A DNA stretch of 64,000 nt from Sulfurimonas lithotrophica (GTDB lineage Bacteria; Campylobacterota; Campylobacteria; Campylobacterales; Sulfurimonadaceae). The notes under the pieces are model-generated. The model saw only the letters and a program-made list of their open reading frames with translations, was not told the origin of the DNA and did no database searches. Both the position numbers and the translations under genes were made by a program. Below, piece after piece: positions 1-64,000 of this stretch; the first letter of the stretch is position 1; every line of letters begins with the position of its first letter. The stretch is from contig NZ_CP043617.1 in NCBI RefSeq assembly GCF_009258225.1, positions 124,001 to 188,000 on the forward strand, read 5' to 3'.

Positions 1-455
1 TAAACTATCATCACACTGTGAGGTTTTTTTGCTTTTGGAGCGTTTTTTAGTGCATCGTCTATGTTTTTTACAAGTTTTTTTGACTCTTTAGCATCTAAAG
101 CCTTACCCAAAATATCTATGGACTCTTTGATTCTCTCTAGTCTTTTAAGATTTAGTTTTAATGTTTTTATATTAAAGATTTTTAGTTTGTCTAAGATGCC
201 CTCGTTGTAATTTTGCCCCACTACAAGTGTAGGTTTAAGCTCCAAAATTTTTTCTATGTTTGGATTCTCATAACTTCCTACAACGGGGAGTTTTTGAGCC
301 TCTTTAGGGTAGAGTGAATATGCACTCACACCTACGAGTTCGTTACCTTTTCCAAGTGCATATAAAATCTCGGTAATAGAAGGGCTAAGAGAGATTATTC
401 TCTCATTTGCCCACAGGTTTAGTATGAAAAAAAATGTCAAAATCAAGATTTTCAT
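1..455 (-). CDS. btuF: BtuF-like periplasmic substrate-binding protein (partial, C-terminus outside window)
   Basis: The reading frame starts at an ATG at 455 and runs open to the window edge, giving about 151 residues of the N-terminal part. A short hydrophobic signal peptide (residues 1-16) is followed by ERIISLSPSITEILYALG and LKPTLVVGQ, the characteristic opening of the helical-backbone binding proteins for cobalamin and iron chelates (BtuF/FepB class). It would bind substrate in the periplasm and hand it to an inner-membrane ABC importer. It lies 13 bp downstream of the TonB-dependent receptor gene on the same strand, so the two probably form an uptake operon. Cobalamin is the likely substrate, but heme or an iron chelate cannot be excluded. 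Confidence 0.8.
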   Translation of the reverse strand, partial: MKILILTFFFILNLWANERIISLSPSITEILYALGKGNELVGVSAYSLYPKEAQKLPVVGSYENPNIEKILELKPTLVVGQNYNEGILDKLKIFNIKTLKLNLKRLERIKESIDILGKALDAKESKKLVKNIDDALKNAPKAKKPHSVMIV

Positions 456-468
456 ACTGTTTTATCCT

Positions 469-2325
469 TTAGTATTTTGCATTTAATCCGCAGTAATAAC
501 TGCGTCCCGCAGTCGCATAGCCGTCAGCTTCTTGGTAATATCTGTCACTAATATTATCAACTTTTAGATAAAAGTCTAGATATTTGCTAAGAGTGTATCC
601 AGCAGTAAAATTTGCCAGAGTGTATTTACCTGTTTGTTTACCCTGCTCATTTGCCTGGTCGTATCTCTCACCTACATAGTTAGCATAAAGTCCTAGATGC
701 AGACTCTCATACGGGTAGTAATCTAAAGAAGCATTTGCAGTGTATTTAGGGCGTCTGATAAGTCTTTGTCCGTCTTTATTTTTTGCATTTAGGTATGTAG
801 CGTTTGAGTTAAAAATAAGATTCTCTCCAAGGTTTTGCTTGTATGCTAACTCAAGCCCTTTAAAGGTACTTTCTCCGTCCAGGTTTTTGTAAATCGCAGG
901 ATTTCCACCCCAGCCGTCTGGGTCATACCACTCTATTAAGTCTTTTATTTTTTGGTAAAAGTAAGTAAGCTCAAGACCTTTGTATCCAAGTGAAATATCA
1001 AAAGTTTTAGAGTTTTCAGGATTTAAGTCAGGGTTAACCATACCCCACGGGTTAAGTTCTTGGACAATGTTAGGGGTGTTATAACCAGTTCCAAAGTTTG
1101 AACTTAGATAAACATCTTTTTTGAAGTTGTACTTTAGTCCTAGTTTTCCCGTAGCTTTGTTGTCAAAGTTGTTGTATCTGTCGTATCTTATGCTTTGAGA
1201 AAGTATAAGACTCTCAAACTTGTTTGAGTTTGTAAGGTAGATGTAGTTGTTTTTGTTTTCTTTTTGCGTTTTAGAGTTGTCTGTCATAATATAATCAACA
1301 TCATCACTACTTGCACCAAGCCCAAAAAGTAAAAAACTATCTTTCATATATTTGTAGTTATCACTCAGTTCAATGTTTTGAATCTCGCCGTTAAATACTT
1401 TTACGTATTCAGTCCCCCACATTGCTACCGTACCTATCTCGTCTCTCTCAAACTTTGAGTTTTCATATTTGAGTTCTAGGTTGTGGTTGTCAATTTTTTG
1501 AAAATACGAAGCAGAGTAAAGCAGGTTTTTAATATCACTTCTTAGGGTATTGTCGTTTGGGTCACCGAAACTGTCATAATCTTTTAGTGCATCTACGCTT
1601 GTTACATTTAATTTAATAGCTGCATCGTTTGTTATGTTGTACTTTGCATTGAAGTTGATAGTTGTGTTTTCATATGGGTCGTCTTCATAGTTATCTACAT
1701 TTTCACCGTTTGGAGCTTGTACGCTGAATGAATCGCTTGTAATTCTGTTTGCACTTAGTTTTAACTCTAAGTCATCGTTTTTATACGAAGCGGTAGCACC
1801 GTACTTTTTAGTTTTAAAACTGCCGTATTCGATGTTTGCTCTTAAGTGTGTGCCTTTTTGTGCAGATTTTGTTATGATGTTTATAACACCCGCACTTGCA
1901 TCAGCGCCCCAGATGCCGCTTTGCGCACCTTTTATAATCTCTATTCTTTCAATATCGCTTGCCATAAGGTGAGACAAGCTAGCACCTGACGTGCTTGAAG
2001 GGTCTTGATATCTTACGCCGTCTATTAAAACAAGTGTTCTGCTATTGCTCATCCCTCTAAGCTGAACGGATGTGGTACTTCCCAGACCACCGCTGTTTAC
2101 AATGTTGATGCCGGAGATGTTACTAAGTATCTCCACTACGCTAAGAGAATGCTTTTCTTCTAACTCTTCAGAAGAGATTAGAGTTACGTTTGAAGTTACG
2201 TCTTGTATAGACTGTTCGCTTTTTGTAGCACCCGTTACTACTACATCTTTAAGCTCTACTTCACCTGCAAAAAGTGAAGTGTACATAGATGCACACACTA
2301 ATGATAGTTTTATTGTTTTTGTCAT
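469..2325 (-). CDS. btuB: TonB-dependent outer-membrane receptor, BtuB-like
   Basis: The 618-residue protein has a signal peptide (about 1-20), a TonB-box-like DVVVTGA just after it, a plug domain (about 35-155, with LVLIDGVRYQD and GVINIITK) and a beta-barrel ending in an aromatic-rich C-terminal strand. Members of this family import cobalamin or other chelates across the outer membrane using TonB energy. The size and the short plug resemble BtuB more than the large siderophore receptors, and the BtuF-like gene directly downstream supports cobalamin. A ribosome binding site (TAGGAT) precedes the ATG. The leader (2326-2525) contains a possible small ORF and short direct repeats. Substrate assignment is inference. 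Confidence 0.8.
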   Translation of the reverse strand: MTKTIKLSLVCASMYTSLFAGEVELKDVVVTGATKSEQSIQDVTSNVTLISSEELEEKHSLSVVEILSNISGINIVNSGGLGSTTSVQLRGMSNSRTLVLIDGVRYQDPSSTSGASLSHLMASDIERIEIIKGAQSGIWGADASAGVINIITKSAQKGTHLRANIEYGSFKTKKYGATASYKNDDLELKLSANRITSDSFSVQAPNGENVDNYEDDPYENTTINFNAKYNITNDAAIKLNVTSVDALKDYDSFGDPNDNTLRSDIKNLLYSASYFQKIDNHNLELKYENSKFERDEIGTVAMWGTEYVKVFNGEIQNIELSDNYKYMKDSFLLFGLGASSDDVDYIMTDNSKTQKENKNNYIYLTNSNKFESLILSQSIRYDRYNNFDNKATGKLGLKYNFKKDVYLSSNFGTGYNTPNIVQELNPWGMVNPDLNPENSKTFDISLGYKGLELTYFYQKIKDLIEWYDPDGWGGNPAIYKNLDGESTFKGLELAYKQNLGENLIFNSNATYLNAKNKDGQRLIRRPKYTANASLDYYPYESLHLGLYANYVGERYDQANEQGKQTGKYTLANFTAGYTLSKYLDFYLKVDNISDRYYQEADGYATAGRSYYCGLNAKY

Positions 2326-2701
2326 GTATTATCCTAATAAATATTAATTTTTTGTTTGTGTTTGAAAAAAAGTTATTTAGAAGGAGGGGAAGTTATTTTG
2401 ATAGTTAGCGGTTTACCGCTAAGAGTAGATACGGAAGTACTGAGTGCTGCGACTTTTTGCAATGACACGTATGCTTGAATGGCGATAAGTGAAAAGTAAT
2501 TGCGACCAAAGCCTCTTACATGCACGAGTACATCCTCTTATTTTTTTGCAATTATAACAAAAAAGATTTGAATTGAAATATTTCTTATTTTCTAACAGTA
2601 TATTCAGTTTTTCAATACTATTTGAATAGTTTAAAAAAAAAACTGAAAAATCAAAAAAAAGGAGTACAATTTCGCTCAAATTTTTACTAGGAAAATACCA
2701 A
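2326..2701. other. Intergenic region between divergent btuB and the DUF2156 gene
   Basis: This 376-bp gap is the longest stretch without a confident gene. The part from about 2400 to 2540 is clearly less AT-rich than its flanks. It holds a perfect hairpin, TAGCGGTAAACCGCTA (read on the minus strand, near 2405-2420), and an open minus-strand frame (2373-2525). The section from about 2540 to 2700 is very AT-rich with runs of A and probably holds the promoter of the plus-strand gene at 2702. I looked for a cobalamin riboswitch and could not find its conserved boxes. Confidence 0.6.
2373..2525 (-). CDS. Possible 50-codon leader ORF upstream of btuB
   Basis: On the minus strand a GTG at 2525, preceded by AAGAGGA at suitable spacing, opens a frame of 50 codons ending in TAA at 2373, 47 bp before btuB. 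The predicted product is mildly basic, with mixed hydrophobic residues (SLIAIQAYVSL, then TLSGKPLTIKI) and no signal peptide. The frame stays open through DNA that is less AT-rich than its surroundings, which is unusual here, but other reading frames and a structured RNA remain possible. I do not recognise the product. It could be a regulatory leader peptide, a small gene, or the remnant of a decayed gene. Confidence 0.3.
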   Translation of the reverse strand: MHVRGFGRNYFSLIAIQAYVSLQKVAALSTSVSTLSGKPLTIKITSPPSK

Positions 2702-3682
2702 ATGGCAAACCTAACTATAGGTAAAAAAACTCTCAAACCATTCACAATGGATGTCAAACCAATTCTTGAAAAATATCTTACAAAAATTAATGTAGATATT
2801 AGTGATTATACTTTTGCCGCTAACTATATTTGGCTGGCAAACAGTAGCGGTTTTTATACAATATCAAATAAATGTTTTTGCTTGTTTGTAATGAATGGTG
2901 GTGAACTTACAATGTTACTTCCACCTATTGGAAAACAAAAAAATGTTATTCATGCGATGGAATTATGTTTTAAAATTATGAATAAAAACAATAGCTCAAA
3001 ATATTATGCCCGAATTGATTATGTTTATGGTTCAATTATTGAGCAATTTGTGCAATCAGTAGATGAAGCAGAAACAATGTTTCAGATGCTGGAAAACTAT
3101 GTTGTAGAAAAGAAACTTGTAGATTATGTATATAAAGCTGATTCGTTGATTGAGTTGCGTGGAAACAGTTACCATACAAAACGTACAGAGATAAATAAAT
3201 TTATAAAATCATACCCGAATTATCGTATAGAGACACTTGAACATGTAAAACATTTTGATGATATTATTGCACTTTTTAATAAATGGGTATCTGACCGTGT
3301 TAAATATATGCCTCACGAAGAAGCCGAAGTTTTTTTAGAAGGGATACATCAAGAACGCCATGCCATCAAAAAGATGCTAAAACATTATCAAGAGCTTGAT
3401 TTAATCGGTCTTGTAATTTATATAGATAATCAGTTAAAAGGATTTACTGCTGGAGAGAGAATCAATGGTGATACAGCATGTGTAATTATTGAAAAAACTG
3501 ACTTTGAAGTGCTTGGATGTGCTCAGTTTATTTTTAGAGAGTTTTCAAAACTATTGCAAACACACTACGGTGTAATGTACATTAATGTTGGTGATGATAT
3601 GGGCTTTGAGAACCTAAAAAAAGTTAAAATGTCATATAGACCGTTTAAACTTATTCCAAAATATACAATTTATCAAAAATGA
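2702..3682 (+). CDS. DUF2156 / phosphatidylglycerol lysyltransferase-like GNAT-fold protein
   Basis: The 326-residue soluble protein resembles the C-terminal catalytic domain of phosphatidylglycerol lysyltransferases (DUF2156, two tandem GNAT folds). Visible family features are the N-terminal FAANYIWLANSSGFYTIS region, the central TKRTEINKF segment and a C-terminal GVMYINVGDDMGFENLKKVKMSYRP stretch, which is typical of the second GNAT fold. No membrane helices are present, so it is not a full flippase-synthase (MprF). The ATG follows AGGAAAATACCA. The stop overlaps the ATG of the next acetyltransferase by 4 bp, so the two are translationally coupled. The substrate is unknown; aminoacyl transfer is inferred from the family. 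Confidence 0.75.
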   Translation: MANLTIGKKTLKPFTMDVKPILEKYLTKINVDISDYTFAANYIWLANSSGFYTISNKCFCLFVMNGGELTMLLPPIGKQKNVIHAMELCFKIMNKNNSSKYYARIDYVYGSIIEQFVQSVDEAETMFQMLENYVVEKKLVDYVYKADSLIELRGNSYHTKRTEINKFIKSYPNYRIETLEHVKHFDDIIALFNKWVSDRVKYMPHEEAEVFLEGIHQERHAIKKMLKHYQELDLIGLVIYIDNQLKGFTAGERINGDTACVIIEKTDFEVLGCAQFIFREFSKLLQTHYGVMYINVGDDMGFENLKKVKMSYRPFKLIPKYTIYQK

Positions 3683-4122
3683 TTATAAAAAAGGCTCAAA
3701 AAACTGATGTGAAAGCATTAGTGAAATTGGAAAACGAAACTTTTAGCGATGCTAACTTTCCATTATCTAGGGAGTCGTTTTATTATCATATTAAAAGAAA
3801 CTTGTTGTTAGTTGTTTATGATGACAAGTTTGAACTTTTAGGTTATGCACTTGCTTTGATACATAGAAAAAAAGCTAAACTTTATTCCTTATGTATTCAA
3901 AAATCATATAGAGGCAGCGGAATAGCTAAGAAGTTAATGGAACAGTTATTTTATAGTCTTAATCAATTAAATTTTAAGATAATAATTCTGGAAGTTCGTC
4001 AAGACAACTATGGAGCAATCAATTTTTATAAAAAACTTGGTTTTAAACAACTTGCCATTAGCTTATCGTTTTATAAAGATGGTTCTAATGCATTAATTAT
4101 GGAAAGAAAGATTGTCAACTAG
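3679..4122 (+). CDS. GNAT-family N-acetyltransferase (RimI-like)
   Basis: The 147-residue protein has the GNAT acetyl-CoA signature: a beta strand LYSLCIQKSYRGSGIAKKLME (about residues 71-91, with the R/Q-x-x-G-x-G/A loop) and then EVRQDNYGAINFYKKLGF near residue 115-132. Such enzymes acetylate protein N-termini or small molecules; RimI-type activity is only one option. It overlaps the upstream DUF2156 gene by ATGA and probably shares its transcript. The gene converges with glsA, leaving 36 bp between the stops. Confidence 0.8.
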   Translation: MIIKKAQKTDVKALVKLENETFSDANFPLSRESFYYHIKRNLLLVVYDDKFELLGYALALIHRKKAKLYSLCIQKSYRGSGIAKKLMEQLFYSLNQLNFKIIILEVRQDNYGAINFYKKLGFKQLAISLSFYKDGSNALIMERKIVN

Positions 4123-4158
4123 ATACAATATTAGTCTTTTAAATTTTATGATGTGAAC

Positions 4159-5094
4159 CTAAAAGATAGACAAACCTGTTTTTTTAGCAAATATTTCCAA
4201 AGCTTTAGTACCGCAAAGAGAATTACCCCAGCTATTAAGTCTAGGGCTAAAGACAGCTATTGACATAACTTTTGGCACTATTGCTACAATTCCTCCGCCA
4301 ACACCGCTTTTCCCAGGTAATCCTACATAAAATGCAAACTCCCCACTTGCATCGTAATGCCCACATGTTAACATCAATGCATTTATTCTTTTTGCTTGTT
4401 CATGTGTGACATACTCTTTACCATTTATAGGATCAATCCCATGATTTGCAAGGAATAACATCGATCTTGACAACTCTTTTGTTGACATCTCTATCGAACA
4501 GTGTTTAAAGTAGGTTTTAACCACATCTTCAACTAAATTGTCTATATTATTATAACTCTTCATTAAATTTGCAAGTGCCAGATTTCTATGCCCGTGTTGA
4601 TACTCTGAAAACCAAACATTTCTATCAAAACCTATGGTCTCGTTATCGGATGTTTCTTGAATAAAAGATAATGTGTCATTAAAACATTTATCTATGTTTT
4701 TAAAATAGCTTAATAATGCATCAGTGACTACAATTGCACCAGCGTTAATAAAAGGATTTCTTGGAATTCCTTTTTCATATTCTAGTTGCACCAAAGAGTT
4801 AAATGGATTTCCAGACGGTTCTTTTCCAACCCTTTTATAAAGTTTTGTTCCAAATAGTTGCAATGCTTTTGTAAAAGTATATACCTTAGATATACTTTGA
4901 ATAGAAAACTTTTCATCGCAAACACCGACATGATACTGCTTACCATTAAAAAGTGTTATACTCATTGCAAACTGTTCCGGATTTACTTTTGCTAGAGCCG
5001 GGATATAGTCTGCAACCTTTCCATCTTGGAAATAAGGTATTGTTTCATCATAAACTTCATTAAGTATCTGTTGATAATTAAACTCGTTCAACAT
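4159..5094 (-). CDS. glsA: Glutaminase (glutamine to glutamate plus ammonia)
   Basis: The 311-residue protein is a full-length bacterial glutaminase of the serine-beta-lactamase-like fold. The catalytic S-x-x-K motif is visible as Ser67-Ile-Ser-Lys70, and the conserved NPFINAGAI, NLALANLMKSY and GLPGKSGVGGGI segments follow in the usual order. It hydrolyses L-glutamine in the cytoplasm, supplying glutamate and buffering acid with ammonia. It is transcribed alone and divergent from the NFACT gene at 5285; the 190-bp gap between them contains a perfect 30-bp palindrome (5210-5239). Confidence 0.95.
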   Translation of the reverse strand: MLNEFNYQQILNEVYDETIPYFQDGKVADYIPALAKVNPEQFAMSITLFNGKQYHVGVCDEKFSIQSISKVYTFTKALQLFGTKLYKRVGKEPSGNPFNSLVQLEYEKGIPRNPFINAGAIVVTDALLSYFKNIDKCFNDTLSFIQETSDNETIGFDRNVWFSEYQHGHRNLALANLMKSYNNIDNLVEDVVKTYFKHCSIEMSTKELSRSMLFLANHGIDPINGKEYVTHEQAKRINALMLTCGHYDASGEFAFYVGLPGKSGVGGGIVAIVPKVMSIAVFSPRLNSWGNSLCGTKALEIFAKKTGLSIF

Positions 5095-5209
5095 TTAATT
5101 AAACCCTTTTTTTATTAATTATACTTTTAAATATATTGATATGTTTTTGCAATATTCTTAGTATAAAATTATATCAGGTTTAATTGAAAACATCATCGAT
5201 AAATAGATG

Positions 5210-5239
5210 AAAAATAGTTAAGAATTCTTAACTATTTTT
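5210..5239. repeat. Perfect 30-bp palindrome in the glsA/NFACT divergent promoter region
   Basis: The sequence reads AAAAATAGTTAAGAA followed immediately by its exact reverse complement, centred on GAATTC. It has no loop and sits between two divergent genes, where a terminator is not needed for either gene. It may be an operator for a dimeric regulator, a cruciform, or the terminator of an unrecognised short transcript. Confidence 0.75.
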
Positions 5240-5272
5240 AAACCCATTGTGTAATTAGAAGTTTGAGTTAGA

Positions 5273-5278
5273 TATAAT
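5273..5278 (+). promoter_or_regulatory. TATAAT -10 box just ahead of the NFACT gene
   Basis: TATAAT ends six bases before the ATG at 5285, which would place the transcription start at or next to the start codon. No Shine-Dalgarno sequence is present, so the mRNA may be leaderless. Confidence 0.55.
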
Positions 5279-5284
5279 CTCTTT

Positions 5285-6610
5285 ATGAAACTATCGCACT
5301 TAAAACAAATAAAAGACTATCTTAACAATTTTAAAAAAATATCGGCTATCTATAGAGTAAGCGACACAATCATAAAAGTGGTGTTTGATAAAGACGATGA
5401 GGTGTATTTTAATATGCAACGCTCAAATTCCTCAATATTCAGATGCCCATCTTACGCAAGAAGCAAGGTATATAATGCACCTTTTGACGTTGTACTTGCA
5501 AAAAGATTTATAAGAGCGAACATTCAAGATATAGAACTTATAAACAATGACAAAATCATCCGTTTTAAAACTACGATCGCATCTGCATATAAAGAGGAAG
5601 TTACATATCTGCAGTTTGAATTTACCGGAAAATATACAAACGTAATCATCCTAGATGCAGATATGGTAGTCATAGAGGCACTTCGTCATATAGATTTGTA
5701 CAGTTCATTTCGTGAAGTTAGAGTAGGGCAAAAGCTTTTAGACGTGCCTCAGGCTCCTTTTGAAGCAAAAGAGTATCCGCTTGATGATGTCGAGGCTTTT
5801 TTATATGAGGTGTATGAAAAAGAGCAGTCTCATAAATTATCAAGTCTGAAAAAACAGAAAGTCTCACTTTTAGAGAAAAAGTTGAAAAAACTCAAAAAAT
5901 TGTACAGAAACCTTGATGATGAAGAAAGCCTAAAAGAAGAAGTCAAAAAGTTTAATCATTATGGAAATTTGGTGCTTTCAAATATGCATAGTATTAAACC
6001 GTATGCTAAAACTTTGGAGCTTCAAGATTATGACGGCTCAGTTATAAATGTAGATTTAGACAAAGAGTTTCCAAGTGCATCTAAGATAAGTGATTATTTT
6101 TTTACAAAGAGTAAAAAAGCAAAACAAAAAGCTTCAAATCTACACATACAAAAAGCATCACTAGAGTCAAAAATAAAACATACCGAACTTTTTATACATA
6201 CTGTAAATGAAGCAAAAGAGAGCTCAAAGATTGAACTGCTTTTTCCAAAACAACTTAAAACAAAAAAAATAAAAGAGGATGATTCTATAGAAACCTTTTA
6301 TATTGAGGGTTATAAAATCCAACTAGGCAAGAATGAGAGAGGCAATATTACCTTGCTAGGAAAGGCAAGAGCGAGGGATATTTGGCTGCATCTAAGAGAT
6401 GCACCATCAACTCATGTTATAGTAACAACCGATAAGCAAAATGTTCCTATGGGCATCATTGAGAGTGCCGCGAGGTTGTGTGTTGATTTTACCACTACTT
6501 CAAAAGATCGCTATTTGGTCGATTATACTCCTAGACGAGAAGTTACCATACAGAGTGGTGCCAATGTTTTGTACAACAAATACAAGACAATAGAGGTAGA
6601 TACTAGGTAA
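5285..6610 (+). CDS. NFACT / fibronectin-binding-like (FbpA, RqcH-related) protein
   Basis: The 441-residue protein has an NFACT-N-like N-terminal domain, a central coiled coil rich in Lys and Leu (about residues 185-310), and a C-terminal NFACT-R domain with GKNERGNITLLGKARARD then IWLHLRDAPSTHVIV (about 350-385). Related proteins either bind ribosomes stalled in quality control (RqcH) or are reported as fibronectin-binding. It is shorter than RqcH (about 570 aa), and the usual PGSH element reads APSTH, so alanine-tail activity is uncertain. The C. jejuni homologue (Cj1349c) also lies in front of a small protein, cdsA and dxr. The ATG lies directly after a -10 box. Confidence 0.8.
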   Translation: MKLSHLKQIKDYLNNFKKISAIYRVSDTIIKVVFDKDDEVYFNMQRSNSSIFRCPSYARSKVYNAPFDVVLAKRFIRANIQDIELINNDKIIRFKTTIASAYKEEVTYLQFEFTGKYTNVIILDADMVVIEALRHIDLYSSFREVRVGQKLLDVPQAPFEAKEYPLDDVEAFLYEVYEKEQSHKLSSLKKQKVSLLEKKLKKLKKLYRNLDDEESLKEEVKKFNHYGNLVLSNMHSIKPYAKTLELQDYDGSVINVDLDKEFPSASKISDYFFTKSKKAKQKASNLHIQKASLESKIKHTELFIHTVNEAKESSKIELLFPKQLKTKKIKEDDSIETFYIEGYKIQLGKNERGNITLLGKARARDIWLHLRDAPSTHVIVTTDKQNVPMGIIESAARLCVDFTTTSKDRYLVDYTPRREVTIQSGANVLYNKYKTIEVDTR

Positions 6611-6629
6611 AGTTAAGGAGGCTACTACC

Positions 6630-6944
6630 ATGGCTATTGGACCGATAGGAAATGCAATCTTTGTTAACCAACAAACTGCAGCTGCATCTAATGTTCAAAA
6701 TGCACATAACAATCGTGTAGAATTCCAAAACATGGTAGCTCAAACTTTAGCTAACGAAAAAGAAAAAGAAGTTGTAGAGGTTCGTCCGACAGAAGAAAAT
6801 CACGAGGTAGATCCAGACCGTGAACATCAACGTCAAGAGGCTGATGAAGAGACAAAAAGAAGTGAGCATCAGGAAAAAGATGAGGACGAAGAAAAAAAAT
6901 CTGAGAAAGAATTTCCGATACATAAGCTAGATATTAAAGTCTAA
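6630..6944 (+). CDS. Small highly charged conserved protein between the NFACT gene and cdsA
   Basis: The 104-residue protein opens with a short hydrophobic stretch (MAIGPIGNAIFVNQQ), has a central helix rich in Gln and Asn, and then a long Glu/Lys/Asp/Arg-rich, probably disordered or coiled-coil segment (about residues 45-95). There is no signal peptide or membrane helix. A strong AAGGAGG lies in front of the ATG. I do not recognise a functional domain. Its position matches a small uncharacterised protein (Cj1348c) in C. jejuni, so the gene order appears conserved; whether the two sequences are homologous was not tested. Confidence 0.75.
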   Translation: MAIGPIGNAIFVNQQTAAASNVQNAHNNRVEFQNMVAQTLANEKEKEVVEVRPTEENHEVDPDREHQRQEADEETKRSEHQEKDEDEEKKSEKEFPIHKLDIKV

Positions 6945-6987
6945 CTTGCTATACTTGCATCTAGTTTTATAATTTATAGGATTTTTA

Positions 6988-7740
6988 ATGGCTATTTTTA
7001 GCGATAGAGAAAGAGTAGTAACGGGTTTAGCACTCTTAGCTGCCGTAATCATAATAGGTCTAATAGATAATTTTTTCGTAATGTGGGCTGTTTTTGGAGC
7101 GATTTATCTACTAGCTTTTAGTGAAGCTCAAAAACTATACGGCGCTGTAGATAATAGCGTGTTCAAGTTTGCGATGGGGTTATGGCTTTTAGCTTTGATT
7201 TATCCTTACGGTGACGATCTTTTTGTATTAGCCGGTATTTTTTATGCATCTGCCGTTGCTTACAACCCTAAGCTTGAGTGGAAAAACTTCTTACCTTTTA
7301 TATATCCGACAGCCGGTATGCTTTTTATATTTACAATGTATCAAGAGTATGGAATGATGAGTATGGCATGGCTTTTAATAGTCGTAGCTATGACTGATGT
7401 GGGAGCTTACGGAGTGGGTAAAAGCATCGGTAAAACAAAGTTTTGCCAAACAAGCCCGAATAAAACCATAGAAGGAGTTGCAGGAGGTATAGCCGTTGCA
7501 ACTTTAAGTGGTATGTTTGTGGGTCTTTATGTTGTCGATATGTTTACCGCTTTTGTAATCTCTATAGCTGTTTCAGCTGCATCTATATTTGGTGATTTAT
7601 ATGAAAGCTCACTTAAACGTGAAGCGGGTGTTAAAGACAGCGGAGATATTTTACCGGGTCATGGCGGTATATTAGACAGGATAGACGGTTATCTTTTTGG
7701 TGCGGTAATTATGCTTGTTCTTTTAAGAGGTCTTGTGTAG
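6988..7740 (+). CDS. cdsA: Phosphatidate cytidylyltransferase
   Basis: The 250-residue polytopic membrane protein has about seven hydrophobic segments. Near the C-terminus it carries the CdsA signature, a SSLKREAGVKDSGDILPGHGG run followed by ILDRIDG (about residues 207-235). It makes CDP-diacylglycerol from phosphatidate and CTP, the precursor of membrane phospholipids. It belongs to the run NFACT, small protein, cdsA, dxr, 41-aa protein, tsaD. The AGGATTTTTA before the ATG is an acceptable ribosome binding site. The dxr start follows or overlaps its stop codon. Confidence 0.95.
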   Translation: MAIFSDRERVVTGLALLAAVIIIGLIDNFFVMWAVFGAIYLLAFSEAQKLYGAVDNSVFKFAMGLWLLALIYPYGDDLFVLAGIFYASAVAYNPKLEWKNFLPFIYPTAGMLFIFTMYQEYGMMSMAWLLIVVAMTDVGAYGVGKSIGKTKFCQTSPNKTIEGVAGGIAVATLSGMFVGLYVVDMFTAFVISIAVSAASIFGDLYESSLKREAGVKDSGDILPGHGGILDRIDGYLFGAVIMLVLLRGLV

Positions 7741-7741
7741 T

Positions 7742-8806
7742 TTGGTCGTACTAGGTTGCACAGGTTCAATAGGGGTAAACACCCTCGCAATAGCTAAAAA
7801 ATTTGCTTTAGACGTTGAGGTTTTGGTTTGTGGAAAAAACATAAAACTTCTAAACGAACAATTAAAAGAGTTTAATCCAAAAGTTGTTGTTATCTCAGAT
7901 GCAGATGATATCCCAAGCGTAAATCATTCAAATGTTTTTGCAGGTGAAGAAAATATACTAAAAGCTATAGAAGACTCAAAAAGCGAGCTAGTCGTAAATG
8001 CACTGGTTGGTTTTATGGGACTTCGCCCGACTCTTAAAGCAATACAGAGTGATAAAAAAATAGCACTTGCAAATAAAGAAAGTTTGGTAGCTTGCGGTAA
8101 CTTCATAGACAGTTCAAAAATTCAACCAATAGATTCCGAGCATTTTGGGCTTTGGTATCTTTTGCAGGACAGACCCGTAAAGAAAATGATTATCACGGCA
8201 AGCGGAGGGGCTTTTCGTGACTGGGATATAGAAAAACTTCACGGTGCAACTTTAGCAGATACGCAAAAGCATCCGAACTGGTCTATGGGACAAAAGATAA
8301 CTATAGATTCTGCTACTATGGTTAATAAAATGTTTGAGCTTTTAGAAGCCAGATGGCTTTTTGGTGAGGGCAAATATGACGCCATTATAGAAACAAAGTC
8401 ACTTATTCACGCACTTATAGACTTTAAAGACGGCTCAACTACGGCACATTTTGCTCATGCAAATATGCAGCTTCCTATATCTTACGCTATAGATGCAAAG
8501 ATGGATGCAAGTATATTAAAACATATTGATTTGCTTGAAGTTGCCTCCTTAGAATTTCGTAAAATCGAGCAGGAGCGTTATCCTGTTTGGCAAATAAAAA
8601 ATGAACTCTTAAACAATCCAAATCGCGGTGTAGTTATAAATGCTGCAAATGAAGTAGCCATTGAGAAGTTTATAAACAAAGAGATAGGTTTTATGGATAT
8701 ACATAAAACCATACTAGATGCATACGAAGCTTACGATATAGAGCCAAAAAATGTAGATGATGTATTTGCCATAGATGCAAAAATACGTAAAGAGTTGAGA
8801 AGATAG
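7742..8806 (+). CDS. dxr: 1-deoxy-D-xylulose 5-phosphate reductoisomerase
   Basis: The enzyme converts DXP to MEP with NADPH, the committed step of MEP isoprenoid synthesis. The NADPH loop (GCTGSIG), NKESLVACG, SEHFGLW, ASGGAF and HPNWSMGQKITIDSATMVNK motifs are all present. There is no in-frame ATG at the N-terminus. A TTG at 7742, spaced about 11 bp from AAGAGG, gives the usual short start (MVVLG), while a TTG at 7733 would overlap cdsA and sit only 2 bp from the same site. I therefore prefer 7742 (354 residues). The frame is certain; the start is not. Confidence 0.93.
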   Translation: MVVLGCTGSIGVNTLAIAKKFALDVEVLVCGKNIKLLNEQLKEFNPKVVVISDADDIPSVNHSNVFAGEENILKAIEDSKSELVVNALVGFMGLRPTLKAIQSDKKIALANKESLVACGNFIDSSKIQPIDSEHFGLWYLLQDRPVKKMIITASGGAFRDWDIEKLHGATLADTQKHPNWSMGQKITIDSATMVNKMFELLEARWLFGEGKYDAIIETKSLIHALIDFKDGSTTAHFAHANMQLPISYAIDAKMDASILKHIDLLEVASLEFRKIEQERYPVWQIKNELLNNPNRGVVINAANEVAIEKFINKEIGFMDIHKTILDAYEAYDIEPKNVDDVFAIDAKIRKELRR

Positions 8807-8932
8807 ATGACGCAAGATATAGATAAAGTTACAAGCGGCGGTGACTTACTGACTTTTGGTGTTATGTTCGGACTTTTAGTTGTTGTAGCTATCGGTCTTG
8901 CGATTTGGGATAAAAAAAGTAGGCAAGAGTAG
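8807..8932 (+). CDS. 41-residue single-pass membrane protein between dxr and tsaD
   Basis: An ATG immediately after the dxr stop opens a 41-codon frame ending at 8932, one base before the tsaD ATG. A polar N-terminus (about 12 residues with GGDLLTFG) is followed by one strongly hydrophobic helix (about residues 15-34) and a basic tail, WDKKSRQE. The exact fit between two genes without gaps strongly suggests a real translated gene. I do not recognise a family. It may be a small inner-membrane protein or a subunit of an unidentified complex. Confidence 0.7.
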
Positions 8933-8933
8933 T

Positions 8934-9914
8934 ATGATACTAAGTATTGAGAGTTCATGTGACGATTCTGCTATAGCTATAACAGAGATAAAGACAAAAA
9001 AGTTACTTTTTCATAAAAAGATTTCTCAAGAGTTGGAGCATTCTGTTTACGGTGGTGTAGTACCGGAACTCGCAGCAAGGCTTCATGCAGAAGCTCTACC
9101 AAAGATACTTGCAGAGTGTGAGCCTTATTTTAAAGATTTAAAAGCTGTAGCAGTTACATCAAGCCCGGGACTTGCCGTAACACTTGTAGAGGGTGTGACT
9201 ATGGCTAAAGCTATATCCATATCATTAGGTATTCCGATTATAGGTGTAAACCATTTAGTAGGGCATATATATTCACTTTTTATTGAAAAAGAGACAAAAT
9301 TTCCTTGTACTATTTTGTTGGTATCAGGTGGGCATACACAGGTTATGCAGGTGAATTCACTTGAAGATATACAAACGGTTGCTAAAAGTATGGATGACTC
9401 ATTCGGTGAGAGCTTTGATAAAGTGGCAAAGATGATGGGGCTTGGTTATCCCGGAGGTCCGCTTATTCAAGAGTTGGCAAAGGACGGTGATAGAAAAAAG
9501 CATAACTTTACAATCCCTCTCTCACAATCTCCGCTTATAGCATTTAGCTATTCAGGTTTAAAAAATGCTGTTCGTTTGGCGGTTGAAAAAGCTAAAGATA
9601 ACAGTGAATACAAAGATATAGCTGCATCGTTTGAGCATATTGCAACTGCACATTTGACGCAAAAGCTAAAAAAGTATTTTAAAACAAACCCTCCAAAAAG
9701 ATTTGCCATAGTCGGAGGAGCTTCTGCAAACCTTTATCTACGCTCACAAATAGAAGAACTTTTAAAACCTCACAATGCAGAGCTTTTACTAAGTGAACTT
9801 AAATACTGTTCAGATAATGCTGCTATGATAGGGCGTGTAGCTATAGAGATGTATGAGAAAAATATGTTTAAGTCTTTAGACGATATAGATATTTCACCTA
9901 AGTCATCTTTATAA
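8934..9914 (+). CDS. tsaD: tRNA N6-adenosine threonylcarbamoyltransferase
   Basis: TsaD transfers threonylcarbamoyl to A37 of ANN-decoding tRNAs with TsaB and TsaE. The 326-residue sequence starts [15 protein letters not shown], typical of the family, and has the metal-binding NHLVGHIYS motif, [31 protein letters not shown] and a C-terminal CSDNAAMIG. The frame extends 36 bases upstream, but that extension lies inside the 41-residue gene, and homology clearly places the start at 8934. It is the last gene of the NFACT-cdsA-dxr run, as in C. jejuni. Confidence 0.95.
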
Positions 9915-10024
9915 CCTTAATTTAAACTTAGTTAAATTATCACAAAAAGATAATAAGACTATAATTATCCGATTTTATGTAAACTTCTAACATCAAAATA
10001 AAATGATTGAAAAAAGGAGCCAAT

Positions 10025-10528
10025 ATGGCAACTACAAAGTTTAAAGGTACTGAAGTAGAGTTATTAGGAAATGAAGTAAATGTAGGTGATAAAGCACCGG
10101 AAGTTACAGTTGTAAATTCTGATGGTTTAGGTGATGTTACAGTTGGCGGTGCTCAAGGGCACAAACAACTTATTATTGTTGTTCCTTCATTAGACACAGG
10201 TGTTTGTGCTACTGAAACTCGTAACTTTAATGCTAAAGCGGCAAGTTTAGACGGTGTTAAACCAACTATCGTTTCTTTAGATTTACCGTTTGCGGCGGGA
10301 AGATTCTGTTCAACTGAAGGTATAGATAAATTAACTGTAACTTCAGACTTCAGAAACAAAGATTTTGCTAATGCTTATGGTGTACTACTAGGCGGTTCAG
10401 TACTTGCAGGTGTTACTTGTCGTGCAATCTTTGCTGTAGATGAAAACGGTATCGTAACTTACAAAGAGATCGTTCCTGAAATTACTGAGGAACCAAACTA
10501 TGACGCTGCAATAGCTGCAGTTAGCTAA
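10025..10528 (+). CDS. tpx: Thiol peroxidase (atypical 2-Cys peroxiredoxin)
   Basis: The 167-residue protein reduces hydrogen peroxide and alkyl peroxides using thioredoxin. The peroxidatic Cys61 (DTGVCATE) and resolving Cys95 (GRFCSTEG) stand at the same positions as in E. coli Tpx, and the conserved TGVC and DLPFAAGRFC segments are intact. A third Cys near residue 132 (GVTCRAIF) is extra. AAAAGGAGC lies seven bases before the ATG at 10025, so the longer in-frame start at 10007 is rejected. The gene appears to be transcribed alone. Confidence 0.95.
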   Translation: MATTKFKGTEVELLGNEVNVGDKAPEVTVVNSDGLGDVTVGGAQGHKQLIIVVPSLDTGVCATETRNFNAKAASLDGVKPTIVSLDLPFAAGRFCSTEGIDKLTVTSDFRNKDFANAYGVLLGGSVLAGVTCRAIFAVDENGIVTYKEIVPEITEEPNYDAAIAAVS

Positions 10529-10564
10529 GAATTTTTACACCCTCCTTAAAAGATAGATTTTTAA

Positions 10565-10582
10565 ACTCACCTTCGGGTGAGT
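10565..10582 (+). terminator. UUCG-capped hairpin after tpx
   Basis: ACTCACC and GGTGAGT form a 7-bp stem around a TTCG tetraloop, 37 bp after the tpx stop. No T-tract follows on the plus strand, so it may act as a 3'-end stabiliser rather than a simple intrinsic terminator. Confidence 0.5.
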
Positions 10583-10628
10583 ATATAAGGTTATTGTGTC
10601 CAGATAATCTTATTTTATTTCTCCTTCA

Positions 10629-10650
10629 TTAGAGCAAATTTTTGCTCTAA
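10629..10650. terminator. 10-bp stem hairpin upstream of the beta-barrel gene
   Basis: TTAGAGCAAA and TTTGCTCTAA form a perfect 10-bp inverted repeat with a 2-base centre. It lies between tpx and the outer-membrane protein gene. It could be a second terminator for tpx or a regulator site for the downstream promoter (TATAAT near 10686). Confidence 0.4.
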
Positions 10651-10718
10651 TATACTATTTAAGTCATCAACTTCCATTTATTAGATATAATTCAGCCATT
10701 AATATAATGGAGATAAAT

Positions 10719-11390
10719 ATGATAAAAAAACTGCTGTTATCTTTGTTGGTAGTTACCGGTTTTGCAACCGTTGTTTTTGCTGATTTTTCAAGAGTGGAAA
10801 TAGGTATAGGTTCATGGAATCAAGAACCATCGCGTAAACTTTTGGGAGCAACAACTACATATACTAAAGAAAATGATGTTTATGTTTGGGCATATCTTAA
10901 GCATCCGACACCTGTAGTACCGAATATAAGAATAGAACACGCAAGTGTTTTAGCTACTCTAACACCCACTTCATCTTATGAATTTAGTCAAATAGATGTA
11001 ATACCTTATTATAATATTTTAGATAATACAGCGTGGATTACGATTGATTTAGGTTTAGATTTTAAATCTATATCTGCTACGTCCACGAATACAAATATAG
11101 AAACTACAGATGATATTATTTTACCGATGGCTTATTTAAGAACAAGATTTGAGCTTCCGTTATCAGGATTAGGTGCGGAAGCAGATATAAAATATGTTGA
11201 ATACTCAGATAATAAACTCTATGATGCCAGAGTGAAGCTAGATTATACTTTTGATATTACGCCTATTATTAAGCCCGGTATAGAAGTAGGATATAGAATT
11301 CAGAAAATTAAAACGGATGAGTTATTTTATTCAACAAAACTAGATTACGAATTTTCAGGTATCTATGCAGGTTTAATACTTCGTTTCTAA
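10719..11390 (+). CDS. Small outer-membrane beta-barrel protein (TIGR04219-like)
   Basis: The 223-residue protein has a signal peptide (about 1-20, ending VVFA) and then alternating amphipathic strands with a Gly-rich start (FSRVEIGIGSWNQEPSR) and a closing YAGLILRF strand ending in Phe, the usual barrel-assembly signal. The pattern matches the TIGR04219 family of outer-membrane barrels common in Campylobacterota and other proteobacteria, function unknown. The ATG at 10719 is preceded by GGAG; the ATG at 10707 in the same frame would place the Shine-Dalgarno inside the gene. It converges with murB, leaving 15 bp. Confidence 0.8.
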   Translation: MIKKLLLSLLVVTGFATVVFADFSRVEIGIGSWNQEPSRKLLGATTTYTKENDVYVWAYLKHPTPVVPNIRIEHASVLATLTPTSSYEFSQIDVIPYYNILDNTAWITIDLGLDFKSISATSTNTNIETTDDIILPMAYLRTRFELPLSGLGAEADIKYVEYSDNKLYDARVKLDYTFDITPIIKPGIEVGYRIQKIKTDELFYSTKLDYEFSGIYAGLILRF

Positions 11391-11405
11391 AACAATTAAA
11401 AGATA

Positions 11406-12206
11406 CTAGAGAGTGATAAATTCCTCATCTAGTATTTGAATCTCTAACTCTAACTTTATCCCAAATTTTTCTTTTACCAGTCTTTGAGCTTCTTTTATAA
11501 GATGCAAGGCATCCGTATATTTTCCACCTCCATGATTTACTAAAAAGTTTGCATGTTCAGTGCTAAATTCCATATCGCCGACTCTTACACCTTTTAGACC
11601 GACTGCCTCTATAAGTCTGCCCGCATAATCACCTTCAGGGTTTTTAAAACAACTCCCCGCACTTGGAGTACTAGGTTGGTTTGAACGCATTTTTTTAAAC
11701 ATATCGACTTTTGCTTCATCAAAGCCACTATTGAATTTAAATGAGACTTCGAGTATGGGATTGTCTATATCTGTATATCTGTATCCGTACTCTATCTCAC
11801 TTTTTGAAAACTCTCCGCGACAAGTTATGATTGATATCAGATTATTAAAAATTTCATACTCTTTTAGCCCTGCGTTCATATATACAAGTCCGCCGAGAGT
11901 CCCGGGCAGATGCGATACAAATTCAAAATCGGCTATATCGTTTTTTTTACAAAAAGAGGCTATTTTCCCGCTAGGTGTTGCACCTCCGATTTTTAATAAA
12001 TCATCTTCTATTTTTATATAGTCGTATTTTTTTGATAGTTTCATCAGTGGCGGCGGATTGTCGCCTACGAGTATATTATTGCAAGAGCCTATTAGGTAAG
12101 CTTCTTTCATATTCATGGTTTCACATGCATCTAGTATATAAACGTCAATCTCAGGACCTATCTTTATGGATGAGAATTTTGAAAAGTCTATTTTTTTGTA
12201 ACTCAT
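11406..12206 (-). CDS. murB: UDP-N-acetylenolpyruvoylglucosamine reductase
   Basis: MurB reduces UDP-GlcNAc-enolpyruvate to UDP-MurNAc with FAD and NADPH in the cytoplasm. The 266-residue protein shows the FAD-binding FEFVSHLPGTLGGLVYMNAG motif and the late AGSCFKNPEG, AGRLIEAVGLKG and HANFLVNHGG motifs, including the catalytic serine of the SCFKNP loop. The length fits the short type used in Campylobacterota. The start overlaps the fliQ stop by one base (TAATG), so the two are coupled. C. jejuni has the same fliQ-murB order. Confidence 0.95.
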   Translation of the reverse strand: MSYKKIDFSKFSSIKIGPEIDVYILDACETMNMKEAYLIGSCNNILVGDNPPPLMKLSKKYDYIKIEDDLLKIGGATPSGKIASFCKKNDIADFEFVSHLPGTLGGLVYMNAGLKEYEIFNNLISIITCRGEFSKSEIEYGYRYTDIDNPILEVSFKFNSGFDEAKVDMFKKMRSNQPSTPSAGSCFKNPEGDYAGRLIEAVGLKGVRVGDMEFSTEHANFLVNHGGGKYTDALHLIKEAQRLVKEKFGIKLELEIQILDEEFITL

Positions 12207-12472
12207 TACTCTACGAAATTTGGAATCATATTAAATATATTTAGAGAAAAGTCCGTCATGGCATTTAGCATCCACGGCATCGTTAAAACTATAACTATCA
12301 CAACACCGATAATTTTTGGAATAAAAGATAAAGTCATCTCGTTTATTTGGGTTGTTGCTTGAAATATTGAAACACCAAGACCTAAAAGCATACCTGTAAG
12401 TAAACCCGGTAGTGCTAACATAAGTGCTATTTTAAATGTCTCAACTCCAAGTGATACAAGTTTTGCTTCCAT
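12206..12472 (-). CDS. fliQ: Flagellar export apparatus protein FliQ
   Basis: The 88-residue membrane protein has two long hydrophobic helices (about residues 14-40 and 50-75) and the FliQ family core GLGVSIFQATTQINEMTLSFIPK between them. FliQ forms part of the FliPQR export gate in the flagellar basal body. It lies 3 bp downstream of mqnD and is coupled to murB, making an operon of functionally unrelated genes, a common situation in this phylum. Confidence 0.95.
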   Translation of the reverse strand: MEAKLVSLGVETFKIALMLALPGLLTGMLLGLGVSIFQATTQINEMTLSFIPKIIGVVIVIVLTMPWMLNAMTDFSLNIFNMIPNFVE

Positions 12473-12475
12473 TAC

Positions 12476-13339
12476 CTAACCTTTACGCAACTCTTCATAT
12501 TCAGTCGGTATCATATAGTCTTTGACACGTACTAGTGTATCATAAAAACCGTGTTTATAACCCAGTTCATAAAGTTTATCTATTGCCTGCATCTGAATAT
12601 TACTTAGGGTGATTGATTCATCGTTTGCATATAGTTCTAGGTATTTATCAAGTGTAGGTGCGTCTATACGTACCAAGTTTCTCTCCAGTAGCATCTGGCT
12701 TAGTTTCTCTTTGTGCTTGCGAGCAATATCTACGGCTTTAGTCAGTGTTTTTTCATACTCTATTGCTTTATTTAGAGGAATTGAGCGGCTGATTGCCATT
12801 CCGCCAAGCGGAAGCGGCAGTTCATTTCCGGCAAGTTCTTGCCAGATATCCCACATCTCAGCTTCTACTTCTAAAGCATCATCGTAAGTTAAGATGCTCT
12901 CATGTATAAGTACACCTGCATCTACATCGCCGTTTAATACAGCTTGTTCAATATCTAAAAAGTTCATATAAGTTATTCTTGCATCAGGATATTTAATGCG
13001 AAAAAGCATAGCATTAGTCGTATGCTCACCGCTAAGGGCTACTTTAAAATTTCTTTTTAGTTTTGTGCCTTTTTTCTTTATAATTTTAGGTCCGTAACCC
13101 TCTCCAAAACTAACAGCAGTACGAAGCGGTGCATAGTCATCTCTTATATGCGGATAAAGTGCGAAACTTATAGCTACTATTTCATACTCGCCACGAAGTG
13201 CTTTTTCGTTTAGTGTTTGAATATCTTCTGCGATATTATCAAAAAAAGTATCTTTCATATCTACCCAGCCAAATTTTATGGCATAGTACATAAAGATATC
13301 GTCGGCATCAGGTGAGTGTGCAATTAGTGTTTTTTTCAT
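12476..13339 (-). CDS. mqnD: 1,4-dihydroxy-6-naphthoate synthase (futalosine menaquinone pathway)
   Basis: The 287-residue protein begins with HSPDADDIFMYYA, the hallmark of MqnD, and continues with a periplasmic-binding-protein-like fold (ALYPHIRDDYAPLRTAVSFGEGYGP, then ELPLPLGGMAISRS). It converts cyclic dehypoxanthine futalosine to 1,4-dihydroxy-6-naphthoate. Campylobacterota make menaquinone by this route, which fits the taxonomic call. It is the first gene of the mqnD-fliQ-murB operon and is divergent from the GGDEF-EAL gene at 13480. Confidence 0.92.
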   Translation of the reverse strand: MKKTLIAHSPDADDIFMYYAIKFGWVDMKDTFFDNIAEDIQTLNEKALRGEYEIVAISFALYPHIRDDYAPLRTAVSFGEGYGPKIIKKKGTKLKRNFKVALSGEHTTNAMLFRIKYPDARITYMNFLDIEQAVLNGDVDAGVLIHESILTYDDALEVEAEMWDIWQELAGNELPLPLGGMAISRSIPLNKAIEYEKTLTKAVDIARKHKEKLSQMLLERNLVRIDAPTLDKYLELYANDESITLSNIQMQAIDKLYELGYKHGFYDTLVRVKDYMIPTEYEELRKG

Positions 13340-13479
13340 GGTTTGGATTATATCTACTTTTGATTTAAATAAAGATATATCAGTAAAAAAAACCAGTTTG
13401 TAAAATTAAGTTTTCTTATACCATAAATGTTGTAGTATGTTAGATAGTGCTTTGTTTAGTTTTATGAGAGGGGTAAACG

Positions 13480-15780
13480 ATGCGGACAAAAAACGCCAGT
13501 TTTTTAGTTTTGTTTCTCAAAGTTATGATTCCCGTTTGTATTGTCATTTTTTCATTTAGTTTTTTTCTTTTACAAAAGGCTACGGCAGAAAAAAAAGAGA
13601 CTATATATGAGAGTACCTTAATGCTTTCACATATGATCTCAAACGTTGCTAAATTTGATAGAGAGTTTTCGTTAGAAGATGCATTTGAGAGAGATGCACA
13701 ACAAGCTACTCTTTATCAGATTAAACAGACTTTTGAAAAATTTAACAACATTCAAAAATCTCAATTTGAGTACTACATAGCCGAAAAATCAGATAAAAAA
13801 ATTAAGTTTATCGCTTGTTCAACGGACAATAAACCAAATGAGATAATACTAAATAAATATAATGTTAAAACCCCTATTATAGAAGTGTTTTCCGGAAAAA
13901 ACAGTGTAGATATTTTATATAACCATGAGCACAAGAAAGTTTTTGCCGCATATATAAAGATACCGGAGAGCAACTGGGCTTTGGTTGTTGAAGAGTCTTA
14001 CTCAGAACATATAAAGCCATTTAAAGAAAGTGCCGTATATATGAGCGTAATTATATTATTTATATTATCGATAATATATTTTATATTGAAGTACTACGAA
14101 CAAAAAAATATGCAGCTGATAAATGAAACCGAGCATAGATACAAAAATCTTTTAGAGAGTACCCATAACTGGATATGGGAAGTTGATACTGAAGGTAAAT
14201 ATACATATGTTTCTAAACAGGTAGAAGAAATTCTAGGTTATAAAGCCCAAGAGATTATCGGTAAATCTCCGTTTGACTTGATGCCAAAAGACGAAGCCCT
14301 ACGAATCAAAAGAGCTTTTAAAAAAATAATAGAAAATGAACAAGAGATAATCAATATTGAAAATATAAATATACATAAAAACGGGCATGAAGTGGTATTG
14401 CTTACAAACGGTACGCCGTTCTTTAACGCAACTGGTCAACTTTTGGGTTATAGGGGAGTTGATAGAGATATAACAGATGAAAAAAACAAGCAAAAAGAGA
14501 TTGAACATTTAGCATATTATGATCTTTTAACCGGTTTGGCAAACAGAAAAACAATCTCTATCAGAATAGATGAAGAGATAAGTTATACCCAAAGAAATGA
14601 AATAGTATCGGCACTAATATATATGGATTTGGACGGTTTTAAATTTATAAATGATTCTTTAGGGCATAATCACGGAGATAAAGTTTTGCAAATAGTAGCT
14701 CAGAGACTTAAAGAGTGTATAAGAAAGTTTGATGTAGCCAGTAGAGTCGGAGGCGATGAATTTATTGTATTGGTGCGTGGAAAAGATAAAGATTACAAAA
14801 AATGTCAAATTGTTTTAAAAGGGTTGATTCATAGAATTATCAATGCTGTAAATATGCCTATAGATATTGAAAACGGAGTAAACCATATAGGTGTTAGTAT
14901 CGGAGTCGCTTTTATTCCAAAAGACGGTGATAATGCGAACGATATTATTAAAAGAGCCGACAGTGCAATGTATAAAGCTAAACAGATGGGTAAAAATCGT
15001 GCCGTTTTTTACGATAAGTATTTGCAAGAGGAAGCAGATAAACATATTGAGATAAAAAACGAACTGGTGAACGCATTTAATAATGATGAGTTTGTAATAT
15101 ATTATCAAAGTCAACATGATGTTGATACGGCCGAAGTTAGAGGATATGAAGCCTTAATAAGGTGGAAGCATAATACAAAGGGTATTTTGATGCCTTACGA
15201 GTTTATGCCTTATGTAGAAAAATTTGGTCTTAGTCTTGAATTAGATAAATATGTATGTGAAAAGATATATGAGCACTTTTATAAGTTAAGACAAGACGAC
15301 TCAATAAATATATCTATAAATATATCGGCTACGAGTTTTGAAGACCCTGAATTTATAGCATATGTTGAGGAAAAAGTAAAAAACAATGATGTAAGGACTA
15401 ATCAAGTCACTTTAGAGATTACCGAGGATACTCTAATAAAGAATTTAGATGCTTCTTTTATAAACAGAATAAGAGCACTCGGATTTAGAGTTTCCATCGA
15501 TGATTTTGGAACAGGTTATTCATCTTTATCTTATTTGACCAAGATAGATTTTGATGAGATAAAGCTTGATATGACTTTTATACATGCTATACAAAACTCA
15601 AAAAAAGATGAAGAAATATGTAAACTTATACTCCATATGTGTAACGAACTCGGTGCAAATGTTGTAGCAGAAGGTATAGAAACAAGGGAACAACTTGAGT
15701 TTGTTAAAAAAGAGGGGGCTACGATTATTCAAGGTTATTTTTACTCAAAACCTCTACCTTATGAGGAGATATTTAGTTAG
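13480..15780 (+). CDS. Membrane PAS-GGDEF-EAL cyclic-di-GMP signalling protein
   Basis: The 766-residue protein has a transmembrane helix at about 8-30, a periplasmic sensor region of about 150 residues, a second helix near 186-204, a PAS domain (about 218-335), GGDEF (RVGGDEF near residue 425) and EAL (YEALIRWKH near 558, with DDFGTGYSSLSYL and VVAEGIET further on). Both catalytic motifs look intact, so it could synthesise or degrade cyclic-di-GMP; often one activity dominates. A GAGAGGGG ribosome binding site precedes the ATG. The signal sensed is unknown, though the flagellar genes in the window make motility control plausible. Confidence 0.93.
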   Translation: MRTKNASFLVLFLKVMIPVCIVIFSFSFFLLQKATAEKKETIYESTLMLSHMISNVAKFDREFSLEDAFERDAQQATLYQIKQTFEKFNNIQKSQFEYYIAEKSDKKIKFIACSTDNKPNEIILNKYNVKTPIIEVFSGKNSVDILYNHEHKKVFAAYIKIPESNWALVVEESYSEHIKPFKESAVYMSVIILFILSIIYFILKYYEQKNMQLINETEHRYKNLLESTHNWIWEVDTEGKYTYVSKQVEEILGYKAQEIIGKSPFDLMPKDEALRIKRAFKKIIENEQEIINIENINIHKNGHEVVLLTNGTPFFNATGQLLGYRGVDRDITDEKNKQKEIEHLAYYDLLTGLANRKTISIRIDEEISYTQRNEIVSALIYMDLDGFKFINDSLGHNHGDKVLQIVAQRLKECIRKFDVASRVGGDEFIVLVRGKDKDYKKCQIVLKGLIHRIINAVNMPIDIENGVNHIGVSIGVAFIPKDGDNANDIIKRADSAMYKAKQMGKNRAVFYDKYLQEEADKHIEIKNELVNAFNNDEFVIYYQSQHDVDTAEVRGYEALIRWKHNTKGILMPYEFMPYVEKFGLSLELDKYVCEKIYEHFYKLRQDDSINISINISATSFEDPEFIAYVEEKVKNNDVRTNQVTLEITEDTLIKNLDASFINRIRALGFRVSIDDFGTGYSSLSYLTKIDFDEIKLDMTFIHAIQNSKKDEEICKLILHMCNELGANVVAEGIETREQLEFVKKEGATIIQGYFYSKPLPYEEIFS

Positions 15781-15787
15781 TTTATGA

Positions 15788-15793
15788 TAAAAT
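15788..15793 (+). promoter_or_regulatory. Probable -10 box ahead of the small His/Cys protein
   Basis: GATAAAAT ends seven bases before the ATG at 15801 with no Shine-Dalgarno, so the zinc-module transcript may start at or beside the start codon. The box lies in the short gap after the GGDEF-EAL stop. Confidence 0.4.
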
Positions 15794-15800
15794 TCGATTT

Positions 15801-16073
15801 ATGAAACTAAGAGTGTTGATATCTTTTCTTTTTGTTGTCGCTACAACTTTCGCGGCTGTACATGAGCTGGAGCATATAGATGTAGAACATCACAGTAGCT
15901 CAACGTGTATGGTATGTATAGTTGACCATAATTTAGTATCTGCAGACAACTCTTCAAATATGTTTTTTATAGAGCTGCTATATACAAAAGAGATATCGTC
16001 AAATCTAAACAACTTTAGTTTTCATATTAAAAAATACGATAACCATTCTAACGCTCCGCCTTTTATATTCTAA
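15801..16073 (+). CDS. Small exported His/Cys-rich protein at the head of the zinc-uptake module
   Basis: The 90-residue protein has a signal peptide (about 1-19) followed at once by HELEHIDVEHH and a CMVC pair near residue 36, potential metal ligands. The rest is hydrophilic with a DNHSN element near the C-terminus. It sits in front of the His-rich outer-membrane protein and the ZnuA/ZnuB genes. A periplasmic metal chaperone or sensor role is inferred from those residues and neighbours only. I do not recognise a named family. Confidence 0.65.
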   Translation: MKLRVLISFLFVVATTFAAVHELEHIDVEHHSSSTCMVCIVDHNLVSADNSSNMFFIELLYTKEISSNLNNFSFHIKKYDNHSNAPPFIF

Positions 16074-16133
16074 AACACAATAAAAAAACTTTACAAATAA
16101 CACAAATAAAATATATATATAGGATTATAGAAT

Positions 16134-17396
16134 ATGAAAAAAATAATATTATCTACTGCATGTGCAGTTTTAGCATTTGGTATGGATACGATTCCTGCTG
16201 AAAAAAGAGAGTTTAGTGCATCTAAATTTGTCCCGGATATATCTTTAATAATAGATGCAGGATATGTTCAAAGAAGTAAAAAAGATGATGAGGTAGCTCA
16301 TTTAGAACTTGACGGTGTAGCTCATGGTTTACTTGGCTCACACTCTCACGGTGAACATGAACATTCAACTTATAATGCAAGTAACGGATTTAACCTTAAT
16401 TATGCGGAGTTGGTTTTATCAAGCTCGGTTGATCCGTTCTTTGAGATGAACGGTGTTTTTCATTATTCAGAAGGCGGTGTCGAGATTGAAGAGGCATATA
16501 TAACTTCAACTGCATTAGATTACGGAGTTCGTGCAAGAGTCGGTAAGTTTAATTCAAATTTTGGATACTTGAATGAACAGCATCATCACTACTGGGATTT
16601 TAACGATATGCCGCTTGTATATGAAAGCTTTTTGGGTATGCACGGTATAAATGAAAAAGGTCTTCAGCTTCAATACACAGCTCCAACAGACTTATATTTT
16701 ATGATTGGTATTGAAGCATTACAGGGTGAAAATGAGCAAATGTTTGGAAACTCTACGATAGGTAATGTTGAAGACCCTATAGCTAAAGGCAGAGACGGTG
16801 CTACATTATATGTTGCATATGCCAAAACAGCTTTTGATATTGGTAATACTGCTTTTTTAACAGGTCTCTCTTATGCAGATGGTATCTCAAGAATAGACCA
16901 TAGTGCAGATGAAGAGCCTCATGTATTCGTTGGTGATTCTACACTATACGGTTTTGATTTTACGGCAAAACATAATTTTGATTCATACAGTTTTTTTAAA
17001 CTTCAAACAGAAGTGCTTTATAGAGATATGGATGGTGATTTAATTAAATTAGACCAGAATCTAGCCGTTGTAGCTAGACCAAAACTTACAAAAGAACAGG
17101 CAGGAGCTTATATTCAAGCTATTTATGCTCCAAACAGGTCTTGGGCAGCCGGTGTAAGATATGATACAATCTTTAAAAACGACGTAGTTGCTAACGGTAT
17201 TAACAGCAATAAAAAAGAGGGCTTGGATAAATATTCGGTAATGGCTGAGTATAAAACAAGTGAATTTGCAAGATTTCGTTTGCAGTACAACCATAATAAT
17301 GCTCTTGTTAATGAAGACGGAAAAAGAGTTAACTTGGACAGTCTGATTTTTTCGGCTAATATAGCAATCGGTGCTCACGGAGCGCACGCATTTTAA
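16134..17396 (+). CDS. Outer-membrane porin-like barrel with His-rich loop, probable zinc-uptake partner
   Basis: The 420-residue protein has a signal peptide (about 1-16), many alternating beta strands and paired glycines in the style of a porin. A His-rich insertion (LLGSHSHGEHEHST, about residues 72-86) and a HHHYWDF segment look like extracellular metal-binding loops. There is no TonB box or plug domain, so it is not a ZnuD-type receptor. It lies between the small His/Cys protein and a ZnuA-like protein 12 bp downstream, suggesting zinc entry through the outer membrane under limitation. The metal is inferred. Confidence 0.65.
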   Translation: MKKIILSTACAVLAFGMDTIPAEKREFSASKFVPDISLIIDAGYVQRSKKDDEVAHLELDGVAHGLLGSHSHGEHEHSTYNASNGFNLNYAELVLSSSVDPFFEMNGVFHYSEGGVEIEEAYITSTALDYGVRARVGKFNSNFGYLNEQHHHYWDFNDMPLVYESFLGMHGINEKGLQLQYTAPTDLYFMIGIEALQGENEQMFGNSTIGNVEDPIAKGRDGATLYVAYAKTAFDIGNTAFLTGLSYADGISRIDHSADEEPHVFVGDSTLYGFDFTAKHNFDSYSFFKLQTEVLYRDMDGDLIKLDQNLAVVARPKLTKEQAGAYIQAIYAPNRSWAAGVRYDTIFKNDVVANGINSNKKEGLDKYSVMAEYKTSEFARFRLQYNHNNALVNEDGKRVNLDSLIFSANIAIGAHGAHAF

Positions 17397-17408
17397 TAAA
17401 GGATATTT

Positions 17409-18284
17409 ATGTATAGACTTTTAGTTTTACTACTACTTCCTTTAAGTATGTTTGCTGAACTGAAAATAGCAGTAACATATCCGTATATAGGAGCTTTAGT
17501 TAAAGAGATAGCTAAAGATAATGCAAATACTTATGTATTGGCAAAGGGTAATTGGGATCCGCATTTTGTGGTTCCTCGCCCATCTTTAATAGCTAAAGTA
17601 AGACGTGCTGAGGGACTTATTATAAACGGTGGTGAGCTTGAGATAGGTTGGCTTCCTCCTTTAATAAGGCGTGCATCTAACTCTAGGATTGCCAAAGGAA
17701 CTTCCGGGTACCTTGATTTGTCGGTTTATATAGAATTTTTAGAAAAACCGACCAGACTTGATCGTGCCGATGGTGATGTGCATCCGCAAGGGAATCCACA
17801 TTATCACTTGGATCCAAATAACATACTCATACTTGCAAATGTTATCAGAGAGTTTTTAATCAGTCTAGATGCAGAGAATAAAACGGCTTATGATAAAAAC
17901 TTTCAAACTTTTAAAAATATGTGGAGTTTGAAAATAAAAGAGTGGGATGAGAAGATGAAAGATAAAAAAGGTATGAAAGTAGTTCAATACCATAATAACC
18001 TTGCATATTTTAATAAAGCGTATTCATTAAACAATATTGGTACTATTGAGCCTTTACCCGGTATTCCTCCTAGTTCTCGCCATACCTTAGAACTGATTAA
18101 TACAATGAAAACTCAGAAGCCTTCGGCTATCTTACACGATGTATATCACTCTACAAAAACAGCTCAGTTTATATCTTCCAAAACAGGAGTTCCTATAGTT
18201 ATTATGCCCCATGATATAGAATCTTTAGATGAGATTGAAGATTTAGTATCTTTATTTGATTACCTAACGAGTGCGATAAAATGA
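17409..18284 (+). CDS. znuA: ZnuA-like periplasmic metal-binding protein of an ABC importer
   Basis: The 291-residue protein has a signal peptide (about 1-16) and the cluster A-I metal-binding fold. Likely ligands are the His in WDPHFVVPRPS (near 57), the His cluster in HPQGNPHYHLDP (near 125-137), a His in VVQYHNN (near 198) and an acidic residue near the C-terminus. Such proteins capture zinc or manganese and deliver it to a permease. It has no long His-rich loop, unlike enterobacterial ZnuA. It overlaps the permease start by 4 bp. Zinc is favoured by the His-rich neighbours but not proven. Confidence 0.8.
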   Translation: MYRLLVLLLLPLSMFAELKIAVTYPYIGALVKEIAKDNANTYVLAKGNWDPHFVVPRPSLIAKVRRAEGLIINGGELEIGWLPPLIRRASNSRIAKGTSGYLDLSVYIEFLEKPTRLDRADGDVHPQGNPHYHLDPNNILILANVIREFLISLDAENKTAYDKNFQTFKNMWSLKIKEWDEKMKDKKGMKVVQYHNNLAYFNKAYSLNNIGTIEPLPGIPPSSRHTLELINTMKTQKPSAILHDVYHSTKTAQFISSKTGVPIVIMPHDIESLDEIEDLVSLFDYLTSAIK

Positions 18285-19015
18285 TAGATATTTTACTCAC
18301 ACCTATTGCCTTGTTGATAATCCTCGTGATGCTTCATGCCTATTTTGGGCGTGGCATCTTAGAACGCGGAATTATATTTACAGATTTGGCAATTGCACAG
18401 TTTGCTGCACTCGGTTCCTCTATAAGTTTAGGGTATTTTCATGAAGAATATTTTTATATTTTAACACTTTCTTTTGCATTGCTTAGTGCTTTTTTAATAG
18501 CATTTGCATCTGTTAGAAAATTAAACTTAGAAGCCTTTATAGGACTTTTATACGTACTTGGTGCAAGTGGTATTATGATGGTACTCGCACACTCTGCCGA
18601 AGGGATGGAACACTTTAAATCACTTCTGGCTAGTGATATTTTATTTACAGCCCCAAGCGAACTTTTAAAAAGTAGTATAATATACGCTTTAATAGCTTTG
18701 ATATTATATAAAGTATATCCTAAAACTAGCGGTTTCCTAAGAGAGCTATTGTTCTTTACACTTTTGGCGGTTACGGTTACTTCATCAGTATCATTAGCAG
18801 GGGTACTAGTTGTTTTTGTACTTTTGATAGCACCTGCACTTGTTGCAAAAACATTAAATAAAACTATGTTTTTCTCTTTTGTATTTGGTTGGTTTTTTAG
18901 TATAGTCTCCATTCTGATATCTTATTATTATGATTTGCCGACAGGTTATACTATTGTATTTTTAGGTGCTTTAACAAGCTCAATTGTTGTCTTGTTTGTA
19001 TCAAAGACAAAATAA
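18281..19015 (+). CDS. znuB: ZnuB-like metal ABC transporter permease
   Basis: The 244-residue protein has about seven hydrophobic helices and the family motif RGIIFTDLAIAQFAALGSSI (about residues 29-48), in which a conserved acidic residue and glycine contact the ATPase. The later SVSLAGVLVVFVLLIAPA segment is also typical of ABC-3 permeases. It is coupled to the ZnuA-like gene by ATGA. No ATPase gene (znuC) lies in this module, because recA follows directly, so the ATPase must be encoded elsewhere or shared. Confidence 0.85.
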   Translation: MIDILLTPIALLIILVMLHAYFGRGILERGIIFTDLAIAQFAALGSSISLGYFHEEYFYILTLSFALLSAFLIAFASVRKLNLEAFIGLLYVLGASGIMMVLAHSAEGMEHFKSLLASDILFTAPSELLKSSIIYALIALILYKVYPKTSGFLRELLFFTLLAVTVTSSVSLAGVLVVFVLLIAPALVAKTLNKTMFFSFVFGWFFSIVSILISYYYDLPTGYTIVFLGALTSSIVVLFVSKTK

Positions 19016-19023
19016 AATTTTAA

Positions 19024-19050
19024 AAAAATATGTCAATTTGACATATTTTT
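19024..19050. terminator. 13-bp stem inverted repeat after znuB
   Basis: AAAAATATGTCAA and TTGACATATTTTT flank a single T, giving a perfect 13-bp inverted repeat with an A-run before and a T-run after. It fits a bidirectional intrinsic terminator at the end of the zinc module, although the almost loopless form would also suit an operator upstream of recA. Confidence 0.6.
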
Positions 19051-19072
19051 ACTAAATAACTTTTTTTTCGTA

Positions 19073-19078
19073 TATAAT
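19073..19078 (+). promoter_or_regulatory. TATAAT -10 box of the recA promoter
   Basis: TATAAT follows a T-rich stretch (a run of eight T) and lies 33 bp before the ATG. Lack of a clear -35 box and a T-rich upstream region are normal for vegetative promoters in Campylobacterota. Confidence 0.6.
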
Positions 19079-19111
19079 TTTGCCAATATAAATCACAACT
19101 CAGGATTCGTT

Positions 19112-20149
19112 ATGGATGAGAATAAACAAAAATCACTAGACTTAGCTATAAAACAGATTGATAAAGCATTTGGAAAAGGTGCACTTATGCGCCTTGGAGA
19201 TAAAGAGATTGAGCCAATTAAAGCTATAAGCACAGGTTCTATAGGTCTTGATTTAGCTCTAGGTATAGGTGGTATCCCAGAGGGTCGTGTAGTTGAGATA
19301 TATGGACCGGAGAGTTCAGGTAAAACGACTTTGGCACTTCAAGTAACGGCGGAATGTCAAAAACAAGGCGGGGTATGCGCCTTTATAGATGCAGAACACG
19401 CTTTAGATGTAGTATATGCAAAAAATCTCGGTGTAGATATTGACAATCTTTTAGTATCACAACCTGATTATGGTGAGCAAGCTTTAGATATTGTTGAGAC
19501 CGTGGCAAGAAGCGGTGCAGTTGATTTAATTGTTGTTGATTCGGTTGCAGCACTTACTCCAAAGGTTGAACTTGAAGGTGAGATGAATGACCAACAAGTA
19601 GGTGTACAAGCCCGTTTAATGTCAAAAGCTCTTCGTAAACTAACGGGTGTATTAAATAAAATGAACTGTACCGTTATATTTATAAATCAAATTCGTATGA
19701 AAATCGGTATGATGGGTTATGGTTCACCGGAAACAACTACAGGTGGAAATGCTTTAAAATTTTATGCATCCGTACGTATAGACGTTCGCCGTATTGCTTC
19801 GTTAAAACAAGGTGAGAGTCAAATAGGTAACCGTGTAAAAGCAAAAGTGATTAAAAACAAAGTAGCACCTCCATTTCGTCAAGCAGAATTTGATATTATG
19901 TTTGGAGAAGGAATTTCCAAAGAGGGTGAACTTGTTGATTACGGTGTTAAGTTGGACATTATAGACAAATCAGGTGCTTGGTTTAGCTACGGTGCAGATA
20001 AACTCGGTCAAGGTCGTGAAAACGTTAAGCAAAAATTTAAAGATGAACCGGAATTGGCAAGAGAGATAGAGGAAAAAATAAAAGAAGCTATGGGAATGAG
20101 TTCTTTAATGACAATGGATACATCTGAAATTGCCGAGGCGGATGTATAA
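19112..20149 (+). CDS. recA: Recombinase RecA
   Basis: The 345-residue RecA is full length. The Walker A loop GPESSGKT (residues 65-72), Walker [11 protein letters not shown] and the DNA-binding L1/L2 loops ([25 protein letters not shown]) are intact. It forms filaments on single-stranded DNA and drives strand exchange. This matters for the window, since the flagellin and glycosyltransferase repeats further on show signs of homologous recombination. The following gene is eno, as in C. jejuni. Confidence 0.98.
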
Positions 20150-20201
20150 AATTTACTCTAAACCAATTTTTAACAACATTTAGGTAAAATTGCGCATTTA
20201 A

Positions 20202-21488
<1,287 letters not shown>

Positions 21489-21496
21489 GAAATATT

Positions 21497-21793
21497 ATGC
21501 AAAATCAAGAGCTTTTTGAGCAGATAGACAATACTCAAAGTATTACCGAGAAATATCTTGGATTATCTCTTAAAAAGTTTCTTTTTTTACTTTTCATCGT
21601 TTTAGTCTTAGGTGTATATATCGGTATACTTTTTTACGGAACTAACTCTTTAGAGGTTTTGTTTGAACTTCAAGACTATGAAAATTTTTTAGAAAACGAA
21701 ATAGTAAGGTTAAAAACCGAAAATGCTTCTTTGCAAAAGGAGTATTTTGAACTAAAAGAGATTTCTGCTCCGATTAGTGTTAAAGCAAAATAA
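21497..21793 (+). CDS. Septum-formation-initiator-like (FtsB/DivIC-type) bitopic membrane protein
   Basis: The 98-residue protein has a cytoplasmic N-terminus of about 28 residues, one transmembrane helix (about 29-48) and a coiled-coil segment (about 58-90, LENEIVRLKTENASLQKEYFELKE). This is the architecture of FtsB/DivIC, which bridge FtsQ and FtsL at the division septum. It is transcribed with eno 8 bp upstream. The FtsB assignment is by architecture and conserved position, since these proteins share little sequence. Confidence 0.7.
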   Translation: MQNQELFEQIDNTQSITEKYLGLSLKKFLFLLFIVLVLGVYIGILFYGTNSLEVLFELQDYENFLENEIVRLKTENASLQKEYFELKEISAPISVKAK

Positions 21794-21801
21794 TTTTTTG
21801 C

Positions 21802-21807
21802 TATAAT
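21802..21807 (+). promoter_or_regulatory. TATAAT -10 box ahead of the AMIN-domain gene
   Basis: TATAAT ends seven bases before the ATG at 21815 and no Shine-Dalgarno is seen, again pointing to a possible leaderless start. Confidence 0.5.
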
Positions 21808-21814
21808 AATTCTC

Positions 21815-22453
21815 ATGATAAAATATATTATATTAACAACCTTATTATTGATTGACTTAAGTGCACGAGAAAACCCTTTTTTCCCTGTAAAAGGTGAAAA
21901 AGGTATGCCTACAACTTCGAATATAGATTTATCTGCTCCAACTTTAAAAAGAGCAGCACTTTCTCTACCTTCAAGTGCAAGAAAGATAACAAAGGTTACA
22001 GTCAGCTACCAAAACTTAGACGGTTCCATAGCAAACGAATCTATAGATTTAGATAACTCTATAGACTGGCACTTACCCATATTTGTATCTCAAAGTATGG
22101 GTGATATAAAAAATGTTAAGCAAGTAAAAGCTTCTAAAGCAAAAAAAGAGAAATACACGCATCTATACAAATCAAAAAATATTCAATTTTTCAAAAAAAA
22201 CAAAGAGTTAAAGATTGTAACAAAAGATGAAATGATTAGAAGTTTTTTGCTAACAAATCCACATAAAATAGTTTTCGATTTTAAAAAAGACGTCAATTTA
22301 AAAAGTGAAACTAAAATATTAAAATCTTCTGTATTCAAAGAGATAAATATAGGTACTCATAGTGGCTATTATAGGGCTGTTATAACTTTAGACGGGCAAT
22401 ATAAATTCAACAAATCCAAAAAAGCTTACGGCTACAGTATATATCTACAATAA
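21815..22453 (+). CDS. AMIN-domain periplasmic protein
   Basis: The 212-residue protein has a signal peptide (about 1-17), a Lys-rich middle, and a C-terminal AMIN-like domain (about 120-210) with HKIVFDFKKDVNLKSE and a late HSGYYRAVITLDG pattern. AMIN domains bind peptidoglycan and target proteins to the cell wall or division site. The C. jejuni protein at the same position (Cj1670c, CgpA) is an N-glycosylated periplasmic protein; homology there is inferred from position. Its neighbour is the FtsB-like gene, so a cell-wall role is plausible. Confidence 0.7.
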   Translation: MIKYIILTTLLLIDLSARENPFFPVKGEKGMPTTSNIDLSAPTLKRAALSLPSSARKITKVTVSYQNLDGSIANESIDLDNSIDWHLPIFVSQSMGDIKNVKQVKASKAKKEKYTHLYKSKNIQFFKKNKELKIVTKDEMIRSFLLTNPHKIVFDFKKDVNLKSETKILKSSVFKEINIGTHSGYYRAVITLDGQYKFNKSKKAYGYSIYLQ

Positions 22454-22514
22454 TAATAGATTATTTGTCTAAAAAATCACACAATATTGTAGTAAATATA
22501 AGATTATAATCTGC

Positions 22515-22520
22515 TATAAT
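22515..22520 (+). promoter_or_regulatory. TATAAT -10 box ahead of mgtE
   Basis: TATAAT ends seven bases before the mgtE ATG at 22528, with no ribosome binding site between. A second TATAAT-like run lies a few bases upstream. Confidence 0.55.
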
Positions 22521-22527
22521 TCCACTA

Positions 22528-23856
22528 ATGGAAAAATTGCAAGAGTATTTAAAATCTCACAATGAAAGTGAGATGCACCCATCGGATATAGCACAAATAT
22601 TAAGACAGCTTAATGATAGTCAATTTGCACAAAGTGTAAAGCTAATACCAAAGAATTTAGTAGGTGATGTAGCCTTAGCATTGCCGGATAGACTTTTTGA
22701 TGACGTAGTTGAAAACTTGAGTGTAGATGAACTCTCACACGCAGTAACCGAGCTTGAGTCTGATGATCAACTGGAGTTTATGCAAGAACTTGAAGAGGTT
22801 AATCAAAATGTAGCCAGCGAAGTTTTTGATACTTTGGATGAAGATGATAAACAAGAAATTACAAAACTCCAGACATACGATGACGGTGAAGCCGGTGCAT
22901 ATATGCAACTTGAGGTGTTTACCGCAACAAAAGATGAGATTGTACATGACGTTATAAAGAGATTTGCAGATTTACGTAAAGCCAATGAGTTGGAAAACGT
23001 TCAAAACCTTTTTATAACAAATGAAGAAAATAAGCTTAGATATACAATCGGTTTAGATGATTTGTTGATATTTAATTTTTCCAAAACATTGCGGGACAAT
23101 ATAGAAAATAGCGGTGAAAAATTTGAACCAAAAGTTGCTCGCGATAGAGAAGACATTAAAGATGTTGTACACTATTTTGAGGAATATGACCTTTCCGTAA
23201 TGCCTGTCGTCAATGATTACGGTGTACTTGTAGGACGTATAACAAGTGATGATATTTACGATATTATAAACGAGCATGCGACTGAACAGATGTATAATCT
23301 TGCCGGTGTAGATGATGATGCAGAAGAAAATGAAGAAGTTTTAAGAGCAGGGAAAAAAAGAGCATCTTGGCTTGGCTTAAACTTAATAACTGCTATTTTG
23401 GCTTCAGTTGTAATTGGTATGTTTTCTGATACACTTCAGAGTATGGTGGCTTTAGCTATTTTAATGCCTATAGTTGCTTCAATGGGCGGGAATGCCGGAA
23501 CTCAAACATTAACGGTCGTGGTAAGGCAGTTGGCTCTTGGCGATATATCTCAAAAAGATGCATTTAGAATTATAAAAAAAGAGATTTTAATCTCACTGTT
23601 AAATGGTATGATTTTTGCAATTGTAATGGGTATAATAGCTTATATATGGTTTGGCATGTCTAACTTAGGTACGGTAATAGCGCTTAGTATGATTATTAAT
23701 TTATTTGTGGCAGGTTTATTTGGAGCTGCAGTTCCGCTTTTTTTGAAAAAAATGAGTATAGACCCGGCCATAGGAAGTGCGGTTATATTAACAACCGTTA
23801 CAGATGTTGTAGGCTTCTTTAGTTTTTTAGGACTTGCAACTTTAATTTTATTATAA
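22528..23856 (+). CDS. mgtE: Magnesium transporter MgtE
   Basis: The 442-residue protein has the MgtE N domain (about 1-125, superhelical), a pair of CBS domains (about 130-255) and five membrane helices in the C-terminal part (from about 285). The pore motif MPIVASMGGNAGTQTL is intact. MgtE homodimers import magnesium and close when the cytoplasmic domains bind it. A corC-type gene follows 22 bp downstream, consistent with a magnesium-linked pair. Confidence 0.93.
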   Translation: MEKLQEYLKSHNESEMHPSDIAQILRQLNDSQFAQSVKLIPKNLVGDVALALPDRLFDDVVENLSVDELSHAVTELESDDQLEFMQELEEVNQNVASEVFDTLDEDDKQEITKLQTYDDGEAGAYMQLEVFTATKDEIVHDVIKRFADLRKANELENVQNLFITNEENKLRYTIGLDDLLIFNFSKTLRDNIENSGEKFEPKVARDREDIKDVVHYFEEYDLSVMPVVNDYGVLVGRITSDDIYDIINEHATEQMYNLAGVDDDAEENEEVLRAGKKRASWLGLNLITAILASVVIGMFSDTLQSMVALAILMPIVASMGGNAGTQTLTVVVRQLALGDISQKDAFRIIKKEILISLLNGMIFAIVMGIIAYIWFGMSNLGTVIALSMIINLFVAGLFGAAVPLFLKKMSIDPAIGSAVILTTVTDVVGFFSFLGLATLILL

Positions 23857-23878
23857 ATATAAGGATTTTTAAACTTTA

Positions 23879-24919
23879 ATGGATTTACTATTAATATATT
23901 TTACTCTAGCAGTAGGCATATCTTTTGTATGTTCGGTTCTTGAAGCTGTATTGTTATCTGTAAATATGTCATATATCTCAGTTTTGGAAAAAGAAAACCC
24001 AAAGGTTGGAATGCTCCTTCGTCTGCATAAAACAAATATAAATAAATCAATAGCATCTATTCTTATTTTAAATACAATAGCACATACTATTGGAGCAGCT
24101 GCAGTCGGTGCACAAGCTGCAAACCTTTTTGGTAACGATGCGGTTGTAGTAATCTCTGTTATTATGACATTTGCAATATTGTTTTTATCGGAAATTATCC
24201 CTAAAACTATCGGAGCTATTTATTGGAAAGAATTAGCTCCGGTATCCGCATACATTATAAGAATTTTTATTTGGATAACTTACCCTATAATAATAAGTAC
24301 ATTATTTATTACCGATAAAATATCAAAAGGTAATGATAGTGCGCATACTATAACGAAAGATGAACTTTTAGAGAGTATGCTTTTAAGTGAAGACGATGGT
24401 GTTATAGATGAAAAAGAAAGTGATTTTATAGAGAATATTTTAAAGCTTAACGAAGTTAAAGTAGGCGATATATTAACACCCAGAAGCGTTGTTTTTGCAC
24501 TTGATGAGACTATGAGTATTAAAGAAGTAATGAAATCGCAACCTGCAATTTTCAAATTCTCACGTATCCCTATTTACAATCAATCTATAGAAGATGTTAC
24601 AGGTATAGTGTTGACTAAAAAGATTTTTAAACAAGCTCAAATAGATGATAGTGTTACACTAGAGAGTATTAAAAAAGATATATTTTCAATAAATGAGAAT
24701 ATTCCTGTTGCAAAAGCACTTGATATGTTTATTGCTAAAAAAGATCATATGTTTTTGGTTATGGATAATTACGATCAAACAGAAGGTATTGTTACTTTAG
24801 AGGATTGTGTTGAGACAATTTTAGGTGTCGAGATTATGGATGAGAGTGATACGACCGAAGATATGCGTCAGCTTGCAAAACTTAAAATGAAGCAAAAAAG
24901 AAAAGAAAGAGGTATATAG
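23879..24919 (+). CDS. CNNM/CorC-type membrane protein (DUF21 and CBS domains)
   Basis: The 346-residue protein has an N-terminal DUF21 membrane domain of three to four helices (about 1-140) and a CBS pair (about 190-310, with VGDILTPRSVVFALDE and GIVTLEDCVETILG). The C-terminal CorC_HlyC domain found in longer members is missing or reduced to a basic tail. The family takes part in magnesium and cobalt efflux or homeostasis; old hemolysin names are misleading. It follows mgtE closely and its stop is two bases from the convergent chemoreceptor gene. Confidence 0.85.
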   Translation: MDLLLIYFTLAVGISFVCSVLEAVLLSVNMSYISVLEKENPKVGMLLRLHKTNINKSIASILILNTIAHTIGAAAVGAQAANLFGNDAVVVISVIMTFAILFLSEIIPKTIGAIYWKELAPVSAYIIRIFIWITYPIIISTLFITDKISKGNDSAHTITKDELLESMLLSEDDGVIDEKESDFIENILKLNEVKVGDILTPRSVVFALDETMSIKEVMKSQPAIFKFSRIPIYNQSIEDVTGIVLTKKIFKQAQIDDSVTLESIKKDIFSINENIPVAKALDMFIAKKDHMFLVMDNYDQTEGIVTLEDCVETILGVEIMDESDTTEDMRQLAKLKMKQKRKERGI

Positions 24920-24921
24920 TT

Positions 24922-26244
24922 TTATACTATATCCTTCATCTTAACGTTCTGTCCTTTATCTTCAGCTAGTTTATCCAGTAAATCAAAAAATTTATTAGAG
25001 TGTTCCTCTGCTTGTCTAAAATTTTCTATGGTTTTATCTATATTATCGGTATTTGACATACATTCGCCATTTAGAATACAATCTAAATTTTTATTGATGA
25101 GTTCGTGATACTTTTTATGGTGGATATCCAAATCGTTAAAGTATTTAAAATCAGAAAAATGCTCCTTGCCTATTGAGGAGAACCAGATACCAAAACCGCA
25201 AGTGGTATGATCTTTTTTAAGTTCTTGACTTACATTTCCGTTAACAACGGCAGAATATGCATTTGATTTAAATAAAATATGTTGTAATTTGAATGTTGAT
25301 AAATAAAGTGCAAAATTACTTTTGTTTGACTGATTGCTAGTCGAAGTAAGGTTTTTAGTAAAGTTATCCATCGTGTTTGAGAAGTTTTGCATTGTATCGC
25401 TTGTAGAAGCTGCAATTTCACTCATTGAAGTTGCATTTTCACTGATTGAGCCTGATTGTTGTTGTAAATTTTGTATAGTGATACTTATCTCACCTGTAGC
25501 TTTTTGAGTGCGTTCGGCAAGTTTTCTAACTTCATCTGCGACAACTGCAAATCCACGACCGTGTTCACCTGCTCTGGCAGCTTCTATGGCAGCGTTTAAA
25601 GCTAAGAGGTTTGTTTGTTCCGCTATATCTTTTATAAGCCCAACTACGGTACTGATTTCTACTACATTAGAATCCATCGTATTTATAGCTTCCGTAGTGT
25701 CGTTTACCAGTTCACTTAAGGATGATATCTGCTCATTTGTTTTAGATACTGCATCGTATGTCTCAAGTGCGTCATCCGAAGCTTCCGATGTTTTTGTAGT
25801 AATATCTGAAAAATCATTTTGTGTTTTGAAAATATCTTTGGTTATCGTGTCCAAATTACCCATCATACCGCCGTTTAAGTTGTTAAACTGAGTAGATAGC
25901 TGTCCCATTACTTTATATTTTTCATTTGCCTTCATGGAATTTACGGCTTTTTGTATAGATAAAGCGGTGTCTTTAAATTCACCTTGAAGACCTTCGGGCA
26001 GCATACTTCTGTACATATCACCGTTACCTATAGCGGAGATTGTATTTCTTGCTTCTCTGAGTATTATCTCCATTTGATCAAGGGAGTTGTTTATATCCCA
26101 GGCAATTTTTTCCATAGGAGTTTCATTTTTGTGAATAACTATACGTGATGATAGTTTCCCGTTTTTAACATCATCAAGAACTTGCGAAATTTTGTTGATT
26201 AAATCTGAATTTTCATTATCCTTTCCAAAAGTAAAAAAACTCAT
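24922..26244 (-). CDS. Soluble methyl-accepting chemotaxis protein with C-terminal CZB domain
   Basis: The 440-residue protein has no transmembrane helix. A HAMP-like N-terminal helical part (about 1-100) leads to the MCP signalling hairpin with [20 protein letters not shown] and [13 protein letters not shown] (about 210-245), then a CZB domain at about 325-425. The CZB zinc site is visible as CGFGIWF with downstream [12 protein letters not shown] receptors respond to cytoplasmic zinc and, in some bacteria, to oxidants. It overlaps the PAS gene by 4 bp, so the pair resembles a split energy or redox taxis receptor such as CetA/CetB, except that this receptor is cytoplasmic. Confidence 0.9.
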
Positions 26245-26789
26245 ATAACAGCTCCCTTTTGAAGATTTATAACCAGCTCTTCGTAGGAAGTGTTTTTTTC
26301 ATCTAAAAACTTATTCAATAAGTCTTGGGAAGCTTCTATCCCGCCTGTAAGCTCGGCATCTGTTAGAAGTTTATAAATAGGTACAATTGTGTTTATAGCA
26401 GATTTAGGAGGTTTTCTTCTAACCGACGTATAACTGAGAATATTACCTTTGCTGTCCGTATCGGCAGTTATATATGTAAATACCCAGTAAAAACTGCCAT
26501 CAGCACATAAATTTTTTACATAACCGAAAAACTCTTTGTTTTGTTTAATCAAACTCCAAGCTATTTTAAATGCAATACGAGGCATATCCGGATGCCTGAT
26601 TAGGTTGTGATTAGCACCTATAAGCTGACTAGGCGGATAGCCTGCCATTTTACTAAATATCTCGTTACAATAGACGATTATTCCGGATTTATCCGTTTTA
26701 GAAACGATAAAATCATTATCACCTAAATATTTTTCTTGATTGTTTATATCTTTTGGAGCATCTTTTTTAGTTAAAATTCTAGCAGACAT
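26241..26789 (-). CDS. PAS-domain redox/energy-taxis sensor (Aer/CetB-like)
   Basis: The 182-residue soluble protein carries one PAS domain (about 25-135) with [41 protein letters not shown] and a C-terminal helical tail. The NLIRHPDMP element is characteristic of the Aer/CetB FAD-type PAS. Its gene overlaps the downstream chemoreceptor start by ATGA, so it presumably docks on that receptor to couple redox state to swimming. FAD binding is inferred from the family. Confidence 0.88.
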
Positions 26790-26921
26790 GATACACCTTT
26801 TATAGGTAGCTTTTTTAAGTATATTATTTACTTATATTAGCTTAAATCGGAGTATAACATAAAAAATTAAAGTTTGTTTTTATACAGTGATTAAAAAATA
26901 CTCATAAAATGTGTCACAAAG

Positions 26922-28106
26922 TTACATAAATGGTAAACGCGGAATTTTATTTTTCTTGGATAATTTATAGTAAAGTCCCCATCCTTTTTTAAGCCAGTGA
27001 CCAACTATAGGCATAGGTAACATCATTGACTTTTTTGAATCTCTGTAAACAAATGCAGCCCCGTCACCCGTATCCATAACACAGAGTATATTTATATGTT
27101 CTTGGTAACCCTCGAGATTATTTTGATTATTTTCTATTTGCATAATATTATGAGCGGTATTTCTTGCCATTACTTCTGCTATATGACCTTGTTTTGCACG
27201 CCAATCATAGCCTTCCAATGCTGCAACATCCCCGATGGCAAATATATTATCGCTTAGTTCGCCGTTATCTAATTTGGCACGGCAAAAGTTATCTATATTA
27301 ACAAAACCCGCGTCACTTAATGAAAGTCCCGAATTTTCTAAGAGTGTATTTCCCATACCGGCTGCAATGAACATAGTTAAATCTGAATTTAGTTTGCTGT
27401 CATCTTCAAAAATTATACTCTCTGATTCAAAAGATTTTATTTTTTTACCGAAATGTTTGTTTATGTTTAATCTTTTAAAAAACATATCCATCATTTTTAA
27501 TGATTTTTCACCCATCTTTTTTCCTGGTTCTGACATCGGAGCAAAAAAGGTAAGTTTAAAATTTTCTCTTAACCCTTTTTTCTTTAAATGGTTATGCACA
27601 TTAAAAATCAACTCAAAAGCAGGACCGCCGCGAACGGCAGACATATCTTTTGGATTCCCGCCAAATCCAAAACATAACTCTCCGCTACCTTTTTCTATAA
27701 GTGCATCCAGTCTATCTTTTAAAGCTAGGCTTTGTTTCGGCTCGGCACAGATGGAGAGAGTATTTTCTATCCCGTTTGCAGGAGTTTTAGATGCACCAAG
27801 GGCTACTACAAGGTAGTCATAATCACTTTTAGTACCCTCTCTCTCAAGTGTATAGCTGTTTTGTTTTGCATCTACCGCCGTAACTTTATCGACAAGAAGA
27901 TTAAAACCGTGTATATCCGAGAGTTCTTTTAGATTTAACTTATTATCCTCAAAACTCGCTTCACCGGTCGGTATCCAAATAGAAGTCGGGTATATATAAA
28001 GAAAATCCCTATCTGAGATTAATGTTACGTCAAAAGAATACTTTTTTAAATATATAGCAGCCTCTAAACCTGCAAATCCACCGCCTAAAATAGTTACTTT
28101 TTTCAT
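26922..28106 (-). CDS. Sulfide:quinone oxidoreductase-like flavoprotein
   Basis: The 394-residue flavoprotein has an N-terminal FAD motif GGGFAGLEAA (residues 8-17), the DYDYLVVALGA segment, the IFAIGDVAAL second FAD motif near 288-297 and a basic amphipathic C-terminus suited to membrane contact. This is the SQR/NDH-2 superfamily. Cys120 and Cys342 match in rough position the first and last catalytic cysteines of SQR. The middle one is absent, because the corresponding RGGPAFE has no Cys, though Cys145 is nearby. Sulfide oxidation to the quinone pool is likely in this phylum, but a related quinone reductase activity is possible. Confidence 0.75.
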   Translation of the reverse strand: MKKVTILGGGFAGLEAAIYLKKYSFDVTLISDRDFLYIYPTSIWIPTGEASFEDNKLNLKELSDIHGFNLLVDKVTAVDAKQNSYTLEREGTKSDYDYLVVALGASKTPANGIENTLSICAEPKQSLALKDRLDALIEKGSGELCFGFGGNPKDMSAVRGGPAFELIFNVHNHLKKKGLRENFKLTFFAPMSEPGKKMGEKSLKMMDMFFKRLNINKHFGKKIKSFESESIIFEDDSKLNSDLTMFIAAGMGNTLLENSGLSLSDAGFVNIDNFCRAKLDNGELSDNIFAIGDVAALEGYDWRAKQGHIAEVMARNTAHNIMQIENNQNNLEGYQEHINILCVMDTGDGAAFVYRDSKKSMMLPMPIVGHWLKKGWGLYYKLSKKNKIPRLPFM

Positions 28107-28185
28107 CTAATCTCACTTATAAGTTTTAATATTAATTTTTATTCAAATAGATTATAATATTTTTTCTCTGAAATATAAATTATAA

Positions 28186-28191
28186 TATAAT
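28186..28191 (+). promoter_or_regulatory. TATAAT -10 box ahead of the methyltransferase at 28199
   Basis: TATAAT ends seven bases before the ATG and there is no Shine-Dalgarno, so the mRNA may be leaderless. A second overlapping TATAAT lies five bases upstream. Confidence 0.55.
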
Positions 28192-28198
28192 ACTACTT

Positions 28199-29095
28199 AT
28201 GATAAGAAAAAAACTAAATAGATGCACAAACTATGAAATATTGGACTTATTCCAAGGTAAAGAACTTGCAAATACTACAGAATTTGAACTAGAATTTAAT
28301 AAAGATATTTTTAATACTCTAGGTATAAAAACACTCCTAGACTTAGCACAGATATTTTTTTTAAAGATTGAAAATATATATAACGAAAATGAATCGGTAA
28401 TCATCTATATGAGAAGATTAGATGCTAAAAACAGTTTTCACAATCAACAAGATTCATCTGAAAAGTACGGTGTTAAAAGTGAATTTTTTAATATAGACAA
28501 AACAAAAGAGTTCTCTTTTTTATATTATTATTTAGAGGCTTTAAAGTTTGTAGATATATATAATAAACAAAACATTTTAAACATAGGTGTAAATAAAGGG
28601 GATGAGTTTAGTGCTATTAGGGAGTTATTAAGAAAAGATGATTTTTGTAAGAAAAACTTTTTAGGAATTGACTATTCAAAAAGTGCAATAGGGTATGCAA
28701 AAAAGCACTTTAGTGATGATAAAAACGTAGAGTTTATATGTGCCGATATCAACAAGTTAGATAATATTAAACTTAGCAGATATGATTTGCTTATATCTAT
28801 AGGTACACTGCAAAGTTCAAATATAAATTTTAATGCAAAGTTTATGAAGCTTTATCAAAACCATCTGCAAAAAGATGGTGCTGTCGTACTTGGTTTTCCA
28901 AACTGTCGATGGATTGACGGTGAAATGGTCTATGGTGCAAAAGCACCTAACTATAGTTTTAATGAGATGGGTCTGGTTTTAAAAGATATCCATTTTTGTA
29001 AAAAGTATCTTCAGCAAAAAGGCTACAGAGTAGTTATTACGGGAAAAGATTATCTGTTTTTAAGTGCGAGAAAAATTAAAGCAGATGCTTCTTAA
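28199..29095 (+). CDS. Class I SAM-dependent methyltransferase
   Basis: The 298-residue protein has a central Rossmann methyltransferase domain (about 115-270). Motif I reads NILNIGVNKGDEFSA, followed by FLGIDYSKSAIGYAKKH and YDLLISIGTLQS. The N-terminal 110 residues do not match a domain I know. The substrate is unknown. Its last 20 bases overlap the 3' end of the convergent asnB gene. Along with a second methyltransferase on the far side of asnB, it may modify a shared surface or natural product. Confidence 0.75.
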   Translation: MIRKKLNRCTNYEILDLFQGKELANTTEFELEFNKDIFNTLGIKTLLDLAQIFFLKIENIYNENESVIIYMRRLDAKNSFHNQQDSSEKYGVKSEFFNIDKTKEFSFLYYYLEALKFVDIYNKQNILNIGVNKGDEFSAIRELLRKDDFCKKNFLGIDYSKSAIGYAKKHFSDDKNVEFICADINKLDNIKLSRYDLLISIGTLQSSNINFNAKFMKLYQNHLQKDGAVVLGFPNCRWIDGEMVYGAKAPNYSFNEMGLVLKDIHFCKKYLQQKGYRVVITGKDYLFLSARKIKADAS

Positions 29096-30872
29096 TCCAG
29101 ACGCTCAATACATACAGTCCCCATATATGATGCTTGAATGATTTAGTGTTTGAGCCTTTGATGAACTCTTTAAGTTCACGTTCTTTAAAAAGCTGAGTCT
29201 TTTTGTTTACCTCTTGAATAAGCGATATTTTTTTAGACTCTATCAGATACTCCATATATGGATTTGAAAAACCTTTCTTTTTGCGATTAAGTATCTCTTT
29301 TGGCAGATGCTTTTTCATTATTTGTTTAAGAAGTGATTTTGTAGTAGTGTCTTGGTATTTTAGCTTTGCATCTATACTAAATACTAAAGATGTAAATTCA
29401 TGATCTAAAAACGGTGTACGCGACTCTATAGAGTGAGCCATACTGACTCGGTCTAGTTTAGTCAAAAAATGCTCAGCTTGAAAAAGCTGCAGGTCAATAT
29501 AGCTATACCACTCTGCTTCATCTTTATGCTCGGATGCATTAAATATATCTCTATATGGTTTTATATATTTTAAAGACTGATTATCCTCTATGTTTTGGCG
29601 AAGCAGGTTGTTTTTTTGAGTATCGGTAAATTTTTCACCCGATGTACGAAATAAAACACTACCTTCTAAGACTCTTTTATACCACTCCCACTCTCTGTTT
29701 TGGTCATAATTGGATTTAAAATATCTTTTTAGCCAGTTTTTGTTTTTAAGATTTTTCATCTGTTCTATATCAAGATAGTTAAAATAGTGTCTGTAACCTA
29801 AAAAAAGCTCATCACTTCCCTCTCCGCTTAAAACAACTTTGTACCCGTCTTTTTTTATCTCACGAAACAATAGATGCAAAGGTATTGCTGCTGGGTCGTT
29901 TAGAGGCTCATCAAGTGAGTCTAAAATCTCATCGGAGTTGTTTGAATAATCATCTATGGATATCTCAACCCTTTTATTTTTAAGACCTAAAAAATCGGCA
30001 CTCTCTTTTGCATCTATACCCTCATCATATTTCTCATACTCTTTATATCCTAAAGTATATGTTTGCAAATCATGTTGGTTATGTAAAGCAAAATGGTTTA
30101 TAGTCGCACTGTCTATCCCGCCTGATAATAAAGATGCCATAGGTGCATCGGAGTGCAGACGGATATTTATGGATTCTTTTAGTTTTGATTCAAGCAGATG
30201 CAGGGCTTCATCTTTGTTTGTTATAAGATTTGGTTTTGCATCTAAGATATTAAAATATTTTTTTATAGTAACTTTGTTATCTTTGTATTCTAAACATTCT
30301 CCGGCTGCAAGTTTTTTAATACCTTTAAAAAATGTATATGGTGGAGTCGGGGCTGAAAATGAAAGGTAGGAGAGAAAGGCATCGATATCCATCTCGGTTT
30401 TACTTAGGTATGGAACGAGTGCTTTTATCTCAGATGCAAAAATAAAACTTTTGTCTTGTAAATAAAATAATGGTTTTTTACCTAAGCGGTCGCGAAAAAG
30501 GTATAGAGTGTCTTTATCTTTGATAGCTATTGCAAACATACCTCGAAGTTTATTTACAAAATCAACACCCCAATGTTTATATGCATCCGCTAATACTTCT
30601 ATTTCGTCTTGAGGTTTAAAACCATAATTATTCAGTTCATTTTGCAATTCTTTATGGTTGTATATCTCGCCGTTAAAAGAGATTAATATCTCGTTTTTGC
30701 TTAGCGGTTGTTTTGTTTTATTGTTTTGAATATTTAGCAGTTGATGTGCGAAAAAAAACTCTTCTTTTTCTATGATATTTGTAGCATCAGGTCCGCGATG
30801 AGTTAATTTTGAAAGAGATTTTTTTGCTTTATTTGTATCATAAGAGCCTATAATTCCAAATATGGCACACAT
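29076..30872 (-). CDS. asnB: Asparagine synthetase, glutamine-hydrolysing
   Basis: The 598-residue enzyme has an N-terminal class II glutamine amidotransferase domain starting with the catalytic Cys2 (MCAIFGIIGS) and HRGPDA, and a C-terminal synthetase domain with the ATP loop LLSGGIDSA (near residue 250) and VLSGEGSDELF. It forms asparagine or, in glycan and natural-product loci, amidates another carboxylate. Its start overlaps the stop of the upstream methyltransferase at 30872 by one base, and it is convergent with another methyltransferase. Amide synthesis on a polymer is a real alternative to simple asparagine supply. Confidence 0.92.
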   Translation of the reverse strand: MCAIFGIIGSYDTNKAKKSLSKLTHRGPDATNIIEKEEFFFAHQLLNIQNNKTKQPLSKNEILISFNGEIYNHKELQNELNNYGFKPQDEIEVLADAYKHWGVDFVNKLRGMFAIAIKDKDTLYLFRDRLGKKPLFYLQDKSFIFASEIKALVPYLSKTEMDIDAFLSYLSFSAPTPPYTFFKGIKKLAAGECLEYKDNKVTIKKYFNILDAKPNLITNKDEALHLLESKLKESINIRLHSDAPMASLLSGGIDSATINHFALHNQHDLQTYTLGYKEYEKYDEGIDAKESADFLGLKNKRVEISIDDYSNNSDEILDSLDEPLNDPAAIPLHLLFREIKKDGYKVVLSGEGSDELFLGYRHYFNYLDIEQMKNLKNKNWLKRYFKSNYDQNREWEWYKRVLEGSVLFRTSGEKFTDTQKNNLLRQNIEDNQSLKYIKPYRDIFNASEHKDEAEWYSYIDLQLFQAEHFLTKLDRVSMAHSIESRTPFLDHEFTSLVFSIDAKLKYQDTTTKSLLKQIMKKHLPKEILNRKKKGFSNPYMEYLIESKKISLIQEVNKKTQLFKERELKEFIKGSNTKSFKHHIWGLYVLSVWIKKHLL

Positions 30873-31453
30873 TATTTATCAAACCTTACGGTTATGTCTG
30901 CATCGAGATAACCTTCTAAAAAAGTAACTTTTTTTACATCCAACTCTTTTGCAAAAAGTTCTATCTGTTTTTTTGTTATATAGTTATAAGTTTCACTCTC
31001 TTTATCCCCGTGTAATATATTAAACACAAAAGATAACTCGGATGCCAAAAAGCAATTTTTTATAAATAAAAATGTTTCATATTTATTAAGCACGTTCATA
31101 GCACCGCTACATATTACAAAATCTGTTCTTGGTAAATCATCTTTTGTAATATCTAAATTTAATATCTTGCATCCAGTATTGTTTGATGCAATTGATACCA
31201 TATCATTATGACAATCTATACCTATATAGTTTTTTGGAAGAGTTTTATTTTTTTTAAGGTAAAAATAAAAGTCGCCAAACCCGCAACCCGCATCTATAAT
31301 ATTATATTTGTACAACTCTTTGGGAAGAAGTTTAACAATGGTACTAAAGCGAATTTTTTGCGTTGAGGCATTAGCCCAGTTAACACCCTTTGCATTTATG
31401 CCGTGTTTTTCAATAGCGGAGGAGTAAAACTTTTCATTATCAATTTTTGGCAT
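30872..31453 (-). CDS. Class I SAM-dependent methyltransferase
   Basis: The 193-residue protein is a compact Rossmann methyltransferase with motif I IIDAGCGFGDFYFYLKK (about residues 54-70), the acidic YIGIDCHND loop and VICSGAMNVLNKYE. It lies directly upstream of asnB with a one-base overlap, so the two are co-expressed. The substrate is unknown. It is preceded by a gene for a coiled-coil protein 17 bp upstream, so it may belong to a longer operon from 32228 downward. Confidence 0.8.
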   Translation of the reverse strand: MPKIDNEKFYSSAIEKHGINAKGVNWANASTQKIRFSTIVKLLPKELYKYNIIDAGCGFGDFYFYLKKNKTLPKNYIGIDCHNDMVSIASNNTGCKILNLDITKDDLPRTDFVICSGAMNVLNKYETFLFIKNCFLASELSFVFNILHGDKESETYNYITKKQIELFAKELDVKKVTFLEGYLDADITVRFDK

Positions 31454-31470
31454 TTTAGTTAACTATATGT

Positions 31471-31839
31471 TTAGTAGTTTTTCATTATACAAGGTATATC
31501 TGATTCACCTTTGATCTCTTCAAATTTATTCATCTCTTCATTCATAACACTCTCAAAGTTCTCAATACTTTGATTAAGTTTCTCTTGAGCTTCATCTACA
31601 AGCTTTTGTTGTTTTGCTTCTGTTTCTTTAAATTGGTTAAAAATTTCTAAAAAATATTTTTTGTCTTTGGTTAATAAAACAACATCTTCTCTTTTAACCC
31701 ATTTTCTCTCTGTTTTTCCGTTTTTTTCAAATTCAAAGATAACATTTTCACTGTTTATGGAAGTTATAAACTTATTAACCGCAAAACCTATAAAGTGTTG
31801 CAGCGGGACAGAGTGTTGCCTTTTAATTACATAATACAT
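31471..31839 (-). CDS. Hypothetical protein with C-terminal coiled coil
   Basis: The 122-residue soluble protein has an N-terminal basic beta-rich part with KRQHSVPLQHFIGFAVNK and FEKNGKTERKWVKREDVVLL (an SH3-like feel, about 1-60), and then a charged helical coiled coil (about 65-115). I do not recognise a family. It shares one base with the AMMECR1-like gene upstream and lies 17 bp from the methyltransferase downstream, so it is part of an operon-like run. There is no signal peptide or membrane helix. Confidence 0.7.
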   Translation of the reverse strand: MYYVIKRQHSVPLQHFIGFAVNKFITSINSENVIFEFEKNGKTERKWVKREDVVLLTKDKKYFLEIFNQFKETEAKQQKLVDEAQEKLNQSIENFESVMNEEMNKFEEIKGESDIPCIMKNY

Positions 31840-32228
31840 TAATCTTTAAGTTCCTTTTGGATTGAATAGTTGCTTGTTTCTAATATAGCAGGGTCTCTTT
31901 CGTTTATGATGCCATCGGGAGTATTTAGCTCTATCTCAATTTCACAAGATAGATACTCTGAAGTTGTGATGGGAGAAAAGTTCGTATCTTCAAAAGCTGC
32001 TTTTTTTGCATTTAGAATTATACTCTCTATTAAAGAGATATTTTCACCTTCTATTTGAGCTTTACCTCTGAGTTTATTTTCTAAAAAAATTTTTACGGAT
32101 GCATCAACAGTTTCTTTTAAGAGGGGAAATTCACTTATCAGTGAACCTTTATCTATTTTTCTTTTTGCTTCTAAAACTTCTTCTATTGAATCACGTGCAA
32201 GTTGTAGTAAAACTGAACGAGCCATCAA
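31839..32228 (-). CDS. AMMECR1-like domain protein, minimal form
   Basis: The 129-residue protein resembles AMMECR1 domains: an N-terminal helix LLQLARDSIEEVLEAKR, a strand pair around FLENKLRGKAQIEG, and the typical helix AKKAAFEDTNFSPITTSEYLSCEIEIELNTP (shown here in part; about residues 80-110). The usual LRGCIG motif is reduced to LRGKAQ and the domain is shorter than the normal 170-200 residues. AMMECR1 proteins have no established biochemical activity in bacteria, although a link to modification chemistry has been proposed. The start is ATG ATG with either possible. Confidence 0.6.
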   Translation of the reverse strand: MMARSVLLQLARDSIEEVLEAKRKIDKGSLISEFPLLKETVDASVKIFLENKLRGKAQIEGENISLIESIILNAKKAAFEDTNFSPITTSEYLSCEIEIELNTPDGIINERDPAILETSNYSIQKELKD

Positions 32229-32259
32229 AATCCTTAAGTATTTTAGATATCTACAAACA

Positions 32260-33414
32260 TTATAGCGTATTTTTTTCTTTATAGTTATTTATAAATTTTA
32301 TAATAACCATAACACTTATGACTTGAAATAACGATGCCAATATAAAAGCATAATAATGAAGTTTATCTATGGAGTTTGCATGGTATGCCAGTGTAGCCAT
32401 AGCAATAAGAAGGGTTAAAGGCATAGAATGTGATAGACCCATAAGTATTGAATCAATTGCACCCAACTCTCTTGTAAAAACAAACGAAGCAATTACACGC
32501 ATCACAATCATAACTACCGCTATAATAAGTGCTTTTGATATTAAACCCTCTATTGTCAAGGCATCTAGGTTAAATGTCGTGCCGATATAGATAAAAAATA
32601 TAGGTACTAAAAATCCAAAACCAAACGCTTCAAGTTTATGTGGCAGATCTTCTTTATGGGGAAAAAATGTCGGTATAAAGATACCAGCCAAAAATGCCCC
32701 AAAGGCTAGCTCAAGTTCCAAGTAAAGCATAGATGCAACAAGTAAAAAGAATATCCCCATTGAGAGGCGGATATCTTGTTCGGCTTTGTCCTCATGAGGC
32801 ATTAATATTGTTGATATGCTAGGGAACCACCAAGTAAGGATTGCAAAAACCCTAAATAAAACAAACATAAAAAGTAAAAATAGAGTAAGTGCCAAAATAG
32901 TTTTAAATAAACCGATACCGATGCCAGACTGCAACCCTGCAGAAGTTATGGTTAAAACGGCAATACTTACAACTTCTCCTATACCACCGCTTGTCATAGA
33001 TAAATCAAGCCACGGAGTTTTACCATACTCTTTTGAGAGAGTAGCTACAAGTCCTACGGATATAAGTGGTAATAAAACCATAAATATTTTTCCCAGATTT
33101 AGATACAAAGATAAAAAAATCGAAAATGCATAGAGTATGATTATGTATATAATAACTTTTTTTACAATATGACTCGGTGTTTTAAAAACATTTGTCAGGT
33201 TAATTTCTGTACCTGCAATAAACATAAGGTACAAAAATCCAAACTCTGCTACAAGTTCAAATATATGTTCATCGTGAAGCAGTCCCAGATACGCTAGAAG
33301 TGAACCGAAAATAATCTCAATGGGTGTAGTCGGAAGATTAAGTTTTTTAGCAAAAAAAGGGGAGAAAATAATAATTAGCGATATGGTTGTAATAAGTACA
33401 ATAGTATCACTCAT
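32260..33414 (-). CDS. Monovalent cation:proton antiporter (CPA2/Kef-type), membrane domain only
   Basis: The 384-residue protein is nearly all membrane helices (about 12) and shows the CPA2 pattern with LPTTPIEIIFGSLLAYLG near the N-terminus and LELELAFGAFLAGIFIPTFFP near residue 230. It ends without the cytoplasmic RCK/TrkA nucleotide-binding domain that gates Kef channels. It exchanges K+ or Na+ for protons at the inner membrane. It lies in a minus-strand run with bioB 10 bp upstream. Confidence 0.85.
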   Translation of the reverse strand: MSDTIVLITTISLIIIFSPFFAKKLNLPTTPIEIIFGSLLAYLGLLHDEHIFELVAEFGFLYLMFIAGTEINLTNVFKTPSHIVKKVIIYIIILYAFSIFLSLYLNLGKIFMVLLPLISVGLVATLSKEYGKTPWLDLSMTSGGIGEVVSIAVLTITSAGLQSGIGIGLFKTILALTLFLLFMFVLFRVFAILTWWFPSISTILMPHEDKAEQDIRLSMGIFFLLVASMLYLELELAFGAFLAGIFIPTFFPHKEDLPHKLEAFGFGFLVPIFFIYIGTTFNLDALTIEGLISKALIIAVVMIVMRVIASFVFTRELGAIDSILMGLSHSMPLTLLIAMATLAYHANSIDKLHYYAFILASLFQVISVMVIIKFINNYKEKNTL

Positions 33415-33424
33415 TTTATTTCCT

Positions 33425-34270
33425 TTATTTTACGTTTTTTGCTACTTCAAGACCTAGTGAATTTAGCATATCCAAATCTTTACTCATTATTCTACCTGAA
33501 GTTGTTAAGTAATTACCTATAACTATAGAGTTTGCACCGTATTTAAATATCTCGTTTTGTCTCTTGCCAAACATAAGTTCACGTCCGCCTGCAACCATAA
33601 TGCGTTCAGCATCAGGTAACATATTACGTGTTAGTTTTATAAGCTCAAACGCTTCATCTATTTTTATAGTACTCGGATTTAATTTTAGTGCTTCATTGTG
33701 CATATAAAAATTTATAGGTACACTTGTAGGATTTAAAGACTTTAGAGATTCAAGCATACTTACCCTGTCTTCCCCAGTTTCGCCAAGTCCGAATATACCG
33801 CCGCTTATAAGTACAAGTCCTGCTTTGTTTACGTTTTGACAAGTCTCATACCTCTCATCCCATGAGTGTGTTGTACATATCTTAGGATAAAATTCACGAG
33901 ACGTCTCAAGGTTATGGTTATAAGCTTTTATCCCTGCTTCTTTTAAAATGAGCAATTGTTCGAGAGTAGCCGTTCCGTTACATGCTATTAGCCTAAGTTC
34001 TGGAACTTCTTTGGTTAAAATTTTAGCCGTATTGCATACAAATTCCAAGGTTTTATCGTTTAGCCCTTTATCGGCAGTAACAAGACAAAAGCCAAGTGCT
34101 CCATTTTCACGTGCTGTTTTTGCTTCTTTTAAAATATCATCTATAGGTTTTTGCTTATAGCGTTCAATATCTGCTTTATATCTTACGCTTTGAGAACAAA
34201 ATTTACAGTCTTCTTTACATGTACCGCTATTTATATTACAGATTGAACAAAGAAAAATTTTATCTTGCAT
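33425..34270 (-). CDS. bioB: Biotin synthase
   Basis: The 281-residue radical SAM enzyme inserts sulfur into dethiobiotin. The cluster-binding C-x3-C-x2-C is visible as CKEDCKFC followed by SQSVRYKA (about residues 18-33), and the later FNHNLETSREFY-like motif appears as AYNHNLETSREFYPKI. The protein is shorter than E. coli BioB (346 aa), as is usual in Campylobacterota. The start overlaps the stop of the upstream phosphoesterase by 11 bp, so translation is coupled. The short form keeps the radical core; residues for the auxiliary cluster cannot be placed without alignment. Confidence 0.93.
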   Translation of the reverse strand: MQDKIFLCSICNINSGTCKEDCKFCSQSVRYKADIERYKQKPIDDILKEAKTARENGALGFCLVTADKGLNDKTLEFVCNTAKILTKEVPELRLIACNGTATLEQLLILKEAGIKAYNHNLETSREFYPKICTTHSWDERYETCQNVNKAGLVLISGGIFGLGETGEDRVSMLESLKSLNPTSVPINFYMHNEALKLNPSTIKIDEAFELIKLTRNMLPDAERIMVAGGRELMFGKRQNEIFKYGANSIVIGNYLTTSGRIMSKDLDMLNSLGLEVAKNVK

Positions 34271-34772
34271 AGTTTATCACTTTTGGTATAAATTCTTCAG
34301 TTTTACTCTCACGTGTGAAGTGAGTAACTATTAAGTTGTGCTCTTTAACATCAAGCATCGCACACTCTGAGATTGGTTTGCTTCTTGCACATACCTCTCC
34401 GGGATTTAAAAAAAGCGTATCCCCTTTGTACTCAGAGTGAAAAGTATGTGTATGACCTGATATTACTACGTCTGCATCCGGTGTCATGTAAAACGGCAGA
34501 TGCATAAGTTTAAATTTTAAATTTGAGAGTTTAAAGTAGTTGGGTTCTTGAACAAGATTGTATTTATTATGATACTCGGCTAAATGTGCATCGTTATTTC
34601 CATATACGGCTACATATTTTTTACCACTTTGTTCAAGCAGGTCTAAAACTTCTACTTCAACTATATCACCTGCATGTATAAAAAATTCAGCACCCTCTCT
34701 TAGTAAGAATTCTATAACTTTCTTAGCTTTACCCACTTTTGAGTGAGTATCAGAGATAACGCCGATCTTCAT
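34260..34772 (-). CDS. YfcE/MJ0936-type metallophosphoesterase
   Basis: The 170-residue protein has the complete metal-binding pattern of calcineurin-like phosphoesterases of this small family: GVISDTHS near the start, HAGDIVE, VYGNNDAH, and GHTHTFHSE. It hydrolyses phosphodiesters in vitro with Mn or Ni; the natural substrate is unknown. It overlaps topA by one base and bioB by 11, forming a topA-phosphoesterase-bioB operon. Confidence 0.88.
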   Translation of the reverse strand: MKIGVISDTHSKVGKAKKVIEFLLREGAEFFIHAGDIVEVEVLDLLEQSGKKYVAVYGNNDAHLAEYHNKYNLVQEPNYFKLSNLKFKLMHLPFYMTPDADVVISGHTHTFHSEYKGDTLFLNPGEVCARSKPISECAMLDVKEHNLIVTHFTRESKTEEFIPKVINYAR

Positions 34773-36997
34773 TATTTATCTATCTCTTCTTTAGGTGTGC
34801 GGGCTTTACACTTTACACATTCATAAACATCTTTATTTCTATATGTTCTCTGGGCTAATACACCCTCACAACCATCTTCGCGACATTTGATTGTAGTTGG
34901 CTCAAACTTGGATATAAATTTACATTTAGGGTAGTTCTCACATCCCCAAAAAGGTCCGCGACGGGAGTTTTTAAGACTTAGTTTGCCGCCACAATCCGGA
35001 CAAGGTGTATCACTAACTTTTTCATCGACTTGGATGCTTTTTGTATTTTTACATTCAGGGTATCCGCTACAAGCTAAAAATTGACCGTTACGACCTGTCT
35101 TGATTATCATCTCTTTGCCGCATTTATCGCAGATTTCATCAGAAACTTCCTCTTTTTTCTCTTGCTTATTTCCTTCTTCATCTACTTGTTCGGTATATTT
35201 ACATTTTGGAAAACCGCTACATGCTATAAAGTTTCCAAATCGTCCACTTCTAAGAAGTAGTTCCTCTCCACATTTAGGACATGAACGTCCAAGTGGTTTT
35301 GCAAGCTTTAATGAAACTATATTTTGTTTACCTTCTTCAATCTGTTTCATAAACCTTTTGTAAAAGTCACTTAATAGTTGTTCCCAATCTTCACCGTTTT
35401 CAGCTACTTCATCTAGCTTTTCTTCCATACGTGCCGTAAAATTAATATCTACGATATTTGCAAAGTTTTTCTCTAAAGTTTCCGTTACGGTAAATGCCAT
35501 CTCTGTAGGGATAATCTGCTTTTTCTCGATAGATACATATGTACGCCCGCTAAGTGTAGCGATAGTCGGTGCATAAGTTGAGGGACGACCAACTCCTTCA
35601 GATTCTAGCTTTTTAATAAGTGCAGCTTCTGAATAACGTGCAGGAGGTTCGGTAAAGTGTTGAGTGGGTTTTATACTCTGAACTTCGGCATTTTCTCCCT
35701 CTTTTAACTGTGGAAGTAGTTTGTCCTTATCTTCAGCACCCGTTAGTGCATAAAAACCATCAAACGTAAGCTTACGTCCGGATGCACGAAACTCCGAATG
35801 TTCTCCACTAAATGTGATGCTTTGTTGTTCAAACTCTGCATCATTCATTTGACATGCCATAAAACGCTCATATATCAAACGGTATAGTTTAATCTCATCA
35901 GGTTTTAAAAACTTTTGAGCTACTTCGGGTGTAAAGCTTAGTATAGTAGGGCGAATAGCTTCGTGGGCTTCTTGTGCACCTTTTGCTTTTTTAGTATAAA
36001 CTTTTGGCTCTTTTGGCAGGTATTTATCCCCGAATCTGTTTTTAATAACACCGCGGACCATGCTTACGGCTTCGTGTGCCAAGTTAAGTGAATCTGTACG
36101 CATATATGTAATAACACCGCTTGTACCATCAGGTGTTTTAACACCCTCATAAAGCGCCTGAGCTATCATCATGGTTTTTTTAGGGGTAAATCCAAGCTTA
36201 CTAGATGCACTCTGTTGAAGAGTCGATGTCATAAAAGGCGGAGGAGTTTTAGATTTTCTGTGTTTAGTTTCTATCTTTGATATTTCAAAATTATCCGCTT
36301 TTACGCTTTTTTCTATTTTAGAAGCTTCATCTTTATTGGCAATGCTCAGTTTCTCGATTTTATTACCTTCAAAACTCACAAGGTTTGCCTCTATATCTTT
36401 TTTAAATATAGTATCCATAGACCAATACTCTTGAGGTACAAAAGCTTTAATCTCGCGTTCACGATCTACCACGAGTTTTAGTGTTGAGCTTTGCACACGT
36501 CCGGCAGATAAACCTTTTTGAATTTTTGAAGCTAATAGAGGGGAGAGTTTATAACCGACTATTCTATCTAAAAGACGACGAGTCTGTTGGGCATTTACCA
36601 TATTCATATCTATATGTCTTGCATTCTCTAACGCCGCTTTTATAGCAGACTTTGTAATCTCATGAAATACTATGCGCGGTAGTTCTGCCGGATCTTTTTT
36701 TATAGCATGTGCAATATGCCATCCAATTGCTTCACCTTCACGATCCTCATCGGTTGCGATATATATGTTGTCGGCTTTTTTTGCTAAGTCTTTTATCTCT
36801 TTTACCGTTGGAGCATTCTCTTTTGCAACTGAGTACTTTGGAGTTATCTCTCCCGTCTCTTCATCTACGGTGATTCCAAAACGACTTTTTGGTAAATCTC
36901 TAATATGACCCTTAGAAGCAATAACTTTATAGTCCTTGCCAAGGAAATTTGTAATAGTCCTAGCTTTAGCAGGAGATTCGACAATAATTAAGTTCAA
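34772..36997 (-). CDS. topA: DNA topoisomerase I
   Basis: The 741-residue enzyme relaxes negative supercoils. The N-terminal TOPRIM domain (IVESPAKARTI, TDEDREGEAIGWH), the catalytic tyrosine in GVITYMRTDS (near residue 300) and the RPSTYAPTIATL region are intact. Four C-terminal zinc ribbons follow (about 585-735), for example CPKCGEELLLRSGRFG and CDKCGKEMIIKTGRNG. Four ribbons is the usual number for this phylum. The gene is the first of a minus-strand operon and diverges from the first flagellin gene, with 199 bp between the starts. Confidence 0.97.
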   Translation of the reverse strand: MNLIIVESPAKARTITNFLGKDYKVIASKGHIRDLPKSRFGITVDEETGEITPKYSVAKENAPTVKEIKDLAKKADNIYIATDEDREGEAIGWHIAHAIKKDPAELPRIVFHEITKSAIKAALENARHIDMNMVNAQQTRRLLDRIVGYKLSPLLASKIQKGLSAGRVQSSTLKLVVDREREIKAFVPQEYWSMDTIFKKDIEANLVSFEGNKIEKLSIANKDEASKIEKSVKADNFEISKIETKHRKSKTPPPFMTSTLQQSASSKLGFTPKKTMMIAQALYEGVKTPDGTSGVITYMRTDSLNLAHEAVSMVRGVIKNRFGDKYLPKEPKVYTKKAKGAQEAHEAIRPTILSFTPEVAQKFLKPDEIKLYRLIYERFMACQMNDAEFEQQSITFSGEHSEFRASGRKLTFDGFYALTGAEDKDKLLPQLKEGENAEVQSIKPTQHFTEPPARYSEAALIKKLESEGVGRPSTYAPTIATLSGRTYVSIEKKQIIPTEMAFTVTETLEKNFANIVDINFTARMEEKLDEVAENGEDWEQLLSDFYKRFMKQIEEGKQNIVSLKLAKPLGRSCPKCGEELLLRSGRFGNFIACSGFPKCKYTEQVDEEGNKQEKKEEVSDEICDKCGKEMIIKTGRNGQFLACSGYPECKNTKSIQVDEKVSDTPCPDCGGKLSLKNSRRGPFWGCENYPKCKFISKFEPTTIKCREDGCEGVLAQRTYRNKDVYECVKCKARTPKEEIDK

Positions 36998-37094
36998 ATG
37001 GTATTCCTATATATATAGTATATTGGTTTTTAATGTCGGAAGTTTAACACAAAAAGTTTAAAAAGTATAAATTTGAAAATTTTTGAAAATTTTT

Positions 37095-37121
37095 TAAAGT
37101 TATTTTTTTGGCTACCGATAT
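37095..37121 (+). promoter_or_regulatory. Sigma-28 (FliA) promoter of flagellin 1
   Basis: TAAA at 37095-37098 and ACCGATAT at 37114-37121 are separated by exactly 15 bp, matching the FliA consensus TAAA-N15-GCCGATAA. The CGATAT form of the -10 is typical of Campylobacter and Helicobacter flagellin promoters. Confidence 0.85.
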
Positions 37122-37133
37122 ACTTATTATCAA

Positions 37134-37179
37134 GGCAAGGATGCCAAGATAAAATTTAACTTAGAGCGAAAGGCTCTAA
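37134..37179 (+). other. Structured 5' leader of flagellin 1
   Basis: Two hairpins can be drawn in the leader: GGCA-AGGA-TGCC (37134-37145) and TTAGAGC-GAAAG-GCTCTAA (37161-37179). The same leader recurs base for base before flagellin 2. It may stabilise the mRNA or be a target of post-transcriptional control such as CsrA. Confidence 0.5.
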
Positions 37180-37196
37180 CCCGAAAAGGATTTATT

Positions 37197-38360
37197 ATGG
37201 GTTTTAGAATTAACACGAACATCGGTGCGATGAATGCGCACAGAAACGCTACAATGACAAATATTGGACTTGATAAAAGTCTTAACTCACTATCATCAGG
37301 TTTACGTATTAACAAAGCTGCAGATGATGCTTCAGGTATGGCAATTGCCGATACACTTCGCCAACAAGCTAACGGTCTTGGTCAAGCTATTATGAATGCA
37401 AATGATGCAATCGGTGTTACTCAAACTGCGGACGGTGCACTTGAAGAGTATACTAAAATTATTGATACAATCAGAACGAAAGCTATTCAAGCTGCTTCTG
37501 ATGGTCAAAACTTAGGTACGCGTCAAAAAATCCAAGAAGATATTGACAGATTGATGCAAGAAGCGCAAAATATTGCTACTACTACTTCGTTTAACGGTCA
37601 GACACTATTAAACGGTGCATTCCAAAATAAATCTTTCCATATCGGTGCATATGCAGGTGAGACTATAAAACTTTCAATTGATGACACTCAAACAGATAAT
37701 GTAGCTCAATTTGCACTTAGTGAAGGTACTACAGCGATTGCTACAGGTGCAGCCGGTACAGTAACCGATCAACTAACTATTACAGATGCAGCCGGTATTC
37801 AAGTTGATACTGGTTCTATTACATTTGCTTCAAACTCTACGTCTTTAGAGAATGCTCAGATTTTAGTTGATGCATTTAATGCAGATTCACAAACAGAAGG
37901 GGCTGATTTAAGAGCAAGTGTATATGAGCTTGACAGTTCAACTGCAACTACTCCTGCATATGGTATCCGTATAGATTCGTCAGATGATTTTACAGTTGAT
38001 GCTGCAGGTAATACTGGTGTAGCTGCAGGTACAAAAGGTACAACAAATACTTTTGATACAATAGATGTTACGACAAGAGAGAGTGCAGAGAAAGCGATTA
38101 TTATTTCTGACTACGCTCTAAAAGATATAGATAAAACACGTTCAGATATCGGTTCTGTTCAAAATCAATTAGAATCTACTATACGTAATATTTCTGTAAC
38201 TCAGGTAAATGTTAAAGCAGCTGAATCTCAAATCCGTGATGTTGACTTTGCAGCAGAATCTGCTAACTTTGCTAAAATGAATATCTTAGCTCAATCTGGT
38301 TCATATGCAATGAGTCAAGCTAATGCTGTTCAACAAAACGTGCTTCGTCTATTACAATAG
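37197..38360 (+). CDS. fliC: Flagellin, copy 1
   Basis: The 387-residue protein has the conserved flagellin N-terminal D0/D1 (MGFRINTNIGAMNAHRNA, then NKAADDASGMAIADTLRQQ) and C-terminal D1/D0 (NFAKMNILAQSGSYAMSQAN, ending VLRLLQ). A short variable middle (about 165-290) rich in Thr, Ala and Ser provides potential O-glycosylation sites. It is made under a FliA promoter. It and copy 2 differ only in the central region, while copy 3 differs at both ends but shares the copy 2 centre. A glycosylation role is inferred from the adjacent nonulosonic acid genes. Confidence 0.97.
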   Translation: MGFRINTNIGAMNAHRNATMTNIGLDKSLNSLSSGLRINKAADDASGMAIADTLRQQANGLGQAIMNANDAIGVTQTADGALEEYTKIIDTIRTKAIQAASDGQNLGTRQKIQEDIDRLMQEAQNIATTTSFNGQTLLNGAFQNKSFHIGAYAGETIKLSIDDTQTDNVAQFALSEGTTAIATGAAGTVTDQLTITDAAGIQVDTGSITFASNSTSLENAQILVDAFNADSQTEGADLRASVYELDSSTATTPAYGIRIDSSDDFTVDAAGNTGVAAGTKGTTNTFDTIDVTTRESAEKAIIISDYALKDIDKTRSDIGSVQNQLESTIRNISVTQVNVKAAESQIRDVDFAAESANFAKMNILAQSGSYAMSQANAVQQNVLRLLQ

Positions 38361-38469
38361 ATGAGTAAAGAGCTTTAGCTCTTTGCATGTTTCTTTGAAA
38401 ATGTTTTAAGACTATTACAATAGTCTAAAACATTTATTTAGAAAACATTTAGTTTTCTACTTTCTTCGA

Positions 38470-38499
38470 GTCAAAGAGTTTATCTCTTTGGCTTTTTTT
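38470..38499 (+). terminator. Intrinsic terminator of flagellin 1
   Basis: A nine-pair stem (GTCAAAGAG with CTCTTTGGC) and a 5-base loop are followed by seven T. Three further hairpins lie between the stop codon and this element, including an AATGTTTTA-type long stem around 38400. Confidence 0.8.
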
Positions 38500-38540
38500 A
38501 TTTTCCGCGAACATTATTATTTAATTTAGAAAAAATTTAT

Positions 38541-38567
38541 TAAAGTTATTTTTTTGGCTACCGATAT
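38541..38567 (+). promoter_or_regulatory. Sigma-28 (FliA) promoter of flagellin 2
   Basis: TAAA (38541-38544) and ACCGATAT (38560-38567) with a 15-bp spacer repeat the flagellin 1 promoter exactly. Identity with copy 1 begins at about this TAAA. Confidence 0.85.
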
Positions 38568-38642
38568 ACTTATTATCAAGGCAAGGATGCCAAGATAAAA
38601 TTTAACTTAGAGCGAAAGGCTCTAACCCGAAAAGGATTTATT

Positions 38643-39818
38643 ATGGGTTTTAGAATTAACACGAACATCGGTGCGATGAATGCGCACAGAAACGCTACAA
38701 TGACAAATATTGGACTTGATAAAAGTCTTAACTCACTATCATCAGGTTTACGTATTAACAAAGCTGCAGATGATGCTTCAGGTATGGCAATTGCCGATAC
38801 ACTTCGCCAACAAGCTAACGGTCTTGGTCAAGCTATTATGAATGCAAATGATGCAATCGGTGTTACTCAAACTGCGGACGGTGCACTTGAAGAGTATACT
38901 AAAATTATTGATACAATCAGAACGAAAGCTATTCAAGCTGCTTCTGATGGTCAAAACTTAGGTACGCGTCAAAAAATCCAAGAAGATATTGACAGATTGA
39001 TGCAAGAAGCGCAAAATATTGCTACTACTACTTCGTTTAACGGTCAGACACTATTAAACGGTGCATTCCAAAATAAATCTTTCCATATCGGTGCATATGC
39101 AGGTGAGACTATAAAACTTTCAATTGATGACACTCAAACAGATAACGTAGCTCAATTTGCACTTAGTGAAGGTACTACTGCAGTTTCTACTGGTGCAGCC
39201 GGTACAGTTGTTGGACAAATTGCAGTAACTGATGCAGCTGGTATTTCTGTTGATACAGGTGCTATTACATTTGCTTCAAACTCTACGTCTTTAGAGAATG
39301 CTCAGATTTTAGTTGATGCATTTAATGCAGATGCACAAACTGAAGGTGCTGATTTAAGAGCTAGTGTATTTGAACTTGACAGTTCAACTGCAGCTGTACC
39401 TGCATACAGTATCCGTATAGATTCGTCAGATGATTTTACAGTTGATACAGATGATAGTGGTACTGGTACTACCGGTATAGCTACTAGTACAAAAGGTACA
39501 ACAAATACTTTTGATACAATAGATGTTACGACAAGAGAGAGTGCAGAGAAAGCAATTATTATTTCTGACTACGCTCTAAAAGATATAGATAAAACACGTT
39601 CAGATATCGGTTCTGTTCAAAATCAATTAGAATCTACTGTACGTAATATTTCCGTAACTCAGGTAAATGTTAAAGCAGCTGAATCTCAAATCCGTGATGT
39701 TGACTTTGCAGCAGAATCTGCTAACTTTGCTAAAATGAATATCTTAGCTCAATCTGGTTCATATGCAATGAGTCAAGCTAATGCTGTTCAACAAAACGTG
39801 CTTCGTCTATTACAATAG
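38643..39818 (+). CDS. fliC: Flagellin, copy 2
   Basis: The 391-residue flagellin is identical to copy 1 over the first roughly 175 residues and almost so over the last 90 or so. Its middle differs: TAVSTGAAGTVVGQIAVTD replaces the copy 1 segment, and a TDDSGTGTTGIATS loop is four residues longer. That middle closely matches copy 3 instead. Same-promoter duplication with a swapped centre suggests gene conversion. Filament composition would depend on relative expression of the three genes, with copies 1 and 2 both sigma-28 dependent. Confidence 0.97.
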   Translation: MGFRINTNIGAMNAHRNATMTNIGLDKSLNSLSSGLRINKAADDASGMAIADTLRQQANGLGQAIMNANDAIGVTQTADGALEEYTKIIDTIRTKAIQAASDGQNLGTRQKIQEDIDRLMQEAQNIATTTSFNGQTLLNGAFQNKSFHIGAYAGETIKLSIDDTQTDNVAQFALSEGTTAVSTGAAGTVVGQIAVTDAAGISVDTGAITFASNSTSLENAQILVDAFNADAQTEGADLRASVFELDSSTAAVPAYSIRIDSSDDFTVDTDDSGTGTTGIATSTKGTTNTFDTIDVTTRESAEKAIIISDYALKDIDKTRSDIGSVQNQLESTVRNISVTQVNVKAAESQIRDVDFAAESANFAKMNILAQSGSYAMSQANAVQQNVLRLLQ

Positions 39819-39927
39819 ATGAGTAAAGAGCTTTAGCTCTTTGCATGTTTCTTTGAAAATGTTTTAAGACTATTACAATAGTCTAAAACATTTATTTAGA
39901 AAACATTTAGTTTTCTACTTTCTTCGA

Positions 39928-39957
39928 GTCAAAGAGTTTATCTCTTTGGCTTTTCTT
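39928..39957 (+). terminator. Intrinsic terminator of flagellin 2
   Basis: It is the same stem and loop as after copy 1, followed by TTTTCTTATT, so the T-tract is shorter. Sequence identity between the two copies ends here. Confidence 0.75.
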
Positions 39958-39978
39958 ATTCCTAAGCACTTTTTTATT

Positions 39979-39995
39979 TTGGAACAAGTTTTGCT
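39979..39995 (+). promoter_or_regulatory. Sigma-54 (RpoN) promoter of flagellin 3
   Basis: TTGGAACA-AGTT-TTGCT has the invariant GG (39981-39982) and GC (39993-39994) separated by exactly 10 bases, matching the RpoN -24/-12 consensus TTGGCACG-N4-TTGCW. No FliA box is seen upstream of this copy. Helicobacter and Campylobacter likewise have a sigma-54 minor flagellin gene (flaB). Confidence 0.85.
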
Positions 39996-40029
39996 AAAAC
40001 CTTTTTAATATTTAATAAAAGGATTTGTT

Positions 40030-41205
40030 ATGGGTTTTAGAATAAACACAAATATCGGTGCAATGAATGCGCACAGAAACGCTACTCAAACTAACATCGG
40101 ACTTGATAAAAGTCTTAACTCACTATCATCAGGTTTACGTATTAACAAAGCTGCAGATGATGCTTCAGGTATGGCAATTGCCGATACACTTCGCCAACAG
40201 GCTAGTGGCCTTGGTCAAGCTATTATGAATGCAAATGATGCAATCGGTGTTACTCAAACTGCAGATGGGGCTTTAGATGAATACACTAAAATTATTGATA
40301 TTATCAGAACGAAAGCTATTCAAGCTGCATCTGATGGTCAAAACTTAGATACACGTTCAAAAATTCAAGCGGATATCGACAGATTGATGCAAGAAGCGCA
40401 AAATATTGCTACTACTACTTCGTTTAACGGTCAGACACTATTAAACGGTGCATTCCAAAATAAATCTTTCCATATCGGTGCATATGCAGGTGAGACAGTA
40501 AAACTATCCATCCAAGATACTCAAACAGATGCTGTATCTGAATTTGCACTTAGTGAAGGTACTACTGCAGTTTCTACTGGTGCAGCCGGTACAGTCGTTG
40601 GACAAATTGCGGTAACTGATTATGCTGGTATTTCTGTTGATACAGGTGCTATTACATTTGCTTCAAACTCTACGTCTTTAGAGAATGCTCAGATTTTAGT
40701 TGATGCATTTAATGCAGATGCACAAACTGAAGGTGCAAAACTAAGAGCTAGTGTATTTGAACTTGACAGTTCAACTGCAGCTGTACCTGCATACAGTATC
40801 CGTATAGATTCTCCTGAGGACTTTACAGTTGATACAGATGATAGTGGTACTGGTACTACCGGTATAGCTACTACTGCAAAAGGTTTAACAAATAACTTTG
40901 GTACAATCGATGTTACGACTAGAGAAAGTGCAGAGAAAGCGATTATTATTGCCGATTATGCTTTAATAGATATAGATAAAACACGTTCAGATATCGGTTC
41001 TGTTCAGAATCAATTAGAATCTACTATACGTAATATTTCTGTAACTCAGGTAAATGTTAAAGCAGCTGAATCTCAAATCCGTGATGTTGACTTTGCAGCA
41101 GAATCTGCTAACTTTGCTAAAATGAATATCTTAGCTCAATCTGGTTCATATGCAATGAGTCAAGCTAATGCCGTTCAACAAAATGTTTTAAAATTACTAC
41201 AATAA
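40030..41205 (+). CDS. Flagellin, copy 3 (FlaB-like, sigma-54 dependent)
   Basis: The 391-residue flagellin has the same domain layout, with small differences near both ends: TQTNIGLD at the start, LDEYTKIIDIIR and RSKIQADIDR in D1, and VLKLLQ at the end. The central region is nearly the same as in copy 2, at DNA level as well. By analogy with Helicobacter FlaB, a sigma-54 flagellin would be made before the sigma-28 ones and be placed near the hook. A GGATTTGTT ribosome binding site precedes the ATG. The gene ends at a bidirectional hairpin. Confidence 0.96.
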   Translation: MGFRINTNIGAMNAHRNATQTNIGLDKSLNSLSSGLRINKAADDASGMAIADTLRQQASGLGQAIMNANDAIGVTQTADGALDEYTKIIDIIRTKAIQAASDGQNLDTRSKIQADIDRLMQEAQNIATTTSFNGQTLLNGAFQNKSFHIGAYAGETVKLSIQDTQTDAVSEFALSEGTTAVSTGAAGTVVGQIAVTDYAGISVDTGAITFASNSTSLENAQILVDAFNADAQTEGAKLRASVFELDSSTAAVPAYSIRIDSPEDFTVDTDDSGTGTTGIATTAKGLTNNFGTIDVTTRESAEKAIIIADYALIDIDKTRSDIGSVQNQLESTIRNISVTQVNVKAAESQIRDVDFAAESANFAKMNILAQSGSYAMSQANAVQQNVLKLLQ

Positions 41206-41223
41206 AAGTTAGTTAAAAAGTGT

Positions 41224-41247
41224 ATTGAAGCTATATATAGCTTCAAT
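41224..41247. terminator. Bidirectional 24-bp palindrome between flagellin 3 and the Maf gene
   Basis: ATTGAAGCTA-TATA-TAGCTTCAAT is a perfect palindrome placed between two convergent stops (41205 and 41250). It lacks a strong T-tract but probably ends transcription from both sides. Confidence 0.65.
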
Positions 41248-41249
41248 GA

Positions 41250-43211
41250 CTACTGCACTATCTCATCTATCATTGAGTCGTAAAAATTTACAATTTCTTT
41301 CATATTTTTGTAAATCATTTTTTTCATGTTTTTAATATGTTTCTTCTGATTTTTGAGTTCTCTCGTATTAAAAAAATCTACAATATATGTAGAAGTATTT
41401 AAAATGTATATACTTAAAATTTCTTGTAATTCATTTCTTTGAGAGTTAAATATAATGCTTAACATTTCGGTATAATTTCTGATAAAAGTAATATCATCAC
41501 TGCTGGCAGATTCGTAAAATTTTTCAATTGCTTGTTTATAAGTTAATATTTTAGATTTTCTGTCAGCTTGTGTAAGTTTATGACTTGAAATGGATTTTAA
41601 ATAATCCAATATATTTTTTTTATTTATTGGTGTTGTTAGTGAAGTAGAAACATAGGCATCTGTTTTAAAAGGTATCACGTTTTCAAAATATGCACCATCG
41701 TTAAGATTAAAAACTTTTTGAGAGTCTTTTTTTAATACAGACGTATAAAAATTAATGTAAGGTATAGACATGGCAAAAAGTGGTGTAGTTAAAACTTTTT
41801 CTCTAAAATTTCCTTTTACATGAAAAGTACTTTTGTCTAGTGATATATTTTGATTTAGTTTTTCACTACTAGATATATCAAGCTTTTTATTTAGTTGGTG
41901 ATTATCAGTGTGCGTACTCCCATCATCACTTATCGCTAAATCCAAACCAAGAAAATATATATTTTTGGCATTTAAGTACAAAGAAATAGCATACATATAT
42001 TCACCTATACTTGCAGCTTCTATTTTTTGGTGTTCAGAAAAATAGTTAGTTCTGTCTTCTGTTAAAAATATATTTTTAGAAGGAAAAAGTTTAAATAAAG
42101 TATCCGGTACTGATGCACTAAATATACATATAGCATCTTTTAAAATCGACACATCTCCAATCTTATCTAGTAGTTTCGTTGTCGCTAAAACTTTTTCATC
42201 TATTTGTAGAACAAAATCAGGTGTAATTGATTGTTTCTTTAGTGTTGGAATTGAAGCTAAAGCAGCAAATATTATAAATTCATCTGCATATTTACTCAGC
42301 CATTTTAGATTTTTATCTAGTGAAGGCCCAGCCCCGATTATCAATGCAGGTTTATCAGCAAAAATATTTAATGATGGATCAGACTTTAAATTTAAAAAAT
42401 TATATTTTTCATTAATCCTTTTTAAAACTTGCTTATTTTTATGCAATAAAAATTCATGTGGATAAGTTTTTTCTGTTCTACTTATTATAAGTTCTTGTAT
42501 CATTTGAATTTTTTGTTCATAAGCATCTGAAAAAAGTGAAAATTTAATGAAATGATTTCTTACAAAAGAATCTAGATAAAAGCTATAAAAAATATTTTTG
42601 AACTCTTCTTTAGTATGAGCTATGGAAAAAAATGCAATTTTACCATCAAGTATTTGTTTATAATTATTCACAAATAAGGATAATCTAAAAAGTTCAATAT
42701 CATCTTCTATTATTAAGATAGAGTTTGAATTAGTTGTGTTCAAAACACTATTCAAATGAAGACCAAGTCCCAATCCTATAAATATAATTTTATTAATAGA
42801 TTTTAAAGAATCGGTTTTATGAATATTATTGTTATAATACTGAATTATTTCGGCAGAATTTGAATACATAGACATTGCATCGTTTGTTTTAGATTTATCC
42901 AGAGCTTTATCTGAAAAATCATAGTTATAAAATGTCTCAAAAACTTGTTCATTCTTCTTAAAAGATATTTGTTTAGCCAATTTATCCGAATATATATTTG
43001 AATCTTGGTTGTATAAAAAATTTTTGCTTGATAAATCTATGACATCAAAGTACCCGTTTCTATATTCCAAATCATATTTTTGAGGTAGTTCTCCCTCTTC
43101 CATAAGAATTTCAAGAGCTTTAACTTTAGTAAAAACTGCTTCATAATTTTTCTCAAGATAACTCATGTTTTCATTGTAGTTGTTTATAACTTGTTGTTCA
43201 ATACTATTCAT
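41250..43211 (-). CDS. Maf-family flagellin nonulosonic acid transferase (DUF115)
   Basis: The 653-residue protein belongs to the motility-associated factor family. An N-terminal domain (about 1-140) precedes the DUF115 Rossmann core with IIFIGLGLGLHLNSVL and SILIIEDDIELF, then PALIIGAGPSLDKNLKWL (about 285-303), and ends with a helical C-terminal part. Maf proteins transfer CMP-activated pseudaminic or legionaminic acid to flagellin Ser/Thr in the cytoplasm. Its place beside three flagellins and neuABC is the classic arrangement. The start is the ATG at 43211 after GGAG; a GTG at 43217 is also in frame but overlaps the ribosome binding site. Confidence 0.88.
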   Translation of the reverse strand: MNSIEQQVINNYNENMSYLEKNYEAVFTKVKALEILMEEGELPQKYDLEYRNGYFDVIDLSSKNFLYNQDSNIYSDKLAKQISFKKNEQVFETFYNYDFSDKALDKSKTNDAMSMYSNSAEIIQYYNNNIHKTDSLKSINKIIFIGLGLGLHLNSVLNTTNSNSILIIEDDIELFRLSLFVNNYKQILDGKIAFFSIAHTKEEFKNIFYSFYLDSFVRNHFIKFSLFSDAYEQKIQMIQELIISRTEKTYPHEFLLHKNKQVLKRINEKYNFLNLKSDPSLNIFADKPALIIGAGPSLDKNLKWLSKYADEFIIFAALASIPTLKKQSITPDFVLQIDEKVLATTKLLDKIGDVSILKDAICIFSASVPDTLFKLFPSKNIFLTEDRTNYFSEHQKIEAASIGEYMYAISLYLNAKNIYFLGLDLAISDDGSTHTDNHQLNKKLDISSSEKLNQNISLDKSTFHVKGNFREKVLTTPLFAMSIPYINFYTSVLKKDSQKVFNLNDGAYFENVIPFKTDAYVSTSLTTPINKKNILDYLKSISSHKLTQADRKSKILTYKQAIEKFYESASSDDITFIRNYTEMLSIIFNSQRNELQEILSIYILNTSTYIVDFFNTRELKNQKKHIKNMKKMIYKNMKEIVNFYDSMIDEIVQ

Positions 43212-43890
43212 AAACACTCCATTTATTTAAAATTGCTTCGCAAATCTCCAAGTCATTTTGTCCGTCAATATCTATACTTTTTTCATCACTCATAATATAT
43301 GATATACATCTATTTGAAATAAGTTTTTCATGTTTTAAAAATTCACTTGTGGAAATTATGTATATTGCACCGTTTGGCATATATACTTTTGGAAGAGATT
43401 GTCTAGGCATAAATGGATATTCATTATTTGAAATTGGTTCTAAATAGCCGTTTTCATCTATTTTAAATGATTTTAAAATTTTATTGTCAATCTCTTTAAC
43501 ACTTATCAACGAACTTGCTTTTTCACGAATAAGTAAATCAATAGAATTATCGATATCAAAAGAATCTCTGAGTGGAGATGTCGGTTGTAAAAGAACAATA
43601 AAGTCAAACTCTTCATCTAAAGAATTCAATAGATGTTTTATAACCGGTTCAGATGGTGTATTATCAAGTGCCAAAGTCGATGGACGTAGTATTACCTCTG
43701 AACCAAAAGCTTTTGAAATATCCAATATTTTTTTGGAATCACTACTAACTATTGTTTTTGAGATATATTTTGATTTTAAGCTTGCTTGTATTGTCCACGC
43801 TATTAACGGTTTGTTAGAAAGAGTAGCTATATTTTTATCTTTTAATCCTTTTGAACCTTCTCTAGCAGGTATAATAGAGAGAAATTTCAA
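43204..43890 (-). CDS. neuA: CMP-nonulosonic acid cytidylyltransferase (NeuA/LegF-type)
   Basis: The 228-residue enzyme activates a nonulosonic acid with CTP. Its N-terminus, IIPAREGSKGLKDKN (about 5-19), is the CTP-binding signature, and PLIAWTIQASLKSK, LLQPTSPLR and YMPNGAIYI follow in order. The product would feed the Maf transferase, which overlaps it at its start by eight bases. The neuC gene overlaps upstream by four. Whether the sugar is N-acetylneuraminic, legionaminic or another acid cannot be told from the sequence. Confidence 0.9.
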   Translation of the reverse strand: MKFLSIIPAREGSKGLKDKNIATLSNKPLIAWTIQASLKSKYISKTIVSSDSKKILDISKAFGSEVILRPSTLALDNTPSEPVIKHLLNSLDEEFDFIVLLQPTSPLRDSFDIDNSIDLLIREKASSLISVKEIDNKILKSFKIDENGYLEPISNNEYPFMPRQSLPKVYMPNGAIYIISTSEFLKHEKLISNRCISYIMSDEKSIDIDGQNDLEICEAILNKWSVYE

Positions 43891-45017
43891 ATTAAATCCT
43901 TGAATTGTTTTTGATTAGAAGTTTCCCAAAAGTTATCATTTTTTATAAGTTCTAAAAATTTTTTGTCACTGTTCCCATTTCCAAAATCTACATCAGTTGT
44001 ATTTATATTTATTTTTTTATACTCTTGAATTGCATCTAGAATATCAGACTTTTTAAAACCTATATTTTTGATACTATTAGATTTAACTCTGTTGTTCTGT
44101 CTATTTCCTAAATTTATAGTGTTGATATTATAGTAAGGTGCTTCTCTTACACCTGCACTTGAATTCCCTATAATAAACTGTGCGTTTTTTAGTAATACTA
44201 AAAAATATTCAAATCTTAAAGAGGGATATACCTTTATTTTTGGATTATTATTAAATCTGTTATATTCATTGATAATAATATCTGATCCTAGATCATTATT
44301 TGGAAAAATTACTATATAGTTCAAACCGCTTTGTATAATAGATGACACTAAAGTATCTATTTGGCTTTTTAAGTTAGATACCTCTGTAGTAACAGGATGA
44401 AACATCAATATTGCGTATTCTTGAAAATCTATCTGGTAATATTCTTTTACAAAGTTTATATTAGGTAGGTTTTTTGAAGCCATGATATCTAAATCAGGGC
44501 TACCGATAGTAAATACAGAGTTTTCATCTTCTCCCATCTGAATCAATCTTTTTTTAGCTTCTTCATTTGATGCAAGGTGTATATGAGAGAGCTTGCTTAC
44601 GCTATGACGTATAAGTTCATCAATAGTCCCGGATATTTCACCACCTTCTATATGAGCGACTAAAATATTGTTTAGACTACCTACAATTGCACCGGCAAGC
44701 GCCTCTACCCTATCTCCGTGAACTACTATTAAATCAGGTTTCAATTCAGCTGTATAGGAAGAAAAACCATCTATTGTTTTTGCAAGATTTCTATCCATAT
44801 GATCTATATCGTTATGGTTTATAAAAGGGTATATATTTTTAAAGCCGGATTTTTCAATCTCTATGATTGTTTTGCCATACTTGGCAATCATATGCATACC
44901 AGTTACAAAGAGGTGCACATCAAATAGTTCGCATTCTTGTGATATTTTTATTAATGATTTTAGTTTGCCAAAGTCTGCCCTAGTACCGGTTAAAAAGACA
45001 ATTTTTCTTTTATTCAT
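43887..45017 (-). CDS. neuC: UDP-sugar 2-epimerase, hydrolysing (NeuC/LegG-type)
   Basis: The 376-residue protein makes N-acetylmannosamine, or its 2,4-diacetamido analogue, from the UDP-sugar. [15 protein letters not shown] at the N-terminus, [16 protein letters not shown] (about 95-110), [18 protein letters not shown] and [13 protein letters not shown] (near 285) are the family motifs. It overlaps neuB by eight bases and neuA by four. LegB and LegC dehydratase and aminotransferase genes are not adjacent, so a sialic-acid type product or remotely encoded early steps are both possible. Confidence 0.88.
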
Positions 45018-46050
45018 TTATATCAGTCCAGTCGATATGAATATCATTTTCTATATCTTTTATTGCTGTTTTTCCTATTATCGATTCATAGTGTTCAGCT
45101 TTTATAGCGCCTGTTCCCGGTCTTTTTACCCATATATTGTCTTTTGAAAATTTATCGCCTTTTTTTATAGGTTTTATACTAACAACGGTTGCAAAAGCAA
45201 AGTCTATAGTCACTTGTTCCTCTTTAAGGGCTTCTTTTTTTCCGCCTCTCATTAATGCAATGTTTTTAGAACCTTCAATTAATTCTTTTAGTGCATCAGG
45301 ATTCATAGAATTTACAATATCAGGACCGTTTCTATCCATACTATCTGTAAAATGTCTTTCTAAAATAGAGGCTCCTAAAGCCGTAGCTGCATAACAGGCA
45401 TGGTTAGAAGTTGTATGGTCGGACAAACCAACTATAGCATTTGGAAATTCATTTATTAGCTCAGTCATGGCTCCAAGTCTAACTAAATTTGGTGGAGTCG
45501 GATATAAGTTAGTTGTGTGAAGAAGGGCATACGGAACTTGATGTTTTTCTAAAATGGAAACAGTTTTTTTTACGCTTTGAATATCGTTCATACCTGTACT
45601 GATTATCATAGGTTTTTTAAAAGAAGCTATATGCTCAATTAGTGGATAGTTATTGCATTCACCTGAACCTATTTTATATGCACAAATATCCATCTTTTCT
45701 AGTCTATCTGCTGCTGCTCTTGAAAAGGGTGTAGATATAAATATCATTCCTAGTGATTCTACATATTCTTTTAATTTTAATTCATCTATTTCATCCAGTG
45801 CGGCATTTTTCATAATTTCATATATTGAAATATTTGCATTTCCTGGAATAACGTCTTTGGCTTTTGAACTCATTTCATCGTCTATAACATGTGTCTGATG
45901 TTTTATAACTTCAGCACCAGCTTTGTAAGCAGCATCAACCATTTCTTTAGCAATTGAAAGTGAGCCGTTATGATTAATACCTATTTCTGCAATTACTAAG
46001 GGGGCATAGTCTAAACCGACTTTTCTATTACAAATTTCTATGAAATTCAA
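45010..46050 (-). CDS. neuB: Nonulosonic acid synthase (NeuB/LegI-type)
   Basis: The 346-residue enzyme condenses phosphoenolpyruvate with a 6-carbon amino sugar. The TIM-barrel core shows [53 protein letters not shown] and an [14 protein letters not shown] loop near residue 242. A C-terminal antifreeze-like SAF domain (about 285-346) follows. It is the central enzyme of the pathway in this operon and precedes neuC and neuA. The exact acid is not deducible by eye. Confidence 0.92.
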
Positions 46051-46607
46051 GAGTTTCCTTTAGATATGTAATAAGAATATATTATATGGTCTAGAATCAT
46101 ATGTGCATCTTCTACAAGTCCATACTCATCTTTTTTTGTCGGTATATGAAAGTTAATATCAGATAATTGTTTTAATTTACCACCATCAAATCCGGTAATA
46201 CCAATGATTGAAGTGTTCTGTTCTTTTGCGTATTTTACAGCTTTGATAATATTTTCAGAGTTTCCACTGCAAGATATTGCAATGATTAAATCTTCTTTTT
46301 TTAGAATGTCTTTTAGTTGCATATAAAAAACATTTTCATAACCAATATCATTTGAAATTGCACTACATACAGGTGTGTTGTCACTAAGACTCATTACATC
46401 AAATTTTTTTATATTTCTTCTCTTTAGACCGACACCTAAATCATTTACCATATGAGAAGCTGTAGCAGCACTTCCTCCATTGCCTAATATATATATCCTA
46501 CCTTTTGTCGCATCAAGTTTTTTTACTATTTTCGAGACTGTATTAACATCTATATTTTTTAAAATATCAATTAGGTTTTCAATATAGCTTTTAGCAAATT
46601 CTTGCAT
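46047..46607 (-). CDS. SIS-domain phosphosugar isomerase (GmhA-like)
   Basis: The 186-residue protein has the SIS fold with [21 protein letters not shown] (about residues 33-53), and later [19 protein letters not shown], as in sedoheptulose-7-phosphate isomerase GmhA. It overlaps the start of neuB by four bases and is the first gene of the nonulosonic acid operon. It may make a heptose precursor, or act on an amino-sugar phosphate feeding neuC. The gene diverges from the first CgeB-like gene at 46671, 63 bp away. Confidence 0.8.
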
Positions 46608-46670
46608 TTAAATACCTTGTAAGTTATATTCAGATATCTTACCTTAATTAAAATAAAGGTTAAATGAAAC

Positions 46671-48086
46671 ATGTTTGAGGATACTTATTTTTTTAATTCA
46701 CAAGAAGCTTTGAGAGTAGCAAGACTGCAAAATAAGCCATCAAGATATGTACTTCAAATTTGTTATTACCATGGAGATAAAATAGACCATGAAGGTTTAG
46801 AAAATTTAGTTCATTTACCGGTGGATAATATAGTTAATGATTTAGCTTTAGGTGTATATAGGATTCCAACTAAGGTTGATTTTACAGGTTTAGATATATC
46901 ACAAGATGTACAGAATGATATTTTACAATCACTAAAAGAGTCCATTACACAAGCAACAGCAATTAGAAATGAACTAAACAAACATTATTTTGAAAGTTTA
47001 CAAAATGCTAAACTTAACTTTAATGAAAATCTTAGGTTTTATCTTATAGCCTCTTCTAATACGCAAGTTATGCAGCATATCTCTGCAAATATTGCTAGAA
47101 CTCTTGAAAAACTAGGATATGAAGTTTTGTTTAATTTAGATGTCGGTGTAAAAGATATGAACTGCTTAAAAGAGTTAAAAGAGTTTAACCCGCACGTAAC
47201 AATAAATATAAATCATTTGAATAATAGAATGTTAAGTGACGATGTTTTTAATTTTGTTTGGATTCAGGATTTATTTGCAATAGAGCAGTTTAAGCATACG
47301 AAAGTAAGAGAAAGAGATTTTATTTTTCATTTAGTAAAATCTTTAAAAGATCATTTGAGTAAGTTGAGTATAAGTTCAAAATATCAAGGTTTTTGTATTG
47401 ATACTAATTTATATAAAGAAGATGATTCAATTGAGAGGCAAAATAAAGTAGTGATGATAGGCTCAAGCTATAAACAAGTTTTTGAAGAAGTAAAACACGA
47501 AAAAAAAGAAGAAATAGCTAAAGATTTAATGGATTTTTATACTTCTAGTGAAATAATAACATATGATACTAATAATAAATATTATGAATTCTTAATGGAA
47601 AAATATGATATTAAGCAAAGTCAGGTGTTAGGACAAATTAATAACTATGTATTAAGAGATGGTTTTTTAGAGTATATCACAAATATAAATCTTGATTGTA
47701 ATATAGAATTGTATGGTTGGGGTTGGGAGAATCATCCGCGATTAAATCAGTTTTTTAAAGGGGTGTTAACATATGGAGAAGAAATATCTAAAATTTATAA
47801 TAGTGCAAAATATTCATTAGTTTTAGGTGGGTATATATTACAACAAAGAACATTGGAGTCAGCAGCTAGTGGCTGTATTCCTTTAGTGTTTGATAGTAGA
47901 TACAACAATGCTGGCGATGAAGATGAAAAATGTTTTGAAGATAGCTTGTTGTTTTTTAAGAGACCTTATGACTTGAAAATATTGTTGTCACAAGAACATA
48001 ATAAAGATTTAGACTGTATTGTAAATGAAAATAGTTTTGAACAATTTGTTGATAAAATGATCAGTTTAGTTAATAAACACATATAA
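46671..48086 (+). CDS. CgeB-like glycosyltransferase, paralogue A
   Basis: The 471-residue protein has an N-terminal domain that I cannot name (about 1-130), a Rossmann-like middle part (FYLIASSNTQVMQHI, then FNPHVTININHLNN and FVWIQDL near 190-200) and a C-terminal Glyco_trans_1_2 (CgeB) domain with LYGWGWENHP and YSLVLGGYILQQRTLESAASGCIPLVFD (shown in part, about 380-415). It likely adds a sugar to flagellin or another surface glycan. Its last 50 or so residues closely match paralogue B. It is the first gene of the AT-rich island, and the next gene starts one base past its stop. Confidence 0.75.
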   Translation: MFEDTYFFNSQEALRVARLQNKPSRYVLQICYYHGDKIDHEGLENLVHLPVDNIVNDLALGVYRIPTKVDFTGLDISQDVQNDILQSLKESITQATAIRNELNKHYFESLQNAKLNFNENLRFYLIASSNTQVMQHISANIARTLEKLGYEVLFNLDVGVKDMNCLKELKEFNPHVTININHLNNRMLSDDVFNFVWIQDLFAIEQFKHTKVRERDFIFHLVKSLKDHLSKLSISSKYQGFCIDTNLYKEDDSIERQNKVVMIGSSYKQVFEEVKHEKKEEIAKDLMDFYTSSEIITYDTNNKYYEFLMEKYDIKQSQVLGQINNYVLRDGFLEYITNINLDCNIELYGWGWENHPRLNQFFKGVLTYGEEISKIYNSAKYSLVLGGYILQQRTLESAASGCIPLVFDSRYNNAGDEDEKCFEDSLLFFKRPYDLKILLSQEHNKDLDCIVNENSFEQFVDKMISLVNKHI

Positions 48087-48087
48087 A

Positions 48088-48773
48088 ATGAAGACATATT
48101 TAGACACGTATTTTTTAGATTCCAAAACAGCTTTAGATACAGCTTTAAAAAAGAACTTGGTCATGGCTAAAAATGGAATAGTCAGCGGTTTACAAATATG
48201 TTATTATGATGGTGAAAGAATAGAAAATGAACCAGAAAATTGCATACATGTTCCTTTTAATTCAATTGTAGATTATTTTATAAAAACAAAAAATAGATTC
48301 CCAAGTTTAATTAACAGTGACAATACAAACTTATCAACTACAGAGCTTTCAGAATTACAAGATGAATTTAAAAAAAGTATGAATAAAGTGCAAAATATTT
48401 TAGATAATAAAATAATAAATATAAAAAAGGAAATTCAAAAGTTAAAACCAAATTTTAACGATGAGAAGCTGAGAATTTTTGCATATGGGTGTAGAGAGAC
48501 AGTATTAATAAAACATTTAGTAAAAAATATTTTAATAGCTGCTGATGAGTTGGGATATGAAACATATTTACATACTCAGGACAATGATATGGAGTCATGT
48601 AATGAAGTTTTTTATTTAAAGGCTCTAAGAGATTTTAATCCACATATAACAATAAATGTAAATCATTTAAATAACGATTTTATAAGTGATGAAGTATTTA
48701 ATTTTATTTGGTTTCAGGATTATATGCCTTTATTACGCAAAGAATCTCCACCAATTCACTTAAGAGATAGAGA
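48088..48773 (+). repeat. 686-bp direct repeat, copy 1 (5' part of paralogue B)
   Basis: The segment from the ATG through codon 228 is repeated at 50799-51484 with no difference that I could find by eye, after which the two genes diverge at once. The preceding bases (ATATAAA with a similar context) also match. Confidence 0.9.
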
Positions 48774-49542
48774 CATTGTTTATTTTCTTACTGAGCATTT
48801 AGGTAAGCTTTTAAGAGAAAAAGATATACCTTCTAAATATCAATCATTTTGTATAGATACAAATATTTATAAAAAAAGAAGTAATATTGAAAGAATTAAA
48901 AAGATAGTATTTATAGGATCTTCTTATTTAGAGCGTTATGAAAGTGTAATTACACCAGATAAAGAAATAGCTTGTAAGGAGTTGTTTGAACTGAATATAA
49001 AATACGGGTATGAAGCTATAGGAATAAATAAATCAGAATATTTAGCAGAAAAGTATAATATAAGTGAGAAAGATATAAGTTCTTTACGGGGATATATTCA
49101 ACGAGACTTATTGCTAAAATATATTATAAATTTGAATTTAGATTACGAGATAGAGGTTTATGGGTATGGTTGGGAATATGATAAAGATATATTTAAACAT
49201 TACAAAGGTCATTTAGCATATGGCGAAGATATTTCAAAAGTATACAACAGCGCTGTATATGGGTTAGTAGTAGGCGGATATGTAATGCAACAAAGAACAC
49301 TTGAATCAGCAGCTTCTGGGGCTATTCCACTAGTTTTTGATGCTAGAGAAAGTGGTGCAGATCTAAATCATAAGTGTTTTGAAGATAGCTTATTGTTTTT
49401 TAAGAGACCTGATGATTTAAGAATATTACTGTCGCAAGTACATAATAAAGATCTAGATTGTATTGTTAATGAAAATAGTTATAAACAATTTGTTGAAAAA
49501 ATGGTTGGTTTAGTTAAAAAGGAATTGAATGAGCAGTTATAA
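48088..49542 (+). CDS. CgeB-like glycosyltransferase, paralogue B
   Basis: The 484-residue protein has the same layout as paralogue A: a unique N-terminus (LDTYFLDSKTALDTAL), a middle with ITINVNHLNNDF and FIWFQDYM, and a CgeB C-terminal domain with GYGWEYDKDI and GGYVMQQRTLESAASGAIP. Its first 686 bases recur without visible change in paralogue C, while its C-terminal end resembles paralogue A. A sulfotransferase-like gene overlaps its stop by 14 bp. A function in flagellar or surface glycan assembly is inferred from the family and neighbours. Confidence 0.75.
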   Translation: MKTYLDTYFLDSKTALDTALKKNLVMAKNGIVSGLQICYYDGERIENEPENCIHVPFNSIVDYFIKTKNRFPSLINSDNTNLSTTELSELQDEFKKSMNKVQNILDNKIINIKKEIQKLKPNFNDEKLRIFAYGCRETVLIKHLVKNILIAADELGYETYLHTQDNDMESCNEVFYLKALRDFNPHITINVNHLNNDFISDEVFNFIWFQDYMPLLRKESPPIHLRDRDIVYFLTEHLGKLLREKDIPSKYQSFCIDTNIYKKRSNIERIKKIVFIGSSYLERYESVITPDKEIACKELFELNIKYGYEAIGINKSEYLAEKYNISEKDISSLRGYIQRDLLLKYIINLNLDYEIEVYGYGWEYDKDIFKHYKGHLAYGEDISKVYNSAVYGLVVGGYVMQQRTLESAASGAIPLVFDARESGADLNHKCFEDSLLFFKRPDDLRILLSQVHNKDLDCIVNENSYKQFVEKMVGLVKKELNEQL

Positions 49543-50797
49543 AAAAAATGTAATAATATCTTCATTTGTAAAATCAGGTACTGTACTTTCAGATGCTATT
49601 ATAACAAGATTGACTAATCTGAAAAAATATAATGTTATAGATAATGAGAGCTTAGATAAAAAAGTTTCAAATTATATTGGTGAAGCTTCTAGCTTTAGTT
49701 TTGGTGGATTAAATAATATTACATTTAATTCAATAGATATAGCAACAAATTTTCATGATAAAAACAATAGCATTTATAAACATATGTTGTTGGATATAAC
49801 AGATATTATTGACTTGAAAAATTATACATTATATACAGGACATATGAACCCTTTAGGAATAATCGAAAATAGAATTACAAATGAAATAGAAAAAAAAATA
49901 TATGTATATAGGTATGGTTTAGATGTTCTTAATTCTAAAATGAAGTTTATAGAAAATTTACCATGGGTATATGACGTTATGACTACTTTTGATGGTAATC
50001 AAAAAAAGTTTCAAGCATTAAGATATACATCAATTGATAAAATAGTTGATTTTATTAATAGTTGGATGGAACATATCAAAGGGTACTTAAAATATGAAAA
50101 TGAATTTTATGGATTAAATTACGAATTACTTCTGTCAAGTCCCAAAAAAGAAATAAAAAGATTAGCCAACTATTTGGAAGTTAGTATAAGTGAAGAAAAA
50201 ATTGAAGAGCTAATTCAAGAAGTATTTTACAAGGAACTGTCGAGTGGCACAAGTCGTAACATGTATTATAAACATTATAATGATGAAGAAAAAAGTAATC
50301 AATGGAAAGAATATTTACCATATCAGTTTTATAGTGACTTTAATATGAAGTTCAAACAAGAATTGAATAAGCTTGGGTTGATAGATAGAACTAATATAAA
50401 ACCTTATAAAAATAATGATTTTCACAAAAATTTTATCAGAAAATATCAGTTGTTTAAAGAAAGAGAAAAATATGATATATATAATAAAGGAGTTAATAGT
50501 TTTATTGAAACTTTAGTAACTTTTTTGGAAAATAAAAAAATTATTGTTTTTGGAAGTAACGCATATACTAATATAGTATTAAGTAAATTAAAACCAAGTA
50601 CGGAAATTGTTATGGTAATAAAAGATGATAGATGTAGAACTAATTATAAAATATTACTAGAGAATATTTTATATTATGATTATATTTTAGTTGGTATTAA
50701 ACCGGAAGCATTTACAGAAACAAAGGATATTTTAAGAGATATTTTAAAAGAACAAGGAACTATAGAAGTTATTAATTGTTATGATAAACATATATAA
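49529..50797 (+). CDS. Sulfotransferase-like protein with C-terminal Rossmann-like module
   Basis: The 422-residue protein begins with IISSFVKSGTVLSDAI (about residues 8-23), similar to the PAPS-binding loop PKSGTTW, and then KIYVYRYGLDVLNSKMKF (about 123-140), like the 3'-phosphate-binding motif, with WMEHIKGYL and LNYELLLSSPKKEIKRLANYL typical of sulfotransferases. The C-terminal 90 residues form a separate strand-helix module beginning KKIIVFGSNAYTNIVLSKL. The product could sulfonate a glycan, though PAPS supply was not seen in the window. The fold is likely; the activity is inference. It ends one base before paralogue C. Confidence 0.65.
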   Translation: MSSYKKNVIISSFVKSGTVLSDAIITRLTNLKKYNVIDNESLDKKVSNYIGEASSFSFGGLNNITFNSIDIATNFHDKNNSIYKHMLLDITDIIDLKNYTLYTGHMNPLGIIENRITNEIEKKIYVYRYGLDVLNSKMKFIENLPWVYDVMTTFDGNQKKFQALRYTSIDKIVDFINSWMEHIKGYLKYENEFYGLNYELLLSSPKKEIKRLANYLEVSISEEKIEELIQEVFYKELSSGTSRNMYYKHYNDEEKSNQWKEYLPYQFYSDFNMKFKQELNKLGLIDRTNIKPYKNNDFHKNFIRKYQLFKEREKYDIYNKGVNSFIETLVTFLENKKIIVFGSNAYTNIVLSKLKPSTEIVMVIKDDRCRTNYKILLENILYYDYILVGIKPEAFTETKDILRDILKEQGTIEVINCYDKHI

Positions 50798-50798
50798 A

Positions 50799-51484
50799 AT
50801 GAAGACATATTTAGACACGTATTTTTTAGATTCCAAAACAGCTTTAGATACAGCTTTAAAAAAGAACTTGGTCATGGCTAAAAATGGAATAGTCAGCGGT
50901 TTACAAATATGTTATTATGATGGTGAAAGAATAGAAAATGAACCAGAAAATTGCATACATGTTCCTTTTAATTCAATTGTAGATTATTTTATAAAAACAA
51001 AAAATAGATTCCCAAGTTTAATTAACAGTGACAATACAAACTTATCAACTACAGAGCTTTCAGAATTACAAGATGAATTTAAAAAAAGTATGAATAAAGT
51101 GCAAAATATTTTAGATAATAAAATAATAAATATAAAAAAGGAAATTCAAAAGTTAAAACCAAATTTTAACGATGAGAAGCTGAGAATTTTTGCATATGGG
51201 TGTAGAGAGACAGTATTAATAAAACATTTAGTAAAAAATATTTTAATAGCTGCTGATGAGTTGGGATATGAAACATATTTACATACTCAGGACAATGATA
51301 TGGAGTCATGTAATGAAGTTTTTTATTTAAAGGCTCTAAGAGATTTTAATCCACATATAACAATAAATGTAAATCATTTAAATAACGATTTTATAAGTGA
51401 TGAAGTATTTAATTTTATTTGGTTTCAGGATTATATGCCTTTATTACGCAAAGAATCTCCACCAATTCACTTAAGAGATAGAGA
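50799..51484 (+). repeat. 686-bp direct repeat, copy 2 (5' part of paralogue C)
   Basis: Identical by eye to 48088-48773, offset by 2711 bp. Homologous recombination between the copies would delete or duplicate paralogue B's 3' part and the sulfotransferase-like gene. Confidence 0.9.
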
Positions 51485-52265
51485 TTTAATATACCATTTG
51501 ACAAATGACCTTAAAGAAATTATCTTCAATAAAGGTATTTATTCAGAATTTCAATCTTTTTGTATGAACGAAAAAATATATAAACCAAGACCAGAAATAT
51601 TAAAAGAGAAAAAAATAGTTTTTATAGGTTCTTCATATAAAGATAGAATTAATGATATAAAGTTAGATCCTGATTTTCAATTAGTTTTTAATGAAGCAAA
51701 AGATATTTTTGAAAAAAAAAGTTGTTTGACGAATTTAACACATCCTAAAAGTGATTTATTATTTTTAATGCAAAAATATTCTAAATCATTGGATTATGTA
51801 AATGGTATAAATGCTTATCTAATCAGAGATTATTGTGTTGAAAAATTATGTAGCATTAATACAAACTATGAAATAGAAATATATGGATGGGGATGGAATG
51901 AAAATAAAAAAATTCAACCATACTATAAGGGAATAGTTGAAAACGGAGAAAGTATATCAAAAATTTATAATAGTGCAACTTATGGTTTTTGTCCTGGATC
52001 ATACATCTTAATGCAAAGAACACTTGAATGTGCTTTTAGTGAAACAGTACCATTAGTTTTAGATGTGAGAGAAGATAAACAAGAAGAATATAATAATAAA
52101 ATAGAAGAATCTTTAGAATTTTTTCATATAGGAGACCTAGAAAATATATTGAATAGTGATTCTGAAGTGAAGAAAACTTTTGCCTATATTAAAGAACAGT
52201 ATAGTTACAAAAAGATAATAAATAATTTCATGGCTAGTGTGAATAGGGTAATTAATGAAAAATAA
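50799..52265 (+). CDS. CgeB-like glycosyltransferase, paralogue C (chimeric)
   Basis: The 488-residue protein shares its first 228 residues exactly with paralogue B. It then switches to an unrelated-looking version of the same fold: DLIYHLTNDLKEIIF, a different linker, and a CgeB C-terminal domain with IYGWGWNENKK and GSYILMQRTLECAFSETVP. An in-frame ATG lies 18 bp upstream at 50781, but paralogue B and the repeat start both point to 50799. The gene overlaps the next CgeB-like gene by 11 bp. It is most simply explained by recombination that replaced one half of a paralogue. Confidence 0.78.
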   Translation: MKTYLDTYFLDSKTALDTALKKNLVMAKNGIVSGLQICYYDGERIENEPENCIHVPFNSIVDYFIKTKNRFPSLINSDNTNLSTTELSELQDEFKKSMNKVQNILDNKIINIKKEIQKLKPNFNDEKLRIFAYGCRETVLIKHLVKNILIAADELGYETYLHTQDNDMESCNEVFYLKALRDFNPHITINVNHLNNDFISDEVFNFIWFQDYMPLLRKESPPIHLRDRDLIYHLTNDLKEIIFNKGIYSEFQSFCMNEKIYKPRPEILKEKKIVFIGSSYKDRINDIKLDPDFQLVFNEAKDIFEKKSCLTNLTHPKSDLLFLMQKYSKSLDYVNGINAYLIRDYCVEKLCSINTNYEIEIYGWGWNENKKIQPYYKGIVENGESISKIYNSATYGFCPGSYILMQRTLECAFSETVPLVLDVREDKQEEYNNKIEESLEFFHIGDLENILNSDSEVKKTFAYIKEQYSYKKIINNFMASVNRVINEK

Positions 52266-53397
52266 TACTATAGCTTTATTTATGCCATCAAAAACGTCAT
52301 TTTATGATGGTTTATTTAATTCTCTTAAAAAGGCATTTGAACACCATGGATATGAAGTTACAGGAGGATGTGGGTTTTTATCTGGAATAAAATTAGATTT
52401 ATTTATTAATAAATATAATCCCAAAGTATTTTTCGAAATGAATCGTTGCAAAAGTGAAATTAATAATTTTCCTAAAAATATTTTACATATATGTTGGTTA
52501 GTTGATTTGTTGGGAAGAAAACTTGAAAATATTACCGGTAGTGAAATAGTATATTTCTTTAGTACGGAATGGATGAAAGATTTTAAGCACTCAGAAAATT
52601 GTAAAATTGGATGGTTACCACCAGCTTCAGATCCAGAAGAATATTATCCAATTAAAGACCATAAAAAGATATTTAATAGTGTTTTTTTAGGACATATTCC
52701 AAACCCATGGAGTAATGATTTATTAAATAGAATTGTATGTGAAGATTCGAATAAAAAGATTATATTTTCTGATGTATTAAATCAATTTGAAAATATATGG
52801 GGAAGTCAAGATTCCATAGTAAATAATGATATTTATATTAATGAGGTAATTGATTGGTTAAGAAAAAATAATTTTGTAAGTATTGATATCACAGATAAAA
52901 CCCTAAGATATGATATAGGTTGTAGAATTATAAGAAAAGCAAGACGATTGTTTTTCTTGGATTGGTTGTTAGAGAATATTGATATTGAGCCTATGGGAAT
53001 TTTTGGCGGATCAAATTGGAAAAATTGGTCTAAATATAAAAATATGTATCAAAAAGAACTTTTAACTACTAAAGAAATGAATAATGTTTATAATAAAACT
53101 AAATTATTAATACATGAAGGAGTTGGATTCCATTTTAGAGTATTTGATGCAATGCTTGCAGGTACTCCCGTAATCATTAGAAAGTCAAAACAAGATAATG
53201 ATTTTGGTGGTATAGCAACCATGTTTGATGAGAATATAGAATATATATCAATAGATATAAACAAATTTCATAAGTTTCAGTTTGATGACGATATATTGAA
53301 TGATATTTCAGACCGAGCAAGAGAAAAAGTGTTATTAAATCACACTTGGTTTCATAGGCTCTCACAAGTTGTTAAGGATATTAATGATGTCATTTGA
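52255..53397 (+). CDS. CgeB-like glycosyltransferase (fourth)
   Basis: The 380-residue protein is a more typical CgeB-type transferase: IALFMPSKTSFYDGLFNSLKKAFEHHGYEVTGG (shown in part) opens the N-terminal Rossmann domain, and LLIHEGVGFHFRVFDAMLAGTPVIIRK lies in the C-terminal sugar-binding domain (near residues 283-309). It is not closely alike to paralogues A to C. It overlaps the next methyltransferase gene by 14 bp and lies in the same polycistronic run. The sugar donor and acceptor are unknown. Confidence 0.78.
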   Translation: MKNNTIALFMPSKTSFYDGLFNSLKKAFEHHGYEVTGGCGFLSGIKLDLFINKYNPKVFFEMNRCKSEINNFPKNILHICWLVDLLGRKLENITGSEIVYFFSTEWMKDFKHSENCKIGWLPPASDPEEYYPIKDHKKIFNSVFLGHIPNPWSNDLLNRIVCEDSNKKIIFSDVLNQFENIWGSQDSIVNNDIYINEVIDWLRKNNFVSIDITDKTLRYDIGCRIIRKARRLFFLDWLLENIDIEPMGIFGGSNWKNWSKYKNMYQKELLTTKEMNNVYNKTKLLIHEGVGFHFRVFDAMLAGTPVIIRKSKQDNDFGGIATMFDENIEYISIDINKFHKFQFDDDILNDISDRAREKVLLNHTWFHRLSQVVKDINDVI

Positions 53398-54412
53398 TAA
53401 AGATTTTTTTTCTGATAGTGTTCATAAATATATTGCATATAAAGATATTGATAAAACATTAGAAAAATATGAAAAACGTATATTAAATGAATTGAAACTA
53501 AGAGGTTATGGACCAGAGTTTTTAAAAGATAAAATAATAATTGATATTGGAACTGGTTTTCAGGCAATTATTGCTTGTTTAATGGGGGCAAAATTTATTT
53601 ACCATCTTGATATTAGTACTAAACAAGTGTCATGGATGAAAGACTATTGTACATTAAATAATATTGAAAATATAAAATCTATAGAATGTGATATTACAAA
53701 AAAAATAGATGTCGCAGAAAAGGTAGATATAGTATTTGTTTTTGGAATTTTGAATCATTTGGAAAAGCCAAGTAGATTTATGAATAATTTAATCCCTGTT
53801 TTAAATTTAAATAAGTCTCATATATTATTTAGAATCTATCGTTCAGGAAGCTGGAGTCGTTGGTTGGTTTCATATTTAAGAGAAATTTCTAATAAAATTG
53901 ACCATGATATAATTGAAAACAGATTTAAGATTATGTATCAAAATGATCAATATAATCAATATTATGGAGATCTTATGGATGATTTATATGCTCCTATATG
54001 GAAAGTTTTTCATCCTAGACAATTCGATATAAATAATATAACGAAAATGATTGATAAAGAAGATTGGGATTATAACTTTAGTAGTCGTGATGAAAATTTT
54101 AGGGTAGATATTAATGTAAATAAAAAAAATATACAACATTTAAGAAACTTTAAATTTCCAGATGTAGGTATAGAACAAAACAGGCTAAGCGTAGGAAATA
54201 ATAATGCAAAGCTTTTAAAGATTCATAATCTATTTGAAAAATGGAATTTAATGGATGAGCTACCTTTAGATAATGCAGATCGATTGTTAAAGATATATGA
54301 ACTTGTTAGAAAAAAATCTGTTAATGATATTGAAAGTAAATTCAATTTAGATAAAGAAGAAAGAATAGACCTATTATTAAATATTTTAGAGTCATTTGTA
54401 GAGGATATTTAA
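53384..54412 (+). CDS. Class I SAM-dependent methyltransferase
   Basis: The 342-residue protein has a motif I of IIIDIGTGFQAIIACLMGAKF (about residues 55-75), the acidic YHLDISTKQV loop, and DIVFVFGILNHLEKPSRFMNNLIP. The C-terminal 150 residues are not assigned and include a helical part. The start is the ATG at 53384 (ATGATG) preceded by TTAAGGA; upstream TTG starts are less likely. A carbamoyltransferase follows with a one-base overlap. O- or N-methylation of a sugar is plausible given the neighbours. Confidence 0.75.
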   Translation: MMSFDKDFFSDSVHKYIAYKDIDKTLEKYEKRILNELKLRGYGPEFLKDKIIIDIGTGFQAIIACLMGAKFIYHLDISTKQVSWMKDYCTLNNIENIKSIECDITKKIDVAEKVDIVFVFGILNHLEKPSRFMNNLIPVLNLNKSHILFRIYRSGSWSRWLVSYLREISNKIDHDIIENRFKIMYQNDQYNQYYGDLMDDLYAPIWKVFHPRQFDINNITKMIDKEDWDYNFSSRDENFRVDINVNKKNIQHLRNFKFPDVGIEQNRLSVGNNNAKLLKIHNLFEKWNLMDELPLDNADRLLKIYELVRKKSVNDIESKFNLDKEERIDLLLNILESFVEDI

Positions 54413-56097
54413 TGTATATTTTGGGAATAAGTTGTGGTGGTGAGAGCGGTGTTGCATTGTTTAAAGATAGTGAGCTTATTTGTGCATCAAATGAAGAGAG
54501 GTTTAGTAGAATAAAGTTAGATATGTCATTTCCAAAAAAAGCATTAGAATGGTGTCTTAACTATGCAAATATTGAATCAGATCAAGTTGACCTTATAACA
54601 TATGGTTTTTCAGCCGGCTGTGAAACATTGAGTCAAAAGCTTAATTGGCTTGATACTTTAATGTCAATTGATACGTCTAAAGATGATGCAAAAATTATTA
54701 AAGATAGGGTTATAACTGAAACAGAAATTGATGCGCAAAAATATAAAGAGTTTTTGCTTGAAGTAAAATCTTTTTTTAAGAGAGATATTTTAATAGAACG
54801 AATTAATCATCATATTTCGCATGTAGCAACAGCATATATCGCTTCTGGAATGGATAAAGCATTAGTAATAACTGCAGATGGAAGGGGCGATTATAGATCA
54901 GTTACTATATGTATTGCTACAAAAGATGGTTTTGAAGAGTTATACATTTCTCCTAGTTGGAATAGTTTAGGATATTTTTATGGTAGAATGACAAAGCTTT
55001 GTGGTTTTACAGCTAATAGGCATGAAGGAAAAGTGACTGGTTTAGCAGCATCTGGAGATTATAAAAAAGCATTAAGTTTTGTTAAAAAAATGATTTACGT
55101 CAAAAATGGAAAAGTTATATCCAATATAGGGGATTATTATAGACCATTTTTTAGTAATTATTCGCAAAAACTTTTAGATGAAGCTAGTAACTTCGATAAA
55201 AAGGATTTGGCTGCAGCTACTCAATATTATTTTGAAGAGATGATAGTAGAACTCATAAAATATTATGTTGATGAAACAAAGTTAACAAATATTGCTTTAG
55301 CAGGTGGTGTGTTTTCTAATATTAGTTTAAATCAAGCCATATATGAAATTAATAAAGATATTGATATCTTTGTATATCCAAATATGGGGGATGCAGGTAT
55401 ATGTGTAGGTAGTTGTTATGCATGGTTATGGGAGAAAAATAAAATTTTACCAAGCAGGATTGAATCAGTATATTTAGGTTATGAGATAAATTCTAAACTA
55501 CTGTATAATAAGTTGAAACAAACAGGTAGATATACAATTTTAAATCCAAATAATATCTATGATGAAATTGTACAGATGCTTATAGATGGAAAAACAATTG
55601 GTCTTGCAACATCAAATGCTGAATTTGGACCTAGGGCACTTGGTAATCGTTCTATTATTGCTTCTCCAAAAGATTTGAATGTAATAAAAAAAATAAATAA
55701 TCAATTAGGAAGAGATATATTTATGCCACTTGCTCCAATTATTCCTGTTGAATTAGCAGATAAGTTTATTTTATTAAAAAATGAAAAAAGTATTAATAAA
55801 GGTTATTTTATGACTATGACGTATGACTCAAAACCAATACTAAAAGATGTAGCTGAAGCTATAGTTCATTTGGATGGTACAGTTCGCCCACAATTTGTTA
55901 CTAAAGAAAAAAATGAATTTTTACACGGGTTATTAATGTATTGGTATGATAAAACAGGATCACCAGCTTTAATAAATACTTCATTTAATGCTCATGAAGA
56001 GCCAATTGTAAATGATGAAAAAGATGTAATTAATGCTTTGAATAATAATGTAGTTGATGCTTTGTTATTTCCACCATATATAGCTATTAATAGTTAG
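54412..56097 (+). CDS. O-carbamoyltransferase of the NodU/CmcH family
   Basis: The 561-residue protein carries the family start ILGISCGGESGVALFKDSELICASNEERFSR (shown in part; residues 3-33), the metal-binding INHHISHVATAY motif (about 133-144), a TADGRGD element, and the C-terminal YrdC-like domain with FGPRALGNRSI (near 405). It uses carbamoyl phosphate and ATP to carbamoylate sugar or antibiotic hydroxyls, as NodU does for Nod factors and CmcH for cephamycin. Here it probably decorates a glycan or metabolite from the same cluster. It overlaps the methyltransferase by one base. Confidence 0.87.
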   Translation: MYILGISCGGESGVALFKDSELICASNEERFSRIKLDMSFPKKALEWCLNYANIESDQVDLITYGFSAGCETLSQKLNWLDTLMSIDTSKDDAKIIKDRVITETEIDAQKYKEFLLEVKSFFKRDILIERINHHISHVATAYIASGMDKALVITADGRGDYRSVTICIATKDGFEELYISPSWNSLGYFYGRMTKLCGFTANRHEGKVTGLAASGDYKKALSFVKKMIYVKNGKVISNIGDYYRPFFSNYSQKLLDEASNFDKKDLAAATQYYFEEMIVELIKYYVDETKLTNIALAGGVFSNISLNQAIYEINKDIDIFVYPNMGDAGICVGSCYAWLWEKNKILPSRIESVYLGYEINSKLLYNKLKQTGRYTILNPNNIYDEIVQMLIDGKTIGLATSNAEFGPRALGNRSIIASPKDLNVIKKINNQLGRDIFMPLAPIIPVELADKFILLKNEKSINKGYFMTMTYDSKPILKDVAEAIVHLDGTVRPQFVTKEKNEFLHGLLMYWYDKTGSPALINTSFNAHEEPIVNDEKDVINALNNNVVDALLFPPYIAINS

Positions 56098-56106
56098 GTG
56101 TATGAG

Positions 56107-57210
56107 ATGTCATATAGTTCATTAATAAAGAATATACAAGTTCCAAATAAGCCATGTATACACCCTTGGTTTTATTTATGGATTAATGCAGCTGGTGATG
56201 CTACTATATGCCCGCAAAATAATATTCGTTTAGGTTCCTTAAATGATAGTTCATTAGAAGATATTTGGAATAATAAAAAGGTGCAAGATATTAGGAGTAA
56301 TTTTTTAAAAGGTCAGTATGAAAAGGCAGGTTGTGAACGAGAATGCCCTTACTTAAGAGGAGAATATAAACATGCTACTAAAAATATTCCTGTTGAAGAG
56401 TTGATATTTCCAGATATAAATATTGAAAATTTAAAAACAAATACTAAGCCTTATGTAAATATTTTAAAAGCAATTGATAGTTATAACTTGGGTTTACCAG
56501 AGACAACAAATAAACCTGTTGTTCTAGACTGTCAAAATATACTCACATGTAATGCAAGTTGTATTATGTGTGGACAACCACATTCTAGTAAATTGAAACA
56601 CTCTATAATTGTAAAAGATAAGATAGCTGAGTCTAGTAAATATCTGTGTGCTTTAAGATGGCAAGGAGGAGAAGTTTTTTTAGATCCTGAGTTTATTTCA
56701 AACATTTCACGAATATCAGAGATAGGTAATGATGATTTATTACAGATTATAATAACCAATGGATCGCTTTTGAATTTAGAAAATATTCACAATATAATTA
56801 ATCACACAGGGAAGGTAAAGTTTATAGTCTCTATGGATGGTGCAACAAAAAAAACTGTTGATAAAATAAGATATAAATTAAAGTATGAAAAAATACTAGA
56901 AAGCTTAAGGATTTTATCAGAAAAACAACAAGAAATCGGTATGTCAGATTTGGTGTTGTGGAACTACACGGTGATGAAGTCAAATATCGCTGAAGTAAGT
57001 AGTGCAATTAGATTAGCAAATAGCATAAAAATTAATATCAATATTGCTGCAATTCAAGGTAGCTATCCAGATGAAAATTTTTTTGAATTTGATTTAATAA
57101 ATAAAGCAGAATGGTTGAACTATATAGATGAATGGAAGCAAATAATTGATAATCTACAGATAAAAGTAAGTGGAGTAGATGGTTTAATAGAAAGATATTC
57201 TCTTTCATAA
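56107..57210 (+). CDS. Radical SAM protein with N-terminal SPASM/twitch-like domain
   Basis: The 367-residue protein has four Cys in a SPASM/twitch-like pattern at the N-terminus (Cys17, Cys35, Cys76, Cys80, with IRLGSLNDSSLEDIWNN between), and only then the radical SAM C-x3-C-x2-C motif (Cys148-Cys152-Cys155, CNASCIMC) with GGEVFLDPEF and SMDGATKKTVDKIR. In most SPASM enzymes the auxiliary domain is C-terminal. The order is reversed here, as in a known minority class. The chemistry is unknown; it could be an epimerisation, dehydrogenation or cross-link. A GTG at 56098 is an alternative start. Confidence 0.8.
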   Translation: MSYSSLIKNIQVPNKPCIHPWFYLWINAAGDATICPQNNIRLGSLNDSSLEDIWNNKKVQDIRSNFLKGQYEKAGCERECPYLRGEYKHATKNIPVEELIFPDINIENLKTNTKPYVNILKAIDSYNLGLPETTNKPVVLDCQNILTCNASCIMCGQPHSSKLKHSIIVKDKIAESSKYLCALRWQGGEVFLDPEFISNISRISEIGNDDLLQIIITNGSLLNLENIHNIINHTGKVKFIVSMDGATKKTVDKIRYKLKYEKILESLRILSEKQQEIGMSDLVLWNYTVMKSNIAEVSSAIRLANSIKININIAAIQGSYPDENFFEFDLINKAEWLNYIDEWKQIIDNLQIKVSGVDGLIERYSLS

Positions 57211-57248
57211 ATAGCAAAATTATTTATGACTATGATAAAAGGTATTTA

Positions 57249-58823
57249 ATGAATATTTTACTAATGACTGGAATAGCGAATGATCCAAAAGATACTGATT
57301 TGGCAGATCATATGCCAATCGGTTTAGGATACATAGCGGCAAATATTAAAAAGTTGACAGATTATAATATAGATATAATTGATGTAGAACATAAAGGTTA
57401 TTCAATAAATGATTTAATTGAAATAATTAGAAATAGTTCTATAGATATTATCGGAATAAGTGCTTTTATTTCAAATTATTTATTTTGTATAGAATTCACT
57501 AAAAAAATAAAAGATTGTTTTCCAAATATCAAAATTGTAATTGGTGGGCCTTTACCAACTAGTACACCAGAGCTAGTATTAGATAATTGTCAAGTAGATG
57601 TTATTGTTAAAGGTGCTGGTGAAATGGCATTTATTGATATTGTAAATAATATTAAGTTGGATTCATATTATTATAATTCCAATAATAACGTAGTTATTGG
57701 ATATTTTCCAGAAAATATGGATGATCTTCCATCTCCTGATTGGGAATTGATGGACTATAAATCTTATCACTATTTACCACCATGGTCTGATTTTCCTATT
57801 TTATCTAGTAGAGGATGCCCATACAAATGTAATTATTGCTATAAAATAAACGGAGATGTATTTAAAGAAAGATCTATAGATAATTTATTTGAAGAATTAT
57901 TATTTGTAATCAATAAACTTGAGCGTAAAACCTTTATGATGCAAGATGATTTATTTTTTGTAAAACCTAAAAGAGTTATTAATTTTTGTAATAAAATAAT
58001 AGAAAACAAATTAGATATTAAGTGGTCTGCAATTAGTAGAATAGATTTGCTAAACGAAGAAGTTGCTAAGTTACTATCCAAAGCAGGCTGTAAATCTGTT
58101 GGAATAGGTATTGAATCAGGCAGTAAAGATATGCTAAAAGCAATGAATAAAAAATTATCCCTGGAGAAAACGGCAAAAAATCTTGCAATATTGAGAAAGT
58201 ATAATATAAAAGCAATGCCTTATGTTATTATTGGTTATCCAGGAGAAACGTTAGAAACATTAAAAGAAACAGAAAGGTTTTTAATAGATAATAAAATTTA
58301 CTCAGGTATGACATATGCATTTCCATTTCCTGCTACTGAATTATGGAATATTGCTAAAGAAAGAAATATGTTACCGGATTTAAAAGATTATGCTGGCAGA
58401 AAGAGTTTTGATGTTTCAAAATTCCAATGGAATTTTACATCGATAGAAAGTAATATTTTACATAAATATGTAGAATCAATGAAAAATCGTGTTTTATCAG
58501 CATTTATTGATAATTATTTGAATGATAATAATCATAAATTAGATAAAGCTGATAATATTTTTATTTATGGTGTTGGTTTTCTCGGAAGAGGATTATATGA
58601 TAAATTGAAAAATAGTAAGTTTTCAGATAAGGTAGAAGCATTTATAGATGATGATCCATCACGTAATAATAAAGATTGTATGGGGCTTAGAGTATATAGT
58701 TTAAAAGAAGCAAATATTAAATCAAACGACTTATGTATTATAGCAAATAGCTATTTTCCAGAAATTATGGAAGAAAAAGTTAAAAACATAAATAACAATA
58801 TAAGTACAATTACTTTAGCTTAG
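57249..58823 (+). CDS. B12-binding-type radical SAM protein with C-terminal Rossmann-like module
   Basis: The 524-residue protein has a B12-binding-like domain (about 1-150, with IDVEHKG at 44-50, SAFIS near 71 and IGGPLP), a radical SAM core with C-x3-C-x2-C at Cys190-Cys194-Cys197 (GCPYKCNYC), and a C-terminal nucleotide-binding-like module starting NIFIYGVGFLGRGLYDKL (near 447). Cobalamin-dependent radical SAM enzymes often methylate unactivated carbon, but BchE-like members also do other chemistry. The C-terminal module seems to be a fusion. The gene converges with the epimerase, and the last 14 bp overlap. Confidence 0.82.
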   Translation: MNILLMTGIANDPKDTDLADHMPIGLGYIAANIKKLTDYNIDIIDVEHKGYSINDLIEIIRNSSIDIIGISAFISNYLFCIEFTKKIKDCFPNIKIVIGGPLPTSTPELVLDNCQVDVIVKGAGEMAFIDIVNNIKLDSYYYNSNNNVVIGYFPENMDDLPSPDWELMDYKSYHYLPPWSDFPILSSRGCPYKCNYCYKINGDVFKERSIDNLFEELLFVINKLERKTFMMQDDLFFVKPKRVINFCNKIIENKLDIKWSAISRIDLLNEEVAKLLSKAGCKSVGIGIESGSKDMLKAMNKKLSLEKTAKNLAILRKYNIKAMPYVIIGYPGETLETLKETERFLIDNKIYSGMTYAFPFPATELWNIAKERNMLPDLKDYAGRKSFDVSKFQWNFTSIESNILHKYVESMKNRVLSAFIDNYLNDNNHKLDKADNIFIYGVGFLGRGLYDKLKNSKFSDKVEAFIDDDPSRNNKDCMGLRVYSLKEANIKSNDLCIIANSYFPEIMEEKVKNINNNISTITLA

Positions 58824-59721
58824 ACTTTTTTAAATTTATAATGTTCAGTTTGTTCATATTTTCTAATACTTTCATATGGTTTGGTTTTATCTTATTTTTA
58901 ACACTGTAGTTAATAGTCATTCCATCTTTTGTTAATATTTTTGATTGGCTATAAGGATTTAATTCAAGGCTTATATATGCAAGTTCTAATAAAGTTATAT
59001 AATAATTATCATCCCATAGTTGTATAATCTCAAAGTTGTTTATTTCTATGTCATCTTCTATTTTCTTTACATATTTAAATATTGTGGAAGATATTTCAGT
59101 AACCTCAGTTAAAAACAGTTTTATATTTGTATTGTTGACTTCAATAATATCATTTTGTATAGCTTTATTAAGAAATATTTGTATAACTTTTGATTTATGG
59201 TCACCAATACCAAATATATCAGATAACCTCAAAATTTTCAATGGGATATTCCAATATTCGCTATATGATTCAATTATTAATTCTGATGTAAGTTTAAGGG
59301 TTGAGTAGATTTTTTGTTTACCAAATAATGATTCTTTATTGTCTAAAAGAATATCTACTTCTCTTGTACTTGTAAGCATCATCCATGTAGGTGGAGTAGT
59401 CTGATTTAAGAGTTCAAGTAGCTTAACAAGAGCACTTACAGTGTTTTGTGATGACTCAATTGGATATGTAGCAGCTATTCCATTTCTTGAAACACCTCCT
59501 GTATATATAACTCCATATGAATTTAATTTGTTTAAAAATGAAATATCATTAATAGATAGATCAAATATATTTTTTTGCACAAAATGAGTGTATTTAACAT
59601 TATTAGTAGGCTGGATATCCAAACCAATAATGTTATAATTATGCTCTATTAGTAATCTAACTAGGTTTTTCCCTAAAAAGCCTTCAGAGCCTACGAGGAG
59701 TATTGTTTCAACTTTTTTCAT
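58810..59721 (-). CDS. NAD-dependent epimerase/dehydratase (extended SDR)
   Basis: The 303-residue protein is an SDR with the NAD loop LVGSEGFLGKNL (residues 9-20) and a catalytic Tyr139-x3-Lys143 (IYSTLKLT). The Ser-containing TSTREVD region lies nearby. It probably acts on a nucleotide sugar and is paired with the DegT aminotransferase, whose stop overlaps its start by 14 bp. A route to an amino deoxysugar is a reasonable inference. The stop overlaps the convergent B12 radical SAM gene. Confidence 0.8.
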   Translation of the reverse strand: MKKVETILLVGSEGFLGKNLVRLLIEHNYNIIGLDIQPTNNVKYTHFVQKNIFDLSINDISFLNKLNSYGVIYTGGVSRNGIAATYPIESSQNTVSALVKLLELLNQTTPPTWMMLTSTREVDILLDNKESLFGKQKIYSTLKLTSELIIESYSEYWNIPLKILRLSDIFGIGDHKSKVIQIFLNKAIQNDIIEVNNTNIKLFLTEVTEISSTIFKYVKKIEDDIEINNFEIIQLWDDNYYITLLELAYISLELNPYSQSKILTKDGMTINYSVKNKIKPNHMKVLENMNKLNIINLKKSKLK

Positions 59722-60820
59722 AGAACTCTATAATCTTTTCTATTACAAAATCTATTTGTTCTATAGTCAAAAATGGATGAATAGGTAATGACAAAATATT
59801 TTTTGAATATTCTTCTGTTTTGTTAAGAGTAAAATGATCTAAGTCTAAACGTTTTTGTTTATGATTAGGTGTATTCCAGTGAACAGCTACTTCTATACTT
59901 TTATCAAGAAGATACTTTTGCAACTCATCTCTTTTTTCTGCTTGTATAACAAAGCTAGAAAATATATCACGTCTATTCTGTGTATCAAATGATGGTAGTT
60001 TTATTTCTGTAATTTTCGATAATTTATTTATATAAGTTTTTGCTACATTTATTCTTTTATTTAATTCATTTTCAAGTACATCTAGTCTATATAATAAAAA
60101 TGCTGCTTGAAGATTATCAAGCCTACTATTATAACCATATAATACTAAGTCTGATTTTGTTTTTTGACCATGATTCCTCAGTAAAAGTAGTTTATTATAA
60201 ATGTATTCATCATTTGTTGTAATTAAACCTCCATCACCCATACAGCCAAATACTTTCATTGGATGAAAACTAAAAGCCCCACATATACCAAAGTTACCAG
60301 CAAATTTATTTTTATAAGATGCACCAAAAGATTGTGCAGCATCTTCAATAAGCAATAAATTATGTTCATTAATTATATTTAAAATTTCATCCATGTCACA
60401 TACTCTTCCATTCATATGTACAATCACGATTGCTTTTGTTTTGTCTGTAATTGCTTGTTTAATTAATGAAGGATTTATATTCCCATCATCTTGAATATCA
60501 ACTAAAACAGGAGAAGCACCAGTATGTACAATTGTAGATATTGTTGCAATAAATGTATGAGAAACAGTGATAACTTCGTCACCTTTTTTTATCCCATTTG
60601 CTATTAAACTTAAAAATAGTGCATCAGTACCACTGTTTACACCAACAGCATATTTTACATTGAGAAATTCAGAGATTTTTTTCTCTAATTTAGAAACTTC
60701 TTCTCGTAAAATAAACTGACCTGATTTAGCTGTATTATGAAAAATTTCTTTTAAATCATCTTCATAAAATTTGTATTGTTTAGGTAAATCAATATATGGA
60801 ACTTTAAATTTATTAATCAT
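59708..60820 (-). CDS. DegT/DnrJ/EryC1/StrS-family sugar aminotransferase
   Basis: The 370-residue PLP enzyme has GVNSGTDALFLSL (about 60-72), the SHTFIATISTIVHTGASPVLVDI loop, Asp160 in LLIEDAAQSFGASY, and a probable PLP lysine, Lys189, in AFSFHPMKVFGCMGDGG. It transfers an amino group to a keto sugar made by an SDR. With the neighbouring epimerase it forms a two-gene minus-strand unit. The gene diverges from the radical SAM/SPASM gene at 60959. This unit marks the right end of the AT-rich island. Confidence 0.88.
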   Translation of the reverse strand: MINKFKVPYIDLPKQYKFYEDDLKEIFHNTAKSGQFILREEVSKLEKKISEFLNVKYAVGVNSGTDALFLSLIANGIKKGDEVITVSHTFIATISTIVHTGASPVLVDIQDDGNINPSLIKQAITDKTKAIVIVHMNGRVCDMDEILNIINEHNLLLIEDAAQSFGASYKNKFAGNFGICGAFSFHPMKVFGCMGDGGLITTNDEYIYNKLLLLRNHGQKTKSDLVLYGYNSRLDNLQAAFLLYRLDVLENELNKRINVAKTYINKLSKITEIKLPSFDTQNRRDIFSSFVIQAEKRDELQKYLLDKSIEVAVHWNTPNHKQKRLDLDHFTLNKTEEYSKNILSLPIHPFLTIEQIDFVIEKIIEFYEKS

Positions 60821-60958
60821 TTCTTGAATGCCCTTTTAAATATTTCCTTATAATATCGAATTTAAGCTAGGAAACTAATGAAGTTAGATATATTTATGCC
60901 AATAATAGAAGCATAAGTGTATAAAATAAATATTTATACATTTGTAAATTAGGTTGTA
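60821..60958. promoter_or_regulatory. Divergent promoter region between the DegT and radical SAM/SPASM genes
   Basis: The 138-bp gap contains TATAAT-type boxes on both strands and an inverted repeat TGTATAAA-ATAAATA-TTTATACA near 60918-60940. It sits at the right boundary where base composition changes, so it may be the edge of an acquired segment. No tRNA or attachment-like repeat is visible. Confidence 0.45.
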
Positions 60959-62053
60959 ATGCAAGATAAATACAATATAGATTCCCATAAGCTTAGTCTA
61001 CATCCAGTAAGAGTTGCTAAGTGGTATGAAGCTAAAGATGATTGGGAAAAACTAAAAAAAATCTATCCCATATATGTAGAAATTTCTCCATATGGAGGAT
61101 GTAACCATAGATGTACTTTTTGTGCGCTTGATTATATGGGCTATGAAAATATAGGTTTAGATTTTGATGTCCTTAAAAATACAATTTCAAATATGGCAAA
61201 AAACGGTGTAAAAAGTATAATGTTCGCAGGGGAAGGTGAACCTTTACTTTTTAAAAATTTAGATCTTATTGTAGAACATTCTTCCAAAGTAGGAATAGAT
61301 ACATCACTAACTACCAACTTTGTACCACTCAATAAAAAAAACATACAAAGGTGTATTGAGAACTGTTCATGGATCAAAGTAAGTTTAAATGCGGGAACCG
61401 CACAAAGTTATGCTGATATCCATCAAACAAAAGAAGAGGATTTTGATAGAGTCTTAAGTAATCTAAAATATGCCCTTGAATATAGAAAAGAAAACAACTT
61501 GAAATGTACGGTTGGTGTACAAATGCTGTTACTTCCGGAAAACAAAGATGAGGTTAAGAACCTAGCTGAGATTTGTAGAGAAATAGGTGTTGATTATTTA
61601 GTAGTAAAACCGTATTCACAACATCTATCTAGCAAAACAACTAAGTATAAAGATATAGATTATTCTCAAATGCTTCATATCGAAGATGAGCTAAATAGTA
61701 TTTCAGATGATAATTTTAATATTGTATTTCGTGCAAATACTATGAAAAAATATGTACAAAAGAAACAATCTTATGACAAATGTCATTCTACACCATTTTT
61801 TTGGGGATATATTGCGGCAGACGGTAAAGTATTCGGTTGTAGTGCATATCTCGGTAAAGATGAGTTCTGTTACGGAAATATTTATGATAACAGTTTTGAA
61901 GAGATTTGGGAGAGTGAAAAAAGAAAAAAATCTTATGAGTATGTACAAAATGAACTGGATATAAAAAACTGCAGAGTAAATTGTAGAATGGACGAAGTAA
62001 ACAGATATCTTTATAGACTCAAAAAGCCTCAAGAACATGATAATTTTATTTAA
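60959..62053 (+). CDS. Radical SAM/SPASM protein
   Basis: The 364-residue protein has a radical SAM motif C-x3-C-x2-C at Cys48, Cys52 and Cys55 (CNHRCTFC) with GGCNHR upstream, and the glycine-rich FAGEGEPLLF strand. A C-terminal SPASM domain (about 275-355) has CHSTPFFWGYIAADGKVFGCSAYLG and CRVNCRMDEVNRYL with a GNIYDNSFEEIWES element. The order is the usual one, unlike the protein at 56107. It begins a new plus-strand operon with a sugar epimerase and a split transketolase, so a carbohydrate substrate is likely but unproven. The DNA is less AT-rich than the island to the left. Confidence 0.85.
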   Translation: MQDKYNIDSHKLSLHPVRVAKWYEAKDDWEKLKKIYPIYVEISPYGGCNHRCTFCALDYMGYENIGLDFDVLKNTISNMAKNGVKSIMFAGEGEPLLFKNLDLIVEHSSKVGIDTSLTTNFVPLNKKNIQRCIENCSWIKVSLNAGTAQSYADIHQTKEEDFDRVLSNLKYALEYRKENNLKCTVGVQMLLLPENKDEVKNLAEICREIGVDYLVVKPYSQHLSSKTTKYKDIDYSQMLHIEDELNSISDDNFNIVFRANTMKKYVQKKQSYDKCHSTPFFWGYIAADGKVFGCSAYLGKDEFCYGNIYDNSFEEIWESEKRKKSYEYVQNELDIKNCRVNCRMDEVNRYLYRLKKPQEHDNFI

Positions 62054-62062
62054 GGGATATAG

Positions 62063-63046
62063 ATGAAAGCAGTTGTAACAGGTGGAGCAGGCTTTATAGG
62101 TTCACATATGGTTGACTTGTTGGTCTCTAAAGATTATGAAGTTATAGTTATAGATAATCTCGCTAACGGAAGATTGGATAATATTGAGCATCATAAGGGA
62201 AAAGTCAAGTTTGTTCAAGCTGATATAGGTGATTATGACATCTCTTTAGATGAGTATTTTTCTGATGTTGACTATGTCTTTCATTATGCTGCTCTTGCTG
62301 ATATCGTGCCATCTATAAACAACCCTGTAAAATATCACAAAGCAAATGTAGATGGAACTATAAACGTTTTAGAAGCTGCAAAAAAATCTAAAAATCTAAA
62401 GAAGTTTGTATATGCAGCATCTAGTTCTTGTTATGGTATCCCTGATATTTATCCTACCCCCGAGACAAGCCCGATAGCTCCTGAATATCCTTATGCTCAT
62501 ACAAAAACAGTAGGTGAGCAGTATGTTATGCATTGGGGGCAGCTTTACAATATGCCGGTAGTGTCAATGAGGTTTTTTAATGTATATGGTATTAGACATC
62601 GTACAAGCGGTACGTACGGTGCAGTATTTGGAGTATTTTTAGCTCAACTTTTAAACAACAAACCACTTACAATTGTTGGTGATGGCGAACAGACAAGGGA
62701 TTTCACTTATGTTACAGATGTAGTAGATGCTTGTTATATTGCAGCACAGAGTAATGTAACTAATGAGATATTTAACGTTGGAAGCGATAACACTTATAGT
62801 ATTAATTATTTGGTAGAACTACTTGGTGGTGAGAAAAAGTTCATACCAAAAAGACCTGGTGAACCGGATTGTACATATGCAGATATTACAAAGATTAAAA
62901 AGGTTCTCGGCTGGACTCCAAAGGTCAGTTTTGAAGACGGTGTAAAAATTATGCTTGAAAATATTGAACAGTGGCGTGAAGCACCGGTATGGGATGAAGA
63001 TTCTATCAAAGATGCAACTAAAGAGTGGTTTGAATGTTTAAGTTAA
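62063..63046 (+). CDS. NAD-dependent nucleotide-sugar epimerase (GalE-like SDR)
   Basis: The 327-residue extended SDR has the NAD loop TGGAGFIGSHM (residues 6-16), a Ser triad at 120-122 (SSS in ASSSCYG) and catalytic Tyr144-x3-Lys148 (YPYAHTKT). RRFNVYG-like SMRFFNVYGIRHR and GDGEQTRDFTYVTDVVDA are the usual UDP-glucose 4-epimerase family blocks. It likely interconverts a hexose or uronic acid nucleotide. It follows the radical SAM gene by 9 bp and overlaps the transketolase gene by 13. Confidence 0.88.
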   Translation: MKAVVTGGAGFIGSHMVDLLVSKDYEVIVIDNLANGRLDNIEHHKGKVKFVQADIGDYDISLDEYFSDVDYVFHYAALADIVPSINNPVKYHKANVDGTINVLEAAKKSKNLKKFVYAASSSCYGIPDIYPTPETSPIAPEYPYAHTKTVGEQYVMHWGQLYNMPVVSMRFFNVYGIRHRTSGTYGAVFGVFLAQLLNNKPLTIVGDGEQTRDFTYVTDVVDACYIAAQSNVTNEIFNVGSDNTYSINYLVELLGGEKKFIPKRPGEPDCTYADITKIKKVLGWTPKVSFEDGVKIMLENIEQWREAPVWDEDSIKDATKEWFECLS

Positions 63047-63831
63047 ACTCACAAGATATTCGTAAAAAAACGATAGCCCTCTCATGCAATAGCGGTGCAG
63101 GACATTTAGCACCTTCTCTATCGTGTGTAGAGATATTAACTACGCTCTTTCGTGATTTTTTGAACTATAATCAAGCAGATTCAAAAGATGAAAGTAGAGA
63201 TAGGCTCATATTTTCCAAGGGTCATGGTGCTTATGCGTATTATGTGATTTTAAACGAGCTTGGTTTTCTTCCAAAAGATGAGTTGGATAACTTCTACAAC
63301 GGTGCAAGTATAAAAGGGTGTTTGACTCAGAATTTGGATTATATGATTGAAGCATCTACGGGCTCTTTGGGACATGGTCTGCCAATATCTGTAGGTATAG
63401 CACAGGCATTAAAGATGCAAAACAAAAAACAAAAAGTCGTGTGTATAGTGGGTGATGGAGAGATGCAAGAGGGGAGTAACTTTGAAGCACTAAATCTTGC
63501 ATATAGATTTAAACTAGATAACTTGCTTTTAATTGTAGATGCTAATAATCTTCAAGCGATGGATAAAGTTTCAGATGTTGGATTAGATAATGATAGACTT
63601 TCTAAAGTTCTAAGTGTATATACCGATAATTTTTCAAGAATAAACGGGCACGATGAAGTTGAGCTGAAAAAAGAGATGGGTAAATTTTTTAATGAAAAAA
63701 ATAATAGTCTGTCTATCATGCTTTGTGATACTCTAAAGGGTAAGGGCGTAGATGTATGTGAGAACTCTATAGCCCATCATTTTAGATGTCCGACACAAGA
63801 TGGATATGTATTAGGTTGTGATGATGAATAG
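63034..63831 (+). CDS. Transketolase, N-terminal (TPP-binding) subunit
   Basis: The 265-residue protein matches the N-terminal third of transketolase, including the thiamine diphosphate motif GDGEMQEGSNFEAL (about residues 147-160) and GHGAYAYYV, GSLGHGLPISVGIAQA and DANNLQAMDKVSDV. Split transketolases work as a complex with a C-terminal subunit, whose start at 63821 overlaps by 11 bases. In a sugar cluster this pair may supply or attach a two-carbon unit instead of serving the pentose pathway. Confidence 0.9.
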   Translation: MFKLNSQDIRKKTIALSCNSGAGHLAPSLSCVEILTTLFRDFLNYNQADSKDESRDRLIFSKGHGAYAYYVILNELGFLPKDELDNFYNGASIKGCLTQNLDYMIEASTGSLGHGLPISVGIAQALKMQNKKQKVVCIVGDGEMQEGSNFEALNLAYRFKLDNLLLIVDANNLQAMDKVSDVGLDNDRLSKVLSVYTDNFSRINGHDEVELKKEMGKFFNEKNNSLSIMLCDTLKGKGVDVCENSIAHHFRCPTQDGYVLGCDDE

Positions 63832-64000
63832 TCTAGTTTCAAAACAGATGGTAATGAAAGAAATATACAAATATTTTAAAGCTGATGAAACTATGGCATT
63901 ACTTGTAGGAGACATGGGTTTTGCAGTCTTAGATGAGTTTTTTCAAAATCATAAAGGTAGAACGTTTAATACTGGAATTTGTGAACAGGCTACAATAAGC
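63821..64000 (+). CDS. Transketolase, C-terminal subunit (partial, right end outside window)
   Basis: An ATG ATG pair at 63821/63824 opens a frame that continues to the window edge, about 60 residues. VGDMGFAVLDEFFQN and RTFNTGICEQATIS match the pyrimidine-binding domain at the start of the transketolase C-terminal subunit, including the E-x-x near GICEQ that contacts the cofactor. It overlaps the N-terminal subunit gene by 11 bp, so the two subunits are coupled. Confidence 0.88.
   Translation, partial: MMNSLVSKQMVMKEIYKYFKADETMALLVGDMGFAVLDEFFQNHKGRTFNTGICEQATIS

Follow-up and report, generated by a model that had tools for sequence, protein, structure and literature searches.

A glycosyltransferase gene as the putative site of recurrent exchange at the edge of a flagellin-glycosylation island in an environmental Campylobacterota bacterium

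We have analyzed a stretch of 64,000 nucleotides (the window) from the genome of an environmental Campylobacterota bacterium, in which two neighboring glycosyltransferase genes, here called B and C, begin with exactly the same DNA and diverge abruptly inside codon 229. Going by its flagellin and the proteins near it, the organism is probably Sulfurimonas-like. The recurrence of breakpoints at this position among relatives, together with the decoupled histories of the 5' and 3' halves of these genes, indicates that the variable island begins inside the glycosyltransferase gene. In our view, these sequence comparisons probably place the exchange border of the island within the gene, the C-terminal half (C-half) and the cargo genes following it being exchanged behind a constant N-terminal half (N-half). 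The exact B/C repeat is probably a fresh product of this recurrent exchange. The explanation taken as a whole, with the border inside the gene, a constant N-half next to gmhA, exchange of C-half plus cargo and a division of acceptor and donor binding between the halves, appears to us fairly probable. It would mean that exchange at the edge of a surface-glycan island recurs at one point within a glycosyltransferase gene, and would offer a concrete rule for the diversification of flagellar glycans, i.e., fixed target recognition and an exchangeable sugar donor.

The flagellin-glycosylation island

The left flank of the island contains three flagellins (37197-41208), a Maf gene (41250-43217, PF20157/PF01973) and NeuB/NeuC/NeuA-like genes of nonulosonate synthesis (43204-46050), and the right flank is formed by radical SAM, SDR and transketolase-like genes (60959-63831, forward strand). 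Glycan genes located beside flagellin, maf and nonulosonate genes are what defines a flagellin-glycosylation island, and this is the arrangement found here. Judging by this gene content A, B, the sulfotransferase and C lie in such an island, and their products presumably modify flagellin. The flagellin genes themselves (examined over 37094-41171) share long exact tracts: one of 606 bp, of which ~100 bp precede the start codon, links the first two genes, another of 301 bp lies on the 3' side, and there is a mosaic with the third gene, pointing to ongoing gene conversion.

Moving rightwards, the first gene is a divergent gmhA-like gene for a sugar-phosphate (SIS) isomerase (46047-46607, reverse strand; TIGR00441-like in NCBIfam, below the curated cut-off), which is the fixed left neighbor of the first glycosyltransferase of the island. 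It is followed on the forward strand by the glycosyltransferase paralogue A (46671-48086), B (48088-49542), a sulfotransferase (49529-50797), C (50799-52265) and a further glycosyltransferase, D. The rest of the block, collinear with another genome (G064; see below), encodes a methyltransferase, a carbamoyltransferase, two radical SAM proteins, an SDR and an aminotransferase, and the right boundary starts at 60959. The sulfotransferase (Sulfotransfer_1, PF00685, E 3e-20) overlaps B by 14 nt and has a C-terminal extension of ~90 residues, Rossmann-like in resemblance; one radical SAM protein (57249-58823) has an ending similar in style.

The exact repeat shared by B and C

A preliminary description of this region had noted by eye an identity between the beginnings of both genes. 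Base-by-base alignment of 48088-48773 with 50799-51484 gave 0 differences in 686 bp, and the identity ends inside codon 229 exactly as described, with a mismatch at the next base after codon 228 and two more bases. It had also been said to begin at the ATG; the 686 bp from the ATG are indeed identical, but the match reaches 7 bp further upstream, giving a direct repeat of 693 bp with 0 mismatches (48081-48773, N-half of B, and 50792-51484, N-half of C, both on the forward strand). Counted from 48073 and 50784, 14 of the 15 bases ahead of the ATG match (48073-48087, overlapping the 3' end of A, and 50784-50798, on the same strand). The two genes upstream of the copies, A and the sulfotransferase, are unrelated to each other, and each of them ends in ...KHI-stop followed by A-ATG. 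Past the breakpoint B (C-half at 48774-49542, forward strand) and C are only distantly similar, as had been observed, with ~52% nucleotide and ~37% amino acid identity.

With no differences at 686 sites, the 95% upper bound of the divergence between the copies is ~0.4%, which makes chance or an old duplication untenable. Near-zero divergence, abrupt ends and otherwise diverged paralogues characterize recombination between direct repeats, and B and C present all of these. Recent homologous recombination, already preferred over an old duplication in the preliminary description, is therefore supported as the sole reading that fits 0/686 differences next to a hard breakpoint. The greater conservation of N-halves in general (genus medians of 50% amino acid identity vs. 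33% for the C-halves) might speak for an old duplication in which purifying selection was very strong but confined to the N-half. However, there are zero synonymous differences in 686 bp, selection at the protein level cannot preserve third positions, and the N-halves of relatives from other species are merely 30-94% identical in amino acids. We find this scenario hardly credible, since the 0/686 already refutes it unless selection acted on the DNA itself.

Searched at the DNA level, the complete genome (main contig of 2.378 Mb plus a small second contig) contains the repeat segment twice and no third copy of it, with an extra partial match (96 bp, 81%) inside paralogue A. Across the window, direct repeats that are exact over 25 bp or longer are restricted to the B/C pair and the three tandem flagellin genes. 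A perfect repeat of 693 bp exceeds the length of short reads, and the second copy, or its perfect identity, might stem from assembly or from polishing with short reads; a few differences could have been lost in polishing, and the counterpart N-half in G064 contains an assembly gap of 8 N. Against such an artefact stand the chromosome-scale contig, reading frames free of interruption and a stop-A-ATG junction that is the same on either side. Furthermore, a full-length C is expected, since G064 has a member of the family at the same place of the collinear block, and polishing would be unable to make a strongly diverged half identical. Altogether, we regard an artefact as improbable.

Genes that combine a common 5' half with a choice of 3' halves are typical of dedicated shuffling switches, such as a shufflon-like invertase, a transposon or an integron-type cassette system. 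But the B/C copies are direct, no inverted repeat pairs of at least 40 bp were found in the window, no recombinase appears among the annotated neighbors of the copies that were examined, there is no short conserved site at the edges, and no silent cassettes or orphan C-halves were found in the genome. With direct repeats only and no recombinase among the neighbors examined, a recombinase-driven phase-variation switch was rejected, and any dedicated switch seems very improbable.

The sulfotransferase gene does lie between the copies, and its loss or duplication by crossover between them had been anticipated. Such a crossover would remove exactly 2,711 bp, corresponding to the C-half of B plus the sulfotransferase, leaving an intact C gene behind the stop of A, and the reciprocal event would duplicate the block. 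Because the gene junctions are tight (stop-A-ATG or short overlaps), deletion and duplication would both leave all reading frames intact.

Separate histories of the two gene halves

A way to look at the origin of the repeat is to dissect the relationships of the N-half and the C-half, split at residue 229 of B, within the members of this family. Alternative 3' halves attached to the same 5' half, the pattern for which a comparison of related strains had been proposed, are present across species (one genome per species) in the pairs G189/G222 and G064a/G064b. Specifically, amino acid identity in the N-half and the C-half is 100% and 37% for B/C, 80% and 34% for G064a/G064b, 94% and 49% for G189/G222, and 58% and 37% for G096a/b, whose N-halves are sisters in the tree. 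The opposite situation is also found. A, a third paralogue directly upstream of B and absent from the preliminary description, has an N-half of the common genus type and a C-half related to that of B, as domain-wise identities and trees agree (A/B: N-half 34%, C-half 55%). Similarly, C and G083 have 34% identity in the N-half and 59% in the C-half (the C-half of C is 59-60% identical to G083 and 57% to G064a). The contrast between halves is due in part to a C-half that evolves faster, but these reversals are not, and unequal rates alone would be expected to keep distances proportional, so they are insufficient to produce the decoupling. Within the A/B pair the last 110 codons (47780-48080 and 49230-49520) have ~77% nucleotide identity, rising up to 85% in the final 40, compared with 53% elsewhere; this looks like an older, separate exchange (fit at residue 376).

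Maximum-likelihood trees of the N-half and of the C-half are in conflict at branches with 99-100% support. AU tests, for clades named after the trees had been seen, reject sisterhood of the C-halves of B/C (p 6e-7), G064a/b (6e-70) and G096a/b (1e-3), and the N-half test rejects the grouping of C, G083 and G064a (5e-5). The C-half clade G189+G179+G222 was not rejected (p 0.245), so that for G222 the tree test alone is no proof of a swap; here it is the difference in identity between the halves (92-94% in the N-half, 45-49% in the C-half) that suggests one. Two-segment fits for the pairs with a conserved N-half and a changed C-half placed the breakpoints at residues 211-238 of B, bracketing 229.

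Over 25 islands GmhA distances correlate with those of the N-half (Mantel r 0.79, p 1e-4), compared with r 0.18 for the C-half, or -0.05 when the N-half is given. Within the genus the corresponding values are 0.75 for GmhA and N-half, 0.25 for GmhA and C-half, and 0.01 for the latter given the N-half. Between the type of C-half and the gene that follows, there is a weak but significant association (r 0.27, p 3e-4); the type of N-half shows none (r 0.12, p 0.08).

Related islands in other Campylobacterota

Relatives were searched in 200 genomes of the family, 135 of the genus and 399 of the order (one genome per species). Related genes appeared in about two dozen genomes, none above 43% amino acid identity to the B/C N-half. 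The best N-half relatives across family, genus and order (40-43%) included none close enough to polarize donor and recipient, a scan of genome contigs for relatives gave only three distant ones, and GC and GC3 of the gene pieces did not discriminate. A gene of the B/C family adjoins the gmhA-like gene in 25 of the 25 genomes mapped, i.e., the window and 24 other Campylobacterota loci. In ~10 relatives there is a single such gene beside gmhA, and the right-boundary genes follow directly behind it. One relative (G107, L059:12379-15270) has an open frame of 963 residues between the right-boundary genes of the island.

Several copies of the glycosyltransferase family within the island were found in three genomes, the window, G064 and G096. 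In this small sample, each of the three islands has at least one pair with a common N-half clade and different C-half clades. From the 3' part of the N-half of C to the aminotransferase (51342-60802, forward strand) the window is collinear with G064 over 9.5 kb with 70.7% nucleotide identity, and in G064 the counterpart C-half sits in the gene beside gmhA, fused to another type of N-half. Likewise, the C-halves related to those of B and C are, without exception, joined to other N-half types. A relative of the sulfotransferase was found in one other genome of 228, directly behind a CgeB-like gene and also with an overlap of 14 nt.

Predicted structure and the N-terminal module

The AlphaFold2 model of B (built from six sequences; pLDDT 80, pTM 0.73) has a predicted GT-B fold. 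Foldseek searches with it gave GT4-type enzymes such as BshA as top matches, with E down to 5e-8 and TM scores, normalized by target, of up to 0.57; both domains are Rossmann-like and the best fold matches are solved GT-B enzymes, which supports a GT-B assignment. In the model, residue 229 is located in a loop before the strand 230-233, ~25-40 residues ahead of the interdomain linker (~253-269). Hence, the breakpoint would miss the domain border proper and fall within the final beta-alpha portion of the N-domain, and the exchanged part would comprise the whole C-domain plus that portion. The label CgeB-like, used in the preliminary description, is loosely supported: A (25.6 bits) and B (25.4 bits) are just above the cut-off of 25 for PF13524 (Glyco_trans_1_2), but C has no match in Pfam. 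None of the three matched a family in NCBIfam.

GT-B enzymes generally bind the acceptor with their N-domain and the donor with their C-domain. By analogy, the N-half may recognize the flagellar acceptor, by means that would include its first 75 residues, and the C-half may bind the donor sugar-nucleotide. These first 75 residues are a separable module (75-80 residues in B, 48088-48330, forward strand, DTYF...QICYYDGE...HVP) with conserved DTYF, QICYYDG and HLP motifs and no description in Pfam, present in other enzymes too. In three genomes the same module starts a glycosyltransferase of 703-704 residues whose gene immediately follows fliD and is close to fliS (L123:6197-8308, L124:5277-7391 and L125:7407-9518). 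This genomic company suggests a role in the recognition of a flagellar protein, comparable to that of the N-terminal part of FlmG (see below).

The module is also found in other contexts. In G499 (L091:6280-8112) it is fused in frame to the C-terminus of a B12-radical SAM protein of an island there, the one clear case of an orphan half-gene fragment of the kind left as a recombination scar; the fusion could be such a scar or, equally, be functional. A gammaproteobacterial relative (L031:8001-9752) has the module twice in tandem. The neighboring NeuB-like gene there is 68% identical to that of the window, which suggests transfer between phyla. An unnamed module of 75 residues, common to several enzymes of flagellar glycosylation, is brought to light by these comparisons.

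A model for the exchange

In the mechanism that we propose, the 5' half of the gene (~codons 1-229) would be the constant part, which stays with the neighboring gmhA and would also have been duplicated onto the 5' ends of other glycosyltransferase genes of that island, and the 3' half would be exchanged together with the cargo genes behind it. Crossovers would take place by ordinary homologous (RecA-type) recombination, probably through the conserved stretch at ~residues 183-235. C would have formed very recently, when the N-half it has in common with B was placed ahead of a C-half and downstream block that in G064 are found directly behind gmhA with a different N-half. We infer the dependence on RecA, the direction of this last B/C event and the effect on the flagellum. 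Given a division of acceptor and donor recognition between the halves, swapping the C-half would change the sugar added without loss of the target, and recurrent exchange would give the cell a way to alter its sugar and still retain the target-recognizing part.

The main rival to the insertion of a unit is plain gene conversion between old tandem paralogues B and C, in either direction and with no gain or loss of cassettes, which would make the pattern at the level of the island a separate matter. The flagellin genes of the same window, with exact tracts of the same sort, fit conversion, and so does the patchy identity of G064a/b, in which exact patches (the longest 74 bp, apart from >100 bp close to the start) alternate with diverged stretches in a conversion-like manner. 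Yet the left end of a conversion tract has to lie in homologous sequence, and here the identity runs past the gene start by 7 bp (or 15 bp with one mismatch), where the upstream genes are unrelated. Neither does conversion alone account for the C-halves with the same cargo that bear different N-halves in relatives. We consider it possible but rather doubtful. Insertion of a unit through the N-half most likely is the best account of an identity that reaches the gene start although the flanks are unrelated.

More tentatively, although with slightly better prospects than plain conversion, the N-half might act as a landing site, units of C-half, cargo and N-half entering or leaving by recombination between N-halves. 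If this were true, each joint would leave an intact chimeric glycosyltransferase, and the flagellar glycan would be reversibly variable, with or without the sulfotransferase, behind a constant flagellum-recognition module. The natural chimeras B/C, G064a/b and G189/G222 provide direct material to test the division of labor between N-half and C-half in a GT-B enzyme.

Comparison with known systems

We found nothing pertinent in the literature on CgeB in flagellin glycosylation or on natural interdomain recombination in glycosyltransferases. CgeB / Glyco_trans_1_2 (PF13524) is the family that A and B match, and the predicted fold resembles GT-B enzymes such as BshA; here, however, the scores barely exceed the cut-off, C remains outside and the N-terminal module is not represented in Pfam. 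In type I restriction systems, one half of the HsdS protein is swapped by recombination and the other half is kept, changing the specificity. Unlike exchanges of the HsdS type, the one described here shows no inverted repeats of at least 40 bp in the window and no recombinase among the neighbors examined, and cargo genes move with the swap.

FlmG of Caulobacter crescentus has an N-terminal TPR domain with tested flagellin binding and a C-terminal GT-B part (PMC7591256). The likeness, a modular N-terminal recognition part followed by a GT-B part, is one of architecture: the N-terminal part is TPR there and an unnamed sequence of another kind here, with a putative role in binding.

The flagellin-glycosylation locus of Campylobacter jejuni is, like the one studied here, an island of sugar genes next to the flagellins, with repeated paralogues and prone to recombination; in one isolate kept in the laboratory, 15 genes (Cj1319-1333) had been lost, some of them for the flagellin glycan (PMC6700657). 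The repeated genes there are maf, with phase variation by homopolymeric tracts, whereas here they belong to another GT-B family and the break occurs at one recurrent position inside the gene. A, B and C are not maf paralogues of the C. jejuni kind, as no Maf domain (PF20157/PF01973) was found in them by Pfam. Recombination among paralogues in flagellin-glycosylation loci is thus already known from C. jejuni; what is new is that the position recurs within a single gene, that the N-half is linked to the fixed flank, and that a module is held in common.
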